A DNA stretch of 64,000 bases from positions 124,001 to 188,000 of the forward strand of contig NZ_BBQZ01000005.1 of the NCBI RefSeq assembly GCF_000974805.1, in the 5' to 3' direction. The stretch comes from Demequina salsinemoris (GTDB lineage: Bacteria; Actinomycetota; Actinomycetes; Actinomycetales; Demequinaceae). Numbering within the stretch: position 1 is the first letter of the stretch; every line of letters begins with the position of its first letter. The translations under genes were made by a program, and so were the position numbers. Shown here in pieces: positions 1-64,000 of this stretch. The notes under the pieces were generated by a model. The model saw only the letters and a list, made by a program, of their open reading frames with translations, had not been told where the DNA came from and made no database searches.

Positions 1-1650
1 CCGGCCGCCGATGCGGTGGTCGGGGACGTCACCGTCGCCTCGGTCGTGAGTATCGCCGCGGCGGTCGCGGTCGCGGCGTCGGCCTGGTGGTGGGCATGGC
101 CCGGCGCCCGCACAGTGGCGTTCGTCGGCGCATCCGCCTGGACCTCGGTGCTCGCGCTCGCAGCGCTCGCCCAGGCCGCCGATCAGGATCTGGACCTGTG
201 GCGAGGCCTCGCGGTGGCCCTGGCCGCGACCGCCGCGCTGGCGCTCGGCGCCCGCTGGCGCCCGATGATCACGCTGCCAGCCCTGACCGCGGTCGTGCCC
301 GTCGTGGTGCCGGCGACCGTCGCATCGTCCACCGACGACGTGCTCGCCACGAGCCTCGCCGCGGCGGCCGCAGGCGCGGCCGCATGCTGGGCGCTCGTGC
401 TGCTCACCCCCGCGCCGCGCGCGAGGGCCGCCCTGGGCCTCGCGACCTCGGCGATCCTCACGCTTCCCGCCGTCGCGATCGCAGGATGGCGGTGGACGTC
501 ACGCCTCGGCGAGGCGTGGGACTCGGGCGACGGCGCTCCGTCGTCCTTCGCGCCAGTGATGCTGGTGGCTGTCCTCGGACTTGCGCTCCTGTCGACGCGG
601 TGGTGGCGCACGCACGCCGCCTCCATCGGTACGGCGGTCGTGATCGCGCTGCTCTGTGCGCCACCCGAGGCGTGGGCCTGGGCCGTCGCGGCCACCGCCG
701 CGCTCGTGGCCGTCGTGGCCCTCGTGGCCACGGGACCGTGGGGACGTCTCGGCCCGCGGCCGGCGCACATCCTTGCGCTCGCGGCGTCCGCGGTCGTCTG
801 GGCCGGACCGCACGCCTGGGCGCAGGCGGGCGCGCTCACCGTCTCCGCCATCGTCCTGGGAGCCCTCGCGGCCCGCGCGGTGGAACCACGAGCCGCGTAC
901 GGCCATGGCGCCGCGCTGGCTCTCGCCGCCGCCGGCTGGAGCGCATGCATCGGAGCCGACGCGCCGACCGTCGCGTCGGCGCTCGCTCTCGGCCTGTACG
1001 GCGTCGGGCTGTCGGTGATGCTGAGGTTCGACGTCGTCGCGCGGCGCGACACCGCGATCGGGCTCGCCGGCACGTCCGTCGTCGCGACGATCGTCGCGCC
1101 GCACGGCGATGCGGTGGTCGCGGTCGCGCTCACGATGCTCGTGACCTCCGCCACCTGGCTGGTCCTGCGGCGCGAGCTGGGCCGATGGTCGCGCTGGGTC
1201 GCGGGTGCCTACGCGAGCGTCGGCGTGGGGCTGCTCATCCTCAGCGCCGGCATCGACACGCTCGAGGCGTACACGCTGCTGCCCGCGGCGTGGGTGCTCG
1301 CCGAGGGCGTCGCGTGGATGCGGCGCGACCCGCAGGTGCCCAGTGTGACGGCGGTCGGGGGAGGGCTCGCGCTCGCGATCGCCCCCAGCGTCGTCGCGCT
1401 CGCGATCCAGCCGGGTGCGCTGATCCGCACCCTGCTGCTCACGCTCGCGATCGCGGGGCTCGCCTTCGCCACGGTGCTGCTGCGCTGGCTCGCGCCCGCG
1501 GTCGCGGCCGCGGGGACATCGATAGCGGTCGCCCTCGCGCAGCTCTTCGTCGCCGAGCAGCTCGTGCCTCGCTGGGTCTCGTTCGCGGTCGTCGGGGCCG
1601 TGCTGATCGTGCTCGCCGCGACCTATGAGAGGCTCAAGGAGTTGCGCTGA
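1..1650 (+). CDS. polytopic membrane protein, 5' end outside the window
   Basis: The reading frame is open from base 1, so this is probably the C-terminal part of a longer protein; the first in-window start is a GTG at 16. The roughly 545 visible residues are almost entirely alternating hydrophobic segments, perhaps 16-18 membrane helices, rich in Ala, Val and Leu. It ends in ERLKELR. A closing pattern of the type WVSFAVVGAVL...ATYER is one I associate with large actinobacterial membrane proteins of unknown function. No catalytic or binding motif is visible. A short GC hairpin (1663-1677) follows the stop. One CGCATCGTCC copy lies inside it at 321, encoding Ala-Ser-Ser. Function unknown. Confidence 0.6.
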   Translation, partial: PAADAVVGDVTVASVVSIAAAVAVAASAWWWAWPGARTVAFVGASAWTSVLALAALAQAADQDLDLWRGLAVALAATAALALGARWRPMITLPALTAVVPVVVPATVASSTDDVLATSLAAAAAGAAACWALVLLTPAPRARAALGLATSAILTLPAVAIAGWRWTSRLGEAWDSGDGAPSSFAPVMLVAVLGLALLSTRWWRTHAASIGTAVVIALLCAPPEAWAWAVAATAALVAVVALVATGPWGRLGPRPAHILALAASAVVWAGPHAWAQAGALTVSAIVLGALAARAVEPRAAYGHGAALALAAAGWSACIGADAPTVASALALGLYGVGLSVMLRFDVVARRDTAIGLAGTSVVATIVAPHGDAVVAVALTMLVTSATWLVLRRELGRWSRWVAGAYASVGVGLLILSAGIDTLEAYTLLPAAWVLAEGVAWMRRDPQVPSVTAVGGGLALAIAPSVVALAIQPGALIRTLLLTLAIAGLAFATVLLRWLAPAVAAAGTSIAVALAQLFVAEQLVPRWVSFAVVGAVLIVLAATYERLKELR

Positions 1651-1680
1651 GAGCACGCCGGAGCGGGTCCGACCCGCCGA

Positions 1681-1710
1681 TTTCGCAGATCGTCCGACGT
1701 CTGCTAATGT
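1681..1710 (+). promoter_or_regulatory. putative tRNA-Lys promoter
   Basis: A -35-like TTTCGC at 1681-1686 is followed after 18 bases by a -10-like TAATGT at 1705-1710. The tRNA starts 16 bases further on. The region is less GC-rich than its surroundings. Inferred from sequence only. Confidence 0.45.
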
Positions 1711-1725
1711 TGTCTCTCGTCGCAA

Positions 1726-1798
<73 letters not shown>

Positions 1799-1806
1799 CC
1801 AGACAC

Positions 1807-1836
1807 GAAGGCCCGGTCCAGATGGACCGGGCCTTC
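1807..1836. terminator. rho-independent terminator, possibly bidirectional
   Basis: A perfect 13-bp stem (GAAGGCCCGGTCC and its complement) with a 4-base loop lies 6 bases after tRNA-Lys and 17 bases from the stop of the convergent gene. It can fold on either strand. There is no long T tract, only TCGTCGTT. Confidence 0.85.
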
Positions 1837-1852
1837 GTCGTTCCCGCGACCG

Positions 1853-2365
1853 TCAGTCGCGCTCGATCCAGCGGTCGATCGACCAGGTGAGCGCGAGCGC
1901 GATCGGCACGTCGAAGCCGTCGGCGACGTCGAGCGTGTAGGTGTCGCGGACCGACAGCCACTTCTGGGTGATCTGCACGACGACGTTGCCCTGCTCGTCC
2001 TTGAGCGAGTAGTCCTTCTCGATGAGGTTGCCCTCCATGAGGAGGCTCTTGCCGCCCTCGAGCATGACCTCGATCTTGTCCTTGATGAAGGAGAACGGCT
2101 TCGCGTGCAGATAGGCGAGGGGGCTGCCCTCGGCGTCGGAGATGGTGATGCGCTTGGGGAAGGCGAGCATCTCGCCGCGGACGGACGCCACGACGGCGCC
2201 GGAGGCGTCGAGGATGTCCGCCTTGGGGCGGATCCCGATCTTGCCGTCGACGAGGTAGAGCTCCGCCTCGGTCTCGGGCTCCAGCACCTTGAAGTCGCGA
2301 CCGGCTCCGAACTTGCTCTTCATCAGCAGGCGGGTGTAGCCGGCGGGTGCGGCGGGAACGTCCAT
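1853..2365 (-). CDS. LURP-one-related / scramblase-like family protein
   Basis: The 170-aa protein has the beta-rich layout of the LURP-one-related (LOR) family, which shares a fold with Tubby and phospholipid scramblases. It starts MKSKFGAGRDFKVLEPETE, has a central DAEGSPLAYLHAK strand, and ends with a hydrophobic helix around FDVPIALALTWSIDRW. Families of this fold bind membrane lipid or anchor to membranes, but the bacterial members have no agreed function. The ATG at 2365 is preceded by GAGAGGA, a good ribosome site. It is monocistronic, between a shared terminator and its own promoter. Confidence 0.75.
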   Translation of the reverse strand: MDVPAAPAGYTRLLMKSKFGAGRDFKVLEPETEAELYLVDGKIGIRPKADILDASGAVVASVRGEMLAFPKRITISDAEGSPLAYLHAKPFSFIKDKIEVMLEGGKSLLMEGNLIEKDYSLKDEQGNVVVQITQKWLSVRDTYTLDVADGFDVPIALALTWSIDRWIERD

Positions 2366-2384
2366 CGGTGGGATCCTCTCGTGT

Positions 2385-2402
2385 GCGTCATTCCTGACGC
2401 TA
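2385..2402 (-). promoter_or_regulatory. -10 box overlapped by an inverted repeat
   Basis: On the minus strand a -10-like TAGCGT (2402-2397) overlaps a perfect inverted repeat GCGTCA-4-TGACGC (2385-2400). The start codon lies about 20 bases downstream. The overlap suggests a repressor site for the LURP-one-like gene; the regulator is unknown. Confidence 0.4.
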
Positions 2403-2439
2403 CCGGGTGGGATGCCCTGGTGTCATGAAGGTGGGCGTG

Positions 2440-3225
2440 TCAGCCGACCGGCCGTTCCTTCGAGGAGGGCGGGACCGCGTCCCCAGCGTCGGACGCATCG
2501 TCCGTGTCGCCGTTGCCGTTGCCGTTGTCGCGCGATCCGAGCCGTTCGCGGTACTCGTTCGTCCAGGTCTTCCAGCGCTCGCGGCGAGACCCGCGTCCCG
2601 CCTGCTGCTCGGCCTCGCGTTCGAGCCGCTTGGACGTCTGCAGGAGGCCCTTGTGCTTGCGGCGGCGACGGCCGTTGGAGACGATCCGGTACAGGGCGGC
2701 GATCAGGACGACGAAGACCACCACGACGAGCACGGGGATGAAGATCGCGAGGAACGACAGCGCGACCGCGATCGCGTCCTCCGCGAACGATGCCAAGGGT
2801 GCCCCAGTGCCGCCGGTCGACGCGTTGATCGTGGGTCTGGAGGCGGTCTTGGACACGTGGACGATGCCGGCGATCACCGCGCCGACGATGCCCGCGATGA
2901 GGGGGTTCTCGGTCCAGAACACGTGGCCGTCGAACTCGGCGGCGGCCGCGCTCGCGGCGAAGATCACGCCACCCACGAGCGGGCGCACCGCGGTCTGGAT
3001 GAGGTCGTTCACGGTGTCGACGCCGGGGATCTTGTCGAGCACGATCTCGGCGGCGAGGAGCATGAGCCCGATGATGATCGCGGGCCACGACTGGAGCCAC
3101 ATGAGCTGCTCGGGCAGCTGCATCACGTCGGTGAAGCGCGCGAACACGCCCACCATGACGAGCGGGATGAAGGCGTTGAGGCCCGCCGCCGCGGAGAGCC
3201 CGGCTCCGGTCAGTGCGGCGAACAT
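2440..3225 (-). CDS. DUF4126 family membrane protein
   Basis: 261 aa. It begins MFAALTGAGLSAAAGLNAFIPL, the typical glycine/alanine-rich first helix of DUF4126 proteins, and continues with about five to six membrane segments and a conserved DKIPGVDTVND loop. A Lys/Arg-rich cytosolic tail starts near residue 190 (NGRRRRKHKGLLQ) and ends in an acidic, Asp/Gly-rich stretch. The tail carries one GGACGATGCG copy (2494-2503), encoding Asp-Asp-Ala. AGGAGG lies 6 bases before the ATG. Members often sit near transport or envelope genes, but no activity is established. Confidence 0.8.
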   Translation of the reverse strand: MFAALTGAGLSAAAGLNAFIPLVMVGVFARFTDVMQLPEQLMWLQSWPAIIIGLMLLAAEIVLDKIPGVDTVNDLIQTAVRPLVGGVIFAASAAAAEFDGHVFWTENPLIAGIVGAVIAGIVHVSKTASRPTINASTGGTGAPLASFAEDAIAVALSFLAIFIPVLVVVVFVVLIAALYRIVSNGRRRRKHKGLLQTSKRLEREAEQQAGRGSRRERWKTWTNEYRERLGSRDNGNGNGDTDDASDAGDAVPPSSKERPVG

Positions 3226-3310
3226 GTGAACCTCCTGGGTCGGTCGCCCCTGCGGGCGTGCACTGCACCACGATAGCGTTCGGCCGCCTCAGAGGGCGGC
3301 CCCGGAGACG

Positions 3311-3344
3311 CGAGAGGCCCCCGGCCTGAGCCGGGGGCCTCTCG
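3311..3344 (-). terminator. terminator after tRNA-His
   Basis: A perfect 15-bp stem (CGAGAGGCCCCCGGC and its complement) with a CTGA loop starts 8 bases after the tRNA-His CCA on the minus strand. There is no T tract, as with the other strong stems in this window. Confidence 0.85.
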
Positions 3345-3354
3345 ACCTCCATGG

Positions 3355-3428
3355 GGTGGCTGACGGGACTTGAACCCGCGGCCCTCGCGACCACAACGCG
3401 ATGCTCTACCTGCTGAGCTACAGCCACC
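3355..3428 (-). tRNA. tRNA-His (anticodon GTG)
   Basis: The minus-strand cloverleaf has acceptor GTGGCTG pairing with CAGCCAC, anticodon loop TTGTGGT, and T-arm GGTTCAAGTCC. The extra G-1 at 3428 faces discriminator C73 at 3355, the hallmark of bacterial tRNA-His. CCA is encoded at 3354-3352. Confidence 0.97.
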
Positions 3429-3497
3429 ATCGGCCCCTCAAGAGAAGGGCCAGCGAAAAGTGTACCGTGCCGCAGCGGGTGGTGAGGACCGTTCGGC

Positions 3498-4136
3498 TCA
3501 ATCGGCGGCTTCGGCCGCCTTCTCGGCGCCCTCGGCTGAGGGGTGCACGACCCGCTCGGCCGAAGCGCGGGCCTCGTCGGAATCCGGTCCGGGAAGCGGG
3601 ACGAGCACGGTCTCGCGGTAGTAGCGCAGCTCGGCGATCGAGTCCTGGATGTCGCCGAGCGCGCGGTGGTTCCCCGTCTTGTCGGGGGCGTGGAAGAACA
3701 CGCGGGGGTACCAGCGGCGGACCAGCTCCTTGAGCGAGCTGACGTCGACGACGCGGTAGTGGAGGCGCTCCATGAGCTGGGGCATGTCGCGTTCGAGGAA
3801 GGCCTTGTCCATGCCGACGGTGTTGCCTGCGAGCGGCGGGCGCGCGCCTGCGGGGATGTGCTTGTTGACGTAGGCGAGGACCTGCTGCTGCGCGTCCTCC
3901 ATGGTGGTGCCGTGCTCGAGCTCGGGCAGCAGTCCGGACGTCTCATGCATCTTGGTCACGAAGTCGTTCATCTGCTCGACCGCGCCGGCCGGTGGTCGGA
4001 TCACCACGGACACCCCTTCGCCGAGCACATTGAGCTCGGCGTCGGTGACCAGGCACGCGACCTCGACGAGCGCGTCGTTCTCGAGGTCCAGCCCGGTCAT
4101 CTCGCAGTCGATCCAGACGAGTTGATCAGAAGCCAT
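3498..4136 (-). CDS. orn: oligoribonuclease
   Basis: 212 aa, DEDDh-type 3'-5' exoribonuclease that finishes RNA decay by degrading 2-5-nt oligoribonucleotides, including pGpG from cyclic-di-GMP breakdown. Expected catalytic residues are present: D10 and E12 in WIDCEMTG, D110 in NTVGMDKAF, H157 and D162 in GNHRALGD. The family is about 180 aa; residues 181-212 are an extra Ala/Glu-rich tail. A TAGAGT hexamer at 4143-4148 ends 6 bases before the ATG, so the mRNA may be leaderless. Its role in pGpG removal is relevant because four diguanylate cyclases lie elsewhere in this window. Confidence 0.96.
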   Translation of the reverse strand: MASDQLVWIDCEMTGLDLENDALVEVACLVTDAELNVLGEGVSVVIRPPAGAVEQMNDFVTKMHETSGLLPELEHGTTMEDAQQQVLAYVNKHIPAGARPPLAGNTVGMDKAFLERDMPQLMERLHYRVVDVSSLKELVRRWYPRVFFHAPDKTGNHRALGDIQDSIAELRYYRETVLVPLPGPDSDEARASAERVVHPSAEGAEKAAEAAD

Positions 4137-4171
4137 GCCTTCACTCTAGGGGGTGGGGCCGACATCTCCTC

Positions 4172-4216
4172 TTGACGGGGACATGGTTGCATGGTTAGTT
4201 AGTTGAGTAACTAACT
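4172..4216 (+). promoter_or_regulatory. promoter and operator of the YtrA-type ABC operon
   Basis: TTGACG (4172-4177) and a -10-like TTAGTT (4195-4200) are 17 bases apart. The -10 is overlapped by the perfect inverted repeat AGTTAGTT-GAGT-AACTAACT (4197-4216). This fits autorepression by the first gene product, a GntR/YtrA-type protein. A ribosome site GGGAGG (4221-4226) follows. The AT-rich palindrome stands out sharply in this 70% GC context. Confidence 0.75.
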
Positions 4217-4230
4217 GACAGGGAGGGTGC

Positions 4231-4587
4231 ATGGACGACGGAAGGCCGCTGTTCCTGCAGATCGCCGAGGCGCTCGAGTCCGCGATCCTGGACGGCTCCA
4301 TGCCCGAGGGCGCGCAGGTGCCCTCGATCAACGAGCTCGCGGCCTTCCACCGCATCAATCCGGCCACCGCGCTCAAGGGCGTGAACCGGCTCGTCGATGC
4401 GGGGGTCCTGCACAAGCGGAGGGGAGTGGGCATGTTCGTCACCGAGGGGGCCCGCGGGGCCCTGCTGGAGGCCAGGCGAGGCGAGTTCGCCGCGGAGCAC
4501 GTCGCCCCGCTGGTGTCCCGAGCGCAGGCGCTGGGGATCGGCGCGGACGAGCTCGCGGCGATGATCACGAAGGAGATGGGGCGATGA
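4231..4587 (+). CDS. GntR-family regulator, YtrA subfamily
   Basis: 118 aa: a winged helix-turn-helix (residues about 10-75, PLFLQIAEALESAILDG...GVLHKRRGVGMFV) followed by only about 45 residues of helical tail. This is the short effector domain of the YtrA subfamily, which typically represses a downstream ABC transporter. The recognition helix is near INPATALKGVNRLVDAG. It overlaps the next gene by ATGA. The palindrome at 4197-4216 is its likely binding site. The inducer cannot be told from sequence; relatives respond to cell-envelope-active peptides or other envelope stress. Confidence 0.9.
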   Translation: MDDGRPLFLQIAEALESAILDGSMPEGAQVPSINELAAFHRINPATALKGVNRLVDAGVLHKRRGVGMFVTEGARGALLEARRGEFAAEHVAPLVSRAQALGIGADELAAMITKEMGR

Positions 4588-5471
4588 GCGCGATCCTTGA
4601 GGCACAGGGCCTCACGCGACGGTTCGGGGATGTCGTCGCGCTCGACGACGTCACCTTCCGGCTCGACGAGCCCGGCATCCACGGTCTTCTCGGACGCAAC
4701 GGTGCCGGCAAGACGACCCTCATGAACCTGCTCACAGGGCAGGACCTCCCGACCTCCGGCCGGGCGCTCCTGCACGGCCACGACCCCGCCGCCGGTGCGC
4801 ACGGCTTCGGCCGCGTCGCGTTCATCAAGGAGTCGCAGGCGTACCCCGAGGGCTTCAAGGGGCGTCACGTCCTCAGGGCAGCGGCGGCGGTGTACCCGCG
4901 ATGGGACGACGCGTACGCCGCCCGCCTGGTCCACGAGTTCCAGGCGCCGCTCGACCGCTACATGAAGAAGCTGTCGCGGGGTCAGCGCTCGGCCGTGGGC
5001 GCGATCGTCGCGCTCGCGTCGCGGGCGGATGTCACGCTTCTCGACGAGCCGTACGCCGGGCTCGACGCGGTCGCGAGGCAGATGCTCTACGAACGACTCA
5101 TCGAGGACTTCGGCGAGCACCCTCGCGTCATCGTCATGTCGACGCATCTGATCGATGAGGCCGCAGACCTGTTCGAGCGCGTCCTCGTGCTCGACAAGGG
5201 CGCGCTCCTCATCGATGAGGACGCCGACACCCTGCGAGGCTCCGCCGTGCGCATCGTCGGCCCCGCGAGCGTGGTCGAGGAGACCGCGAACGGGTACGCC
5301 GTGCTCCACCGCGAGGCGCTCGGAGGCACGGCCGCCCTCACCCTCGACAGCGCCGACGAGGGCCTGCGCCGCGCCGCGGTCGACGCCGGCCTCGAGCTGG
5401 CTCCCGTCTCGCTTCAGCAGCTCATCGTGCGCCGCACCGGCGTCACCGTCCGCGAGGAGATCGCCTCATGA
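4584..5471 (+). CDS. ABC transporter ATP-binding protein (YtrB-like)
   Basis: 295 aa. Walker A GRNGAGKT (about residue 38), an LSRGQ signature, Walker B VTLLDEPYAGLD and the switch His in STHLIDEA are all visible. The C-terminal 80 residues have a regulatory-like extension seen in YtrB/CcmA-type exporters. It pairs with the downstream membrane protein, to which it is coupled by a 4-base ATGA overlap, and with the GntR gene upstream by the same arrangement. A drug or peptide efflux or envelope-stress role is inferred from this gene order only. Confidence 0.9.
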   Translation: MSAILEAQGLTRRFGDVVALDDVTFRLDEPGIHGLLGRNGAGKTTLMNLLTGQDLPTSGRALLHGHDPAAGAHGFGRVAFIKESQAYPEGFKGRHVLRAAAAVYPRWDDAYAARLVHEFQAPLDRYMKKLSRGQRSAVGAIVALASRADVTLLDEPYAGLDAVARQMLYERLIEDFGEHPRVIVMSTHLIDEAADLFERVLVLDKGALLIDEDADTLRGSAVRIVGPASVVEETANGYAVLHREALGGTAALTLDSADEGLRRAAVDAGLELAPVSLQQLIVRRTGVTVREEIAS

Positions 5472-6244
5472 CCACCATCGAATCCGTCCCAGGTGCAACG
5501 GTCCCCGACCTCGCGCCCCTCGCCCGCCGCATCGGCGCTGTCCTGCGGATCCATCTCGCGGGGCCGTTCCTGACGCTCATCCAGCCGTGGATCGTCACCG
5601 CGGTGATCTTCGCGGTCAACCTCGCCGTCTACGGGATGATCGCTTACGCGGCGGGCGGCGTGTCGGCGATCGACGACGACGCCTTCAAGCACGGCGGCTC
5701 CGTGAGCTGGGTCTTCGTGTTCATGATCGTCGTCGCGGTGCAGGCGATGCACTTCACGTTCCGCTTCGCGCTGGGCCTGTCGATCGACCGTCGCGACTAC
5801 TACCTGGGCACGCTCGCCTTCTTCGGCATGCTCGCGGTGACGTACTCCATCGGGCTGACGCTGTGCGCCGGGTTCGAGCGTGTCACCGGTGGGTGGTGGC
5901 TGAACGCGGCCTTCTTCGCCCCTATCCCGCTCGACACCGCGCCTCTCGTCACCGTCGCCTACGTGTTCGTCGTCGGGTTCCTGCTCGCGTTCGCCGTGGG
6001 CGCGTTCTCCGCGTCGGTGTGGGTGCGATGGGGAGCGCGAGGGCTGTACTGGTACTTCGGGATCCTCGCGTTCGCGGTCGTCGGCCTCCTGTGGAGCATC
6101 ACCGCCGCCGGGGCGTGGGGAGACGTGTGGGAGTTCCTCTCGCTGACATCCCTCGCGGAGATCGCCACGTGGGCGCTGCCGCTTGTGGCGGTGTGCGCGG
6201 CGGGCGGCTGGCTCCTCCTGCGCAGGGCGCCGCTCAGCGCGTGA
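5468..6244 (+). CDS. ABC transporter membrane subunit
   Basis: 258 aa with about six hydrophobic helices (first near residues 37-62; last near the C-terminus, WALPLVAVCAAGGWLLL). It has no recognised enzymatic motif. The FRFALGLSIDRRDYYLG segment, with its conserved 'G-(I/L)-S-R-R-(D/E)-(Y/F)' pattern, is typical of membrane partners of YtrB-type ATPases. It is translationally coupled to the ATPase, and its stop ends one base before the stop of the convergent OYE gene. Confidence 0.85.
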   Translation: MTTIESVPGATVPDLAPLARRIGAVLRIHLAGPFLTLIQPWIVTAVIFAVNLAVYGMIAYAAGGVSAIDDDAFKHGGSVSWVFVFMIVVAVQAMHFTFRFALGLSIDRRDYYLGTLAFFGMLAVTYSIGLTLCAGFERVTGGWWLNAAFFAPIPLDTAPLVTVAYVFVVGFLLAFAVGAFSASVWVRWGARGLYWYFGILAFAVVGLLWSITAAGAWGDVWEFLSLTSLAEIATWALPLVAVCAAGGWLLLRRAPLSA

Positions 6245-6245
6245 G

Positions 6246-7352
6246 TCAGCCCTCGTCGGTCGGCACGCGGCGAGCCGCGAACGTGCCGCGCAGGAACTGC
6301 TTGGGCCAGTAGTCGATCTCGACGCCCAGCTCGTGCGCGGCGCGCAGCGGGAAGTGCGGGTCACGGAGGAACTCGCGGCCCGCGAACACGGCCGACGCCT
6401 TGCCCTCGGAGATGATCAGGTCCGCCTGCTTGGCGTCCACGATCTCGCCGACGGCGCCGGTGATGATCCCTGCGCGGTCGTACACCGCCTTCGAGTGAGG
6501 CACCTGGTAGCCGGGGCCCGTGGGGATCTGCGCGCCGGGGACGAGGCCGCCGGTCGAGACGTCGATCATGTCGACGCCCGCCTCGCGCAGCCACGTCGCG
6601 ACGGTCACGGTGTCCTCGAGGGTCCAGCCCTCGGGCTCCATCCAGTCGGTCGCGGACATGCGGACCAGGACGGGGACGTCGGGGCCGGCGATCGCGCGGA
6701 CCTCCTTCGCGATGGCCAGGAGCAGGCGCGAGCGGTTGACGATCGAGCCGCCGTACTCGTCCTCTCGGTCGTTGGACAGCGGGGAGAGGAACTGGTGGAC
6801 CAGGTAGCCGTGCGCGGCGTGGATCTCGAGCACGTCGAAGCCCGCCTTGAGCGCGCGCGCCGCCGACTGGCCGAACGCGTAGACGATGTCGTTGATCTCG
6901 TCGGACGAGAGCCCGTTCGGCTCGTCGTAGCCCGGGAAGGCGATCGGGGAGGGGGCGACCGTCGTCCATCCGCCCTGGTCCTTCGGCACGGTGCCGTTGC
7001 CCACCCACGGGCGCTCGCTCGACGCCTTGCGGCCCGCGTGCGCGAGCTGGATGCCGGCCTTGGCGCCCTGCGAGTGGATGAAGTCGACGATGCGCGTCCA
7101 CGAGTCCTGCTGCTCGTCGCTCCACAGCCCCGGGCACCACGGAGTGATGCGGCCCTCGGGGACCACGCCGGTCGCCTCGGCCATCACGAGCCCCGCGCCG
7201 CCCTGGGCGTACGAGCCGAGCTCCACGAGGTGCCAGTCCGTGGGGACGCCGTCCTGCGCGTCGCACGAGTACTGGCACATCGGGCTGACCCACAGGCGGT
7301 TGCGGAAGTCGACGGAACGGATCGTCAGGGGACTGAACAGCGTGGAGGTCAT
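6246..7352 (-). CDS. namA: Old Yellow Enzyme, YqjM/NamA class
   Basis: 368-aa FMN-dependent NAD(P)H:flavin oxidoreductase that reduces alpha,beta-unsaturated carbonyls, quinones and similar electrophiles. The N-terminal VSPMCQYS places Cys26 and Tyr28 exactly where YqjM has its redox-tuning Cys and substrate Tyr. The substrate-binding HAGRKAS loop and the FMN phosphate-binding segment are also present. It lies 70 bases downstream of a TetR gene on the same strand, an arrangement common for electrophile-inducible OYEs. Confidence 0.94.
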   Translation of the reverse strand: MTSTLFSPLTIRSVDFRNRLWVSPMCQYSCDAQDGVPTDWHLVELGSYAQGGAGLVMAEATGVVPEGRITPWCPGLWSDEQQDSWTRIVDFIHSQGAKAGIQLAHAGRKASSERPWVGNGTVPKDQGGWTTVAPSPIAFPGYDEPNGLSSDEINDIVYAFGQSAARALKAGFDVLEIHAAHGYLVHQFLSPLSNDREDEYGGSIVNRSRLLLAIAKEVRAIAGPDVPVLVRMSATDWMEPEGWTLEDTVTVATWLREAGVDMIDVSTGGLVPGAQIPTGPGYQVPHSKAVYDRAGIITGAVGEIVDAKQADLIISEGKASAVFAGREFLRDPHFPLRAAHELGVEIDYWPKQFLRGTFAARRVPTDEG

Positions 7353-7364
7353 GCGGCCATCCTG

Positions 7365-7379
7365 TCGTACATCGTGCGA
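7365..7379 (-). promoter_or_regulatory. candidate TetR operator before namA
   Basis: A short inverted repeat TCGTAC-ATC-GTGCGA (5 of 6 pairs) lies 13 bases upstream of the namA ATG, in an AT-richer patch. It is a plausible site for the TetR protein encoded just upstream. Inferred from position and symmetry. Confidence 0.35.
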
Positions 7380-7422
7380 TTTGCGAACAGTCGCGCGCCG
7401 ACGGGGATGAACCCGCGTCCGG

Positions 7423-8031
7423 TCACGCCGTCGGGGCGTTGGCGAGATCGAACCAGTAGCGCGGCGTGGCCTCGATGAGGAAGTCCGATGCGGCGTCGCG
7501 GTCGCGCGGCTCGGGGGAGAGCAGCCACGCCCGCAGCGCGCCGACCAGGCCGTGGCTCGTGAAGGCCACCTCCATCTCGAGGTGGAGCCTCTCGCCCGGG
7601 TCCTGGAACCGGTGCGGTGCCGACGCCTCGGCGAAGTCCAGCAGCGAGCTCTCGATGTGCCGTGCGAGCATCGCCTGCATCGCGGTGCCGCGATTGGCCT
7701 TGGTGGGGGCGAGCGCCATGCGGTAGACGTCCTGGTGCTCCTCGACGTGCGTGAGCAGCGCCATCTCCGACTTGCGCCACTCGGCCTCGAGGTCGCCGCC
7801 CACGAAGCCGCGCAGGAAGTCGGCGCGCACCCTGTCGAGGCCCGCGGCCAGGACGCGGCCCAGGAGCTCCTCGGGAGACTCGGCGTGGTTGTAGAACGTC
7901 GCGCGCGAGACGTGGGCCGCGCGAGCGATCTCGCTCACGGAGAGCTCCTCGATGGGACGCTCGGCGGCGAGCTGGAGCACGGCGGTCTCGAGCGCGGTGG
8001 CGCTGCGAGCGAAGCGAGGGTCGACAGTCAT
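7423..8031 (-). CDS. TetR-family transcriptional regulator
   Basis: 202 aa. The N-terminal helix-turn-helix is clear: LSVSEIARAAHVSRATFYNH, followed by AESPEELLGRVL. The C-terminal ligand domain is not assignable to a subfamily. I chose the ATG at 8031 because a TAGGGT box (8044-8039) ends 7 bases before it, giving a leaderless transcript; a GTG at 8040 lies inside that promoter. It probably controls namA and itself. Confidence 0.9.
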   Translation of the reverse strand: MTVDPRFARSATALETAVLQLAAERPIEELSVSEIARAAHVSRATFYNHAESPEELLGRVLAAGLDRVRADFLRGFVGGDLEAEWRKSEMALLTHVEEHQDVYRMALAPTKANRGTAMQAMLARHIESSLLDFAEASAPHRFQDPGERLHLEMEVAFTSHGLVGALRAWLLSPEPRDRDAASDFLIEATPRYWFDLANAPTA

Positions 8032-8038
8032 ATTTGAC

Positions 8039-8044
8039 ACCCTA
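8039..8044 (-). promoter_or_regulatory. -10 box of the tetR-namA unit
   Basis: TAGGGT on the minus strand, a common actinobacterial -10 form, lies 7 bases before the ATG at 8031. The transcript would begin at or next to the start codon. Confidence 0.5.
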
Positions 8045-8069
8045 GCCCTATCTGTCGCGTGTATGGCAG

Positions 8070-8100
8070 AGGCCCCCCGCCCGAGTCGGACAGGGGGCCT
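8070..8100 (-). terminator. terminator of the pntAB operon
   Basis: An AGGCCCCC stem and its complement with a 15-base partly paired loop lies 17 bases after the pntB stop and before the tetR promoter, on the minus strand. Confidence 0.75.
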
Positions 8101-8116
8101 TGCGAACTGGTTCGGA

Positions 8117-9523
8117 TCAGGCGTTGGCGGCCTCGCTCGCGCGCACCTCGGTGAGGATCTCCTCGACCTTGGCCTTCGCGTCGCCGAACAGCATCGCCGA
8201 GTTCTCGCGGAAGAACAAGGGGTTCTGCACGCCGGCGTAGCCGGTGGCCATGGAGCGCTTGAAGACGATGCACTGCTTGGCCTTCCAGACCTCCATGACG
8301 GGCATGCCCGCGAGCGGCGAGCCCGGGTCCTCGAGCGCGGACGGGTTCACGACGTCGTTCGCGCCGATGACGAGCACGACGTCGGTCTCGGGGAAGTCGT
8401 CGTTGATCTCGTCCATCTCGAGGACGATGTCGTAGGGCACCTTGGCCTCGGCCAGCAGCACGTTCATGTGGCCGGGGAGGCGGCCGGCGACCGGGTGGAC
8501 GCCGAAGCGCACCTCGACGCCGCGCGCCCGCAGGTTCGCCACGAGGTCGGCGACCGGGTACTGGGCCTTGGCGACGGCCATGCCGTAGCCGGGGACGATG
8601 ACGACGGACGATGCGCCGGTGAGCATCTCGGCGACGTCCGTGGCCTGGACCTCGGTGTGCTCGCCCTGCTCGGCGGCGGCGGATGAGGTGCCGCCCTCCT
8701 GACCGAACCCGCCGAGGATCACGGAGACGAACGCGCGGTTCATCGCCTTGCACATGAGGTAGGACAGGATCGCACCGGACGAGCCGACGAGCGCGCCGGT
8801 GACGATGAGCAGGTCGTTGCTCAGCATGAGGCCCGCGGCGGCCGCGGCCCAGCCCGAGTACGAGTTGAGCATCGACACGACGACGGGCATGTCGCCGCCG
8901 CCGATCGCGGCGACCAGGTGGAAGCCGAGCAGCAGCGCGATCACGGTCATGATCAGGACAGGGACGATGCTTCCCGTGGCCATGTAGACGAACATCAGCA
9001 CGAGGCTCGCGACGACCGCACCGAGGTTCAGCCAGTTGCGGCCGGGCAGCGTGAGCGGGCTCGACTTCATCTTCGCGGACAGCTTGAGGTAGGCCACGAT
9101 CGAGCCGGTGAGCGTGACCGCGCCGATGAAGATGCCGAGGAACACCTCGATCTGGTGCACGGCGTCGGCGTGCGTCTCGGTGAGGTGGGAGTTGAAGCCC
9201 ACCAGCACCGCGGCCGCGCCGACGAAGCTGTGCAGCATCGCGATGAGCTCGGGCATCTGGGTCATCTCGACGGTGCGAGCCCGCCAGAATCCGATGGAGG
9301 CGCCGATCGCGAACACCATGGCGATGAGCAGCGCCGCCTGGAGCGGGCGGTCGGACGTGTCGAGCGACAGGACGACGGTCGCGGCGAGCGCGAGGCCCAT
9401 GCCGACCATGCCGAGCATGTTGCCCCGGCGCGCGGTCTCCTGCTTGGACAGGCCGGCGAGCGACAGGACGAAGAGGACGGCGGCGATCAGGTACGTGGCC
9501 TGGGCGAGCGAGGTGAGCGTCAT
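8117..9523 (-). CDS. pntB: NAD(P) transhydrogenase subunit beta
   Basis: 468 aa. It has an N-terminal block of about nine membrane helices and a C-terminal NADP(H)-binding domain III. Domain III is recognised by [16 protein letters not shown], the [23 protein letters not shown] stretch, and the [11 protein letters not shown] segment. Together with PntA it couples proton entry to hydride transfer from NADH to NADP+. The ATG at 9523 overlaps the pntA stop (ATGA) and has AGGAAGG 7 bases upstream inside pntA, so the two are translationally coupled. Confidence 0.96.
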
Positions 9524-11082
9524 CACGCGTCCTTCCTGAACATTCCGAGCATGCGGTAGGTCACGAGGAAGCCTCCGAAGATGTTGATGCTCGCGACGGC
9601 CGCCGCGACGAACGACAGCGTCGCGACCAGCGGGTCGGCGGAGCCGATCTGGAGCAGCGCGCCGACCAGGATGATCCCGGAGATCGCGTTGGTCTGCGCC
9701 ATCAGCGGGGTGTGCAGCGAGTGCTTGACGTTGCTGATGACGTAGAAGCCGACGATCACCGCGAGCGCGAACACCGTGAGGTGCTGGACGGTCGCAGAGT
9801 CGGCGAACGACAGCAGCAGGAGCGCAGCAACGGCGCCGAGGCCGTACGTCATGTTGCGGCGCTTCGCCTTCGCCTCGGCCTCCGCGGCGTCAGCAGCCGC
9901 CTTCGCGGCGAGCTCCTCCTCGGTGGGGCCTGCCGGAGCGGCAGGGGCGGGCGCGGCGGACACCGACACGGCGGGCGGCGGCCACATGACCTCGCCCAGG
10001 TGGGCGACGGTCATGCCTCGCTGGACCACGTCCTCGAGATCCAGCACCATCTCGCCGTCCTTGCCCGGCGTCAGCAGGGCCATCAGGTGGACGATGTTGG
10101 TGCCGAACAGCGTCGAGGTGTGCCGGGGCATGCGGCTCGTGAGGTCGGTGTAGCCGACGACCACCACGCCGTTGTCGGTCGTGATCGACTTGCCGGGCAC
10201 CGTGAGCTCGCAGTTGCCGCCGCCGGAGGCGGCGAGGTCCACGACCACCGAGCCGGGCTTCATGGACTCGACCATGGCCGCGGTGATGGTGGTCGGCGCC
10301 GAGCCGCGCACGAGGGCCGTCGTGATGACGACGTCGGCGTTCGCAGCCTCGCGGGCATACACGTCCATCGCCGCCGCCTGCTGCTCCTCGGTGAGGGGCT
10401 TGGCGTAGCCGTCGGCACTGATCTCCTGCTGCGCCTCGGGCGCGACGACGAACTCTCCGCCCATCGAGCCGATCTGCTCGCCGACCTCGGGCCGGACGTC
10501 GAACGCGCGCACCTGGGCGCCGAGCGAGCTCGCGGCGCCGATCGCGGCAAGCCCTGCGACACCGGCGCCGATGACGAACACTGTCGCGGGCCGGGTCTTG
10601 CCGGCGGCGGTGACCTGGCCGGTGAACATGCCGCCGTACGCCTCGGCCGCCTCGATCACGGCGCGGTAGCCGGCGACGTTGGACATCGTGGACAGCACGT
10701 CGATCGACTGCGCGCGGGAGATGCGCGGCACGGCGTCGAGCGCGAGCGCCGTCACGCCCTTCTTGGCGAGCGCGGCGAGCAGCTTCTCGTTGGACTGCGG
10801 CGCCATGGTCGCGACGATGGTCGCGCCCTCGCGGAGCTGCTTGATCTGCGTGGTCGTCGGTGCGTTGACGCACGTGACGATGTCCGCCCCCCATGCGTCG
10901 GCCGCGGTGACGAGCGTCGCGCCGGCCTCCACGTACTGCTCGTCGGGGAAGGACGCGCCCGTTCCGGCGCCCTCCTGCACGACCACCTCGTAGCCGAGCT
11001 TGATCAGCTGCGCGACCGAGGCGGGACTGGCGGCTACCAGCCTCTCGCCGCGGCGGGTCTCTGCCGGGACCCCTATCTTCAT
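9523..11082 (-). CDS. pntA: NAD(P) transhydrogenase subunit alpha
   Basis: 519 aa, similar to the full-length E. coli-type alpha subunit: an AlaDH-like NAD(H)-binding domain I ([17 protein letters not shown]..., Rossmann GAGVAGLAA), then an Ala/Glu-rich linker (about 385-430), then four membrane helices. Many actinobacteria split these parts into two genes; here they are one chain. The ATG at 11082 has AAGGA 7 bases upstream, and the upstream extension to 11214 lacks family resemblance, so I reject the longer start. It forms an operon with pntB. Confidence 0.95.
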
Positions 11083-11383
11083 CGTCGATCCTTGTCCGCC
11101 GCCGCGGGACCGACCGCCGATGGCGCGGCGAGGGTCCGGGGCGACCAGTGCGTCGGCCGACCCCCGCGAACCTCGCAGGGGTCGGATGAGTTCCGTCCGT
11201 CGAACTCTAGCCAACCATGCGTGGGGGAGGCGTGGTACCTAGTACCCGGCTCTGGCGGTACCTCCCACGGGACCGCGCCTCGCATCGTCCGGCCGCGACG
11301 GGGCGCCTCGCAGGACTAATGCGCGTCATGCGCGCGTTGGCACTGGCGACGCATCTGCACCACCCTCGAGGAGCACCCACCGC
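11083..11383. promoter_or_regulatory. divergent regulatory region pntA / LLM-FAD gene
   Basis: A TAGAGT -10-like box on the minus strand (11209-11204) would give pntA a leader of about 115 bases. A GGTAC-CTA-GTACC palindrome (11234-11246) lies inside a larger imperfect hairpin (CGTGGG...CCCACG, about 11219-11269). One CGCATCGTCC copy sits at 11281-11290. No -10 for the rightward gene is convincing. GAGGAG 10 bases before 11384 is its ribosome site. Confidence 0.4.
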
Positions 11384-13594
11384 ATGGATCTCGGGCACCC
11401 GCTCGCCTTCGGCACCTTCATCACACCCGGCAACGCGCAGCCGCAGGCGCCCGTGGCGCTCGCGAAGCTGAGCGAACGGCTCGGCTACGACCTGGTCACC
11501 TTCCAGGACCACCCGTACCAGCCCGCGTTCCACGACACGTGGACTCTGCTTTCGTACGTCGCCGCCGCGACCGAGTCCATCCACCTGGCGCCGAACGTGC
11601 TCAACCTGCCGCTGCGCCAGCCGCTCGTCGCGGCGCGGGCCGCAGCCTCGCTCGACCTCCTGAGCGGCGGGCGCCTGGACCTGGGCCTCGGCGCGGGCGG
11701 GTTCTGGGACCCGATCGAGGCGATGGGAGGACGCAGGCTGACCCCGGGGCAGGCGGTCGACGCGCTGTCCGAGGCGATCGACCTCATGCGCGGCCTGTGG
11801 TCGCCCGAGGAGCGCGGCGGGCTGCGCGGTCGCGACCACTACACGGCCAGCGGCGCCAAGCGCGGGCCCCGGCCCGCGCACGAGATCCCGATCTGGGTGG
11901 GCGCGTACAAGCCGCGCATGCTGCGCCTCACCGGTCGTCAGGCGCACGGGTGGCTCCCGAGCCTCGCGTACATGAAGCCCCACGAGATCGGGGAGCACAG
12001 CGCGCGCGTGGACGATGCGGCCGCGGGCGCGGGGCGCGATCCTGGGGAGATCCGGCGCCTCCTCAACATCGGCGGTCGCGAGTCGGTCGCTCAGCTGTCC
12101 GACCTCGCGCTCGCGCACGGCTTCTCGACCTTCATCGTCGCCTCGGACGATCCGACGGCGATGGCGCGCTTCATCCAGGAGGTGGCGCCCGCGGTGCGGG
12201 ACGCCGTCGCCGAGGAGCGTTCGCGCCGCGGCACCGCTCCGGCATCTGGGCGTTCGCGGCGCGCGCTCGACGCACGGCGGGACGGCATCGATTACGAGGC
12301 CGTCCCCGACTCGCTGCGGGAACGCGCGGTCGAGCCCGGCGACTTCGCCTACCCGACCGCGAGCTCGACCTATATGAGAGGAGGCGCGCCCGGCATCGTC
12401 CTGCGGCCCGAATCCGCCCTCCAGGTGGCGGACGCGCTCGCGTTCGCGCGCGCCCACCGCCATCTTCCGTTCGGGATCCGCTCCGGTGGGCACGGCATCA
12501 GCGGGCGCAGCACCAACGACGGCGGCCTCGTGATCGACCTGGGCGCGCTCGACGCCATCGAGGTGATCGATGAGGCCAGCCGGCGCGTGCGCGTCGGCCC
12601 CGGCGCGCGCTGGCAGGACGTGGCCCGCGCGCTCGAGCCGCACGGGTGGGCCATCACGAGCGGCGACTACGGCGGCGTGGGCGTCGGCGGGCTCGCGACC
12701 GCGGGCGGGATCGGCTTCTTGGGACGCGAGCACGGGCTGACGATCGACCACCTGGTGGCGGCCGACGTCGTCCTGGCCGACGGGACGCTCGTGCACGTCT
12801 CCGCGACCGAGCGGCCCGACCTGTTCTGGGCCGTGCGCGGCGCGGGCTTCGCGATCGGCGTGGTCGTGGCGTTCGAGTTCGAGGCCCAGCCCGTCGGGAA
12901 CGTCGGCTGGGTCCAGCTCGCGTTCGACGCAACCGACACCGCGGGCTTCCTGCGCCGGTACGCCGAGGTCACCGAGGCCGCACCGCGCGACACGACGCTG
13001 TTCCTCATGGCGGGAGCCCCGAGGCCGGGGCAGCCGCCGATCGTGCGGCTGTACGGGATGGTCGACTCGGCAGACCCGGACACGATCATCGAGCGGGTCA
13101 CACCGTTCGCGTCGATCGCGCCGCTCGTGGACCAGTCGATCCAGCTCGGCTCGTACGCCGACGTCATCGCGAACGCCCCCGACACGCCCCACCAGGGCCA
13201 GGGCGAGCCGGGCTTCCGCTCGGGGCTGCTCGATGAGCTGGGCGAGGACACGGCCGCGCTCGCGGCCACGCTCCTGACCTCCGGAACGACACCGTGGTTC
13301 CAGCTGAGGCCCGTGGGCGGAGCGATCGCGGACGTCCCCGCCGACGCGACCGCCTACGCGCACCGCGGGGCCCGCTACTCGCTCACCGCGATCGCCGGCT
13401 CGCCCGCGTTCGACGCGCTGTGGCGGCCGCTCGCCTCCCGTTTCCACGGCCTGTACGTGAGCTTCGAGTCGCGGGACGATGCGTCGCTGGTCGCCGAGGC
13501 GTTCCCCGAGGCGACGCTCGCGCGCCTGCGCGGCATCAAGCGCGCGGTGGATCCCGAGGGTCTGTTCAGGGACAACTTCCCGCTGTTCGACTGA
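11384..13594 (+). CDS. fused luciferase-like monooxygenase and FAD-linked oxidase
   Basis: 736 aa with two flavin modules. Residues 1-275 are a luciferase-like (LLM, FMN or F420) TIM barrel: GTFITPGNAQP, TFQDHPYQPAF, GGRLDLGLGAGGFWDP, IPIWVGAYKPRML. After a linker (about 280-320), residues 320-736 are a PCMH-type FAD domain (IVLRPESALQVADAL, RSGGHGISGRS with His370, GVGVGGLATAGGIGF) with a berberine-bridge-like C-terminus (DPEGLFRDNFPLF). His370 could carry a covalent FAD. The Cys of bicovalent relatives is replaced (SGDYGGVGVGG), so at most one link is expected. Substrate unknown. GGACGATGCG copies lie at 12010 and 13474. Confidence 0.85.
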   Translation: MDLGHPLAFGTFITPGNAQPQAPVALAKLSERLGYDLVTFQDHPYQPAFHDTWTLLSYVAAATESIHLAPNVLNLPLRQPLVAARAAASLDLLSGGRLDLGLGAGGFWDPIEAMGGRRLTPGQAVDALSEAIDLMRGLWSPEERGGLRGRDHYTASGAKRGPRPAHEIPIWVGAYKPRMLRLTGRQAHGWLPSLAYMKPHEIGEHSARVDDAAAGAGRDPGEIRRLLNIGGRESVAQLSDLALAHGFSTFIVASDDPTAMARFIQEVAPAVRDAVAEERSRRGTAPASGRSRRALDARRDGIDYEAVPDSLRERAVEPGDFAYPTASSTYMRGGAPGIVLRPESALQVADALAFARAHRHLPFGIRSGGHGISGRSTNDGGLVIDLGALDAIEVIDEASRRVRVGPGARWQDVARALEPHGWAITSGDYGGVGVGGLATAGGIGFLGREHGLTIDHLVAADVVLADGTLVHVSATERPDLFWAVRGAGFAIGVVVAFEFEAQPVGNVGWVQLAFDATDTAGFLRRYAEVTEAAPRDTTLFLMAGAPRPGQPPIVRLYGMVDSADPDTIIERVTPFASIAPLVDQSIQLGSYADVIANAPDTPHQGQGEPGFRSGLLDELGEDTAALAATLLTSGTTPWFQLRPVGGAIADVPADATAYAHRGARYSLTAIAGSPAFDALWRPLASRFHGLYVSFESRDDASLVAEAFPEATLARLRGIKRAVDPEGLFRDNFPLFD

Positions 13595-13611
13595 CAGAGT
13601 GGGGTGCGCTT

Positions 13612-13655
13612 CGCATCGTCCTGGCTGCCGCATCGTCCTGGCTGTCGCATCGTCC
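13612..13655 (+). repeat. three tandem CGCATCGTCC copies at 17-bp spacing
   Basis: Exact copies start at 13612, 13629 and 13646, so the period is 17 bp, with unit CGCATCGTCCTGGCTG(C/T). They begin 17 bases after the upstream stop codon. The same decamer recurs throughout the window, and two other triplets lie at 26261-26319 and 60249-60290. Role unknown. Confidence 0.9.
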
Positions 13656-13677
13656 TGGCCGCCGGCATTGCGGGCCC

Positions 13678-13773
13678 GCACGTCTTCCACACACTTCGCT
13701 CTGCCTGCGGCGTGTCGAGGCGGATCGGGGCCGCGACACGCGGGGCGCAAAGCTAGGTGTGTGGAAGACGTGC
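13678..13773. repeat. 96-bp imperfect palindrome
   Basis: The outer arms GCACGTCTTCCACACAC (13678-13694) and its exact complement (13757-13773) are 17 of 17 paired. Inside, a second paired block (GCGTGTCG / CGACACGC) brackets a short GC loop, so the whole element can fold into one long hairpin. It lies between the triple decamer and tRNA-Arg with no open frame. It could be a terminator, a REP/MITE-like remnant or a structured RNA. Confidence 0.75.
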
Positions 13774-13875
13774 GGCGGCGGGGCGATGTTGCTTGGGGAG
13801 GATCGCGTGCACACATGGGGTTTCAGGGGGTGGCTCGCCGGTGTTCAGGCGAGCGTCACGCCTGGTAATGACAGG

Positions 13876-13949
13876 TGCCCCCGGCAGGATTCGAACCTGC
13901 GACCTGCGGATTAGAAGTCCGATGCTCTATCCAGCTGAGCTACGAGGGC
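13876..13949 (-). tRNA. tRNA-Arg (anticodon TCT)
   Basis: Minus-strand cloverleaf: acceptor GCCCTCG pairs with CGGGGGC, D-loop TAGCTCAGCTGG, anticodon loop CTTCTAA (TCT at 13915-13913), T-arm GGTTCGAATCC. The discriminator is A at 13876. CCA is not encoded (CCT follows), unlike the Lys and His tRNAs in this window. Confidence 0.95.
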
Positions 13950-14137
13950 CTCGCGCATTCGCGCATGTACAAGGGTAGCGGGGCGCGCACGCGTCGGAAA
14001 TCGTTCGCGGTTCGTGAATCTGGGGACGAAGGTCCTAGCGCGTTCGCATGCCTGCGACCGACTGGGGGAGCGACCACGGAGGGTCGCCACGCGGGGAAGG
14101 GGCCGCAGGCCGCCGGGTCGAGAGGAGCCTCCCGCCC

Positions 14138-15655
14138 ATGCTCAGCTTCCGCGGACAGATGATCCTTGGCGCGGCCGTGACCGCGACCATCGCCGCCACC
14201 GGCGCCATCGCGGCGCTCGTCGCGCTCGGCTCCGTCGACGGCGCTCCCTCGTGGGCGTCCCCGACGATCCTCGTGCTCGGCTCGGCCGCAGTCCTCATGC
14301 CGATCGGCTGGGTGTCGTGGCTCAGCGTGCAGCTCGGCGCACCGTGGCAGGAGTTCGCGGCTCTTCTCTCGGCCGCCGCCGAGGGCGACTTCGGCGGCCG
14401 CGCAGACGCGTCCACGCGGGGTCCGTTCGCACCTCTCGCGCGCGACTACGACCGCATGGCCGACACCGTCGGCTCGAGCATCGGCACGATCGGCGACGAC
14501 GTGCTCGCCCTCTCAGCAGCCATGGAGGAGCTGTCCGCCGCGACCTCACAGATCTCCGCGGGCGTGAGCGCGTCGTCGACAGAGGCGACGTCGGTCGCCG
14601 CCTCCGCGCAGCAGGTGTCGACGAGCGCTCAGACCGTCGCGACCGCGACCGAGGAGATGTCCGCGTCCATCCGCGAGATCGCCGCGAGCACGAACGCCGG
14701 CGCGGCCGTGGCAGCCGAGGCCGTCGAGGCCGTCGAGACGGCGAGCGCGACGGTCGCGGAGCTCGGAGACTCCTCCGCCCAGATCGGGGACGTGGTCAAG
14801 CTCATCACCCAGATCGCGGAGCAGACCAACCTGCTCGCGCTCAACGCCACGATCGAGGCCGCGCGCGCGGGCGAGGCGGGCAAGGGCTTCGCCGTCGTCG
14901 CGTCCGAGGTGAAGGACCTCGCGCAGGCGACCGCCAAGGCCACCGGCGACATCGGCGGCCGCATCGATGCCATCCAGTCGGGCGTCGGCGCCGCCGCGTC
15001 CGCGATCGGGCGCATCTCCGGCGTGATCGAGCAGGTGAGCGAGAGCCAGGGCGCGGTCGCGGTCGCGCTCGAGGAGCAGACGTCCGTGACCGAGGAGATG
15101 AGCAGGTCCGTGACCGAGGCCGCGATGGGAGCGGAGTCGATCGCGGAGTCGATCAACCGCATCGCGCAGGCCTCCTCGGCGTCGAGCGAGGCCGTCTCGG
15201 ACACCACCACTGCACAGGGTGACGTCGCCCGCATGACCGACGACCTGAGCGAGCTGCTCGCGCGCTTCACGTACGCCGAGCCCGCCACGACAGAGGTCTC
15301 GGCCGAGCGCCAGATCACGCGCGCGATCGGCGCGCACGGCGCGTGGAAGAAGCGCGTCCGCAAGGCGGTCGACGCAGGGCGACACGGCGAGGACCTCGCG
15401 ACGGTCGCCAGGGACGACGCGTGCGCGTTCGGCCGCTGGCTGGCGTCCGACGCGAGCCAGGACGCGACGGGCTATCACGAGGCGAGCCGGCAGCAGCACG
15501 CGGCCTTCCACCGCGAGGCCGCGGCCACGCTGAGGCTCGTGGGGGCTGGGCACCGCGCTGACGCGGCTGCGGCGCTCGAGGCGGGCGGATCGCTCGCCGA
15601 GGCCTCCCGCGTGCTCACCCAGACGATGCTCGAGTGGCGACGCCAGGTGTCCTGA
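14138..15655 (+). CDS. methyl-accepting chemotaxis protein with C-terminal CZB domain
   Basis: 505 aa. Two membrane helices (about 8-30 and 42-62) enclose a very short external loop, so there is no periplasmic sensor domain. A HAMP-like segment and signalling coiled coil follow, with the hallmark hairpin tip [34 protein letters not shown] split around residues 220-255. Residues 395-490 form a CZB zinc-binding domain with the expected ligands H400 (HGAWK), C429 (CAFGRWL), H454 and H458 (QQHAAFH). CZB receptors sense zinc or oxidants such as hypochlorous acid. No che genes are in the window. A GCGACC-6-GGTCGC hairpin (14070-14087) lies in the leader. Confidence 0.92.
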
Positions 15656-15702
15656 CCTCCGCGTTCTCCGCGCGGCCGCGGCTCCGACGGGCGCGCGCCG
15701 AA

Positions 15703-15818
15703 TGTGAACACTCACAATTGCGCCGATCAGCGCCCGCGCAGGCATCGCCATGCGGCGCTCCGTTACGAAATCGTGACCTTCCTCCAGTTGAGAACACTCC
15801 AATTGTGAGCGCTAATAT
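15703..15818 (+). promoter_or_regulatory. promoter with two LacI-type operators before ytfQ
   Basis: TTGAGA (15788-15793) and TAATAT (15813-15818) form a promoter with a 19-base spacer. Overlapping the -10 is TGTGA-GCGC-TAATA (15804-15817). Upstream is the symmetric TGTGA-ACAC-TCACA (15703-15716). Both resemble LacI-family sites. A near-identical direct repeat, GAACACTC(A)CAATTG, occurs at 15706-15720 and 15792-15805, 86 bp apart (about eight helical turns), which would allow looping. A third symmetric site GTTACGA-2-TCGTGAC is at 15762-15777. The regulator is probably the LacI protein encoded at 22181-23200. Confidence 0.7.
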
Positions 15819-15902
15819 TCGTTAAGCGGCGTCATAGGGGACGCCGTGAGGCAATGCGCTCGAACCGGCAACGGTGCCGGACAGAACGAGGAGGTTCTGA
15901 GA

Positions 15903-16901
15903 ATGAGGAAGCGTTTTCTGTCAACACTTGCACTGGCTGGGGTCGCCGCTTTCGCGCTGACCGCATGCTCGAGCGACGGAGGAGAGACCGATTCGTCGGA
16001 GATGGCAGCCGGCGACACCGCTGGCGACACCGTCACCGTCGGATTCGCGCAGACCGGCTCCGAGAGCGGCTGGCGTTCGGCAAACACCGAGTCCATGAAG
16101 GCCGCGTTCTCCGAGGAGAACGGCTTCGAGCTCGTGTTCAACGCGGCTGACAACGACACGGCGGCGCAGATCGCCGCAGTCCGCAGCTTCATCAACCAGG
16201 GCGTCGACGCGATCGTCATCGCGCCGATCGTCGAGGACGGCTGGGACGACGTGCTCCAGGAGGCCGCCGACGCGGGGATCCCCGTGATCCTCGAGGACCG
16301 CACGGTGTCCGCGTCGGATGACCTGTACGCCGCCTGGGTCGGACTCGACTTCGAGGCCGAGGGCGTCAAGGCGGGCGAATGGGCCGCCGCGGAGTACGGC
16401 GACACCGAGACCAAGATGGTCGTGCTCGAGGGCACCACCGGCTCGGCTCCCGCCAACGACCGCGCCACGGGCTTCGACTCGGCCATCGAGGGCACCATGA
16501 TCGAGAAGATCGACTCGCAGACCGGTGACTTCACCCGCGACGGTGGAAAGACCGTCATGGAGGGCTTCCTCCAGAAGTACGGGGTCGACGGCATCGACCT
16601 GGTCTACGCGCACAACGACGACATGGCGCTGGGTGCGATCGAGGCCATCGAGGCCGCGGGCGCCGTCCCGGGCGAGGACATCAAGATCATCTCGATCGAC
16701 GCGGTCCACGACGGCATGCAGGCCCTCGTCGACGGCCAGATCAACTACATCGTCGAGTGCAACCCGCTGCTCGGCGACCTCGCGGCGGGCCTCGTGACGG
16801 ACGTGCTCGCAGGCAACGACGTCGAGAAGACGGTGTACGTCGAGGACCAGGCGTTCGACCAGGCCGCGGCCGAGGCCGCGCTGCCTGACCGCGCGTACTG
16901 A
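15903..16901 (+). CDS. ytfQ: galactofuranose-type sugar-binding lipoprotein
   Basis: 332 aa. A lipoprotein signal ends in LTAC|SSDG at about residue 20. The mature part matches the YtfQ pattern closely: VGFAQTGSESGWRSANTESMK, VRSFINQGVDAIVIAPIVEDGW, SQTGDFTRDGGKTVMEGFL, LVYAHNDDMALGAIEAIE. It should deliver a sugar to the permease genes downstream; E. coli YtfQ prefers galactofuranose, but the ligand here is not proven. GAGGAGG 8 bases before the ATG is a strong ribosome site, and operators lie just upstream. Confidence 0.92.
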   Translation: MRKRFLSTLALAGVAAFALTACSSDGGETDSSEMAAGDTAGDTVTVGFAQTGSESGWRSANTESMKAAFSEENGFELVFNAADNDTAAQIAAVRSFINQGVDAIVIAPIVEDGWDDVLQEAADAGIPVILEDRTVSASDDLYAAWVGLDFEAEGVKAGEWAAAEYGDTETKMVVLEGTTGSAPANDRATGFDSAIEGTMIEKIDSQTGDFTRDGGKTVMEGFLQKYGVDGIDLVYAHNDDMALGAIEAIEAAGAVPGEDIKIISIDAVHDGMQALVDGQINYIVECNPLLGDLAAGLVTDVLAGNDVEKTVYVEDQAFDQAAAEAALPDRAY

Positions 16902-16929
16902 TCCGTCGGATACCAGGAACCACGGAGTC

Positions 16930-16963
16930 CTGTCGGGGGCCGGTGACCGCCGGCCCCCGACAG
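16930..16963 (+). terminator. intercistronic hairpin after ytfQ
   Basis: A perfect 14-bp stem (CTGTCGGGGGCCGG and its complement) with a 6-base loop lies between ytfQ and ytfR. Such hairpins usually stabilise the binding-protein message or partly terminate, giving more binding protein than transporter. There is no T tract. Confidence 0.75.
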
Positions 16964-16997
16964 GGCAGACCCCCTCGACCAGAAAGCTGCACACGAC

Positions 16998-18529
<1,532 letters not shown>

Positions 18530-18533
<4 letters not shown>

Positions 18534-19582
18534 ACGCGATCATGAAGAGCCGACTCGTGTGGCCGGCCTCGGCGCTGATCCTGCTGATCCTCGTCAACAC
18601 GATCGCCCGGCCCCAGTTCATCAAGATCACCGTCCGCGACGGGGAGCTCTACGGCGCGCTGATCGACATCCTGCGCAACTCCGCGCCGCTCATGCTCGTC
18701 GCGCTCGGCATGACGATCGTCATCGCCACGCGTGGCATCGACCTGTCGGTCGGCGCGATCATGGCGGTCTCCGGAGCGGTGGCCCTCACGATCATCGACG
18801 GCTCGGGAGACCCCGGCAACCTCGCGACCGTGCTGATCGCGGTCGTCGTGGCGCTCCTCGTGTCGCTCGTCCTCGGCGCGTGGAACGGCTTGCTCGTGTC
18901 GGTGTTCGGGATCCAACCGATCATCGCGACCCTCGTGCTGATGCTCGCCGGCCGCGGCGTCGCGTTGCTCATCACCGGCGGATTCATCACGACCGTCAAC
19001 TCCGAGCCCTTCTCCTTCATCGCCACCGGATACCTGGTCGCGCTGCCGTTCGCGTTCCTCATCTCGATCGCGGCGATCGTGGCGATCTCGGTCATCGAGC
19101 GCCGCACAGCGCTCGGAGTCCTCACCGAGGCCGTCGGCATCAACCCGGAGGCCAGCCGCCTCGCGGGTGTGCGATCGCGTGGCATCATCTGGAGCGCCTA
19201 CGCCGTCAGCGGGGTCCTCGCGGGGCTCGCCGGCGTGGTCTACGCCTCCAACATCAGGGCCGCCGACGCCAACGCCGCGGGCCTGTTCATCGAGCTCTAC
19301 GCGATCCTCGCGGTCGTCCTCGGCGGAACCTCCCTGAACGGAGGAAAGTTCTCGCTCGCAGGAACCGTGATCGGCGTCCTGATCATCCAGACGCTCGAGT
19401 CCACGATCCTCTTCCTCGGAGTCCCGTCGGCGCAGAGCCCGGTCTTCTTCGCGATCGTGGTCGTGGTCGTCGTCGTCGCGCAGTCGTCGCGGCTGCGCAG
19501 CGATCTCACCAAGCTGTTCAGACGAACCGGAGCGGCTCCCGCCCCGGCCCAGGACCGCGAGAAGGCCGAGGTGGCCTCATGA
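18530..19582 (+). CDS. ytfT: sugar ABC transporter permease
   Basis: 350 aa, BPD_transp_2-type permease with about eight to nine helices. Typical motifs: LMLVALGMTIVIATRGIDLSVGAIMA, IIATLVLMLAGRGVA, EASRLAGVRSRGIIWSAYAVSGVLAG, and AVVLGGTSLNGGKFSLAGT. It forms a heterodimeric channel with YjfF. It is coupled by 4-base overlaps to ytfR upstream and yjfF downstream. Confidence 0.93.
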
Positions 19583-20604
19583 CCGCCACGACCCTCGACC
19601 GACCGGTGCGTACCCAGGAGAAGCCCTCGATGCTCAAGACCTTCCTGAGCCGCAACGGCAGCATGATGCCGACCTTCGCGGCGATCCTCATCCTCATCCT
19701 GCTGTTCGCCGGAGCCGAGGCCTTCCTGCGCGGCGACTTCATCACGCCGCGCAACATCTCGGCGCTGCTGCTCGACAACGCGTACCTCCTGGTGCTCGCG
19801 GTCGGGATGACGTTCGTGATCCTCACGGGCGGCATCGACCTGTCGGTCGGCTCGGTCATGGCGTTCACGGGCATCCTCGGCGCGCGGATGCTCGCCGAGG
19901 GCGCCCCGGTCGCCGTGACGGTGCCCACGATGCTGCTGGGAGGCGCGGCCATCGGCCTGCTGATCGGCATCCTCGTGCAGTACTTCGGGGTGCAGCCGTT
20001 CATCGCATCGCTCGCCGGCCTGTTCCTGGGCCGCGGGCTCGCGTACATCGTCAGCCTGTCCTCGATCAAGGTCGAGGAGCCCGCGATCCTGTGGCTGCAG
20101 TCCACGCGCATGTCCTTCGGCGGGTGGTACATCACGCCGACGGGGATCATCGCGCTCAGCGCGGTGGCGATCGCCGCGTTCGTGCTGCACCTGACGCGCT
20201 TCGGCAGGACCATCTACGCGGTCGGTGGCAACGAGCAGTCGGCCCGGCTCATGGGCCTCAAGGTCGGCAGGGTGAAGATCGCTGCCTACACCATCTCCGG
20301 CTTCTGCGCGGGCCTCGCGGGTCTGATCCTCACCGCCTACTCGGGCGCCGGATACCCCCGCAACGGCATCGGCACCGAGCTCGACGCGATCGCGGCCGTG
20401 GTCATCGGCGGCACGCTCCTGATCGGTGGCCGTGGCTACGTGCTCGGCTCGATGGTCGGCGTGTTCGTGTACGGCACGATCAAGACGATCATCTCGTTCA
20501 TGGGCGCCGAGCAGTCGTGGATGCAGATCATCGTCGGCGCGCTCCTGCTGCTGTTCATCGTCGTCCAGCGGGCCATCGTGGCACGCTCGGACGGGCGCAG
20601 ATAG
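19579..20604 (+). CDS. yjfF: sugar ABC transporter permease
   Basis: 341 aa, second permease of the YtfQRT-YjfF type: LLVLAVGMTFVILTGGIDLSVGSVMAF, VQPFIASLAGLFLGRGLAYIVSL, ARLMGLKVGRVKIAAYTISGFCAGLAG, AVVIGGTLLIGGRGYVLGS. The start ATG at 19579 overlaps the ytfT stop, and an upstream extension of the frame has no family resemblance. Its stop is followed 18 bases later by a large palindrome that separates this operon from the second ATPase gene. Confidence 0.92.
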   Translation: MTATTLDRPVRTQEKPSMLKTFLSRNGSMMPTFAAILILILLFAGAEAFLRGDFITPRNISALLLDNAYLLVLAVGMTFVILTGGIDLSVGSVMAFTGILGARMLAEGAPVAVTVPTMLLGGAAIGLLIGILVQYFGVQPFIASLAGLFLGRGLAYIVSLSSIKVEEPAILWLQSTRMSFGGWYITPTGIIALSAVAIAAFVLHLTRFGRTIYAVGGNEQSARLMGLKVGRVKIAAYTISGFCAGLAGLILTAYSGAGYPRNGIGTELDAIAAVVIGGTLLIGGRGYVLGSMVGVFVYGTIKTIISFMGAEQSWMQIIVGALLLLFIVVQRAIVARSDGRR

Positions 20605-20622
20605 GCGCGCCGGTTGTACGGA

Positions 20623-20665
20623 GTTCCTGGTCCGCACCCCGATAATGGGGGTGTGGACCAGGAAC
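20623..20665 (+). promoter_or_regulatory. palindrome centred on a -10 box, spanning the GTG start of the second ATPase gene
   Basis: Arms GTTCCTGGTCCGCACCCC (20623-20640) and its near-exact complement (20648-20665; 17 of 18, the mismatch being G-U in RNA) flank a 7-base centre GATAATG. GATAAT (20641-20646) ends exactly 6 bases before the GTG start at 20653, as expected for a leaderless promoter. The palindrome may be a repressor site, or as RNA a terminator for yjfF. A TTGTAC at 20614 is a weak -35 (21-base spacer). Confidence 0.65.
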
Positions 20666-22188
20666 GTCCCCTTCTCGAGCTCCGAGGCGCGACGGTGCGC
20701 TTCGGAGCTGACGTCGTGCTCGACGAGGTGGATCTCACGCTGCGCGCGGGTGAGGTCCACTCGCTCATGGGCGAGAACGGCGCGGGCAAGTCGACGCTGA
20801 TCAAGGCCATCACGGGCGTGATCCCGATGGATGCAGGGCAGCTGCGGGTCGAGGGCAGGCAGGTGCGGTTCTCGACCCCGGCGGAGGCGCAGCGCGCGGG
20901 CATCAGCACGGTCTATCAGGAGATCGACCTGCTGCCGAACCTGTCGATCGCGGAGAACATCGGCCTGGGACGCGAGCGACGGCGCGCGGGGATGCTGGAC
21001 CGGCGCTCGATGACGCAGCGGGCGCGCGAGGTACTCGCGGACCTGGGCCTCGACATCGACCCGGGGTCGATCCTGGGCTCGCAGCCGGTGTCCGTGCAGC
21101 AGCTCGTCGCGATCGCGCGCGCGATCTCGGCCGACGTCAAGATCCTCGTCCTCGACGAGCCGACCTCGAGCCTCGATCTCGACGAGGTGGGCGAGCTGTT
21201 CCGCGTGATCCGCGAGCTCAAGAGCCGCGGCGTCGCCATCCTGTTCGTCTCCCACTTCCTCGACCAGGTGTACGAGATCTGCGACCGCATCACGGTGCTC
21301 AGGGACGGCATCCACGTGGGGGAGTACCGCACGGACCAGCTTCTGAGGATCGAGCTCGTGCAGAAGATGCTCGGTCAGGAGGGCGCGACGCTGCGCGAGC
21401 GCGACCCGGCCCCCGTGGCGAGGCCGCCCGCGGACCCCGTGCTCAGCGCGCGCGGCATCTCGGTCGGCCGACGCGTCGAGTCGGCGGACGTCGAGCTCGG
21501 ATCGGGCGAGGTCCTCGGGATCGCGGGGCTGCGGGGCTCGGGGCGTACGGTGCTCGCTCGCGCTCTCACGGGCGTCACGCGGATCGACGCGGGAGTGATC
21601 CGCATCGAGCAGACCGAGGAGAGCCTCGACTCGCCGCGGCGCGCGATGTCTCTCGGCGTCGTCTACGCCTCAGAGGATCGACGCCGTGACGGCATCGTCG
21701 CGGAGATGTCCGTGCTCGACAACATCACCCTGGGGCTTCAGGCCGAGCGCGGCAGCTTCCGCCGCATCCCGCCCGAGCGGCGTCGTGAGCTCGCGGCCAG
21801 CTGGGTCGACGCCCTGGGCATCCGGCCCCCGGATCTGGACCGACCGGTCGGCACGCTCTCGGGCGGCAACCAGCAGAAGGTGCTGCTCGCGCGGCTGCTC
21901 GCGCTGGCTCCCAAGATCCTCGTCCTCGACGAGCCGACCCGCGGCATCGACGTCGGATCCAAGGTCGAGGTCCAGCACCTCGTGCGGAGCATGGCGGACA
22001 ACGGGGTGTCCGTCGTGTTCATCTCGGCCGAGCTCGAGGAGGTCCTCAACGTCGGCGACCGCGTCGCCGTCGTGCGCGACGGGCGCATCGTCGAGACGGT
22101 CGACGCGCGGTCGACGACGATCGACGGGCTGCTCGCGCTCGTGGCGCGGCCCGACGAGGGCGATGGCGGGCAGGTGAGCCATGGCTGA
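20653..22188 (+). CDS. second YtfR-type double-domain sugar ABC ATPase
   Basis: 511 aa, the same length as YtfR and clearly paralogous: GENGAGKST, TVYQEIDLLPNLSIAENI, ILVLDEPTSSLDLDEV, VSHFLDQVYEI, LSGGNQQKVLLARLL, ILVLDEPTRGIDVGSKVEV. Both ATPases keep the same pattern of one intact and one degenerate P-loop. No permease or binding protein accompanies this copy, so it may serve the upstream permeases under other conditions or an orphan system elsewhere. I chose the GTG at 20653 because the shorter start fits the family N-terminus and the leaderless promoter. It overlaps the lacI-type gene by 8 bases. Confidence 0.9.
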   Translation: MDQERPLLELRGATVRFGADVVLDEVDLTLRAGEVHSLMGENGAGKSTLIKAITGVIPMDAGQLRVEGRQVRFSTPAEAQRAGISTVYQEIDLLPNLSIAENIGLGRERRRAGMLDRRSMTQRAREVLADLGLDIDPGSILGSQPVSVQQLVAIARAISADVKILVLDEPTSSLDLDEVGELFRVIRELKSRGVAILFVSHFLDQVYEICDRITVLRDGIHVGEYRTDQLLRIELVQKMLGQEGATLRERDPAPVARPPADPVLSARGISVGRRVESADVELGSGEVLGIAGLRGSGRTVLARALTGVTRIDAGVIRIEQTEESLDSPRRAMSLGVVYASEDRRRDGIVAEMSVLDNITLGLQAERGSFRRIPPERRRELAASWVDALGIRPPDLDRPVGTLSGGNQQKVLLARLLALAPKILVLDEPTRGIDVGSKVEVQHLVRSMADNGVSVVFISAELEEVLNVGDRVAVVRDGRIVETVDARSTTIDGLLALVARPDEGDGGQVSHG

Positions 22189-23200
22189 CGATCAGACGAC
22201 GCGCGCCGCGACCATCTTCGACGTCGCGAGGCTCGCCGGGGTCTCGCACCAGACGGTCTCGCGCGTGCTCAACGACCTCCCCAACGTGCGCCCCGCCACG
22301 CAGCAGCGCGTGCGTGAGGCGATCGCCCAGCTCAACTACAGCCCGTCGCCCGCCGCCCGCGCGCTCGTGACCAGGCGCACGCGCACGATCGGGCTCATCA
22401 CCCCGGACAACGTGGACTACGGACCGTCCTCGATCGCGATGCACGTCAACAAGGCCGCGCGCGAGGCGAGGTACAGCGTCGACGCCGTGAGCACGCAGGG
22501 CTCGAGCGAGTCCGCGGTGCGCGCGAGCATCGAAGGGCTGCTGCGGCAGAGGGTGGACGCGGTCGTCGTGATCGTCGCCGAGAGGGCCGCGCTCGAGGTG
22601 GTGCGCGCTCTCGACATGTCGGTGCCGCTCGTGGCGTCGGCGGCGAGCCCGCGGCCGAGCTCGCGGACCGTGTCGATCGACCAGTATCGCGGCGCGCGGG
22701 CCGCGGTGGCGCACCTCGCGGAGCTCGGACACACGAGGATCCGTCACCTCGCGGGTCCGCTCGACGCCCCCGACGCGACCGAGCGGCTGCGCGGCTGGCG
22801 AGACGAGCTCGCCGCGCGCCAGCTCGAGACCGCCGAGCCGCGGCACGGCGACTGGAGCGCCGCGAGCGGCTTCGCGCTCGGTCACGAGCTGGACCTCGAG
22901 CCTGGCTCCGCGGTGTTCGTCGCCAACGACCAGATGTCGATCGGGCTCATGTCCGCTCTGAGGCAGCGAGGCCTGTCGGTGCCGCGCGACGTCAGCATCG
23001 TCGGCTTCGACGATGTGCCCGAGGCCGGGTTCCTCTACCCGCCGCTCACGACGGTCCGCCAGGACTTCGCCGCCCTCGGACGCGCGATCGTGCAGAAGGT
23101 GCTGTTCGCGCTCGAGGACGATGCGGAGGCGACCACCGACACGCCGCTGCCCGCGCAGCTGGTGATCCGCGAGTCGACCGCGGAGATCGAGCCGGACTGA
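22181..23200 (+). CDS. LacI-family transcriptional regulator
   Basis: 339 aa. The N-terminal TIFDVARLAGVSHQTVSRVLN is a textbook LacI helix-turn-helix, followed by the hinge helix SPAARALVTRRTRTIGLI. The core is a periplasmic-binding-protein fold ending with SIVGFDDVPEAGFLYPPLTTVRQDF. The context (end of a sugar transporter cluster, overlapping the second ATPase gene) and the LacI-type sites at 15703-15817 suggest that it represses ytfQRT-yjfF in the absence of the transported sugar. Confidence 0.93.
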   Translation: MADDQTTRAATIFDVARLAGVSHQTVSRVLNDLPNVRPATQQRVREAIAQLNYSPSPAARALVTRRTRTIGLITPDNVDYGPSSIAMHVNKAAREARYSVDAVSTQGSSESAVRASIEGLLRQRVDAVVVIVAERAALEVVRALDMSVPLVASAASPRPSSRTVSIDQYRGARAAVAHLAELGHTRIRHLAGPLDAPDATERLRGWRDELAARQLETAEPRHGDWSAASGFALGHELDLEPGSAVFVANDQMSIGLMSALRQRGLSVPRDVSIVGFDDVPEAGFLYPPLTTVRQDFAALGRAIVQKVLFALEDDAEATTDTPLPAQLVIRESTAEIEPD

Positions 23201-23262
23201 GGCCCGTGTCGCCGGGTGCCGCGACCAGGGGGTGTGCGCGCGGCATCCTGGTCCCGGACGGG

Positions 23263-23268
23263 TAGCCT
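23263..23268 (+). promoter_or_regulatory. -10 box of the GTPase operon
   Basis: TAGCCT lies 32 bases before the ATG at 23301. No clear -35 is seen. GGCGGGG between it and the ATG is the likely ribosome site. Confidence 0.4.
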
Positions 23269-23300
23269 TGAGGCATGGAGCTTAGGCGGGGATACCAGGC

Positions 23301-24890
23301 ATGAGCATCCGGCCGATCAAGACCTGGTCGTACCCGGGCGCGCTGCTCGACGCCCTCGTCGATACCCGCAAGGTGGTCGCTTCGACCGAATTGCCCCTCC
23401 CGACCGGACACGAGGGCGAGTCCGAGCAGCTCATGGAGCAGATGCTCGACCAGCTCGACCACCACCTCATCCCGCGCGTGCGCGAGGAGGCGTCTCCCGC
23501 GATCGTCGTGGTGGCCGGCTCGACCGGCGCGGGCAAGTCGACCGTCGTCAACGCGCTCATGGGCGAGGAGCTGACGCCGTCGGGCGTGCTGCGTCCCACC
23601 ACCAAGCAGCCCTACCTGTTCCACCACCCGCTCGACACGCAGCTGCTCAGCGAGGTGGAGCAGCGCGCCAAGGTCCACGCGACCGAGGAGATGCCGCGCG
23701 GGCTCGCGCTCGTCGACAGCCCCGACCTCGACTCCGTGTCGGGCGAGAACAGGGAGGTCGCGCACGAGCTGCTCGAGACGGCCGATCTGTGGCTCTTCGT
23801 CACGACGGCCGCGCGCTACGGCGACGCCGTGCCATGGGAGGCGCTGCGCGCCGGCGCCGAACGCGGCGCCTCGATCGCCATCGTCCTCAACCGCGTGACG
23901 GTGGACGTCGCCGCGCATGTGCGCCGCGACCTGGTCGAGCGCCTTCAGGAGGAGGGACTCGAGGGCCTGCCGCTGTTCGTCGTCCCCGAGGACCCCGAGG
24001 GTCGGGGACGGGTGCCGCGCGACGTCGTCGGCAACCTCGCCCGCTGGCTCGAGTCGGTCGCGGCCGCGTCGGCCGAGGCGATCGTCGAGCGCACCCTCCA
24101 CGGCGCCGCCGAGTCGCTCAAGGAGTGGCTCGAGCGGCTCGCCGAGATCATGGACGACCAGGCCGCCGCCGCCAAGGAGGTCCGCTCCGAGGTGAGGCGA
24201 TGCGCCGCCCAGGCCGACGCCAAGGGAGGCGACGCCTGGTACCTGGAGATCCCCACATCGTCCCTGGCCTCCCGATGGGAGCAGGCGGCCAGCGAGGGCG
24301 GCGACCTGTTCCGGCTGCGCCGCTCCGCGTGGACCCGACGTCGGGTCGCGCGCGAGCGCAGGGACGCCGTGCTCACCCCGATGCGGCGCGAGATCACCGA
24401 GGCGGTCGAGGCGTTCCTCGTGCTCGCGGCCTCCGACGCGTCCGACGCGATGGTCGCGGCCCTGACCGACGTGGGCGAGGGCCCCGGGCCCTGGCTGGCC
24501 GCGCAGCGCGACCCGCGCGACGCGCGCGCGATCCGCGAGCGCCACGCCGCCGACGCGACCCGCGCATGGCTCGACCGCGTCGACGAGCTGGCCACGTCGC
24601 TGCCCGGCTCCCAGCGCGCGAGCGACCTCATCGGGACGCAGGGCCTGTCCACCGCGCTCGCGTCCGCGGCGCTCGGCGTCGAGGGCGCCCGCACCTTCCT
24701 CACCGTCGCGTGCTCGGGCTCGATCAACGAGCAGTCCGAGATCGCGCGCGCCGAGCTCACCGCCGCCCGGAAGTTCGTCATCAACAGGGAGGCTCTCGAC
24801 ATGATGAAGCCCACCGACGTGACATCCCTGCTGCCCGAGGCCTCCGCGAAGGTGCGCCTGCGCCGGGCCGAGCTGCGAGGCCTGCTGTGA
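23301..24890 (+). CDS. dynamin-like GTPase, first of a pair
   Basis: 529 aa. G1 is GSTGAGKST (about residue 74), G3 DSPDLDS, and G4 is NRVT in place of NKxD. A long helical region follows the G domain (about 230-520), as in bacterial dynamin-like and YfjP-type proteins, with a hydrophobic stretch only at ALASAALGVEG. Such proteins often come in adjacent pairs that act together at membranes; DynA/DynB at the Streptomyces sporulation septum are the known example. The link here is inference. The last base pairs overlap the next start (GTGA). Confidence 0.8.
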   Translation: MSIRPIKTWSYPGALLDALVDTRKVVASTELPLPTGHEGESEQLMEQMLDQLDHHLIPRVREEASPAIVVVAGSTGAGKSTVVNALMGEELTPSGVLRPTTKQPYLFHHPLDTQLLSEVEQRAKVHATEEMPRGLALVDSPDLDSVSGENREVAHELLETADLWLFVTTAARYGDAVPWEALRAGAERGASIAIVLNRVTVDVAAHVRRDLVERLQEEGLEGLPLFVVPEDPEGRGRVPRDVVGNLARWLESVAAASAEAIVERTLHGAAESLKEWLERLAEIMDDQAAAAKEVRSEVRRCAAQADAKGGDAWYLEIPTSSLASRWEQAASEGGDLFRLRRSAWTRRRVARERRDAVLTPMRREITEAVEAFLVLAASDASDAMVAALTDVGEGPGPWLAAQRDPRDARAIRERHAADATRAWLDRVDELATSLPGSQRASDLIGTQGLSTALASAALGVEGARTFLTVACSGSINEQSEIARAELTAARKFVINREALDMMKPTDVTSLLPEASAKVRLRRAELRGLL

Positions 24891-26200
24891 GCCCCACGTT
24901 CAACGACGTCCCCGTCCGCACCGAGACGCGCGCGCTCAAGGAGCGCGTGGACCGGCTGCGCGCCTCGATGGAATGGGCGGCCGACGCGATCCCGCGGGAC
25001 GTCCGCGACGAGGTGCGCGAGACCATCGGACGATGCGACGAGCGGCTCGCGCTCGGCGTCGACTGGACGATCGTCGCGCTCGCGGGCGGCACGGGCTCGG
25101 GCAAGTCGACGCTGTTCAACGCTCTCGTCGGCACCGACTTCGCGGTGCCGGGGGTCACGCGGCCGACCACGTCGCATGCCTCCGCCGCGGTGTTCTCGCA
25201 CGGCGCGCACCCGCTGCTCGACTGGCTCGGCGTGCAGGAGGAGCACCGCTATCACGTGCCGCAGCCGCCCGAGGAGCTCCACGGGCTCGTGCTGCTCGAC
25301 CTGCCCGACCACGACTCGATCAACGGCGCCAACAGGGACGTCGTCGACGTCGTCGTGCCGCTCGCGGACCTCATCATCTGGGTCGTCGACCCGCAGAAGT
25401 ACGCCGACCACGCGATCCACTCGGCCTACATCCAGACCGCGTCCGTGCACGGCCAGCCGTCCCTGATGGTGCTCAACCAGACCGACCGCCTGGCCGAGGG
25501 TGACGACTGGAAGATCATCGAGGACCTCCAGCGGCTGCTGGGGGACGAGGGGCTTCCCGACGTGCCGGCGATGCCGCTCAGCGCGCGCACCGGGCGCGGC
25601 GTCGAACACCTCAAGGCCGAGCTCGCGGGCGCGGTCGAGTCGGGCTCGATCGCGGCCGAGGCCGTGCGCGCCGACCTGGTCTCCGCGGGCAGGGCGCTCG
25701 CGAGCGCGCTCGCGCAGGACGCCGAGCCGACCCTGCCGGACAAGCGCGAGGTCACCGACGCGCTCGCCCGCCTGTCGGGAGTCGAGGCGCGCGCCGAGGC
25801 CGCCGGCGCAGTCGCCTCTGGTAAGGCCAAGCACGTGCCCGACCTCACGCCGCTGGGCCTCGCGTCCGTCGAGCGCGAGCGGCTCGACTGGATCGACGCC
25901 GCCTCCGACGGGCTGCCGCTCACGTGGCGTCACGTCATCGCCGACACGGTCGCGAGCGGCGAGGAGCTCGCCGACGCGCTCAACCGCGAGCTCGCGGAGG
26001 CGGAGTGGCCCACGGTGGAGAGCCCTTCCGGGTTCAGCGGCTGGATGTCGCGCCCCGTGCGCGGGTCGGCGGCCTCGAAGGCCGCGATGGCCGTCGGGCA
26101 CGACGCCGTGGCTCGCGTCGTGCGCGACTCGCTCGTCGAGCCGACCATCAGGATCCACCAGGCGTATCGCAACCTCGACGAGCTCACGCGGCTCGAGTAG
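24887..26200 (+). CDS. YfjP-family GTPase, second of the pair
   Basis: 437 aa. G1 GGTGSGKST, G3 DLPDHDS and G4 NQTD are all present; KERVDRL near residue 15 starts a helix before the G domain. The C-terminal half is helical, with an amphipathic SGFSGWMSRPVRG segment that could touch membranes. It starts with a GTG overlapping the previous stop, so the two GTPases should be made in equal amounts. It is followed by a three-copy decamer repeat and then ssb. Confidence 0.82.
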   Translation: MSPTFNDVPVRTETRALKERVDRLRASMEWAADAIPRDVRDEVRETIGRCDERLALGVDWTIVALAGGTGSGKSTLFNALVGTDFAVPGVTRPTTSHASAAVFSHGAHPLLDWLGVQEEHRYHVPQPPEELHGLVLLDLPDHDSINGANRDVVDVVVPLADLIIWVVDPQKYADHAIHSAYIQTASVHGQPSLMVLNQTDRLAEGDDWKIIEDLQRLLGDEGLPDVPAMPLSARTGRGVEHLKAELAGAVESGSIAAEAVRADLVSAGRALASALAQDAEPTLPDKREVTDALARLSGVEARAEAAGAVASGKAKHVPDLTPLGLASVERERLDWIDAASDGLPLTWRHVIADTVASGEELADALNRELAEAEWPTVESPSGFSGWMSRPVRGSAASKAAMAVGHDAVARVVRDSLVEPTIRIHQAYRNLDELTRLE

Positions 26201-26260
26201 CGCCGCTGAGCCGCGGCGGGCGTGCCAGTCGTCCCGCAACCCGTCGTCCCCAGGCCCCGT

Positions 26261-26319
26261 CGCATCGTCCCTTCTCCACCGTTCCCGGCCCCCGCATCGT
26301 CCTGGCCCTCGCATCGTCC
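26261..26319 (+). repeat. three CGCATCGTCC copies between GTPase and ssb
   Basis: Exact copies start at 26261, 26293 and 26310 (spacings 32 and 17 bp). They lie 61 bases after the GTPase stop and 48 bases before the ssb ATG, on the same strand as both genes. Two further copies are inside the ssb tail (26762 and 26798). Confidence 0.9.
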
Positions 26320-26366
26320 GACTCTGGACCCGCGGCCGCACCGTGCGGCCCGGCGAGGAGGACCAG

Positions 26367-26918
26367 ATGAACGACCTGACCATGACCGCATCCGGCTGGG
26401 TGGCGACCGAGCCCAAGCTGCACATCGGTCCCAGCGGCACCACGCTGTGCACGTTCCGGCTCGCGACCACGCCGCGGCGCTACGACCGCACCGCCAACAC
26501 CTGGGTGGACGGCGACACGCAGTGGTTCACCGTGCGCACCTTCCGTGGCGCGGCGGTGACCGTGAAGCAGTCGGTGAAGAAGGGACAGCCCCTCGTCGTG
26601 ACGGGGCGGCTGCGCACGAACACGTGGGAGGCGAACGACGGGCCGCGCACCGACCTGCAGATCGACGCGACCTCGCTGGGACACGACCTCACCCTGGGCA
26701 TCGCGACCTTCAACAGGGCGGTCGGGGACCCGACGCTCGGCGTCGAGGATGTCGTGGCCGACGCATCGTCCGAGGAGGGTGAGGGCGCGGTCGCCGAGGA
26801 CGATGCGGCGGTCGCCGGCGCGTGGGACGTCGAGCCGGAGGGGGACGAGCCCGAGGGCCTGGAACCCGAGGGCGTCGAGCCCGAGGAGGACGCGGACGAG
26901 CTCGTCGCGGCGCGCTGA
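26367..26918 (+). CDS. ssb: single-stranded DNA-binding protein
   Basis: 183 aa. Residues 1-110 are an OB fold of SSB type (MTASGWVATEPKLHIGPSG, FRLATTPRRYDRTANTWVDG, WFTVRTFRGAAVTVKQSVKKGQPLVVTGRL). The tail is acidic with PEG(D/L/V)EPE repeats but ends DADELVAAR, so it lacks the DDDIPF-type tip by which replicative SSBs recruit partner proteins. This is probably the accessory SSB paralog rather than the rpsF-linked one. GAGGAGG 5 bases before the ATG sets the start. Confidence 0.9.
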   Translation: MNDLTMTASGWVATEPKLHIGPSGTTLCTFRLATTPRRYDRTANTWVDGDTQWFTVRTFRGAAVTVKQSVKKGQPLVVTGRLRTNTWEANDGPRTDLQIDATSLGHDLTLGIATFNRAVGDPTLGVEDVVADASSEEGEGAVAEDDAAVAGAWDVEPEGDEPEGLEPEGVEPEEDADELVAAR

Positions 26919-26997
26919 ACCCGCGCCTCGAACGACGATGCAGGGGAGATCCGCTGTCGGCGCCCGCGCCCGGCCCCGCCAGGTCGGGCATCCCGCG

Positions 26998-27003
26998 TAG
27001 GCT
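26998..27003 (+). promoter_or_regulatory. -10 box of ettA
   Basis: TAGGCT, a common actinobacterial -10, lies 56 bases before the ettA GTG. CGGAG just before the GTG is the ribosome site. Confidence 0.45.
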
Positions 27004-27058
27004 AGGGGCGTCGACAGCGGGCCCGCGTGGCCCGGAACCCACAAGTCTCGGAGCATCA

Positions 27059-28741
<1,683 letters not shown>

Positions 28742-28823
28742 TCCGGGGCGCGGTGCCGCTCAGGCGGTGCCGCGCGCGACGTAGCGCGGCTCGCGCCGCG
28801 CACGACCGGTCGCAGTGAAAGTG

Positions 28824-28857
28824 AGGAGCCCCCCGGCAGCGATGCCGGGGGGCTCCT
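28824..28857 (+). terminator. ettA terminator
   Basis: A perfect 14-bp stem (AGGAGCCCCCCGGC and its complement) with an AGCGAT loop, followed by TAGCGTT. It lies 83 bases after the ettA stop. Confidence 0.85.
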
Positions 28858-28893
28858 TAGCGTTCAGGGCCGGCGCATCGTCCCGACGTCCGA

Positions 28894-29047
28894 GAAACGA
28901 CAATGAGCGCCCACTGGCGTGCGCTGAAGTGTGAGAAGCGACAACCATCGCCCGCCACGGTCTCCTCGCCATGCGAGACGTCACCGTGGGCGCTGATTGT
29001 CGGTTTCTGCGGTGTGCCGCGTCCCAGTGGGCGCTGATTGTCGTTGC
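28894..29047. repeat. four-copy nested inverted repeat, core CGACAATCAGCGCCCAC
   Basis: Two direct copies (28894-28917; 28935-28960, more diverged) and two inverted copies (28986-29007; 29024-29047) share the core GA(A/C)CGACAATCAGCGCCCAC. The outermost pair matches in 19 of 20 positions (28898-28917 versus 29024-29043). The arrangement A-B-B'-A' can fold as a nested double hairpin. It lies in the convergent gap between ettA and proX, between their terminators, with no gene. It resembles bacterial interspersed REP-type elements, but I know no named family. Confidence 0.85.
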
Positions 29048-29089
29048 GGGTCGGGAGGCGTGGCGCATCACGCGGCCCCGCAGATACGA

Positions 29090-29119
29090 CGAGGCCCCGG
29101 GCGGTTGCCCAGGGCCTCG
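29090..29119 (-). terminator. terminator of the proVWX operon
   Basis: A CGAGGCCCCGGGC stem (12 of 13 pairs) with a GGTT-type loop lies 30 bases after the proX stop on the minus strand. Confidence 0.8.
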
Positions 29120-29148
29120 TGCGGTGCGACGTCGGTCGCGAGGGAGTC

Positions 29149-30051
29149 CTACGCGGTGAGCGAGTCGACCCACTCCTGGTTGTCAGCGATGAAGCTGGCG
29201 ACGATGTCCGAGTAGTCGTCCTCCGACTCGGCGGCCTGGAGCTGGTTCTCGAGGTCCGCGAGCAGCGTGGAGTCCATCGTGAAGTTCGCCATCCAGTCGT
29301 TCACCTCGGGGAAGTCCGTGGCGAAGTCGGCGCGCGAGTAGGTGTAGATCGACTCGGCGTCACCGAGGGTGCCCTCGGGGTCCTCAAGGTTCTTGAGGTC
29401 GTAGGCGCCGTAGGCCCAGTGCGGCTCCCACAGCGTGACGACGATGTTCTCGCCAGCCGACATCGCGGAGTCGAGCTCGGCGAGCATCGCCGGGGTCGAC
29501 GAGGTGAGGAAGTCCATGCCATCGAGGCCGTAGGTCGGGATGACCGACTTCTCCATGGTGCCGGTGAGGCCAGCGCCGGGCTCGATGCCCACGATGGTGT
29601 TGTCGAACTCGTCGGCGGCGTCGGCCAGCTCGGCGAGCGAGTCGATCGGGGCGTCGGCGTTCACGGCGACCGTGAGCTTCGCGCCGTCGTACCAGGCGCC
29701 GACCTCAGCGATGTCGTCACCGAACTCCTCGAGGTACGAGGCGTGGGTGACGGGCAGCCACACGTCGGTGACCAGGTCGTAGTCGCCGTCGGCGAGCGCC
29801 TGGAACGTGGGGGCGGGGTCCGCGTACTCGAGGTTGACGGTGTAGCCCTTGTCCTCGAGGATGGCCTGCCACAGGACGGACGAGGCAACCGACTCGTCCC
29901 AGCCGTTGAAGACTCCGAAGGTGATCTCGCCGCCAGCGGTCGAGCCGGAGTCGGCCGACGCGTCGGTGTCCTCCGACGACGACGAGCAGCCCGCGAGCAC
30001 GAGGCCCGCAGCAGCGGTGAGTGCGAGAGGCGCGAACGAGCGCATCTTCAT
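29149..30051 (-). CDS. proX: glycine betaine/proline ABC substrate-binding lipoprotein
   Basis: 300 aa. The lipobox is LAGC|SSSS at about residue 20. The mature protein is of OpuAC/ProX type with aromatic ligand residues in NGWDES, VWLPVTHASYLEEF, GAWYDGAKLTVAV and LWEPHWAYG, expected to cage a quaternary ammonium group. The ATG at 30051 with AAAGGA upstream is preferred over an in-frame start 12 codons earlier. It is the last gene of proV-proW-proX; the 117-base gap before it holds small GC hairpins that may set its expression level. Confidence 0.94.
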   Translation of the reverse strand: MKMRSFAPLALTAAAGLVLAGCSSSSEDTDASADSGSTAGGEITFGVFNGWDESVASSVLWQAILEDKGYTVNLEYADPAPTFQALADGDYDLVTDVWLPVTHASYLEEFGDDIAEVGAWYDGAKLTVAVNADAPIDSLAELADAADEFDNTIVGIEPGAGLTGTMEKSVIPTYGLDGMDFLTSSTPAMLAELDSAMSAGENIVVTLWEPHWAYGAYDLKNLEDPEGTLGDAESIYTYSRADFATDFPEVNDWMANFTMDSTLLADLENQLQAAESEDDYSDIVASFIADNQEWVDSLTA

Positions 30052-30168
30052 GATGAGTTTCCTTTCCCGACGCGGGCTTCTCCGCACGTCGTGAGCACCT
30101 GGCCGTCCATCGGTCTGGACGGGGGTGCGCAGCTCCCCTCCGGGGCTGCGAGGTCTGGGGTGGTGGGG

Positions 30169-31071
30169 TCAGGCGGGCTGCTTGGCGGCATCGGAGGCGC
30201 CGTTGCCGTTGGAGGCGGAGCCACGGAGCTTGCGGACCAGGTGCAGCCCGCGCTTCATGCCGAACGCGCCCGTGAAGCGGTCCAGGATGATCGCGAGGAT
30301 CACGACGGAGACGCCCGCCTCCACGCCGAGCGCGGTGTTGAGCGCGGAGAGCGACTTGGTGACGTCGCCGCCGAGGCCACCCGCGCCGACCATGCCCGCA
30401 ATGACGACCATTGACAGCGACAGCATGATGACCTGGTTGACGCCCGCCATGATCGACGGCATCGCGAGCGGCAGCTGGATCTGACGCAGGATGCGGCCGG
30501 GGGCCGCGCCGAAGGCCTGGCCCGCCTCGACGACCTCCTTGTCCACGCCCCGGATGCCGAGCTCGGTGAGACGCACCGCGGGGGCGATCGCGAACAGGAT
30601 GGTCGCGAAGATGCCGGGTGCCACGCCGATGCCGAAGAGGCCGATGGCGGGGATCAGGTAGACGAAGGCGGGCATCGTCTGCAGGAAGTCCATGACGGGC
30701 TTCACGACGTTCGAGACGTGCTGGTTGCGCGCGGCCCAGATGCCGAGCGGGAGCCCGACCAGGAGCGCGAAGAACGCCGAGACGATGACCAGCGCGAGCG
30801 AGCTCATCGCGTTGTCCCACTGGTCGACGCCCACGACGAAGAGCAGGCCGAGCGCGGTGCCGACGGCGAACTTCCAGCCGCGCGCGAAGAGCGCGCCGAC
30901 CGCGATCACCGCGATGACGAGCAGCGCGGGGGGACCCGCGAAGATCCAGTTGAACGCGTCGTACAGGCCCTCATAGAGGCTGCCGAGGCCGTCGAACAGC
31001 CAGCTGAGGTTGTTCTCGATCCAGTCGAGACCGGACTCGATCCACGTGCCGAAGGGGATGCGGAACTCCAT
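30169..31071 (-). CDS. proW: glycine betaine/proline ABC permease
   Basis: 300 aa. An amphipathic N-terminus (WIENNLSWLFDGLGSLYEGLYDAFNWI) precedes about seven helices. The ATPase-coupling EAA loop is visible at VEAGQAFGAAPGRILRQIQLPLAMPSIMAGVNQ. It ends in a basic, Asn/Gly-rich tail. It forms the channel of the compatible-solute importer and is coupled to proV by an ATGA overlap. Confidence 0.94.
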   Translation of the reverse strand: MEFRIPFGTWIESGLDWIENNLSWLFDGLGSLYEGLYDAFNWIFAGPPALLVIAVIAVGALFARGWKFAVGTALGLLFVVGVDQWDNAMSSLALVIVSAFFALLVGLPLGIWAARNQHVSNVVKPVMDFLQTMPAFVYLIPAIGLFGIGVAPGIFATILFAIAPAVRLTELGIRGVDKEVVEAGQAFGAAPGRILRQIQLPLAMPSIMAGVNQVIMLSLSMVVIAGMVGAGGLGGDVTKSLSALNTALGVEAGVSVVILAIILDRFTGAFGMKRGLHLVRKLRGSASNGNGASDAAKQPA

Positions 31072-32360
31072 CACTGCACCTCCTTCGCGTCGATGGTGCC
31101 CGTTTCGACGGCGGCCTCCAGGGCCTCGTCGACCACCTCGGTGGGCAACGGGTCGGGCCTGGGCGAGGCCTCGGTCTCGGGCTCGCCGCCGAGGGCGGAC
31201 AGGAGCGTGACGCGCGGCACGACGCCGACCAGGCGTCCCCGCTCGTCGATGACGGCGAGCGGGAGCTGCGCCTCGACGACCGGGATGAAGAGGTCGGCGA
31301 GCGAGGTGTCCTTCGCGACGGCGCCGTGGTTGTCGCGGATGATCGTCTCGAGGCTCGTGACGCCCTGGCGCACGAGGTCGAGCGCGTCGCGGTCGGTGAC
31401 CCAGCCGATGAGCGTGCGGTCGCGCTTGGTGACGTAGACCGCGCTGAGCTGCTCGTCGCGCATGATCTTGAGTGCGACGTGCGGGCCCGCGGCGGGGTGG
31501 ACGGACGCGCGCGGCTTGCGCATGACCGACTCGGCGGTCAGCACGCGCGTGCGGTCCACGTCGGCGACGAACTGCTCGACGTACTCGTTGGCCGGGTCGG
31601 TGAGGATGTCCTCGGGAGAGCCGATCTGGACGATGCGGCCGTCCCGCATGACCGCGATGCGGTCGCCGAGGAACATGGCCTCGTTGAGGTCGTGCGTGAT
31701 GAAGATGATGGTCTTGCCAAGCGTCGCCTGGAGCTCGAGCAGCTGCTCCTGCATCTCGCGACGGATCAGCGGGTCGAGAGCGGAGAACGCCTCGTCCATG
31801 AGGAGCACGTCGGTGTCCGCGGCGAGCGCGCGGGCCAGGCCGACGCGCTGCTGCATGCCGCCCGAGAGCTGGCTGGGGAGCTTCTCCTCCCAGCCGGCGA
31901 GGCCGACGATCCCGGTGACCTCGCGGGCCTTGGCATCGCGCTCGGTCTTCGGCATCCCCTGGATCTCGAGGCCGTAGGCCACGTTGTCCAGGACGGTGCG
32001 GTGGGGGAGCAGGGCGAAGTGCTGGAACACCATGGAGACCCGCTTGCGGCGGATGTCGCGCAGCTTCTTGGCGGGGATGTCGGTGATCAGGTCCCCGCCG
32101 ATCTCCACGGTGCCGGCCGTCACGTCGTGCAGGCCGTTCAGCATGCGGATGAGGGTCGACTTGCCCGAGCCGGAGAGGCCCATGACCACGAAGATCTCGC
32201 CGCGCTGCACCTCGAAGGAGGCGTCGATGACGGCTGCCGTCGTGCCGGCGCCGAGCTCGTCGCGGCTGGCGCCCTCCTCAAGACGGGACACGGCCTGGTC
32301 GGCATGCTTGCCGAAGACCTTGTACAGGCCCTCAGCGCGCAGCGCGATGCTGTCGCTCAC
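31071..32360 (-). CDS. proV: glycine betaine/proline ABC ATPase with CBS domains
   Basis: 429 aa. Walker [10 protein letters not shown], signature [15 protein letters not shown] and Walker [13 protein letters not shown] are clear. Residues about 270-390 form a tandem CBS pair ([14 protein letters not shown]...[33 protein letters not shown]) that gates OpuA-type importers by ionic strength or c-di-AMP. The GTG at 32360 has AGAGGA 8 bases upstream. It is the first gene of the operon; a long leader region with repeats precedes it. Confidence 0.94.
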
Positions 32361-32510
32361 AGATTCGTCCTCTGATCGTTCGCGCACGAAGGCGCGGACT
32401 CGTTCAGATCGCGGCCCGGGCTGAGGTGACTGGATCGGGACGCTGATGCGCCCGCACGATCCCGTGCGGCGCTCGCCGGGAGGCGGCGCCGGACACTCAC
32501 TGCCATACGC

Positions 32511-32581
32511 GCGCCGCCATCGTGGGGCACTCGCGGACCTGGGTTGTCAGGGCCTCCGCGAGCACCGCACGATGGCGGCGC
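32511..32581. repeat. long inverted repeat upstream of proV
   Basis: Arms GCGCCGCCATCGTG (32511-32524) and its exact complement (32568-32581). After a 5-base mismatch the pairing resumes (CTCGCGGA / TCCGCGAG), so about 28 positions per arm and a loop of about 15. It lies 150 bases before the proV GTG and 145 bases after the tesB stop. It could terminate tesB, structure the proV leader, or be a mobile remnant. Confidence 0.75.
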
Positions 32582-32628
32582 CCAGGCGAAGGGCCTGCTC
32601 GACCGTAACAACGTCGAGGACAGATCTT

Positions 32629-32683
32629 CAACCTTTGGTCAAGAACGTAATCATTCTGTGACCTTTGGCCGGGTGTATATCAA
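32629..32683 (-). promoter_or_regulatory. candidate proV promoter with two direct repeats
   Basis: An AT-rich patch holds two copies of ACCTTTGG(T/C)C on the plus strand (32631-32640 and 32661-32670), exactly 30 bp apart, i.e. on the same helix face. On the minus strand TTGATA (32683-32678) and CAGAAT (32658-32653) are 19 apart and could be a promoter with one repeat in its spacer. Regulation by osmotic stress is inferred from the operon only. Confidence 0.4.
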
Positions 32684-32725
32684 GCCTGGTAAATAGGGGT
32701 GAGTCAGCACGGTCCGACGGAGGGG

Positions 32726-33598
32726 TCACAAGCGGACCATTCCCTCCTGTGCCACCGTCGCGACGAGGGCCCCGTCCTCGGAGAATACCCAGGCGCCCGC
32801 GAGGCCTCGGCCGCCCTGCGTGGTCGGCGCGTCCTGCACGTAGAGGAGCCACTCGTCGGCGCGCGCGGGGCGGTGCCACCACATCGCATGGTCGAGGCTC
32901 GCGAACGAGATGTCAGGCGTCGCCCATGAGACGCTGTGGCGGCGCAGGATCGGCTCGAGGATGATCTGGTCGGACGCGAACGCGAGCAGCGCGCGGTGCG
33001 TCAGGTCGGGCACCTCGACCTTGGTCCGAGCGCGCACCCACGTGGTCTGATAGGCGCGCTTCTGGCGGTCAGGGCGAAGGTAGATCGGGCCCTCGACCTG
33101 GCGCGCGTCGAAGGGCGCCCGCTCGAGCCAGAAGTCGGCCGTCGGATGCCCTGCGAGCGGCGCGAAGACGTCCACGCTCGACACGAGTTCGTCGGGACCC
33201 GGCACCTCGGGCATCGTCACCTGGTGCTCGACGCCGTCCTGCGCCTCCTGGAATGACGCGATCATCGACAGGATCGGCTGGCCCTCCTGGAGCGCGTGCG
33301 TGCGCCGCGCGGAGAAGGAGCGGCCGTCGCGGAGGATCTCGACCTCGAAGTCGATCGGCTTCGACGCGTCGCCCGCGCGAAGGAAGTAACCGTGCATCGA
33401 GTGCACCGGCCGCGCCTCGTCGACCGTGAGGCCCGCCGCGACGATCGCCTGTCCGAGCACCTGCCCTCCGAACACGCGCCCGCCGGGCATCGGCAGGGAT
33501 TGGCCGGTGAAGCTCGTGTCTCCGTCGCGGTGGAGGTTCAGCGCGTCGAGGCCGGAGGCGACCGCCTGATCGGCCCAGGTGTCCGGGGTGTGATTCAT
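32726..33598 (-). CDS. tesB: acyl-CoA thioesterase II
   Basis: 290 aa, double hot-dog protein of TesB type: GGRVFGGQVLGQAIVAA, VHSMHGYFLRAGD, ALLAFASDQIILEPIL (Asp of the catalytic triad), SFASLDHAMWWHRP, TTQGGRGLAGAWVFS. It hydrolyses medium- and long-chain acyl-CoAs. A TACTCT box (33611-33606) ends 7 bases before the ATG, so the message may be leaderless. Confidence 0.94.
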   Translation of the reverse strand: MNHTPDTWADQAVASGLDALNLHRDGDTSFTGQSLPMPGGRVFGGQVLGQAIVAAGLTVDEARPVHSMHGYFLRAGDASKPIDFEVEILRDGRSFSARRTHALQEGQPILSMIASFQEAQDGVEHQVTMPEVPGPDELVSSVDVFAPLAGHPTADFWLERAPFDARQVEGPIYLRPDRQKRAYQTTWVRARTKVEVPDLTHRALLAFASDQIILEPILRRHSVSWATPDISFASLDHAMWWHRPARADEWLLYVQDAPTTQGGRGLAGAWVFSEDGALVATVAQEGMVRL

Positions 33599-33686
33599 GG
33601 GATCGAGAGTATCCCGATCCTGGGAACGCCCCGGCTCGAGGTCTGCTCGCGCGTGCGCGGACCGGCCGCCGGCGCTGTCGCGCTCG

Positions 33687-34121
33687 TCAGCCTCCCGGCG
33701 TCGGCTCGAACGTGTTGATCATCGAGTGGGCCGCGCGCTCGAGGTAGTCCATGAGCGTCGCCGAGTGCATCGGCGAGAGCTGGGCCTCGACCACGGCCGC
33801 TCGCATGTGAAGCATCCAGCGGTCGCGCGCCTCGGGGTTCACGTGGAAGGGCTGGTGGCGCATGCGCAGCCGCGGATGGCCGCGCTGCTCGGAGTAGGTG
33901 GTGGGCCCGCCCCAGTACTGCTCGAGGAAGGCGGTGAGGCGCCAGACCGCGCCGTCCATGTCGTCCTCGGGGTACATGGGGCTCAGCACGTCGTCGTCCT
34001 TCACCCCCTCGTAGAAGCGGCGCACGATCGCCTCGAACGTCTCGTGCCCGCCCACGGCGTCGTAGAAGCTGGGAGGCTCGGTGGGGGACATGGACGATGC
34101 GGGGGCGACGGGCTCGCTCAC
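33687..34121 (-). CDS. glbO: group II truncated hemoglobin
   Basis: 144 aa. Heme-site residues match GlbO: Tyr37 (B10), Tyr50 (CD1, SPMYP), His89 (F8, RMRHQPFHV), Trp102 (G8, RDRWMLHM). Such globins bind O2 tightly and are linked to oxidative and nitrosative stress. The GTG start overlaps the mscS stop (GTGA), so it is translated from the mscS message. A CGCATCGTCC copy (34092-34101, minus strand) encodes Ala-Ser-Ser in the variable N-terminal tail. Confidence 0.95.
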   Translation of the reverse strand: MSEPVAPASSMSPTEPPSFYDAVGGHETFEAIVRRFYEGVKDDDVLSPMYPEDDMDGAVWRLTAFLEQYWGGPTTYSEQRGHPRLRMRHQPFHVNPEARDRWMLHMRAAVVEAQLSPMHSATLMDYLERAAHSMINTFEPTPGG

Positions 34122-35302
34122 TCGTCGCCCTCGCCGCCGTCGGCTCCGTCACCCTGGTCGCCGCGCACGACGGAGCCCCCGCGGGTCAGCTCGTCCTTGC
34201 CGGGCTTCGCGTGGTGCGACGCGCTGGCGGCCGACTTGGCGCCGGCCGTGGACGATGCGGCGGTCTCCTCCTCTGCCGTGCCGGGGGGCGCGGGCTCCGA
34301 CATCCTGTAGGCCTGGTGCGGGATCGCCATCTCGATGCCGCGCTCCGTGAACTCGCGGCGGACCTCGCGGCGCACCGCGCGCATCACGTCCCACTGGGTC
34401 GCGGGCTGGACCTGGATGAGCAGGCGGATGGTCACGGCGTCGTAGTCGAAGCCTTCGATGCCGGGCACGTCGGGCTCGGACAGGATCGCGTTGTCGATGA
34501 CCTCGTCGGCCCTCCGCGCGGCCTCGACTGCGCTCAGCATCGCCTCGCGCGCCTCCTCGAGGTCGGTGTCGTAGCCGACGCGGATCTCGAGCAGCGCCCG
34601 CGACCATAGCCGCGTCATGTTGCCGACGCGCGTGATGTTGCCGTTCGGGACGTACCACATCGTCCCGTCGATCGACCGCAGTCTCACGGAGCGCAGGCCG
34701 ATCTCCTCGACCGTGCCGGAGGCCTCGCCGACGTCGATGATGTCGCCCACGCCGTACTGGTCCTCCACGAGCATGAAGACGCCCGCGATCAGGTCCTTCA
34801 CGAGCGACTGCGCGCCGAAGCCGAGCGCGACGCCGACGACTCCCGCGGACGCGAGCAGCGGGGCGATGTTGATGCCGACCTCGCCGAGCACGATCAGCGT
34901 GACGGTCATGATCACGAAGACGGAGAGCGAGGCGTTGAGCACGAGGCGGATGGTGCGCGCGCGCTGCTTGCGGCGCTCCCGCTCGAGCCGGGATTCGAGA
35001 GTGTCCTGCATCGGGACCGCGATCTTCGCCTTGCGGAGCGCCGACTTCGCCTTGTGCTCCGTGATCGGCAGCCCGTCCTCGATGGACTGCGTGACGATCT
35101 TGATGACCCACCGGCCGAACAGCAGGAACAGGACGCCCGCCAGGATGATCGCGATGATGAAGGCGGCCTCGCCCCAGCCCGAGCCGAGCCAGTCCACGAA
35201 GCTGTTGGACACCTCATCGACGGTCTTGCTGCCGGGCAGCGGCGTGGCCGTGACGTCGGGGGACGGGTCAACGGTCGCGGCGAGGAATGCTGCAGTCATC
35301 AC
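34118..35302 (-). CDS. MscS-family mechanosensitive ion channel
   Basis: 394 aa with about four hydrophobic segments. The pore-lining helix and beta domain are typical: GVVGVALGFGAQSLVKDLIAGVFML split over residues about 165-190, then GDIIDVGEASGTVEEIGLRSV and GTMWYVPNGNI. A Ser/Ala/Lys-rich tail (about 350-394) carries one decamer copy (34250-34259, Ala-Ser-Ser). A TACTGT box (35315-35310) lies 7 bases before the GTG at 35302; the ATG one codon later is equally possible. Confidence 0.92.
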   Translation of the reverse strand: MMTAAFLAATVDPSPDVTATPLPGSKTVDEVSNSFVDWLGSGWGEAAFIIAIILAGVLFLLFGRWVIKIVTQSIEDGLPITEHKAKSALRKAKIAVPMQDTLESRLERERRKQRARTIRLVLNASLSVFVIMTVTLIVLGEVGINIAPLLASAGVVGVALGFGAQSLVKDLIAGVFMLVEDQYGVGDIIDVGEASGTVEEIGLRSVRLRSIDGTMWYVPNGNITRVGNMTRLWSRALLEIRVGYDTDLEEAREAMLSAVEAARRADEVIDNAILSEPDVPGIEGFDYDAVTIRLLIQVQPATQWDVMRAVRREVRREFTERGIEMAIPHQAYRMSEPAPPGTAEEETAASSTAGAKSAASASHHAKPGKDELTRGGSVVRGDQGDGADGGEGDE

Positions 35303-35377
35303 GTGCTCTACAGTAATCGCCGCCTCCGACACGATGTCCACTTTCCGCTTCACCCGTACAAGAACCACGGACGATGG

Positions 35378-35383
35378 CAGGAT
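35378..35383 (+). promoter_or_regulatory. -10 box of malQ
   Basis: CAGGAT ends 7 bases before the GTG at 35391, consistent with a leaderless malQ transcript. The divergent mscS -10 (35315-35310) shares this short gap. Confidence 0.4.
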
Positions 35384-35390
35384 GGAACGC

Positions 35391-37529
35391 GTGAGCGACG
35401 CACCTGATATCCCCGATGAGAGCCCTTCGCCCGCGCTGCAGGAGCTCGCGCGTGCGTGCGGCGTCGCGCTCGACTACACGGCGGCGTCGGGAGAGCACAC
35501 GACCAGCTCGGCCTCCGCGATCCGCGCGGTGCTCGCCGCGATGGGCGTGGACGGCTCCGACGACGAGCGCTGCCAGGCGGCGCTCGTGAGGCTCGAGGAC
35601 CTCCGCTGGGAGCGGATGGTGCCCGCGGTGACGGTGCTGCGCGAGGGCGCCGAGGCGGTCATCCCCGTCCACGTCGCGCACGGCGAGCCCGCCGAGGCCG
35701 CGCTGGTCCTCGAGACGGGTGAGCGGTGGCCGCTCGAGCAGCTCGACATCTACATCCCTCCGCGCGCGGTCGGCGACCGCGAGATCGGCCGCGCGTCCTT
35801 CAAGATCCCTGCCAGCCTCCCGCTCGGCTGGCACCGGGTCGAGGGATCGACCACGGGGACGACGGGCAAGGGCTGGATCGTCGTCACGCCGCAGCGCGTC
35901 GAGATCCGCCGCGAGATCCGCGAGGCGAAGCCGTACGGCCTGCACACGCAGCTGTACTCGATCAGATCCTCGCGCTCGTGGGGGCTGGGAGACTTCGCGG
36001 ACCTCGGCGACCTGTGCGCGCTGGCGAAGGTGCGGGCCGGGGCCGACTTCGTCCTCGTCAACCCGCTGCACGCGTGCGAGCCCGTGCCGCCGATCTCCAA
36101 CTCGCCGTACAGTCCGTCGTCCCGGCGCTACCTCAACCCCACGTACATCCGGGTGGAGGACATCCCCGAGGTCGCCTACCTTCCCAGTCAGCGTCGGGCC
36201 GTGCTCGAATGGGAGTCCGAGAAGCCCCGCCGTGTCAACGCGACGGCCGAGCTGCTCGACCGCGACGGCGCGTGGACCGCGAAGAAGGCCGCGCTCGAGC
36301 AGGTCTTCGAGGCGCCTCGCTCGATCGGGCGGGACGCCCAGTTCGAGGCGTACTGCCTGCGCGAGGGCAGGGCGCTCGAGGACTTCGCGACCTGGTGCGC
36401 GATCGCCGAGACCTTCAGCGGTGAGGCGTGGCCCGAGGAGCTGAGCCACCCACGCGCTCCCGAGGTCGCGCAGTGGCGCGAGGACCACCCGGACCGCATC
36501 ATGTTCTACGCGTGGCTCCAGTGGATCGCGCAGGAGCAGCTCGCTGGCGCTCAGGCGCGGGCGCTCGAGTCGGGGATGCGGATCGGCATCATGATGGACC
36601 TCGCGGTGGGCGTCCACCCCGAGGGCGCGGACTCGTGGGCCCTCCAGACCGTCCTGGCCCGCGGCGTCGGCATCGGAGCCCCGCCGGATGCGTTCAACCA
36701 GAAGGGCCAGAACTGGGCCCTGCCCCCGTGGAACCCGCGCGCGATGGAGTCCGCCGCCTACCTGCCCTTCCGCGACCTGGTCCGCGCGGCCGTCGCGAGC
36801 GCGGGTGCTCTCCGCATCGACCACGTCCTCGGGCTGTTCCGCCAGTGGTGGGTGCCCGACGGCCACCAGGCCGACGACGGCGCGTACGTCTACGTGGACC
36901 ACGAGGCGCTCATCGGCATCGTCGCTCTCGAGGCGCAGCGTGCCGGCGCGATCGTCATCGGCGAGGACCTCGGCACCGTGGAGCCGTGGGTCATGCAGTA
37001 CCTCAACGAGCGCGGCCTGCTCGGCACCGTCGTCCAGCGCTTCGAGTGGCGCGACGGTCACCCGCTCGCGCCCGAGGACTACCGCGAGGACGTGCTCGTC
37101 GCGGTGACGACGCACGACCACCCGCCCACCGCCGCGTACCTCGCGGGCACCGACCTGGACGTGCCCGAGGAACTCGGTCTACTCGTCGGCGACGTCGAGG
37201 AGATGAAGGCGCAGGGACGACGCGAGGTCGAGGGCCTCACTCGCTACCTGGACGAGCGCGGCTGGCTGCCGATCGAGCCAGAGGACGAGGACATCCTCGC
37301 GGGCATGCACACGCTCGTGCTGAACTCGCCCGCACTGCTCAGCGCGATCGCGGTCACCGACCTGGTCGGGGAGATGAGGACGCAGAACCAGCCGGGCACG
37401 TTCCTCGAGTACCCGAACTGGTGCATCCCGCTCACCGACTCCAACGGCGTGCCCGTGCTGCTCGACGAGCTCTTCGACCACCCGCGCGTGCGAAGGCTCG
37501 TGAGCAAGCTCAAGAACGCGCGCGGGTGA
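35391..37529 (+). CDS. malQ: 4-alpha-glucanotransferase (amylomaltase)
   Basis: 712 aa, the long actinobacterial type with about 180 extra N-terminal residues. GH77 catalytic groups are visible: nucleophile Asp in LRIDHVLGLFRQWW, acid/base Glu in VIGEDLGTVEPWV, third Asp in TTHDHPPTAAYL. The 250s-type loop SNSPYSPSSRRYLNP is also present. It transfers glucan segments in maltodextrin and glycogen metabolism. GTG 35391 is chosen for its fit to the -10 box; an in-frame ATG is at 35382. It is convergent with pepN. Confidence 0.95.
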   Translation: MSDAPDIPDESPSPALQELARACGVALDYTAASGEHTTSSASAIRAVLAAMGVDGSDDERCQAALVRLEDLRWERMVPAVTVLREGAEAVIPVHVAHGEPAEAALVLETGERWPLEQLDIYIPPRAVGDREIGRASFKIPASLPLGWHRVEGSTTGTTGKGWIVVTPQRVEIRREIREAKPYGLHTQLYSIRSSRSWGLGDFADLGDLCALAKVRAGADFVLVNPLHACEPVPPISNSPYSPSSRRYLNPTYIRVEDIPEVAYLPSQRRAVLEWESEKPRRVNATAELLDRDGAWTAKKAALEQVFEAPRSIGRDAQFEAYCLREGRALEDFATWCAIAETFSGEAWPEELSHPRAPEVAQWREDHPDRIMFYAWLQWIAQEQLAGAQARALESGMRIGIMMDLAVGVHPEGADSWALQTVLARGVGIGAPPDAFNQKGQNWALPPWNPRAMESAAYLPFRDLVRAAVASAGALRIDHVLGLFRQWWVPDGHQADDGAYVYVDHEALIGIVALEAQRAGAIVIGEDLGTVEPWVMQYLNERGLLGTVVQRFEWRDGHPLAPEDYREDVLVAVTTHDHPPTAAYLAGTDLDVPEELGLLVGDVEEMKAQGRREVEGLTRYLDERGWLPIEPEDEDILAGMHTLVLNSPALLSAIAVTDLVGEMRTQNQPGTFLEYPNWCIPLTDSNGVPVLLDELFDHPRVRRLVSKLKNARG

Positions 37530-37586
37530 GGCGACGACGTTGAGCGGTCCGGAAGCGGTCGAGCGGCGCCGCGAGCGACGCTGAGC

Positions 37587-37603
37587 GACCCGCTTCGCGG
37601 GGT
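37587..37603. terminator. small hairpin between convergent malQ and pepN
   Basis: CCCGC-TTC-GCGGG with flanking pairs, 60 bases after the malQ stop and 8 bases from the pepN stop. Short, no T tract; weak terminator candidate. Confidence 0.4.
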
Positions 37604-37608
37604 GACGG

Positions 37609-40191
<2,583 letters not shown>

Positions 40192-40272
40192 GGCTGAAGT
40201 CTTCCACGGCCGACCGACATCGGCGCACGACCTGGGGCCCGGTGGAACCGCCTACCGGCGGGGGTATGAGAA

Positions 40273-40305
40273 GCGGGCCCGGGATCGTGACGATCCCGGG
40301 CCCGC
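40273..40305 (-). terminator. terminator of the second pepN
   Basis: A perfect 15-bp stem (GCGGGCCCGGGATCG and its complement) with a TGA loop lies 24 bases after the stop at 40329. One CGCATCGTCC copy (minus strand, 40314-40323) sits between the stop and this stem. Confidence 0.85.
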
Positions 40306-40328
40306 GAGCAGTCGGACGATGCGCTGGA

Positions 40329-42935
40329 TCAGCCCTGGTAGGCCGCGTCCGCGGCCTGGTTCTGAAGCGAGCGACGCACGCCGTCGTCGCCCTCGCGCAC
40401 GAGCCGCTTGAGCGCGTCGTGCGCGTCGGCGTTCTCCTCGAGCCACGCGGCGGCCTTGTCCTGCAGGCCCTCGACGCGACCGGCGAGCTCCGTGGGGTAG
40501 AGGCCCTCGATCAGGTTGGTCGCCATCTCGTTCGTCTTGTCCTTGTAGACGCGGCGCAGCATCGCGAAGTACGGCTCGACGAACGGCTCGAGCAGCGACG
40601 TGTCGTGGACGTTGGAGAAGCCTGCGGTCGCGGCGAACTGGAGCGCGTTCGGGAGATCCTCTCCGTCGGCGGCGTTCACGAGGGTGTCCCACGCGGCCTG
40701 CTTGGCCTCGGGGGTCGCGATCGCGGCGCGCGTGCCCGCCGCCCGACGCTGGCCCGACGCCGTGGCGTCCTTGCCGAGCTGCAGCTCGATCTCCGCCTCG
40801 CCCGCGCGGCCGCCCGCGACGAGCGCCGTGAGCAGATCCCAGGCGAGGTCCGTGTCGACCGGCAGGCCGTCGAGGACGATGCCGCCGTCGAGGATCGCCT
40901 GGACGGTGTCGAGCTGGGCGTCGGTCGAGGCGAGCGACGCGAACGCGCGCACGAACTGAAGCTGGTTGTCCGAGCCTGCCTCGGCGGCGCTCGCAAGCGT
41001 CCACAGCGTGTCCGTGGCGGCCTCGGCGGTCGCCTTGGCCGCGTCGGGCGCGACGTAGAGCGACAGCGTCGTGTCGAGCTGGCGCAGCAGCGACAGGACG
41101 ACGGTCGACTGGTCCTCGGTCGCGATGCAGCCCAGGACCAGGTCGACGAACTGGCGCGCGGGCATCTCGCCGTCACGCGTCATGTCCCACGCCGCCGAGA
41201 GCACCATCGAGCGCGGCATCGCGTCCGTGAAGGCGCCCACGTGCTCGACCGCGGTCGCGAGCGACGCCTCGTCCAGGCGCACCTTCGCGTACGCGAGGTC
41301 GCCGTCGTTGAGCAGGATGAGCGACGGGCGGTGCACGCCGACCATCTCGGGGACCTCGGTGCGCTTGCCGTCGACGTCGACCTCGACGCTCACGGTGCGC
41401 TTGAGCGTCGTCTCGCCGTCCGCGCCCACGACCACGTCGTAGCCGGCGATGCCGAGACGATGCGGGCGCTGGGTCGGCCACTCGGCCGGGACCTCCTGGA
41501 GGACGGAGAACGCGGCGATGTCGCCGTTCGAGTCCTCCTCGATGACGGGGCGCAGCGTGGTGACCCCTGCCTTCTGCAGCCACACGTCGGACCACGCCGC
41601 GAGGTCGCGGCCCGAGGCGGCCTCGAGCTCGACGAGCAGGTCCTTCAGCACCGCGTTGGAGTGGTGGTGCTTGCGGAAGTACTCCTGCACGCCCGCGAAG
41701 AACTCGTCCTGGCCGACGTACGCGACGAGCTGGCGCAGGACCGACGCGCCCTTGGCATAGGTGATGCCGTCGAAGTTGACCTCGACGTCCTCGAGGTCCC
41801 TGATCTCGGCCATGATCGGGTGCGTCGACGGGAGCTGGTCCTGACGGTACGCCCAGGACTTCTCGAGCGAGTTGAAGGTGACCCATGCGTCCGTGTACTG
41901 GGTCGCGTCGGCCGCGCACAGGGTCGACATGAACTCGGCGAACGACTCGTTGAGCCACAGGTCGTTCCACCACTTCATGGTGACCAGGTCGCCGAACCAC
42001 ATGTGCGCGAGCTCGTGCAGCACGGTGATGGTGCGGCGCTCGATGCGCGCCTGCGCCGTCTTGGAGCGGAAGACGTACTCCTCGAGGAAGGTGACGCAGC
42101 CCGCGTTCTCCATCGCTCCCGCGTTGAACTCGGGCACGAAGATCTGGTCGTACTTCTCGAAGGGGTAGTCCATCTGGAACTTCTCCTCGTAGAAGGTGAA
42201 GCCCCGCTGGGTGTCGTCGAGGATGACGTCGGCGTCGAGGAACTCGGCGAGCGCCTTGCGGCAGTACACGTTGGCGCTCAGCGTGCCCTTGTTCGACTCC
42301 ACCGAGCCCTGCACCTCGTGGTACGGGCCGGCGACGATCGCGGTGACGTAGCAGGGGATGCGCGTGGTCGGGGTGAACGACCAGCGTGCGACGCCCCGCT
42401 CCTTGCCCGCGTTCATCACGGTGCCGTCGACCGCGACCTTCTCCGACGGCGAGTTGGACAGCACGTGCCAGTGCTCGGGTGCGGTCACCGTGAAGGTGAA
42501 GGCCGCCTTGAGGTCGGGCTGCTCGAACACCGCGAAGACCCGCCGCGTGTCGGCGACCTCGAACTGCGAGTAGAGGTACACCTCGCCGTCCTCGGGGTCG
42601 ACGAAGCGGTGCAGGCCCTCGCCCGTGTTCATGTAGGCGCAGTCGGCGACGACCGTCAGCTCGTTGTCGGCCGCGAGGCCCGGCAGCGTGATCCTGCTGT
42701 CCGCGAAGTGCGTCGCGGGGTCGAGCGACTCGCCGTTGAGCGTGATGCTCAGCACGGACGGCGCGATGAGGTCGATGAACGTCGACTCCCCGGGGGTGGC
42801 GGAGAACGTGACGGTGGAGGTGGATCGGAAGGTCGTCTCGGAGGTGGTGAGATCGAGCTCGATGTCGTATCCGTCGGTGGTGACGACGGCGGCGCGGGCC
42901 TCGGCCTCGGCGCGCGTGAGGTTGGTTCCTGGCAT
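40329..42935 (-). CDS. pepN: aminopeptidase N, copy 2
   Basis: 868 aa, M1 family. GAMEN at 273-277, HELAH at 307-311, Glu330. The start MPGTNLTRAEAEARAAVV parallels copy 1 (MPGLNLTKIEAAARAAVV), showing tandem duplication, but the substrate-pocket region and C-terminal half have diverged. It has its own promoter (CAGAAT 42947-42942, 6 bases before the ATG) and terminator, so the two copies are separately expressed. Confidence 0.95.
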   Translation of the reverse strand: MPGTNLTRAEAEARAAVVTTDGYDIELDLTTSETTFRSTSTVTFSATPGESTFIDLIAPSVLSITLNGESLDPATHFADSRITLPGLAADNELTVVADCAYMNTGEGLHRFVDPEDGEVYLYSQFEVADTRRVFAVFEQPDLKAAFTFTVTAPEHWHVLSNSPSEKVAVDGTVMNAGKERGVARWSFTPTTRIPCYVTAIVAGPYHEVQGSVESNKGTLSANVYCRKALAEFLDADVILDDTQRGFTFYEEKFQMDYPFEKYDQIFVPEFNAGAMENAGCVTFLEEYVFRSKTAQARIERRTITVLHELAHMWFGDLVTMKWWNDLWLNESFAEFMSTLCAADATQYTDAWVTFNSLEKSWAYRQDQLPSTHPIMAEIRDLEDVEVNFDGITYAKGASVLRQLVAYVGQDEFFAGVQEYFRKHHHSNAVLKDLLVELEAASGRDLAAWSDVWLQKAGVTTLRPVIEEDSNGDIAAFSVLQEVPAEWPTQRPHRLGIAGYDVVVGADGETTLKRTVSVEVDVDGKRTEVPEMVGVHRPSLILLNDGDLAYAKVRLDEASLATAVEHVGAFTDAMPRSMVLSAAWDMTRDGEMPARQFVDLVLGCIATEDQSTVVLSLLRQLDTTLSLYVAPDAAKATAEAATDTLWTLASAAEAGSDNQLQFVRAFASLASTDAQLDTVQAILDGGIVLDGLPVDTDLAWDLLTALVAGGRAGEAEIELQLGKDATASGQRRAAGTRAAIATPEAKQAAWDTLVNAADGEDLPNALQFAATAGFSNVHDTSLLEPFVEPYFAMLRRVYKDKTNEMATNLIEGLYPTELAGRVEGLQDKAAAWLEENADAHDALKRLVREGDDGVRRSLQNQAADAAYQG

Positions 42936-42945
42936 ACGCGGATTC

Positions 42946-42963
42946 TGTCACGCCAGGGTGACA
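42946..42963 (-). promoter_or_regulatory. inverted repeat at the second pepN promoter
   Basis: TGTCAC-6-GTGACA, perfect 6-base arms, touches the -10 (42947-42942) of the leaderless pepN promoter. It is a plausible repressor site; regulator unknown. Confidence 0.45.
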
Positions 42964-43091
42964 AGGAGGTGATGGGCCGTTCACCTTCGGCGCTCGCCGA
43001 CGAGCGTACGCTGGGCGAGGCGGCACCGGGGCGCGTCGGGACCCCCGCCGCGCTCGACGCGTCGCGCACCTGTTCACGAGGGGGACGCCCG

Positions 43092-44366
43092 ATGCGGCGA
43101 CGATGGTCGACGGCCTGGCTGTGGGGCCTGGTGCCCGTCGGGGTCGTGCTCCTCGCCTCCACGGGGCTGCGCTCGCCGATCGCGGTCGTCGCGCCGCTCG
43201 TGTCCGACATCTCCTCCGACCTCGGTCTCGACGCGCCGACGGCGGCCCTCCTCACGTCGATCCCCGTCCTGTGCTTCGGGCTTCTCACCCCTGCGGCGTC
43301 GTGGCTGCTCGGGCGGGTCGGCATCAACCACGGGATGCTCTACTGCCTGGGCGGAATCGTCCTGGGGTCGCTCATCAGGTCCTTCGCGGGGATGGCGGGA
43401 CTGCTCGCCGGCACCGTCCTCATCGGCGCCTCGCTCGCGATCGGCAACATCGCCGTTCCCATGCTCATCGGCCGCCAGTTCAGGCATCGGGCCGCGCTTC
43501 TCATGAGCGCGTACACGGCGAGCGTCAACATCATGGTCACGTTCGTGACGGCCACCGCCGTGCCGATCGCCACGGTGGTCGGGTGGCGGTGGTCGGCCGC
43601 GTGGGTCGGGGTCGCGATCGGCGTGATCGCGTTCGCGGTGTGGATCGCCGTCTATCCTCCCGGCGTGCGCGGCGCGAGCGCCGCCGTGAGGAGGCGAGCG
43701 GGACTGACGGAGCCGACCCCGAGCCTCGACGGACCAGGGACTGTGGCGAGCGCGCCGCGCGCGATCGGTCGCTGGCGCTTCGTCTGGCTCCTCCAGGTGG
43801 CCTTCGCGGGTCACACGATCTCCTACTTCTCCATGACCGCGTGGCTGCCGCTCGCCCTCGCCGATCTTCAGGGCCTCGGCGCCGCCGGCGCCGGTGTCGC
43901 ATCGTCCGTGTTCCAGGCGGCCGGGATCCTCGGCCCCTTCCTGGTCCCCGTGCTCGCGGGGCCGTTGCGCTGGAGCCCGCCCCGCATGCTCGCGGTGATC
44001 TCCGCCGGATGGCTGCTGCTCCCGGTCGGGCTGCTCGTCGCGCCCGGGTGGTGGTTCGTGTGGTCCGCCGTGGGAGGCCTCGCGCAGGGGGCCTTCTTCA
44101 CGGCGCTGTTCGTGTCCGTCGTCCTGCGCTCGCGCGACGTCGACGAGAACCGGCGGATCACCACGCGCGTCCAGGTCGCGGGCTACACGGCCGCGGCTGC
44201 CGGTCCCGTGCTCGCGGGTCTCATCTATGAGCACACCTCGGGCTGGACGCTGCCCTTCGCCTTCGTGGTCGCCGTGCTCGCGGTGGGCTCGATCGCCGCG
44301 GTCGCCTCGGCGAGCGACGTCTCGCAGCCCGCCGAGGCCGTGGCGCCCGGGGCGGGCGTAGGGTGA
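43092..44366 (+). CDS. MFS transporter, CynX/NimT type
   Basis: 424 aa with 12 predicted helices. The first helix region LLASTGLRSPIAVVAPLVSDISSDLGLDAPTAALLTSIPVLCFGLL (two stretches) is characteristic of the CynX/NimT cyanate/2-nitroimidazole transporter group, whose substrates are mostly unknown. AGGGGG 7 bases before the ATG sets the start; the long upstream frame extension runs antisense to pepN and is not coding. Its stop overlaps the region just before the esterase gene, with which it probably forms an operon. Confidence 0.9.
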   Translation: MRRRWSTAWLWGLVPVGVVLLASTGLRSPIAVVAPLVSDISSDLGLDAPTAALLTSIPVLCFGLLTPAASWLLGRVGINHGMLYCLGGIVLGSLIRSFAGMAGLLAGTVLIGASLAIGNIAVPMLIGRQFRHRAALLMSAYTASVNIMVTFVTATAVPIATVVGWRWSAAWVGVAIGVIAFAVWIAVYPPGVRGASAAVRRRAGLTEPTPSLDGPGTVASAPRAIGRWRFVWLLQVAFAGHTISYFSMTAWLPLALADLQGLGAAGAGVASSVFQAAGILGPFLVPVLAGPLRWSPPRMLAVISAGWLLLPVGLLVAPGWWFVWSAVGGLAQGAFFTALFVSVVLRSRDVDENRRITTRVQVAGYTAAAAGPVLAGLIYEHTSGWTLPFAFVVAVLAVGSIAAVASASDVSQPAEAVAPGAGVG

Positions 44367-44404
44367 CCAGCGGGGGAGTTGCAGATCTGCCTGGAGGTAC
44401 CGCC

Positions 44405-45730
44405 ATGTCCAAGGGTGCGGCCTGGCGCGTCGACACGCCGCTGGGTCCCGTGCTCGCGCATCGTGATGGCGACCTGTGGCGCGCGCGGGGCATCCCGTAC
44501 GCCGAGGCCGCGCGATTCGAACGGCCTTCGCCTGTGCGGCCCTGGCGCAAGCCGTACGACGCCGCGACGCCCGCCCCCGTCAGCCCCCAGGCTGCAGACG
44601 GGCTCACCGCCTCGATCAGCCCGGATTACACGGAGCTTCTCGGGATCGACGAGCGCTGCCAGCGAGTGTCGGTCACCTGGCCGGACGATGCGGGCGACGA
44701 GCCGCTGCCCGTGGTCGTCTGGATCCACGGGGGCAGCTTCCTCACGGGAGCCGGCGACCTCGAGGCGTACGATCCGGCGCTGCTCGTGCGCGAGCAGCGC
44801 GTCGTCTTCGTCTCCGTCACCTACCGGCTCGGCCTGCTCGGATGGTTCGGGGACGACGACTTCGCGCCCGCGAACCTGGGCCTGCTGGACATCCTCGAGG
44901 CGCTGAGATGGGTGCGCGCGTGCGTGTCGAGCTTCGGCGGAGACCCGACTCGGATCACCGTCATGGGCCAGTCGGCGGGCGGGGACGCGATCGCCGCGCT
45001 CCTCGCCGTGCCCGAGGCGCAGGGACTGTTCCGGAGGGCGATCCTCCAGTCCGCGCCGCTCGGCATCGACGATCGTCGCGACGGCATGCATCGCACGATG
45101 CGCGGCGTGGTCGCGCCCGTGGACCCCGGCATGGGGCTCGACGAGGTGTACCGCGCGCAGGAGGACATCTACCGCGCGACGAAGCGGCATGGGCTCAAGG
45201 GGCTCATGCCGTTCGGTCCCCAGTGGGGGCGCCACCCGCTTCCTCCGGAGTCGCGTCGCGCGACCGAGACCGCGCGCGCGAGCCGCGTGGACCTGATGGT
45301 CGGACACCTGTCGCAGGAGGGCATCGTGGTCGGTGCGGCCATCCCCGCCGTCGGCAGGGCCTTCCGCGCGCGCGTCGTCGGCGGCTCCGCCCAGCGGGCG
45401 ATCGCCGGTCCGCTGCAGGCAGTCGTGTACGAGCGCCCCGCGCGGGCCTTCGTGGACGCTCATCGGGCAGCCGGAGGGCGCGCCGTGCACTACGTGCTCG
45501 GGTGGAAGGCGACCGGGTCGCCGATCGCCGACGGCCACGGCATGGACATGCCCGTCCTGCTCGGCGACCCCGACGCCTGGACCCAGGCGCCCGCACTCGT
45601 CAACGAGAGCGCTGACCGGATCCGTCGGGTCGGCGCCGCGGTGCGGCAGGTGTGGGGCGACTTCGCCCGCACCGGCGCGGTGGCACCGGGCTCGGCGGCC
45701 GCCGCGTCGGAGTGGCTCAGGCTCAGCTGA
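44405..45730 (+). CDS. type B carboxylesterase
   Basis: 441 aa alpha/beta hydrolase. Oxyanion hole HGGSF (109-112), nucleophile Ser190 in MGQSAGGDA, and N-terminal GIPYAEAARFERP are type B carboxylesterase hallmarks. The likely catalytic His is in PIADGHGMDMP. GGAGG 7 bases before ATG 44405 fixes the start, rejecting a GTG at 44363. It hydrolyses carboxyl esters; substrate unknown. One GGACGATGCG copy is at 44683. Confidence 0.92.
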   Translation: MSKGAAWRVDTPLGPVLAHRDGDLWRARGIPYAEAARFERPSPVRPWRKPYDAATPAPVSPQAADGLTASISPDYTELLGIDERCQRVSVTWPDDAGDEPLPVVVWIHGGSFLTGAGDLEAYDPALLVREQRVVFVSVTYRLGLLGWFGDDDFAPANLGLLDILEALRWVRACVSSFGGDPTRITVMGQSAGGDAIAALLAVPEAQGLFRRAILQSAPLGIDDRRDGMHRTMRGVVAPVDPGMGLDEVYRAQEDIYRATKRHGLKGLMPFGPQWGRHPLPPESRRATETARASRVDLMVGHLSQEGIVVGAAIPAVGRAFRARVVGGSAQRAIAGPLQAVVYERPARAFVDAHRAAGGRAVHYVLGWKATGSPIADGHGMDMPVLLGDPDAWTQAPALVNESADRIRRVGAAVRQVWGDFARTGAVAPGSAAAASEWLRLS

Positions 45731-45769
45731 GCGCGTTCCCGACCGTTGCAGGCGTGGCCGCCCCCGGAC

Positions 45770-47242
45770 TCAGTCGGACCCATTCGTGGTGCTGCGGGCC
45801 TTGTGTCGGTACATCGCGTGATCCGCGCGCGTGAGCAGGGAGTCGAGCGTCGGCGCGTCACCGGGGCCGGCCGCCGCGGACCCGATGCTGGCCCTCGCCT
45901 CCGCGGGGCCGTCGCTCAGGACGAAGATGTCCCCGAAGAGCTCATGGATGCGCGCGGTCACCGGCTCGGAGACGATCTCGGGACATCCCTCGACGACCAC
46001 GATGAACTCGTCGCCGCCGAGCCTGCCGACCAGATCCTTGGGCCCGCTCCTCACGAGCACGCCGAGCCGTTCCGACACCGCGACGAGGAGCTCGTCGCCC
46101 GCTGCGTGCCCGCGGGTGTCGTTGATCTCCTTGAACCCGTCGAGATCGATGAACCAGACGACGATCCCCGGCGAGTCTCCTGCGCGCACGCGTGTCGTCA
46201 GCGCCTCGATGCGGGCGTCCACCGCGCGCCGGTTGGGCAGGCCCGTGAGCATGTCGTGGTCCGCGAGGAAGCGCAGCCGGGACTCGGCGTCGCGGTGCGA
46301 GGCGGCGAGCTGGCTGATGCGCGTGAGCACGAGGGAGGTGACGACCACCGAGGCGATCGCGCCGCTCAGCACGTCGACGCGCCCGCCCGCCAGCACGCGC
46401 GTGATCACGATGATCGGCGTGGTCATCATCGCGACCCCGAGGACGAAGATCCGGCCCGAGGTGAGCTGAACCGTTCGTTGCGGGATGATCTCGAAGGCGT
46501 CGGGACCGGCAGGATGCACGATCGCCCCCCACGTGGCCGCGAACGCGACGGGCCACAGGACGCCGATCCACTCGGGAGCGACGCGGGTCGCGGGATCCGC
46601 GAGCACGGTCTCGAGCACGTTGCCCGTGACGGTGATCAGCAGCGCCACCGCGAAGTACCACTTCACGGGGCGCGCGGAGCGCGGCACCCCGCCTGTCGCC
46701 CTGAGGCCCACCACCACGCCGATCGCGCCGATGAGGGTCGTGGTGACGATGAGGATCTGCCACCGCTGCCACGGGGCGGCGTCCGCCATCCCCAGCACGG
46801 GAGCGAGGGACGCCTGCCACAGCGCGGACGTCGTCGCGACGGTCAGCGTGGTCGCGTCGAGGACCCCGCCGAGGCCGTGCCGCGCCGAACGGCGGATCAC
46901 GAGGACCGCGGCGACGAGCAGGAAGAGGTAGCCGACGCCCATGAGCGCGTGCACCGCGAGGTGCGTGGAGTCCTCGGGCGTCCCGCTCGCGAAGGTGCCG
47001 AACCACAGCGCGCTGGCGGCGAGCTGGAAGACGTAGCCTGCGAGCAGGGCCGCGTAGACGCGGCGCGCGAGGCCGCTCGTGCGGCGGACCCGGCCGAGCG
47101 TCGCGATCGTGAGCACGAGGCTCATCGCCGTGACGGTGCCGGAGCCGACGGTCGGGCCGCCGGCGAGGTAGGTCGCGACCGACGCCGCGGACATCAGCAG
47201 CACGGTCGCGAGCACGCGGGCCTCGGCGCTGATCGTCCTCAT
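45770..47242 (-). CDS. membrane diguanylate cyclase 1 of 4
   Basis: 490 aa. About ten hydrophobic helices fill residues 1-300, with the motif GGVLDATTLTVATTSALWQ. The GGDEF domain has DHDMLTGLPNRRAVD, FIDLDGFKEINDTRGHAAGDELL and GRLGGDEF (409-413). The active site is intact, so it should make c-di-GMP. The position of the inhibitory I-site Arg (nine before GG) holds Gly, so feedback inhibition is probably lost. No EAL domain. A GATGTT box ends 6 bases before the ATG. It is the last of four paralogs. Confidence 0.94.
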   Translation of the reverse strand: MRTISAEARVLATVLLMSAASVATYLAGGPTVGSGTVTAMSLVLTIATLGRVRRTSGLARRVYAALLAGYVFQLAASALWFGTFASGTPEDSTHLAVHALMGVGYLFLLVAAVLVIRRSARHGLGGVLDATTLTVATTSALWQASLAPVLGMADAAPWQRWQILIVTTTLIGAIGVVVGLRATGGVPRSARPVKWYFAVALLITVTGNVLETVLADPATRVAPEWIGVLWPVAFAATWGAIVHPAGPDAFEIIPQRTVQLTSGRIFVLGVAMMTTPIIVITRVLAGGRVDVLSGAIASVVVTSLVLTRISQLAASHRDAESRLRFLADHDMLTGLPNRRAVDARIEALTTRVRAGDSPGIVVWFIDLDGFKEINDTRGHAAGDELLVAVSERLGVLVRSGPKDLVGRLGGDEFIVVVEGCPEIVSEPVTARIHELFGDIFVLSDGPAEARASIGSAAAGPGDAPTLDSLLTRADHAMYRHKARSTTNGSD

Positions 47243-47344
47243 GTTCTCAACATCGGAAGCGATGCGCGGAAGTGAGGGATTGTGGCGCGCTACCGGTTCG
47301 ACGGCGCGGGCGCCGGGTCGGCGGTGACCGCGGGCAGGACGCGC

Positions 47345-48826
47345 TCAGGACGGAGCAGGATCGCCGGCCTCGCGCCGCCGGTGCTTCTCCGCGTACATCG
47401 CGTCGTCCGCGCGGCTGAAGAGCTCCTCCGCGGTGCGGAGGTCGCCGGGGCCGACGACCGCCATCCCGATGCTCGCCGACGCGGTCACGGCGCCATCGCT
47501 CAGGGAGAAGGGGGCGGAGAACGCCTCGCGCACGCGGGCCCCGACGGACGGCGCGGTCGAGGCAGGGTCTCCCGCGGCGACCAGGATGAACTCGTCGCCC
47601 CCGAGCCGGCCGACCAGGTCACCCGAACCCGCGCGCGCCAGCCCCGCGAGCCTGTCCGCGATGGCGATGAGCAGCTCGTCGCCTGCCGTGTGCCCGTGAG
47701 TGTCGTTGATGACCTTGAAGCCGTCCAGGTCGATGTAGCAGACCGTCAGCCCAGGCGACGATCCCTCCGCGACCGTGCCCAGCGTCGTCTCCAGGTGGTA
47801 CCTCACGGTGCGTCGGTTCGGAAGCCCCGTGAGCGCGTCGTGCCCTGCCAGGAAGCGCAGTCGGGTCTCGGTGTCACGGTGCGCCGTCGCGAGCTGGTTC
47901 ACGCGCAGCAGCACCATCACGGCCAGCACCGTCGTGGCCCCTGCGGACGCGGCCCATCCCACGAAGCCCCCGGTGATCTCGCGCACGATCGCGATGGTCG
48001 GGGAGATCACGAGGGCGACGCCGAGCAGCATGATCCTGCGGGTGGTGAGCCTGCTCTGCCGCGGAGGAGCGGCCTGGAACGCCTCGGACCCCGCCGGGTG
48101 CGCGATCGCGCCCCATGCCACGGAGAAGGCGAGCGGCCAGCACAAGCCGGCCCACCACGGGGCGATGTTCGTGACGGGATCCGCATACATCGCGCCGATC
48201 GCGTTCCCGCCCACCGTGAGGATGAGCGCGACCACGAAGTAGCGCAGCACGGGGCGTGCGGCGCGCGAGGTGCTGCCGTTGGCCTCGAGCCCGATCACCA
48301 CGCCGACGGATCCGCTGAGGATGATGATGACGAGGAAGACGTAGGCCCGCTGGGCGTACGACGTCGAGGAGGCGTCCATCGCGGGTGCGAGGAAGGCCTG
48401 CCACACCGCGGACGCCGCCGCGACCGCAAGCGTGGCCGCGTCGAGCACGCCTCCGGGGTCCTGCCTCACGGAGCGTCCCACGACGAGGAAGGCGGCCACG
48501 AGGAGCAGCACGTATGCCACGCCGAGGAGCGCCTGCCACTCGTTGTGGATCGAGGACTCCTCGACACCGCGCGCGAAGGTCGTCAGCCACAGCAGCGCCG
48601 CGCCGTTCAGCACCACGAAACCTGCGAGCAGGAACGAGTAGACCAGGCGCGGGAATCCGGTGACGCGCGAGGCCCGGACCGCTGCGGTCGCGGTGACCAT
48701 GAGACTCAGGACCAGCACGGTGGCGGATCGTATGACGGCGTCGCCGACCACGTAGGCGGCGGCGGACGCCGCGGACATCACGAGCACGACGAAGAGCACT
48801 CGCGCGCGCGTCCTGTCCTGACTCAT
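47345..48826 (-). CDS. membrane diguanylate cyclase 2 of 4
   Basis: 493 aa with the same plan: about ten helices (GGVLDAATLAVAAASAVWQ), then LTGLPNRRTVRYHLE, YIDLDGFKVINDTHGHTAGDELL and GRLGGDEF at 409-413. The I-site Arg position is Gly (AGSGD). A GATGGT box ends 6 bases before the ATG, so it may have its own leaderless promoter despite the ~100-base gap to its neighbours. Confidence 0.94.
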   Translation of the reverse strand: MSQDRTRARVLFVVLVMSAASAAAYVVGDAVIRSATVLVLSLMVTATAAVRASRVTGFPRLVYSFLLAGFVVLNGAALLWLTTFARGVEESSIHNEWQALLGVAYVLLLVAAFLVVGRSVRQDPGGVLDAATLAVAAASAVWQAFLAPAMDASSTSYAQRAYVFLVIIILSGSVGVVIGLEANGSTSRAARPVLRYFVVALILTVGGNAIGAMYADPVTNIAPWWAGLCWPLAFSVAWGAIAHPAGSEAFQAAPPRQSRLTTRRIMLLGVALVISPTIAIVREITGGFVGWAASAGATTVLAVMVLLRVNQLATAHRDTETRLRFLAGHDALTGLPNRRTVRYHLETTLGTVAEGSSPGLTVCYIDLDGFKVINDTHGHTAGDELLIAIADRLAGLARAGSGDLVGRLGGDEFILVAAGDPASTAPSVGARVREAFSAPFSLSDGAVTASASIGMAVVGPGDLRTAEELFSRADDAMYAEKHRRREAGDPAPS

Positions 48827-48908
48827 GCCCCCACCATCGGCCGTGACGCTCCGAGGTGAGCGACTCGAGGCGTGCGGTGTCCACGATCACACGGGCGAAG
48901 CGGTCCGA

Positions 48909-50390
48909 TCAAGCCCCGTCGCGTCCGGAGGCCGTCCCGCGTCGGCGCTTGTCGTCATACATCGCGTGGTCCGCCTGCGTGAGCAGCTCGTCGACCGTGT
49001 GCAGCTCGCTCGGGGAGGCGGTGGCGAGCCCGATGCTCGCGGACATCGTCATGGGCCCGTCGCTCAGCGCGAACGAGGTCTCGAACGCGTGCGCGATGCG
49101 GGCCATCATCGGCGCCGAGGCGAGGGACGGGTCGCCCTCGCCGATCACGATGAACTCGTCGCCGCCGAGCCTCCCCACGAGGTCGTCGGACTCCGAACGG
49201 GCCAGTCCCGCGAGACGAGCCGCCACCGCCGCGAGCAGCTCGTCGCCCACGGCGTGCCCGTGAGCGTCGTTCACGCCCTTGAAGTCGTCCAGGTCCACGA
49301 AGCACACCACCGCGCCGAGCGCGTGCCCGGTGGCGACGCGGGAGGCGAGGTCGCCGAGATGCTGCTCGACGGCGCGGCGATTCGGCAGGCCCGTGAGCGC
49401 GTCGCGTTCGGCGAGGATCCGCAGCCGCGCCTCGGCGTCGCGGTGGGCCGCGGCGAGCTGGCTGACGCGCGCGAGCACCATGACGACGATCGCGAGCGTG
49501 GTGATCGCCCCGGTCAGCCAGTCGACGTATCCGTCGGTGAAGGAGCGCACGACGGCGATCGCCGGCGTGATGACCATCGCGACGCCGAGCGCGACGAGTC
49601 GCCTCGTCGTGAGACGGCTCTGGTGCGGACGGCCCACCTCGAAGACGGCGGAGCCCATGGGATGAGCGAGGGCCGCCCACGCCGCGATGTAGGACAGGGG
49701 CCACAGGACGTCGGTCCACCATGCGTCCGCGCCCGTGACCGGGTCGGTCGCAGTGGCGTTGAGGCCGTTGCCGGCCACGGCGATCAGGAGCGCGGCAAGG
49801 AAGTAGCCCAGGACTGGGCGGGCCGAGCGCGAGACGGATCCGTTGACGCCGACACCGATCACCACCCCGACCGTGCCGCTGAGGACGATCGTGGCCGCGA
49901 ACGTCGACACCGTCTGCGCTCGGGGCGCGTCGACTGAATCGAGCGCGGGCGCGAGGAACACCTGCCACAGCACCGATGCGGTGGCGATCGCGAGCGTCGC
50001 GGCGTCGAGGACCCCGCCGGTGTCGTAGCGCAGCGCCGGCGCCATCGCGAGGAGTGAGGCCGCGAGCAGGAGGACGTAGGCGGCGCCGACCATCGGGACG
50101 CTGATCGCGTCGACCGCGGACTCCGACACCCCGACGGTGACGACGGCGAGATACGACGCCTCGTTCATGACCATCAGGACGAAGCCTGCGAGCAGGAGCG
50201 AGTAGACGAGACGCATCGAGCCGACGGCGGTGCGCAGATGCGGGATCACCGCCGAAGCCGCGAGGACGCTTGTCAGCACGACGATGGCGCCGCCGACGGC
50301 GGGCGGGCTCGCGAGGTACACGGCCGAGGAGGCGAGCGCGAGCACCAGCGCGCAGCACGCCACACGTCCCGGTGTGCTCACGAAGCCCAT
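48909..50390 (-). CDS. membrane diguanylate cyclase 3 of 4
   Basis: 493 aa. Helices with GGVLDAATLAIATASVLWQ, then LTGLPNRRAVEQHL, FVDLDDFKGVNDAHGHAVGDELL and GRLGGDEF at 409-413. The I-site Arg position is Glu. I chose the ATG at 50390 because AGGGGGA lies 5-6 bases upstream and the longer frame has no paralog match. This copy alone has a clear ribosome site, and the gap to copy 4 is only 43 bases, so it may be co-transcribed with copy 4. Confidence 0.93.
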   Translation of the reverse strand: MGFVSTPGRVACCALVLALASSAVYLASPPAVGGAIVVLTSVLAASAVIPHLRTAVGSMRLVYSLLLAGFVLMVMNEASYLAVVTVGVSESAVDAISVPMVGAAYVLLLAASLLAMAPALRYDTGGVLDAATLAIATASVLWQVFLAPALDSVDAPRAQTVSTFAATIVLSGTVGVVIGVGVNGSVSRSARPVLGYFLAALLIAVAGNGLNATATDPVTGADAWWTDVLWPLSYIAAWAALAHPMGSAVFEVGRPHQSRLTTRRLVALGVAMVITPAIAVVRSFTDGYVDWLTGAITTLAIVVMVLARVSQLAAAHRDAEARLRILAERDALTGLPNRRAVEQHLGDLASRVATGHALGAVVCFVDLDDFKGVNDAHGHAVGDELLAAVAARLAGLARSESDDLVGRLGGDEFIVIGEGDPSLASAPMMARIAHAFETSFALSDGPMTMSASIGLATASPSELHTVDELLTQADHAMYDDKRRRGTASGRDGA

Positions 50391-50433
50391 CCGCGTCCCC
50401 CTGATCGCCGACTGGCGCGGCCGATCGATGCCC

Positions 50434-51906
50434 TCACGTCGCCACGGCTCGACGCCGAGCGCGCTTGTCCTGATACATCCTGCCGTCGGCATGGGTGAGG
50501 AGCGAGTCGGCGCTGCTCACCTCGCCGGGCCTCGCGGTGGCCACGCCGACGCTCGCCGACGCTGTCGCGGGGCCGTCGCTCAGCGCGAACGTGCCTTCGA
50601 GCGCCCGGTGGACCCTCGCGACGAGGGCGTCCGCGGTGGCTTCTGGCTCCCCCTCCGCGACCACGACGAACTCGTCGCCGCCGATCCTTCCGACGAGGTC
50701 GTCCGTACCGGAGCGCGCGAGCCGAGCGAGCCTGCCCGCGATCGCGACGAGCAGCTCGTCCCCGATGGCGTGGCCGCGGGTGTCGTTCACCTGCTTGAAG
50801 CCGTTGAGGTCGATGAAGCACACCGCAGCGCCGGGCGCCTCGCGCGCGGCGACGCGGAGCGCGAGGGCGTCGAGGCGCTGCTCGACGATCCGCCGGTTGG
50901 CGAGCCCCGTGAGGCTGTCCTGGTCGGCCAGGGACTGGAGCCTCGTCTCGGCGCCCCGGTGCGCCGCGGCGAGCTGGGCCACGCGCGCGAGGACCATGAC
51001 GATGATCACGACGCTCGCGACGGCCTCGCCTGCCCAGTCGACGTAGGAGCCGGCGAGATCGCGGACGACCGCGATGCTCGGGGTGATCATCATCGCGAGG
51101 CCGAGCATGAGCAGCCGTCGAGAGGTGAGGCGTCGCGACCCCTGCGCGGTCACCGCGAGCATGTCGGGACCCGCGGGGTGGGCGAGGGCCGCCCACGCGG
51201 AGACGTAGGACACGGGCCAGACCGCGTCGATCCACGAGGGGTAGGCGTGCGTCGCGGGGTCGAGGAAGGCGGAGCCGAGCACATTGCCGGCCAGCGCGAG
51301 CCCGAGAGCGCCGAGAAGGTAGAGCAGGACCGGGCGGGCCGAGCGCGGCGCCGAGCGGTTGAGGATGATCCCCGCCACGATGCCCGTGGCACCGCTCAGG
51401 ATCACGACGATCGCGAAGGAGTAGGCGCGGGCGCTCGTGGGCGCGCCTGTGGCGTGCAGCGATGGCGCGAGCACCGCCTGCCACAGCGCGGCGGCCGCGG
51501 CGACCGCGAGCGTGGCCGCGTCGAGCATTCCTCCGGGGTCGCGCCGCGCGGTCGGCACCAGCGCGAACGCGGCCGCCACCAGGATGAGCAGGTAGCCCCC
51601 TGCGATCAGCCCCGACATCGCGTTGCCGATCGCCTCGGCATCCACGCCCAGGGTGAGTGTCGAGACCCACAGCGTCTCCGCGGTGATCAGCAGCGTCAGC
51701 CCGACGAGCACGGAGCCGTAGACGACGCGGGCTCCACCCCTGGAGCGCACGAGGTGGGGGATCACGTTCGCGGCGGTCAGCATCCCCGCGAGCGGGACGA
51801 CGACGGCGCGGATGAGCGGTGTGCCCTCCAGGAACAGCGCGACGAAGGCGACGGAGAGGGCCACGGCGAGCACGAGCACGCGCGCGGGAGTGCGGACGAT
51901 GCTCAT
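50434..51906 (-). CDS. membrane diguanylate cyclase 4 of 4
   Basis: 490 aa. Helices with GGMLDAATLAVAAAAALWQ, then LTGLANRRIVEQRL, FIDLNGFKQVNDTRGHAIGDELL and GRIGGDEF at 409-413. The I-site Arg position is Gly. The ATG at 51906 follows a GATAGG box by 6 bases, and SIVRT just after it matches the short cytosolic N-termini of the paralogs. It is the first of the four in transcription order and divergent from the zinc-ribbon/SPFH module. Confidence 0.93.
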   Translation of the reverse strand: MSIVRTPARVLVLAVALSVAFVALFLEGTPLIRAVVVPLAGMLTAANVIPHLVRSRGGARVVYGSVLVGLTLLITAETLWVSTLTLGVDAEAIGNAMSGLIAGGYLLILVAAAFALVPTARRDPGGMLDAATLAVAAAAALWQAVLAPSLHATGAPTSARAYSFAIVVILSGATGIVAGIILNRSAPRSARPVLLYLLGALGLALAGNVLGSAFLDPATHAYPSWIDAVWPVSYVSAWAALAHPAGPDMLAVTAQGSRRLTSRRLLMLGLAMMITPSIAVVRDLAGSYVDWAGEAVASVVIIVMVLARVAQLAAAHRGAETRLQSLADQDSLTGLANRRIVEQRLDALALRVAAREAPGAAVCFIDLNGFKQVNDTRGHAIGDELLVAIAGRLARLARSGTDDLVGRIGGDEFVVVAEGEPEATADALVARVHRALEGTFALSDGPATASASVGVATARPGEVSSADSLLTHADGRMYQDKRARRRAVAT

Positions 51907-52076
51907 GACGTCCCTATCGACTGGCGCGCGCGCGAATGAAGCGTTGCCGGGGCCCTGTTGCCACCCGTCGTCCTTCGCCCGGGCCGTTCGCGCTGACGGC
52001 GCCGACGCTGCGCCTCGCACACGCCCTATCGTCCCGGCGTCGTCCGCTCGCGATGCCACCGGGTGACGCGAAGCGC

Positions 52077-52106
52077 TTGTGCTTGGCCAGCGGACGCCGG
52101 TACCTT
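52077..52106 (+). promoter_or_regulatory. promoter of the zinc-ribbon/SPFH module
   Basis: TTGTGC (52077-52082) and TACCTT (52101-52106) are 18 bases apart. The GTG at 52148 lies 41 bases on, preceded by GAGAGGGG. The 51907-52076 stretch upstream, shared with the divergent cyclase gene, shows no other clear feature. Confidence 0.5.
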
Positions 52107-52147
52107 CACCGGGTGGGAGCAGGAGCCCGCGGCGAGAGGGGACGTCG

Positions 52148-53875
52148 GTGACGCAGCGGTATGGCGAGGTGTTCCTGCCCGAGGGTGAGGGGACGAGCGA
52201 GGGCACGTCGACCGCGGGCGCCTCGACAGTCGTCTCCGGGAGTGAGGCGGTGTTCGAGACCCCGCCGAAGCCGCCCGTCGACCCCGCCGCCGCGAGCGGC
52301 CGTCGCCTCGCGACCCCCGCGGGAGTCGGCAACGGTGTGGTGCGATGCCCGAGCTGCGGGTCGTCGCAGGGAGCCGCCGCGGACGACGGCACGTCCTTCG
52401 TGTGCGCCCACTGCCGGCACGAGTGGCGCGCTGCGGACCTGGATCGAGCGATGGGCCTATCCGAGCACATCTCGGGGCTTCAGGGGCCGACGCACGCGAC
52501 TGCCGCGACGAACATCACGTCCGACGACCCCCTGATGGCGGTGGCGTGCGACGGGTGCGGCGCTGAGGTGGTGATCGACACGGAGCGTTCGCTGCGCGCG
52601 GCCTGCCCCTGGTGCCGCCACGAGCTGTCGCTCAGCGACGCAGTTCCCAGTGGAATGGTTCCCGACGGCATCCTGCCGTTCTCGGTGTCCAAGGCGCAGG
52701 CCTGGCAGAGCGTGCAGGCCGCCGCGCGTCGTCGCTGGTGGTTCGCCTCGAAGGGTTTCCGGCAGGGACTCGCAGTGGAGAACCTCAAGCGGGTCTACCT
52801 GCCGTACATGACAGTGGATGTGCGCGCGAACGTGCGGATGGACGGCTTCGGAGAGGTCGAGCTCGCCAGGTCGAGCGCTGGCGAGACCACGACGTACCAG
52901 GCCCGACGCTACGCCGTGATGCGTCAGGTGGAGGTCGAGGTCGACGATCTGATCGTCGAGACCGGCTCTGCCACGGCGAGCTCTGGCGCCGCGGCAGCGA
53001 CCACGAACATCTTGGGCGCGATCCTGCCGTTCGACGTCAAGAACGCGGTGCGATTCGACGCGCGGGTGCTGGAGGAGGACGCCACGGTGCAGCGTCGTGA
53101 GCTCGACTCGTCCGACGCGGGTCCCGTCGCGGCGGGGCACGTCCTCGCGATCGCGAGGGAGGCGGCGCGCGAGTCGGTCTCCCAGTACGACCGCTATGTG
53201 CAGTGGGAGGCCGAGCAGGCCAGGATCGAAGGAACCCGATGGGTGTCGATGCTGCTGCCCGTATGGCTCTACAGCCATGTCGAGCACGAGCGCGGCGGGG
53301 ACACGGCCCACTTCATCGCCGTGAACGGCCGGACCGGGGCAACTTCGAGCTCGATCCCGATGGACCGTCGACGCCTCGCACTGGTCTCCTTGGGGCCTAC
53401 GATGCTCCTCCTGTCGCCGTTCTTCCTGATCGGGCTCGCCTCGCTGTTCCTCATGCGAGACCCGATCTTCTCCCTGATGTTCCTCCTCGTTCCGGTGCCG
53501 TTCGTCGTCGCGCCGGCCTGGATCATCCGATTCGTGATCAAGCGGAGGTACCGCAACGCCGAGGCACGGTACGAACCCGAGAAGGTCGTGGCGAGGGAGT
53601 CGGCGGTCGTCGCGGGAAGCGACCTCGAGGTCGGCGACGTGACGTCGACGTCGGCCGGGGTCCCGTGGCCGAACTCGATGTTCGCGCACCTGCGTGCGCG
53701 CCATTGCGTGTACTTCGCGGCCACTGTGGCCTCCGGCTCCCGGCTGGGCCCGCCGCCGATCTCCACTCATGAGCCCTACCAGGCGGACCTGCTTGAGCAC
53801 GGCATCCGCGGTATCCCCGCTCAGCTCACGCCTCCGAGCGTCCCACGGCTGATCGACGAGCCGTCGCCGCAATGA
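52148..53875 (+). CDS. double zinc-ribbon membrane protein, YdjG-like (long form)
   Basis: 575 aa. A disordered N-terminus precedes two zinc ribbons: C67/C70/C86/C89 (CPSCG...CAHCRHEW) and C134/C137/C153/C156 (CDGCG...CPWCRH). A large conserved beta-rich domain follows (GILPFSVSKAQAW, VYLPYMTVDV, AILPFDVKNAVRFD, WVSMLLPVWLYSHV, HFIAVNGRTGAT), then two membrane helices (about 415-465) and a cytosolic tail with RRYRNAEARYEPEK and LRARHCVYF. Bacillus YdjG, with YdjH, anchors PspA-type proteins; that this protein does so is inference, as no PspA is nearby. Confidence 0.82.
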   Translation: MTQRYGEVFLPEGEGTSEGTSTAGASTVVSGSEAVFETPPKPPVDPAAASGRRLATPAGVGNGVVRCPSCGSSQGAAADDGTSFVCAHCRHEWRAADLDRAMGLSEHISGLQGPTHATAATNITSDDPLMAVACDGCGAEVVIDTERSLRAACPWCRHELSLSDAVPSGMVPDGILPFSVSKAQAWQSVQAAARRRWWFASKGFRQGLAVENLKRVYLPYMTVDVRANVRMDGFGEVELARSSAGETTTYQARRYAVMRQVEVEVDDLIVETGSATASSGAAAATTNILGAILPFDVKNAVRFDARVLEEDATVQRRELDSSDAGPVAAGHVLAIAREAARESVSQYDRYVQWEAEQARIEGTRWVSMLLPVWLYSHVEHERGGDTAHFIAVNGRTGATSSSIPMDRRRLALVSLGPTMLLLSPFFLIGLASLFLMRDPIFSLMFLLVPVPFVVAPAWIIRFVIKRRYRNAEARYEPEKVVARESAVVAGSDLEVGDVTSTSAGVPWPNSMFAHLRARHCVYFAATVASGSRLGPPPISTHEPYQADLLEHGIRGIPAQLTPPSVPRLIDEPSPQ

Positions 53876-53922
53876 GCGCGTGCGCAGAGTCGGTGCAGAC
53901 CCCACCGTGCATGGGAACCCGG

Positions 53923-53952
53923 TTGCGGGCCGTCACGTTGCCTCGATAGGTT
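53923..53952 (+). promoter_or_regulatory. promoter of the SPFH gene
   Basis: TTGCGG (53923-53928) and TAGGTT (53947-53952), 18-base spacer, in the 170-base gap before the SPFH gene. GAGAGGAG 6 bases before the ATG is the ribosome site. Confidence 0.45.
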
Positions 53953-54045
53953 CTCAGTGCGGATCCTTCCGGTCCGTTTCGGGGGAGGGCTCGAGGCGCG
54001 GGCCCGACGTGCGACCAGAGGTCGCGCGGGACGAGAGGAGTCGTC

Positions 54046-55245
54046 ATGGGGTTCATCCAGATCGCGCTCGGCGCAGGCTGGGACGCTCTGAAGTCGTCGT
54101 TCGGGGACCAGTTCCTCGACTTCCTGGTCCCGCCGGCCGGGATCGGCGACACCGTCGTCCTGTTCCCTGCCGTGACCCAGGGCACGAACGCGGGCCGCGG
54201 CCAGAACACGCGCGGCTCCGACAACATCATCACCAACGGTTCCGTGATCGTCGTGCCCGAGGGGTACGGGCTGCTCACCTTCCAGGACGGCGCCGTCACG
54301 TCGGTCGTCGCCGAGTCGGGCGCCTACCGGTGGGACAGCGAGGCCCAGGACTCGAAGTCCGTCTTCTCGGGCGGCGGCCTGCTCAACTCGACGTTCACGA
54401 CGTCGTGGGAGCGCTTCAAGCTCGGCGGCCGCCCGATGGGTCAGCAGCTCGCGTTCTACGTGAACCTCAAGGAGATCCCGAACAACAAGTTCGGCACCCA
54501 GAGCCCGATCTACTGGGACGATCGCTACCTCAACACGCAGGCGGGCGCGATCACGCGGGGCACCTACGTGCTCGAGGTCTGCGACCCGATCCTGTTCGTG
54601 AAGACCCTGGTACCCGCCTCGTACATCTCCGCAGGGGCTCGCCCGTTCGACATCACCGAGGCGACCAACCCGGTCTCCGAGCAGCTCTTCAACGAGGTCA
54701 TCGGCTCGCTCGCCGGCGCGTTCTCGCGCTACGTCAACGACCCCGACAAGGACCACCGCATCACGCGCATCCAGGGCGACTCGGTCGGCTTCGCGAAGTC
54801 GCTGTCCGAGGAGGTCGAGAAGAACTACCAGTGGACCACCGAGCGCGGCCTCGAGATCAGCTCGGCGACCCTCGTCGCGATCGAGTACGACGCGGACACG
54901 CAGACCCTGCTGTCCGATGTCCGCAAGGCCGATGCCCTCTCGGGCGGGCGCGCGGACACCTTCCTCAAGCAGTCGGTCGCCCGCGGCGTCCAGTCCGCCG
55001 GTGAGACGGGGGGCGGGACCGGGCTCGCGATGATGGGCATGGGGATGGGCGCGATCGGCGGCATGGTCCCCGCGACCCCCGGCGCGCCGGCGGGGATGGC
55101 CGCGGGAGCCGCGGCCCAGCAGCCCGCTGCCCCGGCGGCCCCGGACCCCTACGCCCAGCTCGCCTCGGCCAAGAAGATGCTCGACGACGGCCTCATCAGC
55201 CAGGACGACTACGATGCGCTCAAGAAGAAGGCGCTCGGGCTGTAG
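54046..55245 (+). CDS. SPFH-domain protein with C-terminal SHOCT motif, YdjI-like
   Basis: 399 aa. It matches the 'virion core protein/YdjI' type of SPFH (flotillin-like) protein: FLDFLVPPAGIGDTVVLFPAV, ITNGSVIVVPEGYGLLTFQDG, and a coiled region ELSEEVEKNYQW. A Gly/Met/Pro/Ala linker (about 325-365) leads to a SHOCT motif (QLASAKKMLDDGLISQDDYDALKKKALGL, residues 370-399, split here). No membrane helix; such proteins assemble under the membrane and recruit PspA-like partners. It is flanked on both sides by zinc-ribbon genes. Confidence 0.87.
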   Translation: MGFIQIALGAGWDALKSSFGDQFLDFLVPPAGIGDTVVLFPAVTQGTNAGRGQNTRGSDNIITNGSVIVVPEGYGLLTFQDGAVTSVVAESGAYRWDSEAQDSKSVFSGGGLLNSTFTTSWERFKLGGRPMGQQLAFYVNLKEIPNNKFGTQSPIYWDDRYLNTQAGAITRGTYVLEVCDPILFVKTLVPASYISAGARPFDITEATNPVSEQLFNEVIGSLAGAFSRYVNDPDKDHRITRIQGDSVGFAKSLSEEVEKNYQWTTERGLEISSATLVAIEYDADTQTLLSDVRKADALSGGRADTFLKQSVARGVQSAGETGGGTGLAMMGMGMGAIGGMVPATPGAPAGMAAGAAAQQPAAPAAPDPYAQLASAKKMLDDGLISQDDYDALKKKALGL

Positions 55246-55251
55246 GCGCTC

Positions 55252-56418
55252 ATGGCTGAGGAGATCGCGACCCCGTCGGGAAGCGCCGACGGAGTCGACA
55301 GGTGCCCCAAGTGCGGCGCGTCCGACGTCGTGCAGCTCGAGGACCAGCACCAGTTCATGTGCTCGTTCTGCCGTCACCGGTGGGGCTTCGAGCGGCTCGA
55401 CGAGGCGATGGGCCTGTCCGAGGGCATCGCGGACCTCACAGGGGTGAGCTACTCGACCGCGGCCTCCGACATCGTCTCGGACGATGCGCTCGTCACGCTC
55501 AAGTGCGACGGCTGCGGATCGGAGGTCGTCGTCGACACCGACCGCACGCTCCAGGCGCGCTGCCACTGGTGCAAGCACGTCCTGTCGCTCAACAACAGGA
55601 TCCCCAACGGCGCGGTGCCCGACGGGATCCTGCCGTTCTCGGTCACGCGCGAGCAGGCGATGGCGCACATCCAGAGGTTCGCCGAGGAGCGCAGGTCCTT
55701 CGCTCTCCCGGCCTTCGCTGACACCTTCACCCCCGCGAACGTCATGGGCGTGTACCTGCCGTACATGACGGTCGACGGCAACATCTCAGCGCGGCTCGAC
55801 GGCATCGGGGAGATCACCAGGCGCACCACCCACAGCAAGGAGCACGGCACCACCTACTACGTGGACCGCTACGGGGTGACGCGCATGCTCGACATCGAGA
55901 TCGATGACCTCATCGTCGAGTCGAACTTCGAGAAGGCGAACATCCGCTCGGCGACGAGCACGAACAACGTGATCAACGCGATCCTGCCGTTCGACGTCAA
56001 GAACATCGTCCGCTTCGACGCGCACTTCCTGGGTGAGGATTACACCTCGCAGCGGCGCGACATGGACATCGACGAGGCCGAGGGCGTCGCCGCGAACCAC
56101 TTCATGACCGTGGCGCGCGGCGCCTCCGAGGCCTCGGTCGCCCAGTACCGCCGCGGCGTGCGCTGGGAGTCCGAGCAGCTCCGCATCGACGGGGTGCGCT
56201 GGACCTCCGTCCTGCTCCCGGTGTGGCTGTACGGCTTCGTCGAGAACCGCAAGGGCACCCCCGTGACGCACTACATCGCCGTCAACGGGCGCACCGGCGC
56301 GACGATGGGGTCGGTCCCCATCAACACCAGGAAGGCCGCGATGCTCGCATGGGGCATCGCGATCGGCGTCTCGGTGGTCACCTGGCCACTGGGCTTCGCG
56401 ATGCTGGTGGCGTCATGA
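55252..56418 (+). CDS. double zinc-ribbon protein, YdjG-like (short form)
   Basis: 388 aa, a paralog of the protein at 52148. Zinc ribbons C18/C21/C37/C40 and C85/C88/C104/C107 are followed by the same core (GILPFSVTREQAM, VYLPYMTVDGN, AILPFDVKNIVRFD, WTSVLLPVWLYGFV, HYIAVNGRTGAT). It ends after one membrane helix (AMLAWGIAIGVSVVTWPLGFAMLV). The second helix and tail of the long paralog are encoded by the next gene, which overlaps by ATGA. It starts 6 bases after the SPFH stop, so it is in that operon. Confidence 0.85.
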   Translation: MAEEIATPSGSADGVDRCPKCGASDVVQLEDQHQFMCSFCRHRWGFERLDEAMGLSEGIADLTGVSYSTAASDIVSDDALVTLKCDGCGSEVVVDTDRTLQARCHWCKHVLSLNNRIPNGAVPDGILPFSVTREQAMAHIQRFAEERRSFALPAFADTFTPANVMGVYLPYMTVDGNISARLDGIGEITRRTTHSKEHGTTYYVDRYGVTRMLDIEIDDLIVESNFEKANIRSATSTNNVINAILPFDVKNIVRFDAHFLGEDYTSQRRDMDIDEAEGVAANHFMTVARGASEASVAQYRRGVRWESEQLRIDGVRWTSVLLPVWLYGFVENRKGTPVTHYIAVNGRTGATMGSVPINTRKAAMLAWGIAIGVSVVTWPLGFAMLVAS

Positions 56419-56891
56419 TGCTCGGCGACGTCTCGGACGTGCTCGCCGCGAACGTCGTCCTTGCGTACGGCGGGGGAGGAGGCGACGGCGGTGGCCTCGG
56501 CTTCTTCGCGCTGCTCCTGTTCGCGGCGGGGCCCGCCGCGGGCTGGGGGACCTGGACGTGGATCCAGCGCCGCTACCGCAATCGGGAGGCCCGCTACCGG
56601 CCCGACCGGACCGTGGCCCACCACGTCTCGAGCCTCACAGGCGATGACCAGCCCCGCGGTCGGTTCAGGAGCCGTTCCGCCTACACCTCGGACCGCAACG
56701 ACGGCGCCCCGGATCAGCGGGCGCGCCACGCGCAGTACTTCCACGGCGAGCTCCGCAAGCCGGAAGCGGAGGACGAGGTCGAGGACGGCGTGCGCGAGGG
56801 CGAGGCCGAGCCAGCGCCCCCGGTGACGGGAACCGCACCCCCGCCGCCCCCCGCATCGTCCCCTCCGACCCCTCCTCCGCCGACGCGCTAG
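56415..56891 (+). CDS. small membrane protein completing the short YdjG-like protein
   Basis: 158 aa. A Gly-rich segment and one or two helices (LGFFALLLFAAGPAAGWGTW) precede IQRRYRNREARYRPDRTV and QRARHAQYF. These match RRYRNAEARYEPEK and LRARHCVYF at the same relative place in the C-terminus of the protein at 52148. The 55252 and 56415 genes therefore look like the two halves of one ancestral protein. The end is Pro-rich (PPPPPASSPPTPPPP), with a decamer copy at 56852. It could instead act as a YdjH-like partner. Confidence 0.75.
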   Translation: MMLGDVSDVLAANVVLAYGGGGGDGGGLGFFALLLFAAGPAAGWGTWTWIQRRYRNREARYRPDRTVAHHVSSLTGDDQPRGRFRSRSAYTSDRNDGAPDQRARHAQYFHGELRKPEAEDEVEDGVREGEAEPAPPVTGTAPPPPPASSPPTPPPPTR

Positions 56892-56909
56892 CGTCGACGC
56901 CCCCGGGCC

Positions 56910-56915
56910 TACACT
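56910..56915 (+). promoter_or_regulatory. -10 box of the MFS gene (leaderless)
   Basis: TACACT ends exactly 6 bases before the GTG at 56922, so transcription should begin on the start codon. Confidence 0.55.
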
Positions 56916-56921
56916 CGTCCG

Positions 56922-58271
56922 GTGACCGATTCCCCAGGTGAGGCGCAGGATTCCGGCCGACGACACCTCGTCGACCTGGCCCCGCTGAAGGCGAGCCCCG
57001 CGTTCGCGCGGCTGTTCATCGGCAACACGATCTCGCTCATCGGCGCGCAGATGTCGGTGCTCGCGGTCGGCCTGCAGATCTACGACATCACCGAGTCCAC
57101 CTTCATGGTCGGCCTCGTGGGCGGCGTCTCGCTCGTCCCGATGATCATCGCGGGGCTGTGGGGAGGCATGCTCGCCGACGTCTTCGACCGCCGGCGCCTG
57201 CTCATCGTCGCCTCGCTCGTGAGCTGGGGGTCGACGCTCGCGCTCGTCGCCCTCGCGCTGTGGGACCTCGCCGAGATCCGTCACGGAGGGCGCGCCGAGG
57301 TGTGGCCCTTCCTGCTCGTCACGACCGTCAACTCGGTCGCGGCGACCATCGCGAGCGCGACCCGGTCAGCGCTGGTCGGGCGCATCATCCCCGAGCACCT
57401 GCTGTCGCGAGCGAGCGCCCTCAACGGCATCGCGATCGGCGTGGGCGTCACGATCGGCCCCGCGCTCGCGGGCGTGCTCGTCGCGAGCGTCGGCTTCGCC
57501 TGGACGTTCGCGGTGGACGCGGTCCTGTTCTCGGCCGGCTTCCTCGGCGTGTGGATGCTGCCCTCGCTGCCGCGCCTGGGCGAGAAGGCTGAGGCCGGCT
57601 GGGGGATGCTCCGCGAGGGCGCTCACTTCCTGCGCCACGCGCCGAACCTGCGCATGAGCTTCCTGGTCGACATCATCGCGATGACGTTCTTCCGCCCCTA
57701 TGTCCTGCTGCCCGCGATCGGCGCGACCGTCGTGGGCGGAGGGTCGCTCTCGGTGGGCTTCCTCACGGCCGCGGGCGCGGTGGGCACGATGCTGGCGTCG
57801 GTCTTCTCGGGTCCGGTCGCCCGGATCCACCGTCACGGCCTCGCGGTGTCACGCGCGATCACCGTGTTCGGACTGTTCGGCGTGCTCTTCGGTCTCGCGA
57901 CCCTGCTCCTGAGCCTCGGCGACCACGAGGCCGCCGAGGGGTGGGGCGGGGTCCACTGGGGCGCGCTCGCGGTGCTCGCGTTCGCGATGCTCGGGATGGG
58001 CGCGTCGGACGAGGTCAGCGCGATCTTCCGCTCGACCATGCTGATCCAGGCGGCGCCGGACGAGATGCGAGGCCGGCTTCAGGGCGTGTTCATCGTCGTC
58101 GTCACGGGCGGCCCGCGCCTGGGGGACATGTACGCAGGAATCCTTGCGACCGCGGTGGCGGTGTGGTTCCCGCCCCTGTTGGGAGGCTTCGCTATCGTCG
58201 CGCTGATCGCGGTGCTGACGAGGGTCGGATCGTCGTTCCGCACGTACGACGCGCGTAACCCGACGCCCTAG
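56922..58271 (+). CDS. MFS exporter, MFS_3/EntS-like
   Basis: 449 aa with 12 helices. The N-terminal FARLFIGNTISLIGAQMSVLAVGLQIYD, split over residues about 28-55, and GGMLADVFDRRRLLI are typical of the MFS_3 group that includes enterobactin exporter EntS and macrolide exporters. Other group motifs: SATRSALVGRIIPEHLLSRASALNG and MRGRLQGVFIVVVTGGPRLGD. Substrate cannot be assigned. The GTG start follows a TACACT box by 6 bases. Confidence 0.9.
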   Translation: MTDSPGEAQDSGRRHLVDLAPLKASPAFARLFIGNTISLIGAQMSVLAVGLQIYDITESTFMVGLVGGVSLVPMIIAGLWGGMLADVFDRRRLLIVASLVSWGSTLALVALALWDLAEIRHGGRAEVWPFLLVTTVNSVAATIASATRSALVGRIIPEHLLSRASALNGIAIGVGVTIGPALAGVLVASVGFAWTFAVDAVLFSAGFLGVWMLPSLPRLGEKAEAGWGMLREGAHFLRHAPNLRMSFLVDIIAMTFFRPYVLLPAIGATVVGGGSLSVGFLTAAGAVGTMLASVFSGPVARIHRHGLAVSRAITVFGLFGVLFGLATLLLSLGDHEAAEGWGGVHWGALAVLAFAMLGMGASDEVSAIFRSTMLIQAAPDEMRGRLQGVFIVVVTGGPRLGDMYAGILATAVAVWFPPLLGGFAIVALIAVLTRVGSSFRTYDARNPTP

Positions 58272-58293
58272 GCTTCAGCCGGCTCGGCGGCGG

Positions 58294-58337
58294 GTGCGGT
58301 CCGGGTGCGGTCCGGCTGCGGTCCGGCTGCGGCTCAG
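58294..58337 (+). repeat. 11-bp tandem repeat in a convergent gap
   Basis: Two exact GTGCGGTCCGG units, one CTGCGGTCCGG and one degenerate unit follow without gaps. The last unit runs into a small hairpin GCGGCT-CAG-AGCCGC (58330-58344) that may terminate both convergent genes. Confidence 0.75.
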
Positions 58338-58346
58338 AGCCGCGAC

Positions 58347-58928
58347 TCACAGCTCCGAGGCGACGACCGACGCGAGCGCGGTCGTGACGTCCGAGAGGTC
58401 GACCCAGTCGTCCACGTAGTGGAGGACAGTGACCGACAGGCCGCCGACCGCGAACTCCACGACCGTGCCGTTCTGGGCGACGAACGCATCGTCCGCGCCT
58501 TCGAGTTGGACGTCGGAGGCGTCGCCATAGTCCGTGTCGGCCTGCGCGCGCACGTCGGCGAAGTCGCCCGAGAGCGCCTTCACCTGCACCTGCACGGTCG
58601 AGTACGAGTCGCCGGACGCGTACCAGTCGCACACCGCGAGATCGCTGTCCGAGAGGATCGCGTTGAACTCGCCGGCCTCGAAGGCCTCCCCGACGATCGA
58701 CTCGAGCGACGCCTCATCCAGGAGGTCGCACGCGTCGGGAAGGTCGGGCGAGATCGACTGCTGGTCGGCGACCGCCTGCTCGGAAGCAGCGTCCTCGACC
58801 ACGTAGACCGTCTCATCCGTCGCCACCGCCGGGTCCGCCTCGGCCGCCTCGCACGCGGACAGCCCCGCCGCCATGAGGATGGCGCCGGTGATCAGTGCGG
58901 ACTGTCGGACGGGCGTGCGGAAGCGCAT
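58347..58928 (-). CDS. secreted lipoprotein, DUF3558-like
   Basis: 193 aa. The signal ends in a lipobox, AGLSAC|EAAEA. The mature part is acidic, with LPDACDLLDEASLESIVG and CDWYASGD, a pair of Cys in a spacing that resembles DUF3558-type actinobacterial lipoproteins, and a final DLSDVTTALASVV helix. Function unknown. ATG 58928 with AGGA 5-7 bases upstream is chosen over a start 17 codons earlier. A decamer copy at 58485 encodes Asp-Asp-Ala. Confidence 0.7.
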   Translation of the reverse strand: MRFRTPVRQSALITGAILMAAGLSACEAAEADPAVATDETVYVVEDAASEQAVADQQSISPDLPDACDLLDEASLESIVGEAFEAGEFNAILSDSDLAVCDWYASGDSYSTVQVQVKALSGDFADVRAQADTDYGDASDVQLEGADDAFVAQNGTVVEFAVGGLSVTVLHYVDDWVDLSDVTTALASVVASEL

Positions 58929-59097
58929 GCGATTCCTGTTCGGGAGGGTGCCGCTGCGCCGCGGCGGGTGGACGGACAACGGTCGGCGCGCTCGCCGACG
59001 CCGTCATGGTAAGGCAAAAGGTCGGCAAAAGTGAACATGCTGTCGGCATGTCGACACCGGGAACCGCGGACGCAACGAGCCGTTCACACAGGTGGGC

Positions 59098-59103
59098 TAC
59101 CGT
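59098..59103 (+). promoter_or_regulatory. -10 box of the RibD-like gene (leaderless)
   Basis: TACCGT ends 7 bases before the ATG at 59111. Confidence 0.5.
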
Positions 59104-59110
59104 GAGTGCC

Positions 59111-59683
59111 ATGACGACCTCGCCTGGCCGTGTCCGCGCCTATCTCGCCACCTCGGCGGATGGGTTCATCGCGGGGCCCGACGACGAGATCGGTTGGCTT
59201 CAGGAGCCCCGCAACTCGGGGGTGCCGATGGCTGTCGAGCCGTGGTCGGAGAGGGTGCCCGACGGGACCACGTACGACGAGTTCGCGGCCACAGTCGGCT
59301 GCATGCTCATGGGGCGCAGGACGTTCGACGTCGCGTGCGGGTTCGGGACCTGGCCCTACGGCGACCTGCCCGTGCTCGTCGCCACCAATCGCCCGCTGCC
59401 GGAGTCGAGCACGGTGACCGCGGTGACGGGCGACATCGAGGAGCTCATCGAGGCAGCGCACGAGCTCGCGGGCGGCGCGGACGTCTACGTCGACGGGGGA
59501 TCGCTCATCAGGCAGGCGCTCGTCGCGGACCTGATCGACGAGCTCATCATCACGATGATCCCCACCGTGCTCGGCGACGGGGTGCGGCTGTTCGAGGCGC
59601 CGATGCGGCGGATCGATCTCGCCGTCGCCGACGTGCGTCGCTACGGCGACGGCTACGTGCAGATCCACTACCGCTTCGAGTAG
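59111..59683 (+). CDS. RibD C-terminal-like dihydrofolate reductase-fold protein
   Basis: 190 aa. RVRAYLATSADGFIAGPDDEIGWL is the first strand and loop of the RibD_C/DHFR-like fold; MLMGRRTFDVACGFGTWPY and GADVYVDGGSLIRQALVADLIDELIITMIPTVLGDGVRLF (in parts) carry the NADPH-binding GG and the conserved Ile-Pro-x-x-Leu-Gly-x-G. Stand-alone members of this family act on unknown substrates; a role in riboflavin or folate synthesis is not implied by neighbours. A longer upstream start lacks family resemblance. Confidence 0.9.
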   Translation: MTTSPGRVRAYLATSADGFIAGPDDEIGWLQEPRNSGVPMAVEPWSERVPDGTTYDEFAATVGCMLMGRRTFDVACGFGTWPYGDLPVLVATNRPLPESSTVTAVTGDIEELIEAAHELAGGADVYVDGGSLIRQALVADLIDELIITMIPTVLGDGVRLFEAPMRRIDLAVADVRRYGDGYVQIHYRFE

Positions 59684-59724
59684 CAGGCGCTCCCGGCCGC
59701 CGGCTCGTGAGGCCGGGCGGCCAC

Positions 59725-59734
59725 CGCATCGTCC
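59725..59734 (+). repeat. single CGCATCGTCC copy 3' of the RibD-like gene
   Basis: An exact decamer lies 42 bases after the stop at 59683, in the same orientation relative to the upstream gene as all other 3'-side copies. It ends 8 bases before the stop of convergent trmL. Confidence 0.85.
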
Positions 59735-59742
59735 TCGCTGGA

Positions 59743-60216
59743 TCAGACGTGGCCGTCGAAGTCCGCTTGCCGCGCGGCCTCGTACGCCGCGATAGCGGCG
59801 GAGTTCGAGAGGTTGAGCGAGCGGCGTCCGGGCAGCATCGGGATGCGCACCCACTGAGTGACCCGAGGGTGGTTCAGGACCTCGTCCGGCAGCCCCGTCG
59901 GCTCGGGGCCGAACAGGAGCAGGTCCGTCGGCCGGTACTCGACGTCGGTGTAGCGCGTCGTGCCCTTGCCGGTGAAGGCGTAGACGCGCGCGTCGGGCAT
60001 CTCGTCGAGCAGCGCGTCGAGGGTCGGGTGGATCGTGACGGTCGCGAGGTCGTGGTAGTCCAGCCCCGCGCGCTTGAGGCGCGGCTCGTCCATCTCGAAG
60101 CCGAGCGGCTCGATCAGGCGCAGCGGGCACCCGGTCACCGCCGACAGGCGGATCGCATTGCCCGTGTTGTTCGGGATGCGCGGCTCGAAGAACACGATCG
60201 ACGGCAGCACGGTCAT
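59743..60216 (-). CDS. trmL: tRNA (cytidine/uridine-34-2'-O)-methyltransferase
   Basis: 157 aa, SPOUT fold of TrmL type. FFEPRIPNNTGNAIRLSAVTGCPL is motif 1. The knot region reads LLLFGPEPTGLPDEVL (motif 2) and IPMLPGRRSLNLSNSAAIAAYEA (motif 3), which forms the SAM pocket. It methylates the ribose of the wobble base in tRNA-Leu isoacceptors. It is co-directional with clcA upstream, separated by the three-copy decamer cluster. Confidence 0.95.
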   Translation of the reverse strand: MTVLPSIVFFEPRIPNNTGNAIRLSAVTGCPLRLIEPLGFEMDEPRLKRAGLDYHDLATVTIHPTLDALLDEMPDARVYAFTGKGTTRYTDVEYRPTDLLLFGPEPTGLPDEVLNHPRVTQWVRIPMLPGRRSLNLSNSAAIAAYEAARQADFDGHV

Positions 60217-60248
60217 GCGCGACAGTCTCCCACGAGCGCAGGGGGCCG

Positions 60249-60290
60249 GGACGATGCGGGCAGGGACGATGCGGGGGCAGGGACGATGCG
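60249..60290 (-). repeat. three decamer copies between clcA and trmL
   Basis: GGACGATGCG starts at 60249, 60264 and 60281 on the plus strand (spacings 15 and 17), i.e. CGCATCGTCC on the minus strand, the sense strand of both flanking genes. The cluster lies 27 bases after the clcA stop. The unit is CGCATCGTCCCTGCC(CC). Confidence 0.9.
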
Positions 60291-60316
60291 GCGGTCGGGT
60301 TCGGCTCGGGGTGCCC

Positions 60317-62071
60317 CTACGCCTTGGCTGCCATCCTCTTCAGCACGGCCTCCTGGCGCAGCCAGCCCACGAGCTCGCCGTCGTCGTCGAGCACGGGCAG
60401 GCCGTCGTTCTCCTCGCCGTCGAGGATCCCGTCGAGGACCTCCTCGACGGGAGTGTCGGGGCTCACGAAGTCGCGCCACTCGATCAGCTGCGAGACGGTG
60501 ACCGTCTCGGCGTCATCGTCGCCGGACATGGCGGACGCGGCGGCGGTGAGGGTGACGACGCCCACGTACTCGCCGTGGTCGGTCACGACGGGGAGGGACT
60601 TGCGGGGGATCGCGAGCATCCTGTCCATCGCCTCGGATGCGGTCAGGCGCGGCGACACGGTGCGCGGCGCGGTCCGCATGAGCGACTGGACGGTGACGCC
60701 GGCGAGCGTCGTGGCGCCAGGGCGGCGGGTGAGGTCCACGCCGCGGCGACGCAGCTTCGCGGTGTAGATCGAGTCCTTGCTGAGGTGGGAGGTGATCATC
60801 GTGGAGACGACCACCGCGAGCAGCAGCGGCAGGATGATCGTGTACTCGCCCGTGAGCTCGAACAGGATGATCACGGCCGTGATGGGCGCGCGCGACGCTC
60901 CGCCGAACACCGCGGCCATGCCCACCAGGGCGTACGCGCCCGGGGTGATCCCAGCGTCGGGCACGAGCCACGCGACCGTCTGGCCGAACGCCGCTCCGAG
61001 CATCGCCCCGAGGAACAGTGACGGGGCGAACACGCCGCCGGAGCCGCCGATCGCGATCGTGAGCGACGTCGCGACGACCTTGGCGACCAGGAGGACGATG
61101 AGGAAGCCGATGACGTACTCGCCCGTCACCGCGTTCTCGAGCACCGGGTAGCCGACGCCGTACATCTGCGGGATGAACAGCAGCAGCAGCCCGAGGAGCA
61201 GGCCGCCGACACCCGGCCGGAGCCACTCGGGTCCCTTCCAGATCTTGTCCGCCATGTCCTCGAACCAGTACAGCGCCTTGGTGAAGCCCATCGCGACGAA
61301 CGCGGCGAGCACGCCGAGGACCACGTAGAGGGCGTACTCGCCGACGTTCGACACGTGGAACTCGGGGAGCACCAGGAACGCCTCGTCGCCGAGGACCGCC
61401 CTGGCGATGACGGAGGCGGTGACGGAGGAGAGGACGACGGCGGCGAAGGTGCGCGCCGCGAAGTTCACGAGCAGCAGCTCCATCGCGAAGAAGACGCCCG
61501 CGATCGGGGCGTTGAACGTGGCCGCGATGCCGCCAGCGGCGCCGCATGCGACGAGCAGCCGCACCTGCGACTCGTTGAGGCGCACGGCGCGGGCGAGGCT
61601 CGAGCCGAGCGCCGAGCCGATCTGCACGATCGGCCCCTCACGCCCGACCGAGCCTCCCGAGCCGATCGTGATCGCGGAGGCGAGCGCCTTCACGAGGGCG
61701 ACCTTGACGGGGATCCTGCCTCCGCGCTTGGAGATCGCGTACATGACCTCGGGGACGCCGTGGCCGCGGGCCTCGCGCGCCCACCGGTGGATGATCGGGC
61801 CGTAGATCAGCCCGCCGACCGCGGGGGCCAGGACCACGAAGAAACCCCCGAGCCAGGGGACCCAGGGGTTGGCGGCGTGGTCGGTGACCGCGGAGTAGTC
61901 GGAGTGGCCGGAGAAGATCAGCGTGAAGGTCTGGATCAGCCAGCGGAAGGCGATCGCGCCGAATCCGGCGGCGGCGCCGACGACGAGCGCGAGCGCGATG
62001 AGGGCGGAGTTCTCGGAGCGGCGCAGCCAGGCCAGTGCGCGCTGGGGCAGGGGTGCGGGGGCGGGTGGCAC
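60317..62071 (-). CDS. clcA: ClC-family chloride channel/transporter with CBS domains
   Basis: 584 aa. ClC filters are present: GSGGSVGREGP (gating Glu145), AAFNAPIAGVFF-type segment (TFNAPIAGVFFAMEL), GGSGGVFAPSLFLG. A CBS pair fills about 450-580 (VQSLMRTAPRTVSPRLTASEAM; GLPVLDDDGELVGWL). At the place of the CLC-ec1 proton Glu203 the sequence has AMELLL: the first Glu (198) aligns with E202 and Leu replaces E203, as in channel-type ClCs. I chose the GTG at 62071 because GAGGA lies about 7 bases upstream; a longer frame reaches 62116. Confidence 0.9.
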   Translation of the reverse strand: MPPAPAPLPQRALAWLRRSENSALIALALVVGAAAGFGAIAFRWLIQTFTLIFSGHSDYSAVTDHAANPWVPWLGGFFVVLAPAVGGLIYGPIIHRWAREARGHGVPEVMYAISKRGGRIPVKVALVKALASAITIGSGGSVGREGPIVQIGSALGSSLARAVRLNESQVRLLVACGAAGGIAATFNAPIAGVFFAMELLLVNFAARTFAAVVLSSVTASVIARAVLGDEAFLVLPEFHVSNVGEYALYVVLGVLAAFVAMGFTKALYWFEDMADKIWKGPEWLRPGVGGLLLGLLLLFIPQMYGVGYPVLENAVTGEYVIGFLIVLLVAKVVATSLTIAIGGSGGVFAPSLFLGAMLGAAFGQTVAWLVPDAGITPGAYALVGMAAVFGGASRAPITAVIILFELTGEYTIILPLLLAVVVSTMITSHLSKDSIYTAKLRRRGVDLTRRPGATTLAGVTVQSLMRTAPRTVSPRLTASEAMDRMLAIPRKSLPVVTDHGEYVGVVTLTAAASAMSGDDDAETVTVSQLIEWRDFVSPDTPVEEVLDGILDGEENDGLPVLDDDGELVGWLRQEAVLKRMAAKA

Positions 62072-62093
62072 GGGTGCTTCCTCACGTGTACGA

Positions 62094-62132
62094 GTGCAAC
62101 AGTTGCACACTAGCATGCATAAGCATTAGCGT
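62094..62132 (+). promoter_or_regulatory. operator and promoter between clcA and marR
   Basis: GTGCAA-CAG-TTGCAC (62094-62108) is a perfect palindrome overlapping the rightward -35 TTGCAC (62103-62108). TAGCGT (62127-62132) follows after 18 bases and ends 6 bases before the marR ATG, a leaderless start. On the minus strand TAGTGT (62112-62107) may be the clcA -10. One MarR dimer here could control both genes. Confidence 0.65.
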
Positions 62133-62138
62133 CGGCGC

Positions 62139-62618
62139 ATGGATATCGACCGCGACGGGTCGTCGCTCGACCCCACCTCGGAGGCCACCGTCCTCGCCTC
62201 GCGGTCCCTCCTCGGCTTCGTCGTCCGCTCCCTCGCGCCCGTGCTCGAGGAGCTCACGCTCGTGCAGTTCCGGGCGCTCGTGGTCGTGGACGCGGCCGCT
62301 CCCGTGCGGATGGCCGACCTCGCTGAGCGCGTCGGGGTGCACCCGTCCACGCTCAGCCGCACGGTGGATCGCCTCGAGGCCGGCGGCTGGGTCCGTCGTG
62401 TGCCCGTCGAGGGCAACCGGCGGGAGGTCCACGTCGAGCCGACCGCGCGGGGAACCGAGCTCGTCGCCGACGTCACGCATCATCGGCGCGCGGAGATCGC
62501 TGCAGCGCTGACGCGCCTGTCGCCGCCGGACCGCGAGGCGGTGCGGCGAGGGATGGAGCTCTTCGCGGCGGCGGCGGGGGAGGCGGACCCGGAGGAGCTG
62601 CTCGAGCTCGGTCTCTGA
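62139..62618 (+). CDS. MarR-family transcriptional regulator
   Basis: 159 aa. The winged helix is clear: VRMADLAERVGVHPSTLSRTVDRLEAGGWVRRVPVEGNRREVHVEPTARGTELV (helices and wing, in two stretches), with dimerisation helices at both ends. It is divergent from clcA with a palindrome between them, so it probably represses itself and clcA, and possibly the ABC exporter gene 50 bases downstream. Ligand unknown. Confidence 0.92.
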   Translation: MDIDRDGSSLDPTSEATVLASRSLLGFVVRSLAPVLEELTLVQFRALVVVDAAAPVRMADLAERVGVHPSTLSRTVDRLEAGGWVRRVPVEGNRREVHVEPTARGTELVADVTHHRRAEIAAALTRLSPPDREAVRRGMELFAAAAGEADPEELLELGL

Positions 62619-62635
62619 GTGTCACCCCTGGGCCT

Positions 62636-62641
62636 TACGCT
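62636..62641 (+). promoter_or_regulatory. -10 box of the ABC exporter gene
   Basis: TACGCT lies 26 bases before the ATG at 62668, with AGGTGGG between as a ribosome site. Confidence 0.4.
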
Positions 62642-62667
62642 GGCGGTCTAGAACCGAGCGAGGTGGG

Positions 62668-64000
62668 ATGGGTCCAGGCGGGCGCGGCATGGTCCGCAAC
62701 GAGGACGAGGCGAGACGGCTGATCGCCGAGGCGCCTCAGATCCGTGATCTCTGGCGCCGGATAGGCGCCCTGTTCGCGCCCTACCGCGCCCATCTCGCGC
62801 TGACCGCTGTCCTCGTGGTCGCCGCGTCGGGCCTCGCGGTGATCCCCCCGCTCGTGGTGCAGCGGATCTTCGACGAGGCGCTGTTCCCCACGAGTGCCGA
62901 CGGGGTGGTGGGGGCTCCGGACGTCCGCCTCCTCGCGGAGCTCGTCGCGGTGACGATCGCGATCTTCATCGGCGCCGCCGCGCTCGGCGTGTGGCAGACG
63001 TGGGTGACGTCGACGGTCGGCAACCGTGTCACGGGCGACCTTCGCGTGCGGCTGTTCTCTCGGCTGCAGTCCATGGAGCTCGGCTTCTTCACGCGCACCC
63101 GCACGGGAGTGATCCAATCGCGCCTCCAGAACGACGTCGGCGCCGTCTCCGGGGTGCTCACGACCTTCGTCCAATCGATCGTCGGCAACGTCGTCACGGT
63201 GGCCGCGAGCCTTGTCGCGATGCTCCTGCTCGACTGGCGGCTCACGCTCCTGGCCGTGGTGCTCATGCCAGCGCTCGTGATCGTCCAGCGTCGCGTGGGG
63301 CTGGTACGCCAGCGCATCGCGGCCCGGACTCAGGAGAGCCTGTCGGAGATGACCGCGATCACGCAGGAGACGCTCTCGGTGAGCGGCATCCTGCTGTCCA
63401 AGACGTACAACAGGCAGCGGTTCGAGACCGCCCGCTACGGTCGCGAGAACGACACGCAGATCCGCCTCCAGGTGCAGCAGGCGATGTCGGGGCAGTGGTT
63501 CTTCGGGCTCGTCAACATCGTGATGTCCTCCGTCCCTGCGATCGTGTACCTCGCGGCGGGCCTGCTGCTGTCCTCTGGATCGGCCGACGCGGCCGGAGGC
63601 ACGCTCACGGCGGGCACGATCGTGGCCTTCACGACGCTCCAGGCGCGGCTGCTGTTCCCGCTCATGGCGCTCATGCGGGTCGCCTTGGACGTCCAGACGT
63701 CCAAGGCGGTGTTCGCGCGCATCTTCGAGTACCTGGATCTCGAGCCCGCCATCACCGACGCGCCCGACGCTGTCGACGTCACCGAGGCGCCGGGACCGAT
63801 GGGTCGGATCGAGTTCCGTGACGTCGCGTTCCGCTACCCCGGTTCCAGGGACGATGCGGCACCCACCCTGGCAGAGGTCTCGTTCGTGGTGGAGCCGGGC
63901 ACCACGCACGCCTTCGTCGGACCGTCGGGCGCGGGCAAGACCACCATGGTCTACCTGGCGGCGCGGCTGTACGAGGCATCGGCGGGCTCCGTGCTCTTCG
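62668..64000 (+). CDS. ABC exporter (fused membrane and ATPase domains), 3' end outside the window
   Basis: 444 residues are visible. Residues about 30-330 are an ABC_membrane exporter domain with six helices (LFAPYRAHLALTAVLVV; VTGDLRVRLFSRLQSMELGFF; TRTGVIQSRLQNDVGAVSGVL). The ATPase domain starts near 370 (RIEFRDVAFRYPGSRDDA), and Walker A GPSGAGKT is at residues 418-425. The window ends shortly after, before the signature and Walker B. It resembles MsbA/LmrA-type half-transporters. It follows marR by 50 bases; regulation by MarR is possible. A decamer copy at 63849 encodes Asp-Asp-Ala. Confidence 0.93.
   Translation, partial: MGPGGRGMVRNEDEARRLIAEAPQIRDLWRRIGALFAPYRAHLALTAVLVVAASGLAVIPPLVVQRIFDEALFPTSADGVVGAPDVRLLAELVAVTIAIFIGAAALGVWQTWVTSTVGNRVTGDLRVRLFSRLQSMELGFFTRTRTGVIQSRLQNDVGAVSGVLTTFVQSIVGNVVTVAASLVAMLLLDWRLTLLAVVLMPALVIVQRRVGLVRQRIAARTQESLSEMTAITQETLSVSGILLSKTYNRQRFETARYGRENDTQIRLQVQQAMSGQWFFGLVNIVMSSVPAIVYLAAGLLLSSGSADAAGGTLTAGTIVAFTTLQARLLFPLMALMRVALDVQTSKAVFARIFEYLDLEPAITDAPDAVDVTEAPGPMGRIEFRDVAFRYPGSRDDAAPTLAEVSFVVEPGTTHAFVGPSGAGKTTMVYLAARLYEASAGSVLF

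Follow-up and report, generated by a model that had tools for sequence, protein, structure and literature searches.

The window, by which we mean the whole 64-kb stretch of DNA analysed, contains three places at which the decamer CGCATCGTCC occurs three times in close succession: in the gap that separates a luciferase/FAD-binding oxidoreductase gene from a tRNA-Arg gene, in the gap upstream of the ssb gene, and between the genes for a SpoU-type methylase and a CLC channel, Table 1. An earlier note had reported these triplets from three separate gaps, and we recovered all nine decamers where it had placed them, each triplet being intergenic with respect to the predicted genes. What the note overlooked is the decamer itself, which is the main feature here, the triplets being a side effect of a larger pattern. 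Between the first triplet and the tRNA-Arg gene there is also a long imperfect palindrome of very high stability (outer arms CCGCACGTCTTCCACACA and TGTGTGGAAGACGTGCGG; DNA fold z = -7.9). Segments related to it recur at some 20 further sites of the genome and mark it as belonging to a separate dispersed family of palindromic repeats.

Table 1 Tandem and single copies of the decamer in the window, and the palindrome beside the first array
Feature	Position	Strand	Details
Three-decamer tandem array	13612..13655	+	starts 13612, 13629, 13646; spacing 17, 17
Three decamers	26261..26319	+	starts 26261, 26293, 26310; spacing 32, 17
Three decamers	60249..60290	-	starts 60249, 60264, 60281; spacing 15, 17
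Imperfect palindrome	13672-13782		
Single decamer	321..330	+	exact word
Single decamer	2494..2503	+	exact word
Single decamer	8606..8615	-	exact word
Single decamer	11281..11290	+	exact word
Single decamer	12010..12019	-	exact word
Single decamer	13474..13483	-	exact word
Single decamer	17756..17765	+	exact word
Single decamer	23116..23125	-	exact word
Single decamer	25028..25037	-	exact word
Single decamer	26762..26771	+	inside ssb gene; 36 bp from opposite-strand copy at 26798
Single decamer	26798..26807	-	opposite orientation to copy at 26762
Single decamer	28874..28883	+	exact word
Single decamer	31628..31637	-	exact word
Single decamer	34092..34101	-	exact word
Single decamer	34250..34259	-	exact word
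Single decamer	38767..38776	+	exact word
Single decamer	38983..38992	-	exact word
Single decamer	40314..40323	-	exact word
Single decamer	43898..43907	+	exact word
Single decamer	44683..44692	-	exact word
Single decamer	55479..55488	-	exact word
Single decamer	56852..56861	+	exact word
Single decamer	58485..58494	+	exact word
Single decamer	59725..59734	+	exact word
Single decamer	63849..63858	-	exact word

In a count of all 10-mers in the window, CGCATCGTCC ranks first with 34 copies, the runner-up reaching 20. Counted on both strands of the whole genome of the host, a member of Demequina in the Actinomycetota (G000; 3.21 Mb in 20 contigs), it occurs 1,403 times (690 forward, 713 reverse), compared with 4 occurrences (3 forward, 1 reverse) of the reversed word that served as control. 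By its sequence the word is non-palindromic, and it is present both in genes and in intergenic DNA, equally on the two strands. Neisseria and Haemophilus use "self" tags in DNA uptake, and such tags (DUS and USS) share this form: a short non-palindromic word with some 1,000 genomic copies or more, on both strands. Outside the genus Demequina, where this decamer alone was counted in other families of the order, there are 12-37 copies per genome.

Strand, dialects and turnover of the word

No strand preference was found in three pieces with the same sign of GC skew (33/36, 48/48 and 17/17), and Chi and KOPS were rejected for want of a replication-related strand bias. Convergent, divergent and tandem intergenic gaps have much the same density of the word (1.05, 0.80 and 0.93 per kb, respectively), on which grounds a promoter or terminator element was rejected, and the copies are spaced along the genome no more evenly than random. 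As regards the depletion from prophages and foreign islands expected of DUS/USS, the longest stretch free of the decamer (18.7 kb) contains ordinary metabolic genes, does not reach significance (p = 0.08) and gives no support to a mobile island.

By an unbiased count of overrepresented k-mers in 80-kb samples from 15 relatives, we found related words elsewhere in the genus at a density similar to that of CGCATCGTCC, the full set comprising CGCATCGTCC, CGCATCGGCC, (A/G)GCATCGGCC(C), GGCATCGTCC(C) and AGCGTCGGGC(C). Whole-genome counts confirm CGCATCGTCC, CGCATCGGCC and AGCGTCGGGC, and GGCATCGTCC and (A/G)GCATCGGCC are known from the samples. Genome-wide, 15 of the 44 Demequina genomes have 711-1,564 copies of CGCATCGTCC each, eight have 667-1,203 of CGCATCGGCC, which is less frequent in mixed cases, and AGCGTCGGGC reaches 908 copies in G009 and 254 in G012 over a background of 6-52 elsewhere. 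One genome, G022, bears two words at comparable density in its sample (927 copies of CGCATCGTCC and 483 of CGCATCGGCC genome-wide) and is possibly caught between dialects; no convincing word was found in G001, G003, G018 and G042. The dialects have the core GC(A/G)TCG in common, and in occurring as dialects among related species the words again behave as DUS/USS do. On a tree of ComEC the words group by clade, and the window's lineage (G000 and G004) shares its word with a distant clade while adjoining motif-free and GCGTCGGGC species, a placement for which gene transfer could account, as the tree is built from one gene that is itself a competence gene.

Dialects of this type would likewise arise if the word were a binding site for a chromosomal protein, such as a nucleoid organiser, a segregation or recombination factor or a Chi-like system, whose specificity drifts between clades and changes the word along with it, and abundant species-specific oligonucleotides do exist, Chi being an example. 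This explanation, which calls for a hypothetical binding protein, sits uneasily with a word that, unlike Chi or KOPS, lacks strand preference at constant GC skew and is not concentrated in any one class of intergenic gap, and we consider it unlikely, albeit worth keeping in view.

Orthologous coding sites carry the exact word in 25 of 82 same-dialect comparisons vs 5 of 132 others, and they are usually gapless, which indicates that substitution, and not insertion, both creates and erodes the word. Forms of the decamer with one mismatch are also enriched (247 vs 47 for the control). They concentrate at positions 1, 4, 8 and 10, and the tolerated mismatch positions largely coincide with the differences between dialects, positions 1, 4 and 8 being among the changing ones. 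Accumulation by point substitution fits any drive, and one could speculate that the word has no role in uptake and is maintained by a neutral or mutational drive of the kind suggested for HIP1 (through biased repair, through methylation or through an orphan methyltransferase), the enrichment of one-mismatch forms being in line with this. However, CGCATCGTCC is non-palindromic, in contrast to the palindromic octamer GCGATCGC of HIP1, and the bias in repair or methylation would have to switch among several related 9-10-mers, which makes such a drive quite improbable.

Spacing and origin of the tandem arrays

Genome-wide, 111 same-strand pairs of decamers have 0-30 bp between them, whereas the control has 0. 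Among the 100 of these 111 pairs that were listed, the start-to-start spacing is most often 18 (24 pairs), 17 (19) or 15 bp (10), any other spacing being represented by at most 6 pairs, with about 0.3 expected per spacing. The 17-bp period claimed in the earlier note thus stands insofar as the spacing, tabulated across the genome, is not random, but it does not stand as a single period, and the equal copy number of the three triplets turns out to be a chance property of the window, since elsewhere the genome has runs of 2, 3, 4 and 6. In the sampled stretches, all 17-bp pairs are intergenic, and the few clearly coding pairs include spacings of 15 and 18 bp, both of which preserve the reading frame.

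The filler that the units were said to share is only loosely alike across the arrays (TGGCTGC/TGGCTGT, TGGCCCT and CTGCC/CTGCCCC). Fillers from one array are 79% identical, those from different arrays of equal unit length 40%, and the likeness within and unlikeness between arrays mark each as the product of local duplication of a decamer-containing unit. Of the two origins that had been offered for the triplets, a minisatellite expanding from the decamer is therefore borne out, for the arrays only, whose units and filler are alike inside and different between arrays, and iterons bound by a multimeric protein are not. The arrays are small local tandem duplications of a widespread word.

Tandem pairs with 5-8 bp between decamers (units of 15-18 bp) are frequent only in the window's own genome (60) and in G004 (17); G022 has 9 and G054 has 6, and there are 0 in G002, G011, G039 and G040, four same-dialect genomes with more than 1,000 decamers each. 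Since the pairs are missing where the decamer persists, the arrays are a by-product specific to the lineage and no conserved protein-binding unit. The non-random spacings of 15, 17 and 18 bp, and the fact that the close relative G004 has the 60249 triplet at the corresponding site, its units differing slightly in length, could be taken to speak for functional iterons, which as direct repeats of about 17 bp in plasmid origins bear some likeness to the arrays. Yet a conserved array that binds a multimer should not be lost or become rare in most same-dialect genomes when the decamer persists in them; the filler is similar only inside a single array; and in place of a conserved array of fixed spacing at a functional locus we find many scattered chromosomal loci with 2-6 copies each. 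We have discarded iterons as highly improbable.

Coding copies, import genes and a putative uptake tag

With genes called by a simple codon-usage ORF caller in place of a standard annotation, a 498-kb sample of the window's own genome has 147 coding copies vs 10.8 +/- 2.4 expected from 60 synonymous-codon shuffles (maximum 17), an enrichment of approximately 14-fold, and an intergenic density 2.4 times the genic one. In its own genome the word is thus, as DUS/USS are, overrepresented beyond the constraints of protein and codon usage and enriched between genes. Most other dialect genomes likewise have coding copies several-fold above their own shuffles, and G014 and G049, the two CGCATCGGCC genomes in the sample, show no intergenic excess (0 and 3 intergenic copies). 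That common peptides and preferred codons create the word, as the concentration of coding copies in two frames (Asp-Asp-Ala, 82; Ala-Ser-Ser, 43) might lead one to think, is refuted for the own genome by the shuffling and by the greater density outside genes, and hardly deserves further consideration.

Of 41 Demequina genomes, 40 have ComEC and all 41 have type IV prepilin signals. In the window's own genome, members of the PilT and PilM families score above curated cut-offs. A cluster on contig C19 encodes pilins, PilC, PilM, a prepilin peptidase and ATPases of the PilB-like and PilT-family kinds, and the ComEA gene is immediately upstream of that for ComEC, so that PilB/PilT/PilC, ComEA and ComEC occur together in one genome, as in the DUS/USS systems. 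This set corresponds to a retractable type IVa pilus with ComEA and ComEC. Gene content is no predictor of the word, as the motif-free G001, G003, G018 and G042 share the ComEC and pilin families.

The genus has two types of type IV pilus operon (L253, L255-L272), which are told apart by whether the major pilin is followed by a pilin-like protein of ~600-660 aa. The own genome has the short type and its ComEC neighbours G001, G004 and G012 the long one, a mismatch that suggests operon exchange. In the single-contig genome G009, the match to ComEC (contig C1, 2039413-2040200) is split over two overlapping frames, from either a broken gene or an assembly error.

Many species also carry, outside the pilus cluster, a solitary and conserved gene for a type IVa pilin-like protein of ~135 aa in which a Trp-Cys and a C-terminal Cys are invariant. 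In the own genome this gene is located beside a metE-like gene (L254:6945-7379, contig C14 of G000), and its product is a candidate DNA-binding minor pilin. The AlphaFold2 model of the protein is confident and pilin-like (pLDDT 87.5), and a Foldseek search with the model gave no significant match to a solved structure. When ComEC distance was allowed for, its identity did not track dialect across 16 species (p = 0.16), and we make no claim for it as the dialect-determining receptor.

Taken together, the abundance, strand neutrality, DNA-level drive, turnover by substitution and clade-wise dialects of the word match DUS/USS, and Chi, KOPS, HIP1 and iterons fit less well. By analogy with Neisseria DUS, CGCATCGTCC is probably a self tag of this lineage that resembles DNA uptake sequences and is maintained through recombination and a bias in uptake. 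Binding to a receptor, a bias in uptake and the causal loop between them are what we infer: extracellular DNA bearing the word would be bound at the cell surface by a receptor, probably one of the minor pilins of the type IVa pilus, PilT-driven retraction of the pilus would follow, ComEA/ComEC would import a DNA strand, and recombination would put it in place of the home allele. Uptake would favour point mutations giving rise to the word, and the word would accumulate wherever the sequence tolerates it, that is, in intergenic DNA and, in genes, mostly in the two frames named above. A shift in receptor specificity would then lead to rewriting of the word and to dialects with a common core, and the triplets would be intergenic copies later multiplied by local tandem duplication.

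In a literature search that covered few subscription journals, we found no report on competence in Demequina and no prior report of a DUS/USS-like tag in Actinomycetota. The balance tips slightly towards Demequina having evolved sequence-specific uptake with several dialects independently of Neisseriaceae and Pasteurellaceae, the first such case in Actinomycetota, and towards the window's lineage having come by a distant clade's word, through a switch or through convergence.

Relation to known systems

Uptake tags have been described from two proteobacterial families, Neisseriaceae and Pasteurellaceae (PMC5031613, PMC3630211), in which they are considered to have evolved independently (PMC12616744), and natural transformation with ComEA/ComEC and Tad/Flp pili is known from the actinobacterium Micrococcus luteus (PMC6370729). 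If the uptake-tag reading is correct, Demequina would provide a third, unrelated case, in Actinomycetota, suggesting that sequence-specific uptake extends beyond the two known families, and the live, motif-free and switched lineages within one genus would allow one to trace stepwise how uptake specificity arises, is lost and is rewritten. Laboratory transformation of these environmental bacteria should then improve with the home decamer on the donor DNA.

Chi and KOPS resemble the Demequina word as short abundant chromosomal words and differ from it in their polarity, and cyanobacterial HIP1 is likewise a very abundant short word of debated function, but is palindromic, whereas the Demequina word is not and has dialects. 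Published DUS and USS behave like the Demequina word (PMC3630211, PMC1939737). With the USS of Pasteurellaceae it shares abundance, shortness, the existence of subtypes and accumulation by substitution (PMC1626085, PMC1939737), although sequence and phylum are different, and uptake is an experimental fact for USS and inferred for Demequina. From the DUS of Neisseriaceae it differs in its core, GC[A/G]TCG vs the unrelated GCCGTCTGAA, in its actinobacterial host with a putative receptor and uptake, and in that close copies are mostly direct (17 direct and 7 inverted within 60 bp in the sample) and not inverted pairs. In both, however, a non-palindromic 10-mer is present in one to several thousand copies, genic and intergenic, with related dialects in related species and a type IVa pilus and com genes in the same cells (PMC3630211).

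Follow-up and report, generated by a model that had tools for sequence, protein, structure and literature searches.

A common effect of cyclic di-GMP (c-di-GMP) is to slow swimming and promote attachment, and in described gamma-proteobacterial examples the flagellar sigma factor lowers c-di-GMP, letting cells swim. Three described systems come closest to the locus considered here: in Pseudomonas putida, the phosphodiesterase gene bifA is controlled by FliA and aids swimming (PMC5300878); in Rubrobacter, promoters of the sigma-28-class factor WhiG lie before genes for c-di-GMP enzymes (PMC8325347); and YfiN (DgcN) is a membrane diguanylate cyclase (DGC) without a normal I-site, described with a PAS-like region in the periplasm, HAMP and YfiR (PMC10127611). 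Among the papers listed by a literature search on FliA together with DGCs in Actinobacteria, none came nearer than PMC8325347. Here we describe a tandem of four genes which, judging from its sequence, we regard as likely to be a FliA-controlled, multi-sensor c-di-GMP synthase array in the flagellar regulon of motile Demequina.

The four-gene array and its relatives

We analysed a window of 64,000 nucleotides (C16:124001-188000) from the 3.21-Mb, 20-contig genome of Demequina salsinemoris (henceforth G000). The first-pass annotation of this DNA had reported four tandem paralogs of 490, 493, 493 and 490 amino acids, and this was borne out by the open reading frames and their Pfam GGDEF matches (Table 1). 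All four lie on the minus strand, and the order of transcription is P4, P3, P2, P1. Their GGDEF domains score 122-126.6 bits (Pfam cut-off 23.8) and the metal and substrate motifs of catalysis are intact in each, so that by domain score and motifs P1-P4 are GGDEF diguanylate cyclases for which synthesis of c-di-GMP is predicted. As had been noted, GGDEF occupies residues 409-413 in all four proteins, in an alignment that is gap-free up to this motif, and P2, P3 and P4 are 51%, 46% and 46% identical to P1, respectively.

Table 1. Genes of the array and putative promoters ahead of them (positions are those of the window).
Feature	Position	Strand	Basis and remarks
P4, first array gene, 490 aa 10-helix membrane GGDEF protein	50434..51906	-	ORF, Pfam; counterpart G028_d
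P3, 493 aa	48909..50390	-	ORF, Pfam; start 43 bp behind P4; counterpart G028_c
P2, 493 aa 10-helix membrane GGDEF protein	47345..48826	-	ORF, Pfam, AlphaFold model
P1, final array gene, 490 aa	45770..47242	-	ORF, Pfam, alignment
Putative P4 FliA (sigma-28)-type promoter, TTCA-N15-GTCGATAG	51914..51940	-	matrix score 12.0; conserved columns; ends 7 nt before ATG
Putative P2 FliA-type promoter, CTCA-N15-GCCGATGG	48834..48860	-	matrix score 16.9; genome pattern match; ends 7 nt before ATG
Putative P1 FliA-type promoter, CTCA-N15-TCCGATGT	47250..47276	-	matrix score 10.6; genome pattern match; ends 7 nt before ATG

The count of about ten helices also held: an AlphaFold model of P2, run with homologues (15 sequences), has ten long helices ahead of the GGDEF domain (pLDDT 87.9), and the tenth continues into that domain. 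The membrane part is, as proposed, the most divergent, with a mean pairwise identity of 43.1% (residues 1-290) against 55.3% for GGDEF. DUF998 was rejected as an assignment for this part, since it scored 24 bits in P1, under the cut-off of 30, and matched 1/15 family members in all. A Foldseek search with the membrane part gave no significant match (best E 0.34), and a rhodopsin/GPCR-like match to its helices 2-8 reached a best Z of 10.8 with an rmsd of 5.5 over 192 residues, which is in the common range for helical bundles. Matches in a plasmid collection were at the level of GGDEF, none of them over 80% of the protein.

The genome carries 20 GGDEF genes and nine EAL genes. The remark that the window holds no phosphodiesterase stands to the extent that 0 EAL genes were found there, but it means little because the genome carries nine; three of these lie on C16 outside the window, the nearest upstream at C16:120473-121141 (2.9 kb ahead of the window start) and the nearest past it at C16:193343 (5.3 kb beyond the window end). 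The ORF named orn (3498-4136) is assigned to RNase_T exonuclease by Pfam. Elsewhere in the same genome (G000:C18:355950-363060; L082:10950-18060), another four GGDEF genes of a different build stand in tandem: Cache-like input domains occur in three of the four, RxxD is retained in three, and a FliA-type promoter was not seen nearby.

The counts over related genomes leave out four named Demequina records that duplicate genomes already in the set. An order-wide search, which scored five candidates a genome, matched the membrane part in 11/396 genomes (seven Demequina, three genomes of a single further family and one weak match); G013, in which a family gene is discussed below, was not among its matches. 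The genome G028 contains a second four-gene array with the same gene order. In a tree of the membrane halves, P4 pairs with G028 d and P3 with G028 c with full support, and P2 and P1 group, less clearly, with G028 b and a and with G043_217; from the first two pairings, at least P4 and P3 are judged older than the split between the two genomes. Genes a and b of G028 (contig C4) are identical over their final 562 nt plus the stop codon, from codon 303 onwards, whereas before codon 303 they are 49-75% identical in 40-codon blocks, and the match stops right after the stop codon. A recent gene conversion confined to the catalytic half would apparently account for this pattern; so might a faulty assembly. 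The idea that the signal is limited by the sensor part is still plausible, its support being the more divergent membrane halves of P1-P4 and the catalytic half shared by G028 a and b. In another family of the order, three members lie inside an 18-kb stretch of G181 (C23; loci L191, L199 and L196), one of which combines AGDEF with the best-matching, putatively leaderless FliA-type site among the distant homologues (16.3).

FliA-type elements ahead of P4, P2 and P1

The first-pass annotation had drawn attention to -10-like boxes exactly 6 bases before the ATG of three of the genes and had taken them as signs of separate promoters. The spacing is confirmed: the hexamers GATGTT, GATGGT and GATAGG stand at this distance from the start codons of P1, P2 and P4, respectively. 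We found them to lie within a longer element, YTCA-N15-xYCGATRx-N7-ATG, so that the suggestion of separate promoters carries over to P1, P2 and P4 (as promoters of sigma-28 type) and fails for P3, where no FliA-type promoter was found (matrix score 4.7). The matrix was built from the fliC promoters alone of 12 genomes, including this one, with the genes of the array family kept out; these promoters read CTCA or CTTA, N16 and then mostly xCCGAT. When it was scanned over 60 bp upstream of 15 family genes in eight genomes, 12/15 scored 9.75-16.9, and in every one of these 12 the -10 box ends 7 nt ahead of the start codon; the family-wide form of the element is CTCA-like-N15-xYCGATRx-N7-ATG/GTG. 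Three genes did not reach such scores: P3, G028_c, which is the gene in the corresponding position (score 0.9, no FliA-type promoter), and the family gene of G013, a flagellated genome, which has no clear promoter. Because P3 and G028_c are both without the box, P3 is probably co-transcribed with P4.

As a control, 397 predicted ORFs from retrieved stretches of the same genome, whose starts are rough, were scored in the same way (mean 2.1, 95% 7.9, 99% 11.1), and some of the top control ORFs look on manual reading like chemotaxis or flagellar genes themselves. The weakest family scores are matched by 1-2.5% of control ORFs and single promoter calls thus vary in strength, but the fixed position of the box adds to the individual calls: CGAT stands at -13 to -10 in 12/12 promoter-bearing family genes compared to 19/2389 candidate control starts, a comparison in which the 12 genes are homologous and some of their genomes close, so that their upstream regions are not independent trials. 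Among the same 12 genes the -35 element varies (CTCA, TTCA, TTGA and TCCA-like) and the spacer is about 35% identical, while CGAT is constant. Five distant homologues from another family of the order, with start codons chosen by hand among candidates, have similar boxes in 4/5 cases, 7 nt from the start in 3/5 and 6 nt in one; their matrix scores are 8.96, 12.66, 4.36, 16.34 and 4.85, with a weak G107 match left out.

All these genes are homologous, and the likeness of the boxes may accordingly be inherited sequence without promoter function, in which case one upstream promoter would give a single four-gene transcript. The array gaps of just 43-102 bp, in which a scan found no intrinsic terminators, would suit such a transcript. 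Yet the boxes are the two-part element of fliC, kept at promoter spacing while the spacers have diverged, and they also precede the distant homologues in another family, single-copy genes included; we hold a single transcript of this origin to be highly improbable.

On the reading we prefer, P1, P2 and P4 are predicted members of the FliA regulon, by a promoter form that is the same as that of fliC, and their expression is predicted to depend on FliA. At sigma-28 promoters the transcription start usually falls some 7 nt downstream of the -10 box, and a box 7 nt ahead of the start codon would then make the mRNA begin at the start codon itself. Hence we infer that the mRNAs of P1, P2 and P4 are leaderless, starting at or beside the start codon. 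The box of fliC, by comparison, lies about 60 nt upstream of the gene. A consensus CTCA-N15-17-GCCGATAA has reportedly been published for Actinoplanes; it was not found in the literature searched, which included work on A. missouriensis.

Across the whole genome, the pattern CTCA-N14-17-CCGATR has 77 matches compared to 22 for the reversed pattern, a difference uncontrolled for codon bias, and the sites include those ahead of fliC, cheA and motA (the latter two named by manual reading). In a wider scan of 460 bp a gene, made without a control set of its own, 6/10 chemoreceptor genes have a matrix match of at least 13.6 near the start, and two of the 16 other GGDEF genes have a match scoring about 15 no further than about 60 bp upstream. 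Strong FliA-type sites (15.1 and 15.0) lie shortly upstream of two GGDEF + EAL genes at C19:181824 and C19:83718. The window itself contains a chemoreceptor gene (14048-15655) whose product ends in a zinc-binding CZB domain, and for which the scan with the fliC matrix found no FliA-type site close ahead of the start.

An altered I-site loop shared by the family

It had been stated that Arg is missing at the I-site position, -9 from GGDEF, and this is so: the residues are G, G, E and G in P1-P4, and RxxD with Arg at -9 is absent from all of them. Asp at -6 is retained, and R-x4-D stands in place of RxxD. When P4 is aligned with PleD (9g86), R398 falls opposite the RxxD Arg of PleD and is followed by a 2-residue gap, and R431 aligns with the PleD residue taken as R390, counted from GGEEF. 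We take R390 of PleD to be the second-site Arg. With respect to a shifted RxxD, then, Arg is kept two residues further out (R398) and Asp is kept, but the spacing has changed to R-x4-D.

R398, D403 and R431 are invariant in 15/15 homologues, and Arg at -9 is absent in 14/15 family members, the sole exception being the single member in G004, which has RDGD at the I-site position but SGDEF for GGDEF. Among the five distant homologues a normal RxxD is present in two (G316 and G290) and not in three (all from G181). Four independent losses of feedback, as originally implied, are not what these data describe: the 2-residue insertion is inherited family-wide, and the four genes of the window are best described as having taken over one altered I-site loop by inheritance. 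The missing Arg at -9 is, moreover, ordinary, because in this genome it is also absent from 7/16 of the remaining GGDEF genes (R..D in nine, none in seven).

These residues bear on the earlier reading of the locus as four cyclases that are free of feedback, have housekeeping promoters of their own and are limited by their sensors only. The lack of Arg at -9 in P1-P4 and the divergence of the membrane parts are as that reading expects, whereas the invariance of R398, D403 and R431 speaks against freedom from feedback, P3 without a box speaks against four separate promoters, and a sigma-70 interpretation of the boxes was rejected since 0 promoters passed a consensus scan of 45500-52300. We consider this reading quite unlikely. 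Product feedback is instead probably altered by the two extra residues that the whole family carries in its primary I-site loop, and in P1-P4 it may be weakened; an absent Arg at -9 does not by itself denote a feedback-free DGC.

Flagella, sigma factors and comparison with known systems

Within the Demequinaceae, the array family, as detected by the membrane-part model, is present in 8/47 genomes and flagellin in 13/47, and all eight family genomes fall among the 13 with flagellin (hypergeometric 4e-6, ignoring kinship), leaving five flagellated genomes without the array family. In the family searched, array genes are thus confined to flagellated genomes. A sigma-28-type factor lies beside fliC in 12/13 flagellated genomes, the thirteenth (G011) being 50% complete; this factor scores under the TIGR02479 cut-off and one of its kind, likewise under the cut-off, also occurs in two flagellin-less genomes, G012 and G033. 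Over the same cut-off, a WhiG-like factor is found in 47/47 genomes, and in G000 its gene (C18:215132) adjoins dprA/xerC-like and rpsB/tsf-like genes, named by manual reading. No PilZ (YcgR-like) receptor was found in this genome.

It is conceivable that the WhiG-like factor, rather than FliA, reads the array promoters, with c-di-GMP feeding back through an RsiG-like anti-sigma factor to give a self-controlled array. The factor belongs to the same sigma class and could read the same sites, and in Rubrobacter 5/12 start-site-confirmed WhiG promoters precede DGC or phosphodiesterase genes (PMC8325347). However, the array family tracks flagellin (8/8) and the WhiG-like gene does not, and the strict RsiG motif E(X)3S(X)2R(X)3Q(X)3D, searched as a DNA pattern, had four matches compared to three in the control, none convincing by eye. 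Control by the WhiG-like factor is, in our judgement, rather unlikely.

We return to control by FliA. FliA is set free once the hook-basal body is complete. The fliC-linked FliA would read the array promoters late in flagellar assembly, transcribing flagellin, chemoreceptors and P4(-P3), P2 and P1, with P3 reached by readthrough of P4. Different or graded inputs would be sensed by the membrane halves of the four proteins, which would share one output, c-di-GMP. Because the array enzymes are predicted to make c-di-GMP, FliA would in this way install a motility brake during assembly, to be applied by membrane signals, and building the flagellum would probably also turn on the signal that later halts swimming. 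A fuller proposal, which we put forward tentatively, is that the flagellar sigma factor turns on c-di-GMP synthesis through the leaderless promoters of a multi-sensor array, in which gene conversion keeps the catalytic half alike and the sensors diverge. If the tie between this promoter type and c-di-GMP synthesis is confirmed, the coupling of flagellar assembly with c-di-GMP in motile Actinobacteria would run opposite to that in the gamma-proteobacterial examples, and an array of like catalytic and unlike membrane halves would allow tests of several inputs into one second messenger.

Compared to known systems, the array proteins have the same catalytic fold as PleD and keep both the RxxD Asp and the position of R390, but two residues are inserted between the Arg and the Asp of their primary I-site, and their input domain is another one. 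With YfiN/DgcN they share the character of a membrane DGC without a normal I-site (PMC10127611); unlike YfiN as described there, they have a membrane part of ten helices and do not match HAMP. YfiN/DgcN (NF007423) is the best NCBIfam match of their GGDEF part (124.6-135.2 bits, P2 about 135), and membership was rejected, the scores being under the cut-off of 325 and covering the GGDEF part only. Like bifA, the array would place c-di-GMP enzyme genes within a FliA regulon, but BifA degrades c-di-GMP (PMC5300878), and the array enzymes are predicted to make it, which is the opposite sign. The likeness to the WhiG/RsiG regulon of Rubrobacter lies in actinobacterial sigma-28-class promoters ahead of c-di-GMP enzyme genes; that regulon is tied to type IV pili and an RsiG switch (PMC8325347), whereas the array is associated with flagella, no convincing RsiG was found by the strict pattern, and the array consists of one tandem family with the box next to the start codon. 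Overall, FliA control of c-di-GMP enzymes is already known; what would be new here is the leaderless four-gene array, its sign (synthesis, tied to flagella) and the copied catalytic half.

Follow-up and report, generated by a model that had tools for sequence, protein, structure and literature searches.

A conserved SPFH-SHOCT/zinc-ribbon membrane module related to YdjGHI whose carriers mostly lack PspA

In Bacillus subtilis, YdjG, YdjH and YdjI are regarded as a receptor that places PspA. YdjI has no transmembrane (TM) helix and its recruitment to the membrane requires YdjG/YdjH, YdjH binding both YdjG and YdjI (PMC8581546). A locus of Demequina salsinemoris raises the question of what such proteins do in a cell that has no PspA to place. 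It lies on the plus strand of a 64,000-nucleotide window (contig NZ_BBQZ01000005.1, positions 124,001 to 188,000; coordinates below count from the first letter of this whole stretch). Should the majority of YdjGHI relatives prove to lack PspA, the receptor would have a function independent of it, in keeping with the cell-shape defect reported on loss of YdjG/YdjH but not of PspA or YdjI (PMC8581546). The analysis suggests that a conserved three-gene membrane complex, found mostly in PspA-free carriers, can guard the envelope alone.

Gene content and conserved order

The SPFH-SHOCT gene B is flanked by genes A and C for double-zinc-ribbon membrane proteins, and a fourth gene, D, encoding a small one-TM membrane protein, is present 3' of C within the span 52148-56891.

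52148..53875, +, gene A: extra YdjG-type protein, single chain (GTG start, 575 aa, four CxxC)
52346..52414, +, A zinc ribbon 1: Cys67/70 and Cys86/89 (cysteines invariant in 52/52 aligned rows)
52547..52615, +, A zinc ribbon 2: Cys134/137 and Cys153/156 (from the alignment and CxxC positions)
53399..53527, +, A hairpin of two TM helices (hydropathy; helices also in the model)
53594..53656, +, predicted A tail strand, the D-equivalent part (model residues 481-501, pLDDT about 90; the tail resembles D)
54046..55245, +, gene B: SPFH protein with C-terminal SHOCT, no TM (399 aa; fold search, and profile against YdjI)
55153..55236, +, B SHOCT motif, residues 370-397 (PF09851, E 2.9e-5, 24.1 bits, short of the cut-off of 27)
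55252..56418, +, gene C: YdjG-type protein with two zinc ribbons, beta domain and one TM helix (388 aa, four CxxC)
55303..55371, +, C zinc ribbon 1: Cys18, 21, 37, 40 (CxxC positions)
55504..55572, +, C zinc ribbon 2: Cys85, 88, 104, 107 (CxxC positions)
56415..56891, +, gene D: small one-TM protein with a basic cytoplasmic tail (158 aa; ATGA overlap with the C stop codon)
56487..56597, +, D TM helix and RRYRNREARY motif (sequence and hydropathy)

Comparison of loci identifies B-C-D as the conserved unit. A zinc-ribbon gene lies directly downstream of the SPFH gene in 120 of 131 SPFH loci, and thus the arrangement is not due to chance; 3 of the other 11 loci stop at a contig edge. The sequence-only reading of this DNA, in which two zinc-ribbon proteins flank an SPFH-SHOCT protein, is accurate for the D. 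salsinemoris locus at the positions given there. It does not describe the conserved unit, since A is extra and D, although it falls inside the end coordinate given, was overlooked. A is the sole zinc-ribbon copy upstream of an SPFH gene among the 133 loci of the gene-order set, and is found there in this genome only; the 133 count some places twice (L001-L005 are L143, L146, L149, L148 and L154). A scan of the locus for promoters and terminators found no promoter-like site, and one terminator-like site where 1.1 were expected. Assignment to a defence system or a phage family was considered and rejected: PADLOC gives matches to the ribbons only, at E 0.005 or weaker, and PHROGs matches are short and weak.

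Relationship to YdjG, YdjH and YdjI

The AlphaFold model of B resembles stomatin, HflK/C, prohibitin and flotillin (best Foldseek E 5e-7), while its match to Band_7_1 (E 0.0022) lies below Pfam's own cut-off. By profile comparison B is a distant relative of YdjI (E 5e-12). Like YdjI it has no TM helix, no 19-residue segment of B having a mean hydropathy over 1.5; unlike YdjI it ends in a SHOCT motif rather than in a zinc ribbon, such as that seen at the end of the L250 YdjI. A and C likewise prove by profile comparison to be homologous to YdjG of B. subtilis: over 322 columns hhalign gives E about 1e-35 (Prob 99.9), using the 62 of 82 zinc-ribbon cluster members that fell within 460-530 aa. 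The comparison with Bacillus YdjG and YdjI drawn from the sequence alone was apt, and for the zinc-ribbon proteins it amounts to homology.

The origin of D is harder to trace. D is a separate gene in 48 actinobacterial loci, that of D. salsinemoris among them, and is fused in 64 Bacillota loci; it matches the C-terminal part of the fused, A-like proteins (hhalign E 1.2e-15). When D was first compared with YdjH, using three sequences, the match was not significant. With a larger set of YdjH tails, from which identical tails had been dropped, D matched the YdjH TM-tail at E 4.5e-6 (Prob 86.6), but 1 of 200 tail-shuffled controls scored equally high. Gene position points in the same direction. 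YdjH takes the place of D in PspA-free SPFH-YdjG-YdjH operons of Bacilli (L260, L261, L269-L271), in the actinobacterial loci L289 and L290, and in L033, whose SPFH-SHOCT protein is 54% identical to B. Taking the profile match (E about 5e-6), the gene position and these TPM-bearing intermediates together, D probably arose from a YdjH that lost its TPM domain, and this overlooked small gene may account for the way the receptor is put together.

The module shares with B. subtilis pspA-ydjGHI a YdjG homologue with two zinc ribbons, a YpeB-related domain and a TM helix, a TM-less SPFH protein, and a small membrane partner encoded where B. subtilis has YdjH. It differs in having neither PspA nor a TPM domain, in its gene order (SPFH-G-H, against PspA-G-H-SPFH in B. 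subtilis) and in the second, fused YdjG-type protein, A. The five Bacilli operons have the same order as the module with no PspA alongside, and their SPFH proteins are nearer to B than to YdjI; unlike the module, they retain the TPM domain and the terminal zinc ribbon. The module also resembles the Flotillin/NfeD pair, in which an SPFH protein is coupled with a membrane partner, although B has no TM or hairpin with which to anchor itself and the module adds zinc ribbons. Ravi et al. 2024 (PMC11237479) tie band-7, SHOCT and zinc-ribbon domains to sub-membrane complexes. In the accessible parts of that paper the Ydj set is described with PspA, and the SPFH-SHOCT/YdjG/D triad is not named.

These relationships favour, with a probability of roughly 0.6, the view that B-C-D forms a PspA-independent envelope complex of the YdjG/YdjH/YdjI kind, a receptor joined to an SPFH assembly. 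C would hold its two zinc ribbons and beta domain in the cytoplasm, with its one TM helix at the end. D, as a YdjH without the extracellular TPM domain, would contribute the other helix, together with a cytoplasmic tail from which a further strand is predicted to join the beta domain. With these two elements, C and D together would rebuild the single-chain form of A and of the Bacillota proteins. The pair may act as membrane receptor and anchor for the TM-less B, an SPFH protein that would oligomerise along the inner side of the membrane, with SHOCT in the role of the terminal zinc ribbon of YdjI. Such an assembly could use its TM helices to detect or cushion disturbances of the envelope, and might influence membrane fluidity and the synthesis of the cell wall with no PspA coat involved.

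The zinc ribbons themselves admit another function. The zinc-ribbon proteins could be membrane-tethered DNA-binding regulators whose release or clustering is controlled by B; DNA binding has been suggested for YdjG (PMC9239133), and the best sequence matches of the ribbons among solved structures are to RNA polymerase, ribosomal and TFIIB-type ribbons. These matches are, however, limited to the ribbons and weak (E 0.001 to 1), zinc ribbons commonly serve as protein-protein modules, and Pfam finds no HTH in the proteins, so that this role is improbable.

Distribution of PspA and the TPM domain

The remark, made from the sequence alone, that the module stands without PspA or a TPM protein proves true of the whole genome, and is thus stronger than proposed. 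A search with PF04012 at E 0.001 found no PspA in the D. salsinemoris assembly (98.8% complete) or in 24 sampled genomes of family f1, and was positive in 9 of 14 control genomes. The TPM domain (PF04536) was found in 0 of 44 Demequina genomes and in 8 of 14 controls. Nor was PspA found near any of 182 loci, although it was detected in all nine control loci. Most genomes that bear the module lack PspA: 36 of 44 carriers within the order, the remaining 8 having both, and 42 of 45 other carriers, the exceptions being three Salinibacterium genomes. Such carriers supply PspA-free hosts in which the receptor's own job can be tested.

A PspA-like client might nevertheless be encoded elsewhere, either as a protein of ESCRT-III fold so divergent that PF04012 misses it or as another membrane remodeller such as a dynamin. 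That an SPFH partner places PspA in B. subtilis, and that PspA is present in the 11 carrier genomes above, lends this some weight. The empty PF04012 searches, made with a profile that succeeded in most controls, and the finding that no further gene accompanies the module from one family to the next make a hidden client unlikely, if less so than the DNA-binding role.

A bolder possibility is that the B-C-D complex protects the envelope as a self-contained machine and replaces PspA, lineages keeping one or the other, and that the ancestral YdjGHI core functioned alone before PspA was recruited to it in Bacilli. Among the 38 genomes of one genus, the module is present in 34 and PspA in 3, and no genome has both. 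Uncorrected for phylogeny, the exclusion of SPFH and PspA is marked (p 8e-9 in the order, 5e-4 in the genus); corrected for the tree, that in the genus is not significant. The rpoB tree holds only 3-4 supported independent pairs, with a median p of 0.5, and the exclusion is therefore kept as suggestive and replacement as a tentative proposal. The Ydj-type loci were reached through the SPFH family and not through the PspA loci of Bacilli, the top 30 of which have no zinc-ribbon neighbour.

Neighbouring cyclases and the extra gene A

Four tandem TM-GGDEF genes adjoin the module divergently, on the minus strand, and the sequence-only reading, sound on the Ydj comparison and the missing PspA and TPM, also raised the possibility that the module scaffolds or answers to c-di-GMP signalling at the membrane, and so to these diguanylate cyclases. 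Within Demequina, 5 of 19 loci have cyclases next to the module (this one, G028, G004, G043 and G013; L153, one of the 19, is cut at a contig end). They are absent from the other 14, even from G026, whose SPFH protein is 94% identical, and the flanking genes that the loci share show that the cyclases have been inserted into, or lost from, one common neighbourhood. Beyond Demequina they are found beside the module in 0 of 20 other actinobacterial loci and in 3 of 71 loci among L007-L080, Salinibacterium loci excluded. Of the 297 order genomes, a GGDEF protein is encoded by 43% of those that bear the module (19/44) and by 43% of the others (109/253), leaving 25 of the 44 carriers with no GGDEF protein at all; Pfam finds no c-di-GMP-binding domain in A-D. 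There is thus no conserved linkage of module to cyclases, and a role in c-di-GMP signalling is very improbable.

A carries two zinc ribbons, a beta domain, two TM helices and a cytoplasmic tail in one chain. Its predicted structure (pLDDT 79.6) has no Foldseek match in the PDB at E 0.001; in a second structural look (VIA), YpeB was among ties (Z 4.2, rmsd 4.4 over 69 residues), too weak to count alone. A is a fast-evolving extra copy, found beside an SPFH gene only in this genome, with a very long branch in the zinc-ribbon tree (1.51). It may be a diverged duplicate that serves in this strain as a second, single-chain receptor for B. That long branch and the restriction to one genome would also befit a relic, or a receptor for some other partner with no part in the function of B. 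This is possible though doubtful, and compatible with an envelope complex made of B, C and D. Against it, the reading frame of A is intact, all eight ligand cysteines are retained, a purine-rich stretch precedes the start codon, and B lies only 170 bp away on the same strand.

The locus and its conserved unit

Window positions 52148-56891 hold four genes, not three: the two zinc-ribbon proteins that the sequence-only reading placed on either side of an SPFH-SHOCT protein are both there, but a fourth gene lies in the same interval.

A, plus strand: 575 aa; two zinc ribbons, beta domain, two TM helices and cytoplasmic tail
B, plus strand: 399 aa; SPFH protein with SHOCT tail, no TM
C, plus strand: 388 aa; two zinc ribbons, beta domain and one TM
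D, plus strand: 158 aa; one TM, then a basic tail (RRYRNREARY); ATGA overlap with the stop codon of C

A and C are weakly recognised by Pfam and NCBIfam, B weakly by Pfam and not by NCBIfam, and D by neither. Although Pfam Band_7_1 scores below its own cut-off on B, the structural matches of its AlphaFold model (pLDDT 75) are to stomatin, HflK/C, prohibitin and flotillin, the best of them at E 5e-7, and on this predicted fold the SPFH assignment is sound. The closest named SPFH relatives of B are from Demequina.

Gene order was scanned in 133 loci: the window, the best 80 of 117 loci with close relatives of B (sharing 48-94% identity, the majority from Bacillota MAGs and the others from Demequina and Salinibacterium), and sets of 40 and 12, additional loci being drawn from other genomes of the order Actinomycetales. 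In this set, which takes in those best 80 relatives, the SPFH gene is present in 131 loci and is directly followed 3' by a zinc-ribbon gene in 120, so that the neighbourhood survey bears out an SPFH then zinc-ribbon order; three of the remaining 11 stop at a contig edge. Within the 120, drawn from that same set with its best 80 of 117 relatives, D stands as its own gene in 48 actinobacterial (window counted, five places counted twice) and two Bacillota loci, and in 64 Bacillota loci the zinc-ribbon protein includes it as a fused tail; its position is taken by a TPM-type YdjH in two, and no tail was found in four. The conserved unit is B-C-D.

At a locus common to two Demequina genomes (L155, G032:C4; L156, G013:C13), C+D is present in a second copy with no SPFH gene adjoining. 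In another Demequina genome (L160, G003), the zinc-ribbon protein clusters with Salinibacterium (98% SH-aLRT), which suggests lateral transfer of the module. Divergent actinobacterial SPFH genes with SHOCT or zinc-ribbon tails (L279, L280, L281, L284, L286, L287; about 30-36% identity to B) were seen for which a downstream zinc-ribbon gene was not found, and L285 encodes (6211-7953) a YdjG-type protein of 581 aa with a long insert separating its two ribbons.

Relation to the Ydj proteins of Bacillus

The comparison set was the PspA-YdjG-YdjH-YdjI loci of Bacilli; at one, L250, YdjG starts with the amino acids that the ydjG primer given in PMC8581546 encodes. The C family aligns with YdjG at E about 1e-35 across 322 columns, which identifies A and C as YdjG homologues; B is more distantly related to YdjI (E 5e-12). 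YdjG comprises two zinc ribbons, a YpeB-related domain and a TM, and YdjH is a TPM protein (PMC11237479); the YdjG ribbon has been classed as DNA-binding (PMC9239133).

D is equivalent to the tail of the fused zinc-ribbon proteins (E 1.2e-15). It did not match a profile of three YdjH sequences; against YdjH TM-tails (13 to 16 sequences), three profile comparisons gave E 2e-4, 1.1e-5 and 4.5e-6, the aligned part being the TM together with the tail that follows. Controls with the tail shuffled and the TM kept scored as high in 0/100 (E 1.1e-5 comparison) and 1/200 (E 4.5e-6 comparison). Gene position lends independent support: PspA-free Bacilli operons run SPFH-YdjG-YdjH, L033 has an SPFH-SHOCT gene (54% identity to B) with YdjG and then a TPM-type YdjH downstream, and two distant actinobacterial loci have a lipoprotein-like YdjH in the D position. 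D is therefore read, with a probability of about three in four, as YdjH minus its sensor domain. The D of L282 has an apparent signal peptide and no TPM.

A second zinc-ribbon gene upstream of the SPFH gene occurs in the window only among the 133 loci, which include the best 80 of 117 relatives. A forms a long branch within the Demequina zinc-ribbon proteins, its exact placement unsure owing to long branches, and so appears to be a copy that has diverged and is fused; it retains all eight ligand cysteines, invariant in 52/52 aligned rows. In its model (pLDDT 79.6, pTM 0.75), confidence is high in each ribbon, in the beta domain and in a tail strand of 21 residues that follows the TM hairpin (residues 481-501, pLDDT about 90). 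Such a strand requires a partner, probably the beta domain. The C/D split falls between the two helices of the hairpin that A has in one chain, so C and D should pair to rebuild that arrangement; the charges agree with a cytoplasmic tail of D.

In B. subtilis, YdjH binds both YdjG and YdjI, membrane recruitment of YdjI depends on YdjG and YdjH, ydjI loss alters membrane fluidity, and loss of ydjG or ydjH causes shape and wall-synthesis defects absent for pspA or ydjI loss (PMC8581546). By analogy, B-C-D would retain the receptor and SPFH part of YdjGHI and may operate without a PspA coat. PMC3581485 notes that SHOCT occurs most often on band-7 proteins, and it found an oligomerising role for SHOCT unsupported. 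B carries SHOCT where YdjI carries a ribbon, from which a docking role might be guessed.

PspA and TPM proteins

The module had been described as lacking PspA and TPM proteins, and this holds: a genome-wide profile search found no PspA in the window genome, and TPM was absent from all 44 Demequina genomes searched. Unlike the Psp system, which has PspA, the module is therefore not a Psp system by membership. PspA was found in 0/182 SPFH or zinc-ribbon loci, the same profile recovering 9/9 control loci.

Within the order, 44 of 297 genomes are carriers, with a strong B match (at least 386 bits; next best 192). PspA is present in 8/44 carriers against 165/253 other genomes (p 8e-9, uncorrected). 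Among 38 genomes of a single genus, B is present in 34 and PspA in three, never together, and one genome (74% complete) has neither. A further 45 carriers were reached via loci (45 of the 80, themselves the best of 117); three, all Salinibacterium, have PspA above cut-off and one more match falls below it, the remainder being mostly small MAGs, in which absence is weaker evidence. On an rpoB tree built from 30 selected genomes, SPFH state and PspA state each change about six times; random pairings gave, on average, about two in the opposite direction and none in the same, and the sign test, with 3-4 supported pairs, was not significant.

The module is real and conserved, and is a variant of the YdjGHI kind not described before in the literature found. 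No paper on a PspA-free SPFH-SHOCT/YdjG/D unit was found in open-licence PubMed Central, the supplementary tables or web resource of PMC11237479 being places that may list it; the accessible text of PMC10936438 notes only YdjI with PspA.

The neighbouring cyclases

The suggestion that the module answers to or scaffolds c-di-GMP signalling, made from the divergent cyclases beside it, was rejected. GGDEF proteins occur in 19/44 carriers and 109/253 other genomes of the order, 25 carriers having none, and cyclases adjoin the module in 5/19 Demequina loci (L153, one of the 19, is cut at a contig end), 0/20 other actinobacterial loci, and 3/71 among L007-L080 with Salinibacterium excluded (from the best 80 of 117 relatives). 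Two genomes (G026, G009) share the flanking genes without cyclases, which are thus an insert or a loss in a common neighbourhood. Outside the window's family, GGDEF proteins are rarer in carriers (5/30 vs 99/243; p 0.01, uncorrected).

The cyclases themselves form one cluster, a local expansion:

45770-51906, minus strand: four tandem TM-GGDEF proteins

One to four TM-GGDEF copies lie at the corresponding place in G043, G004, G028 and G013.
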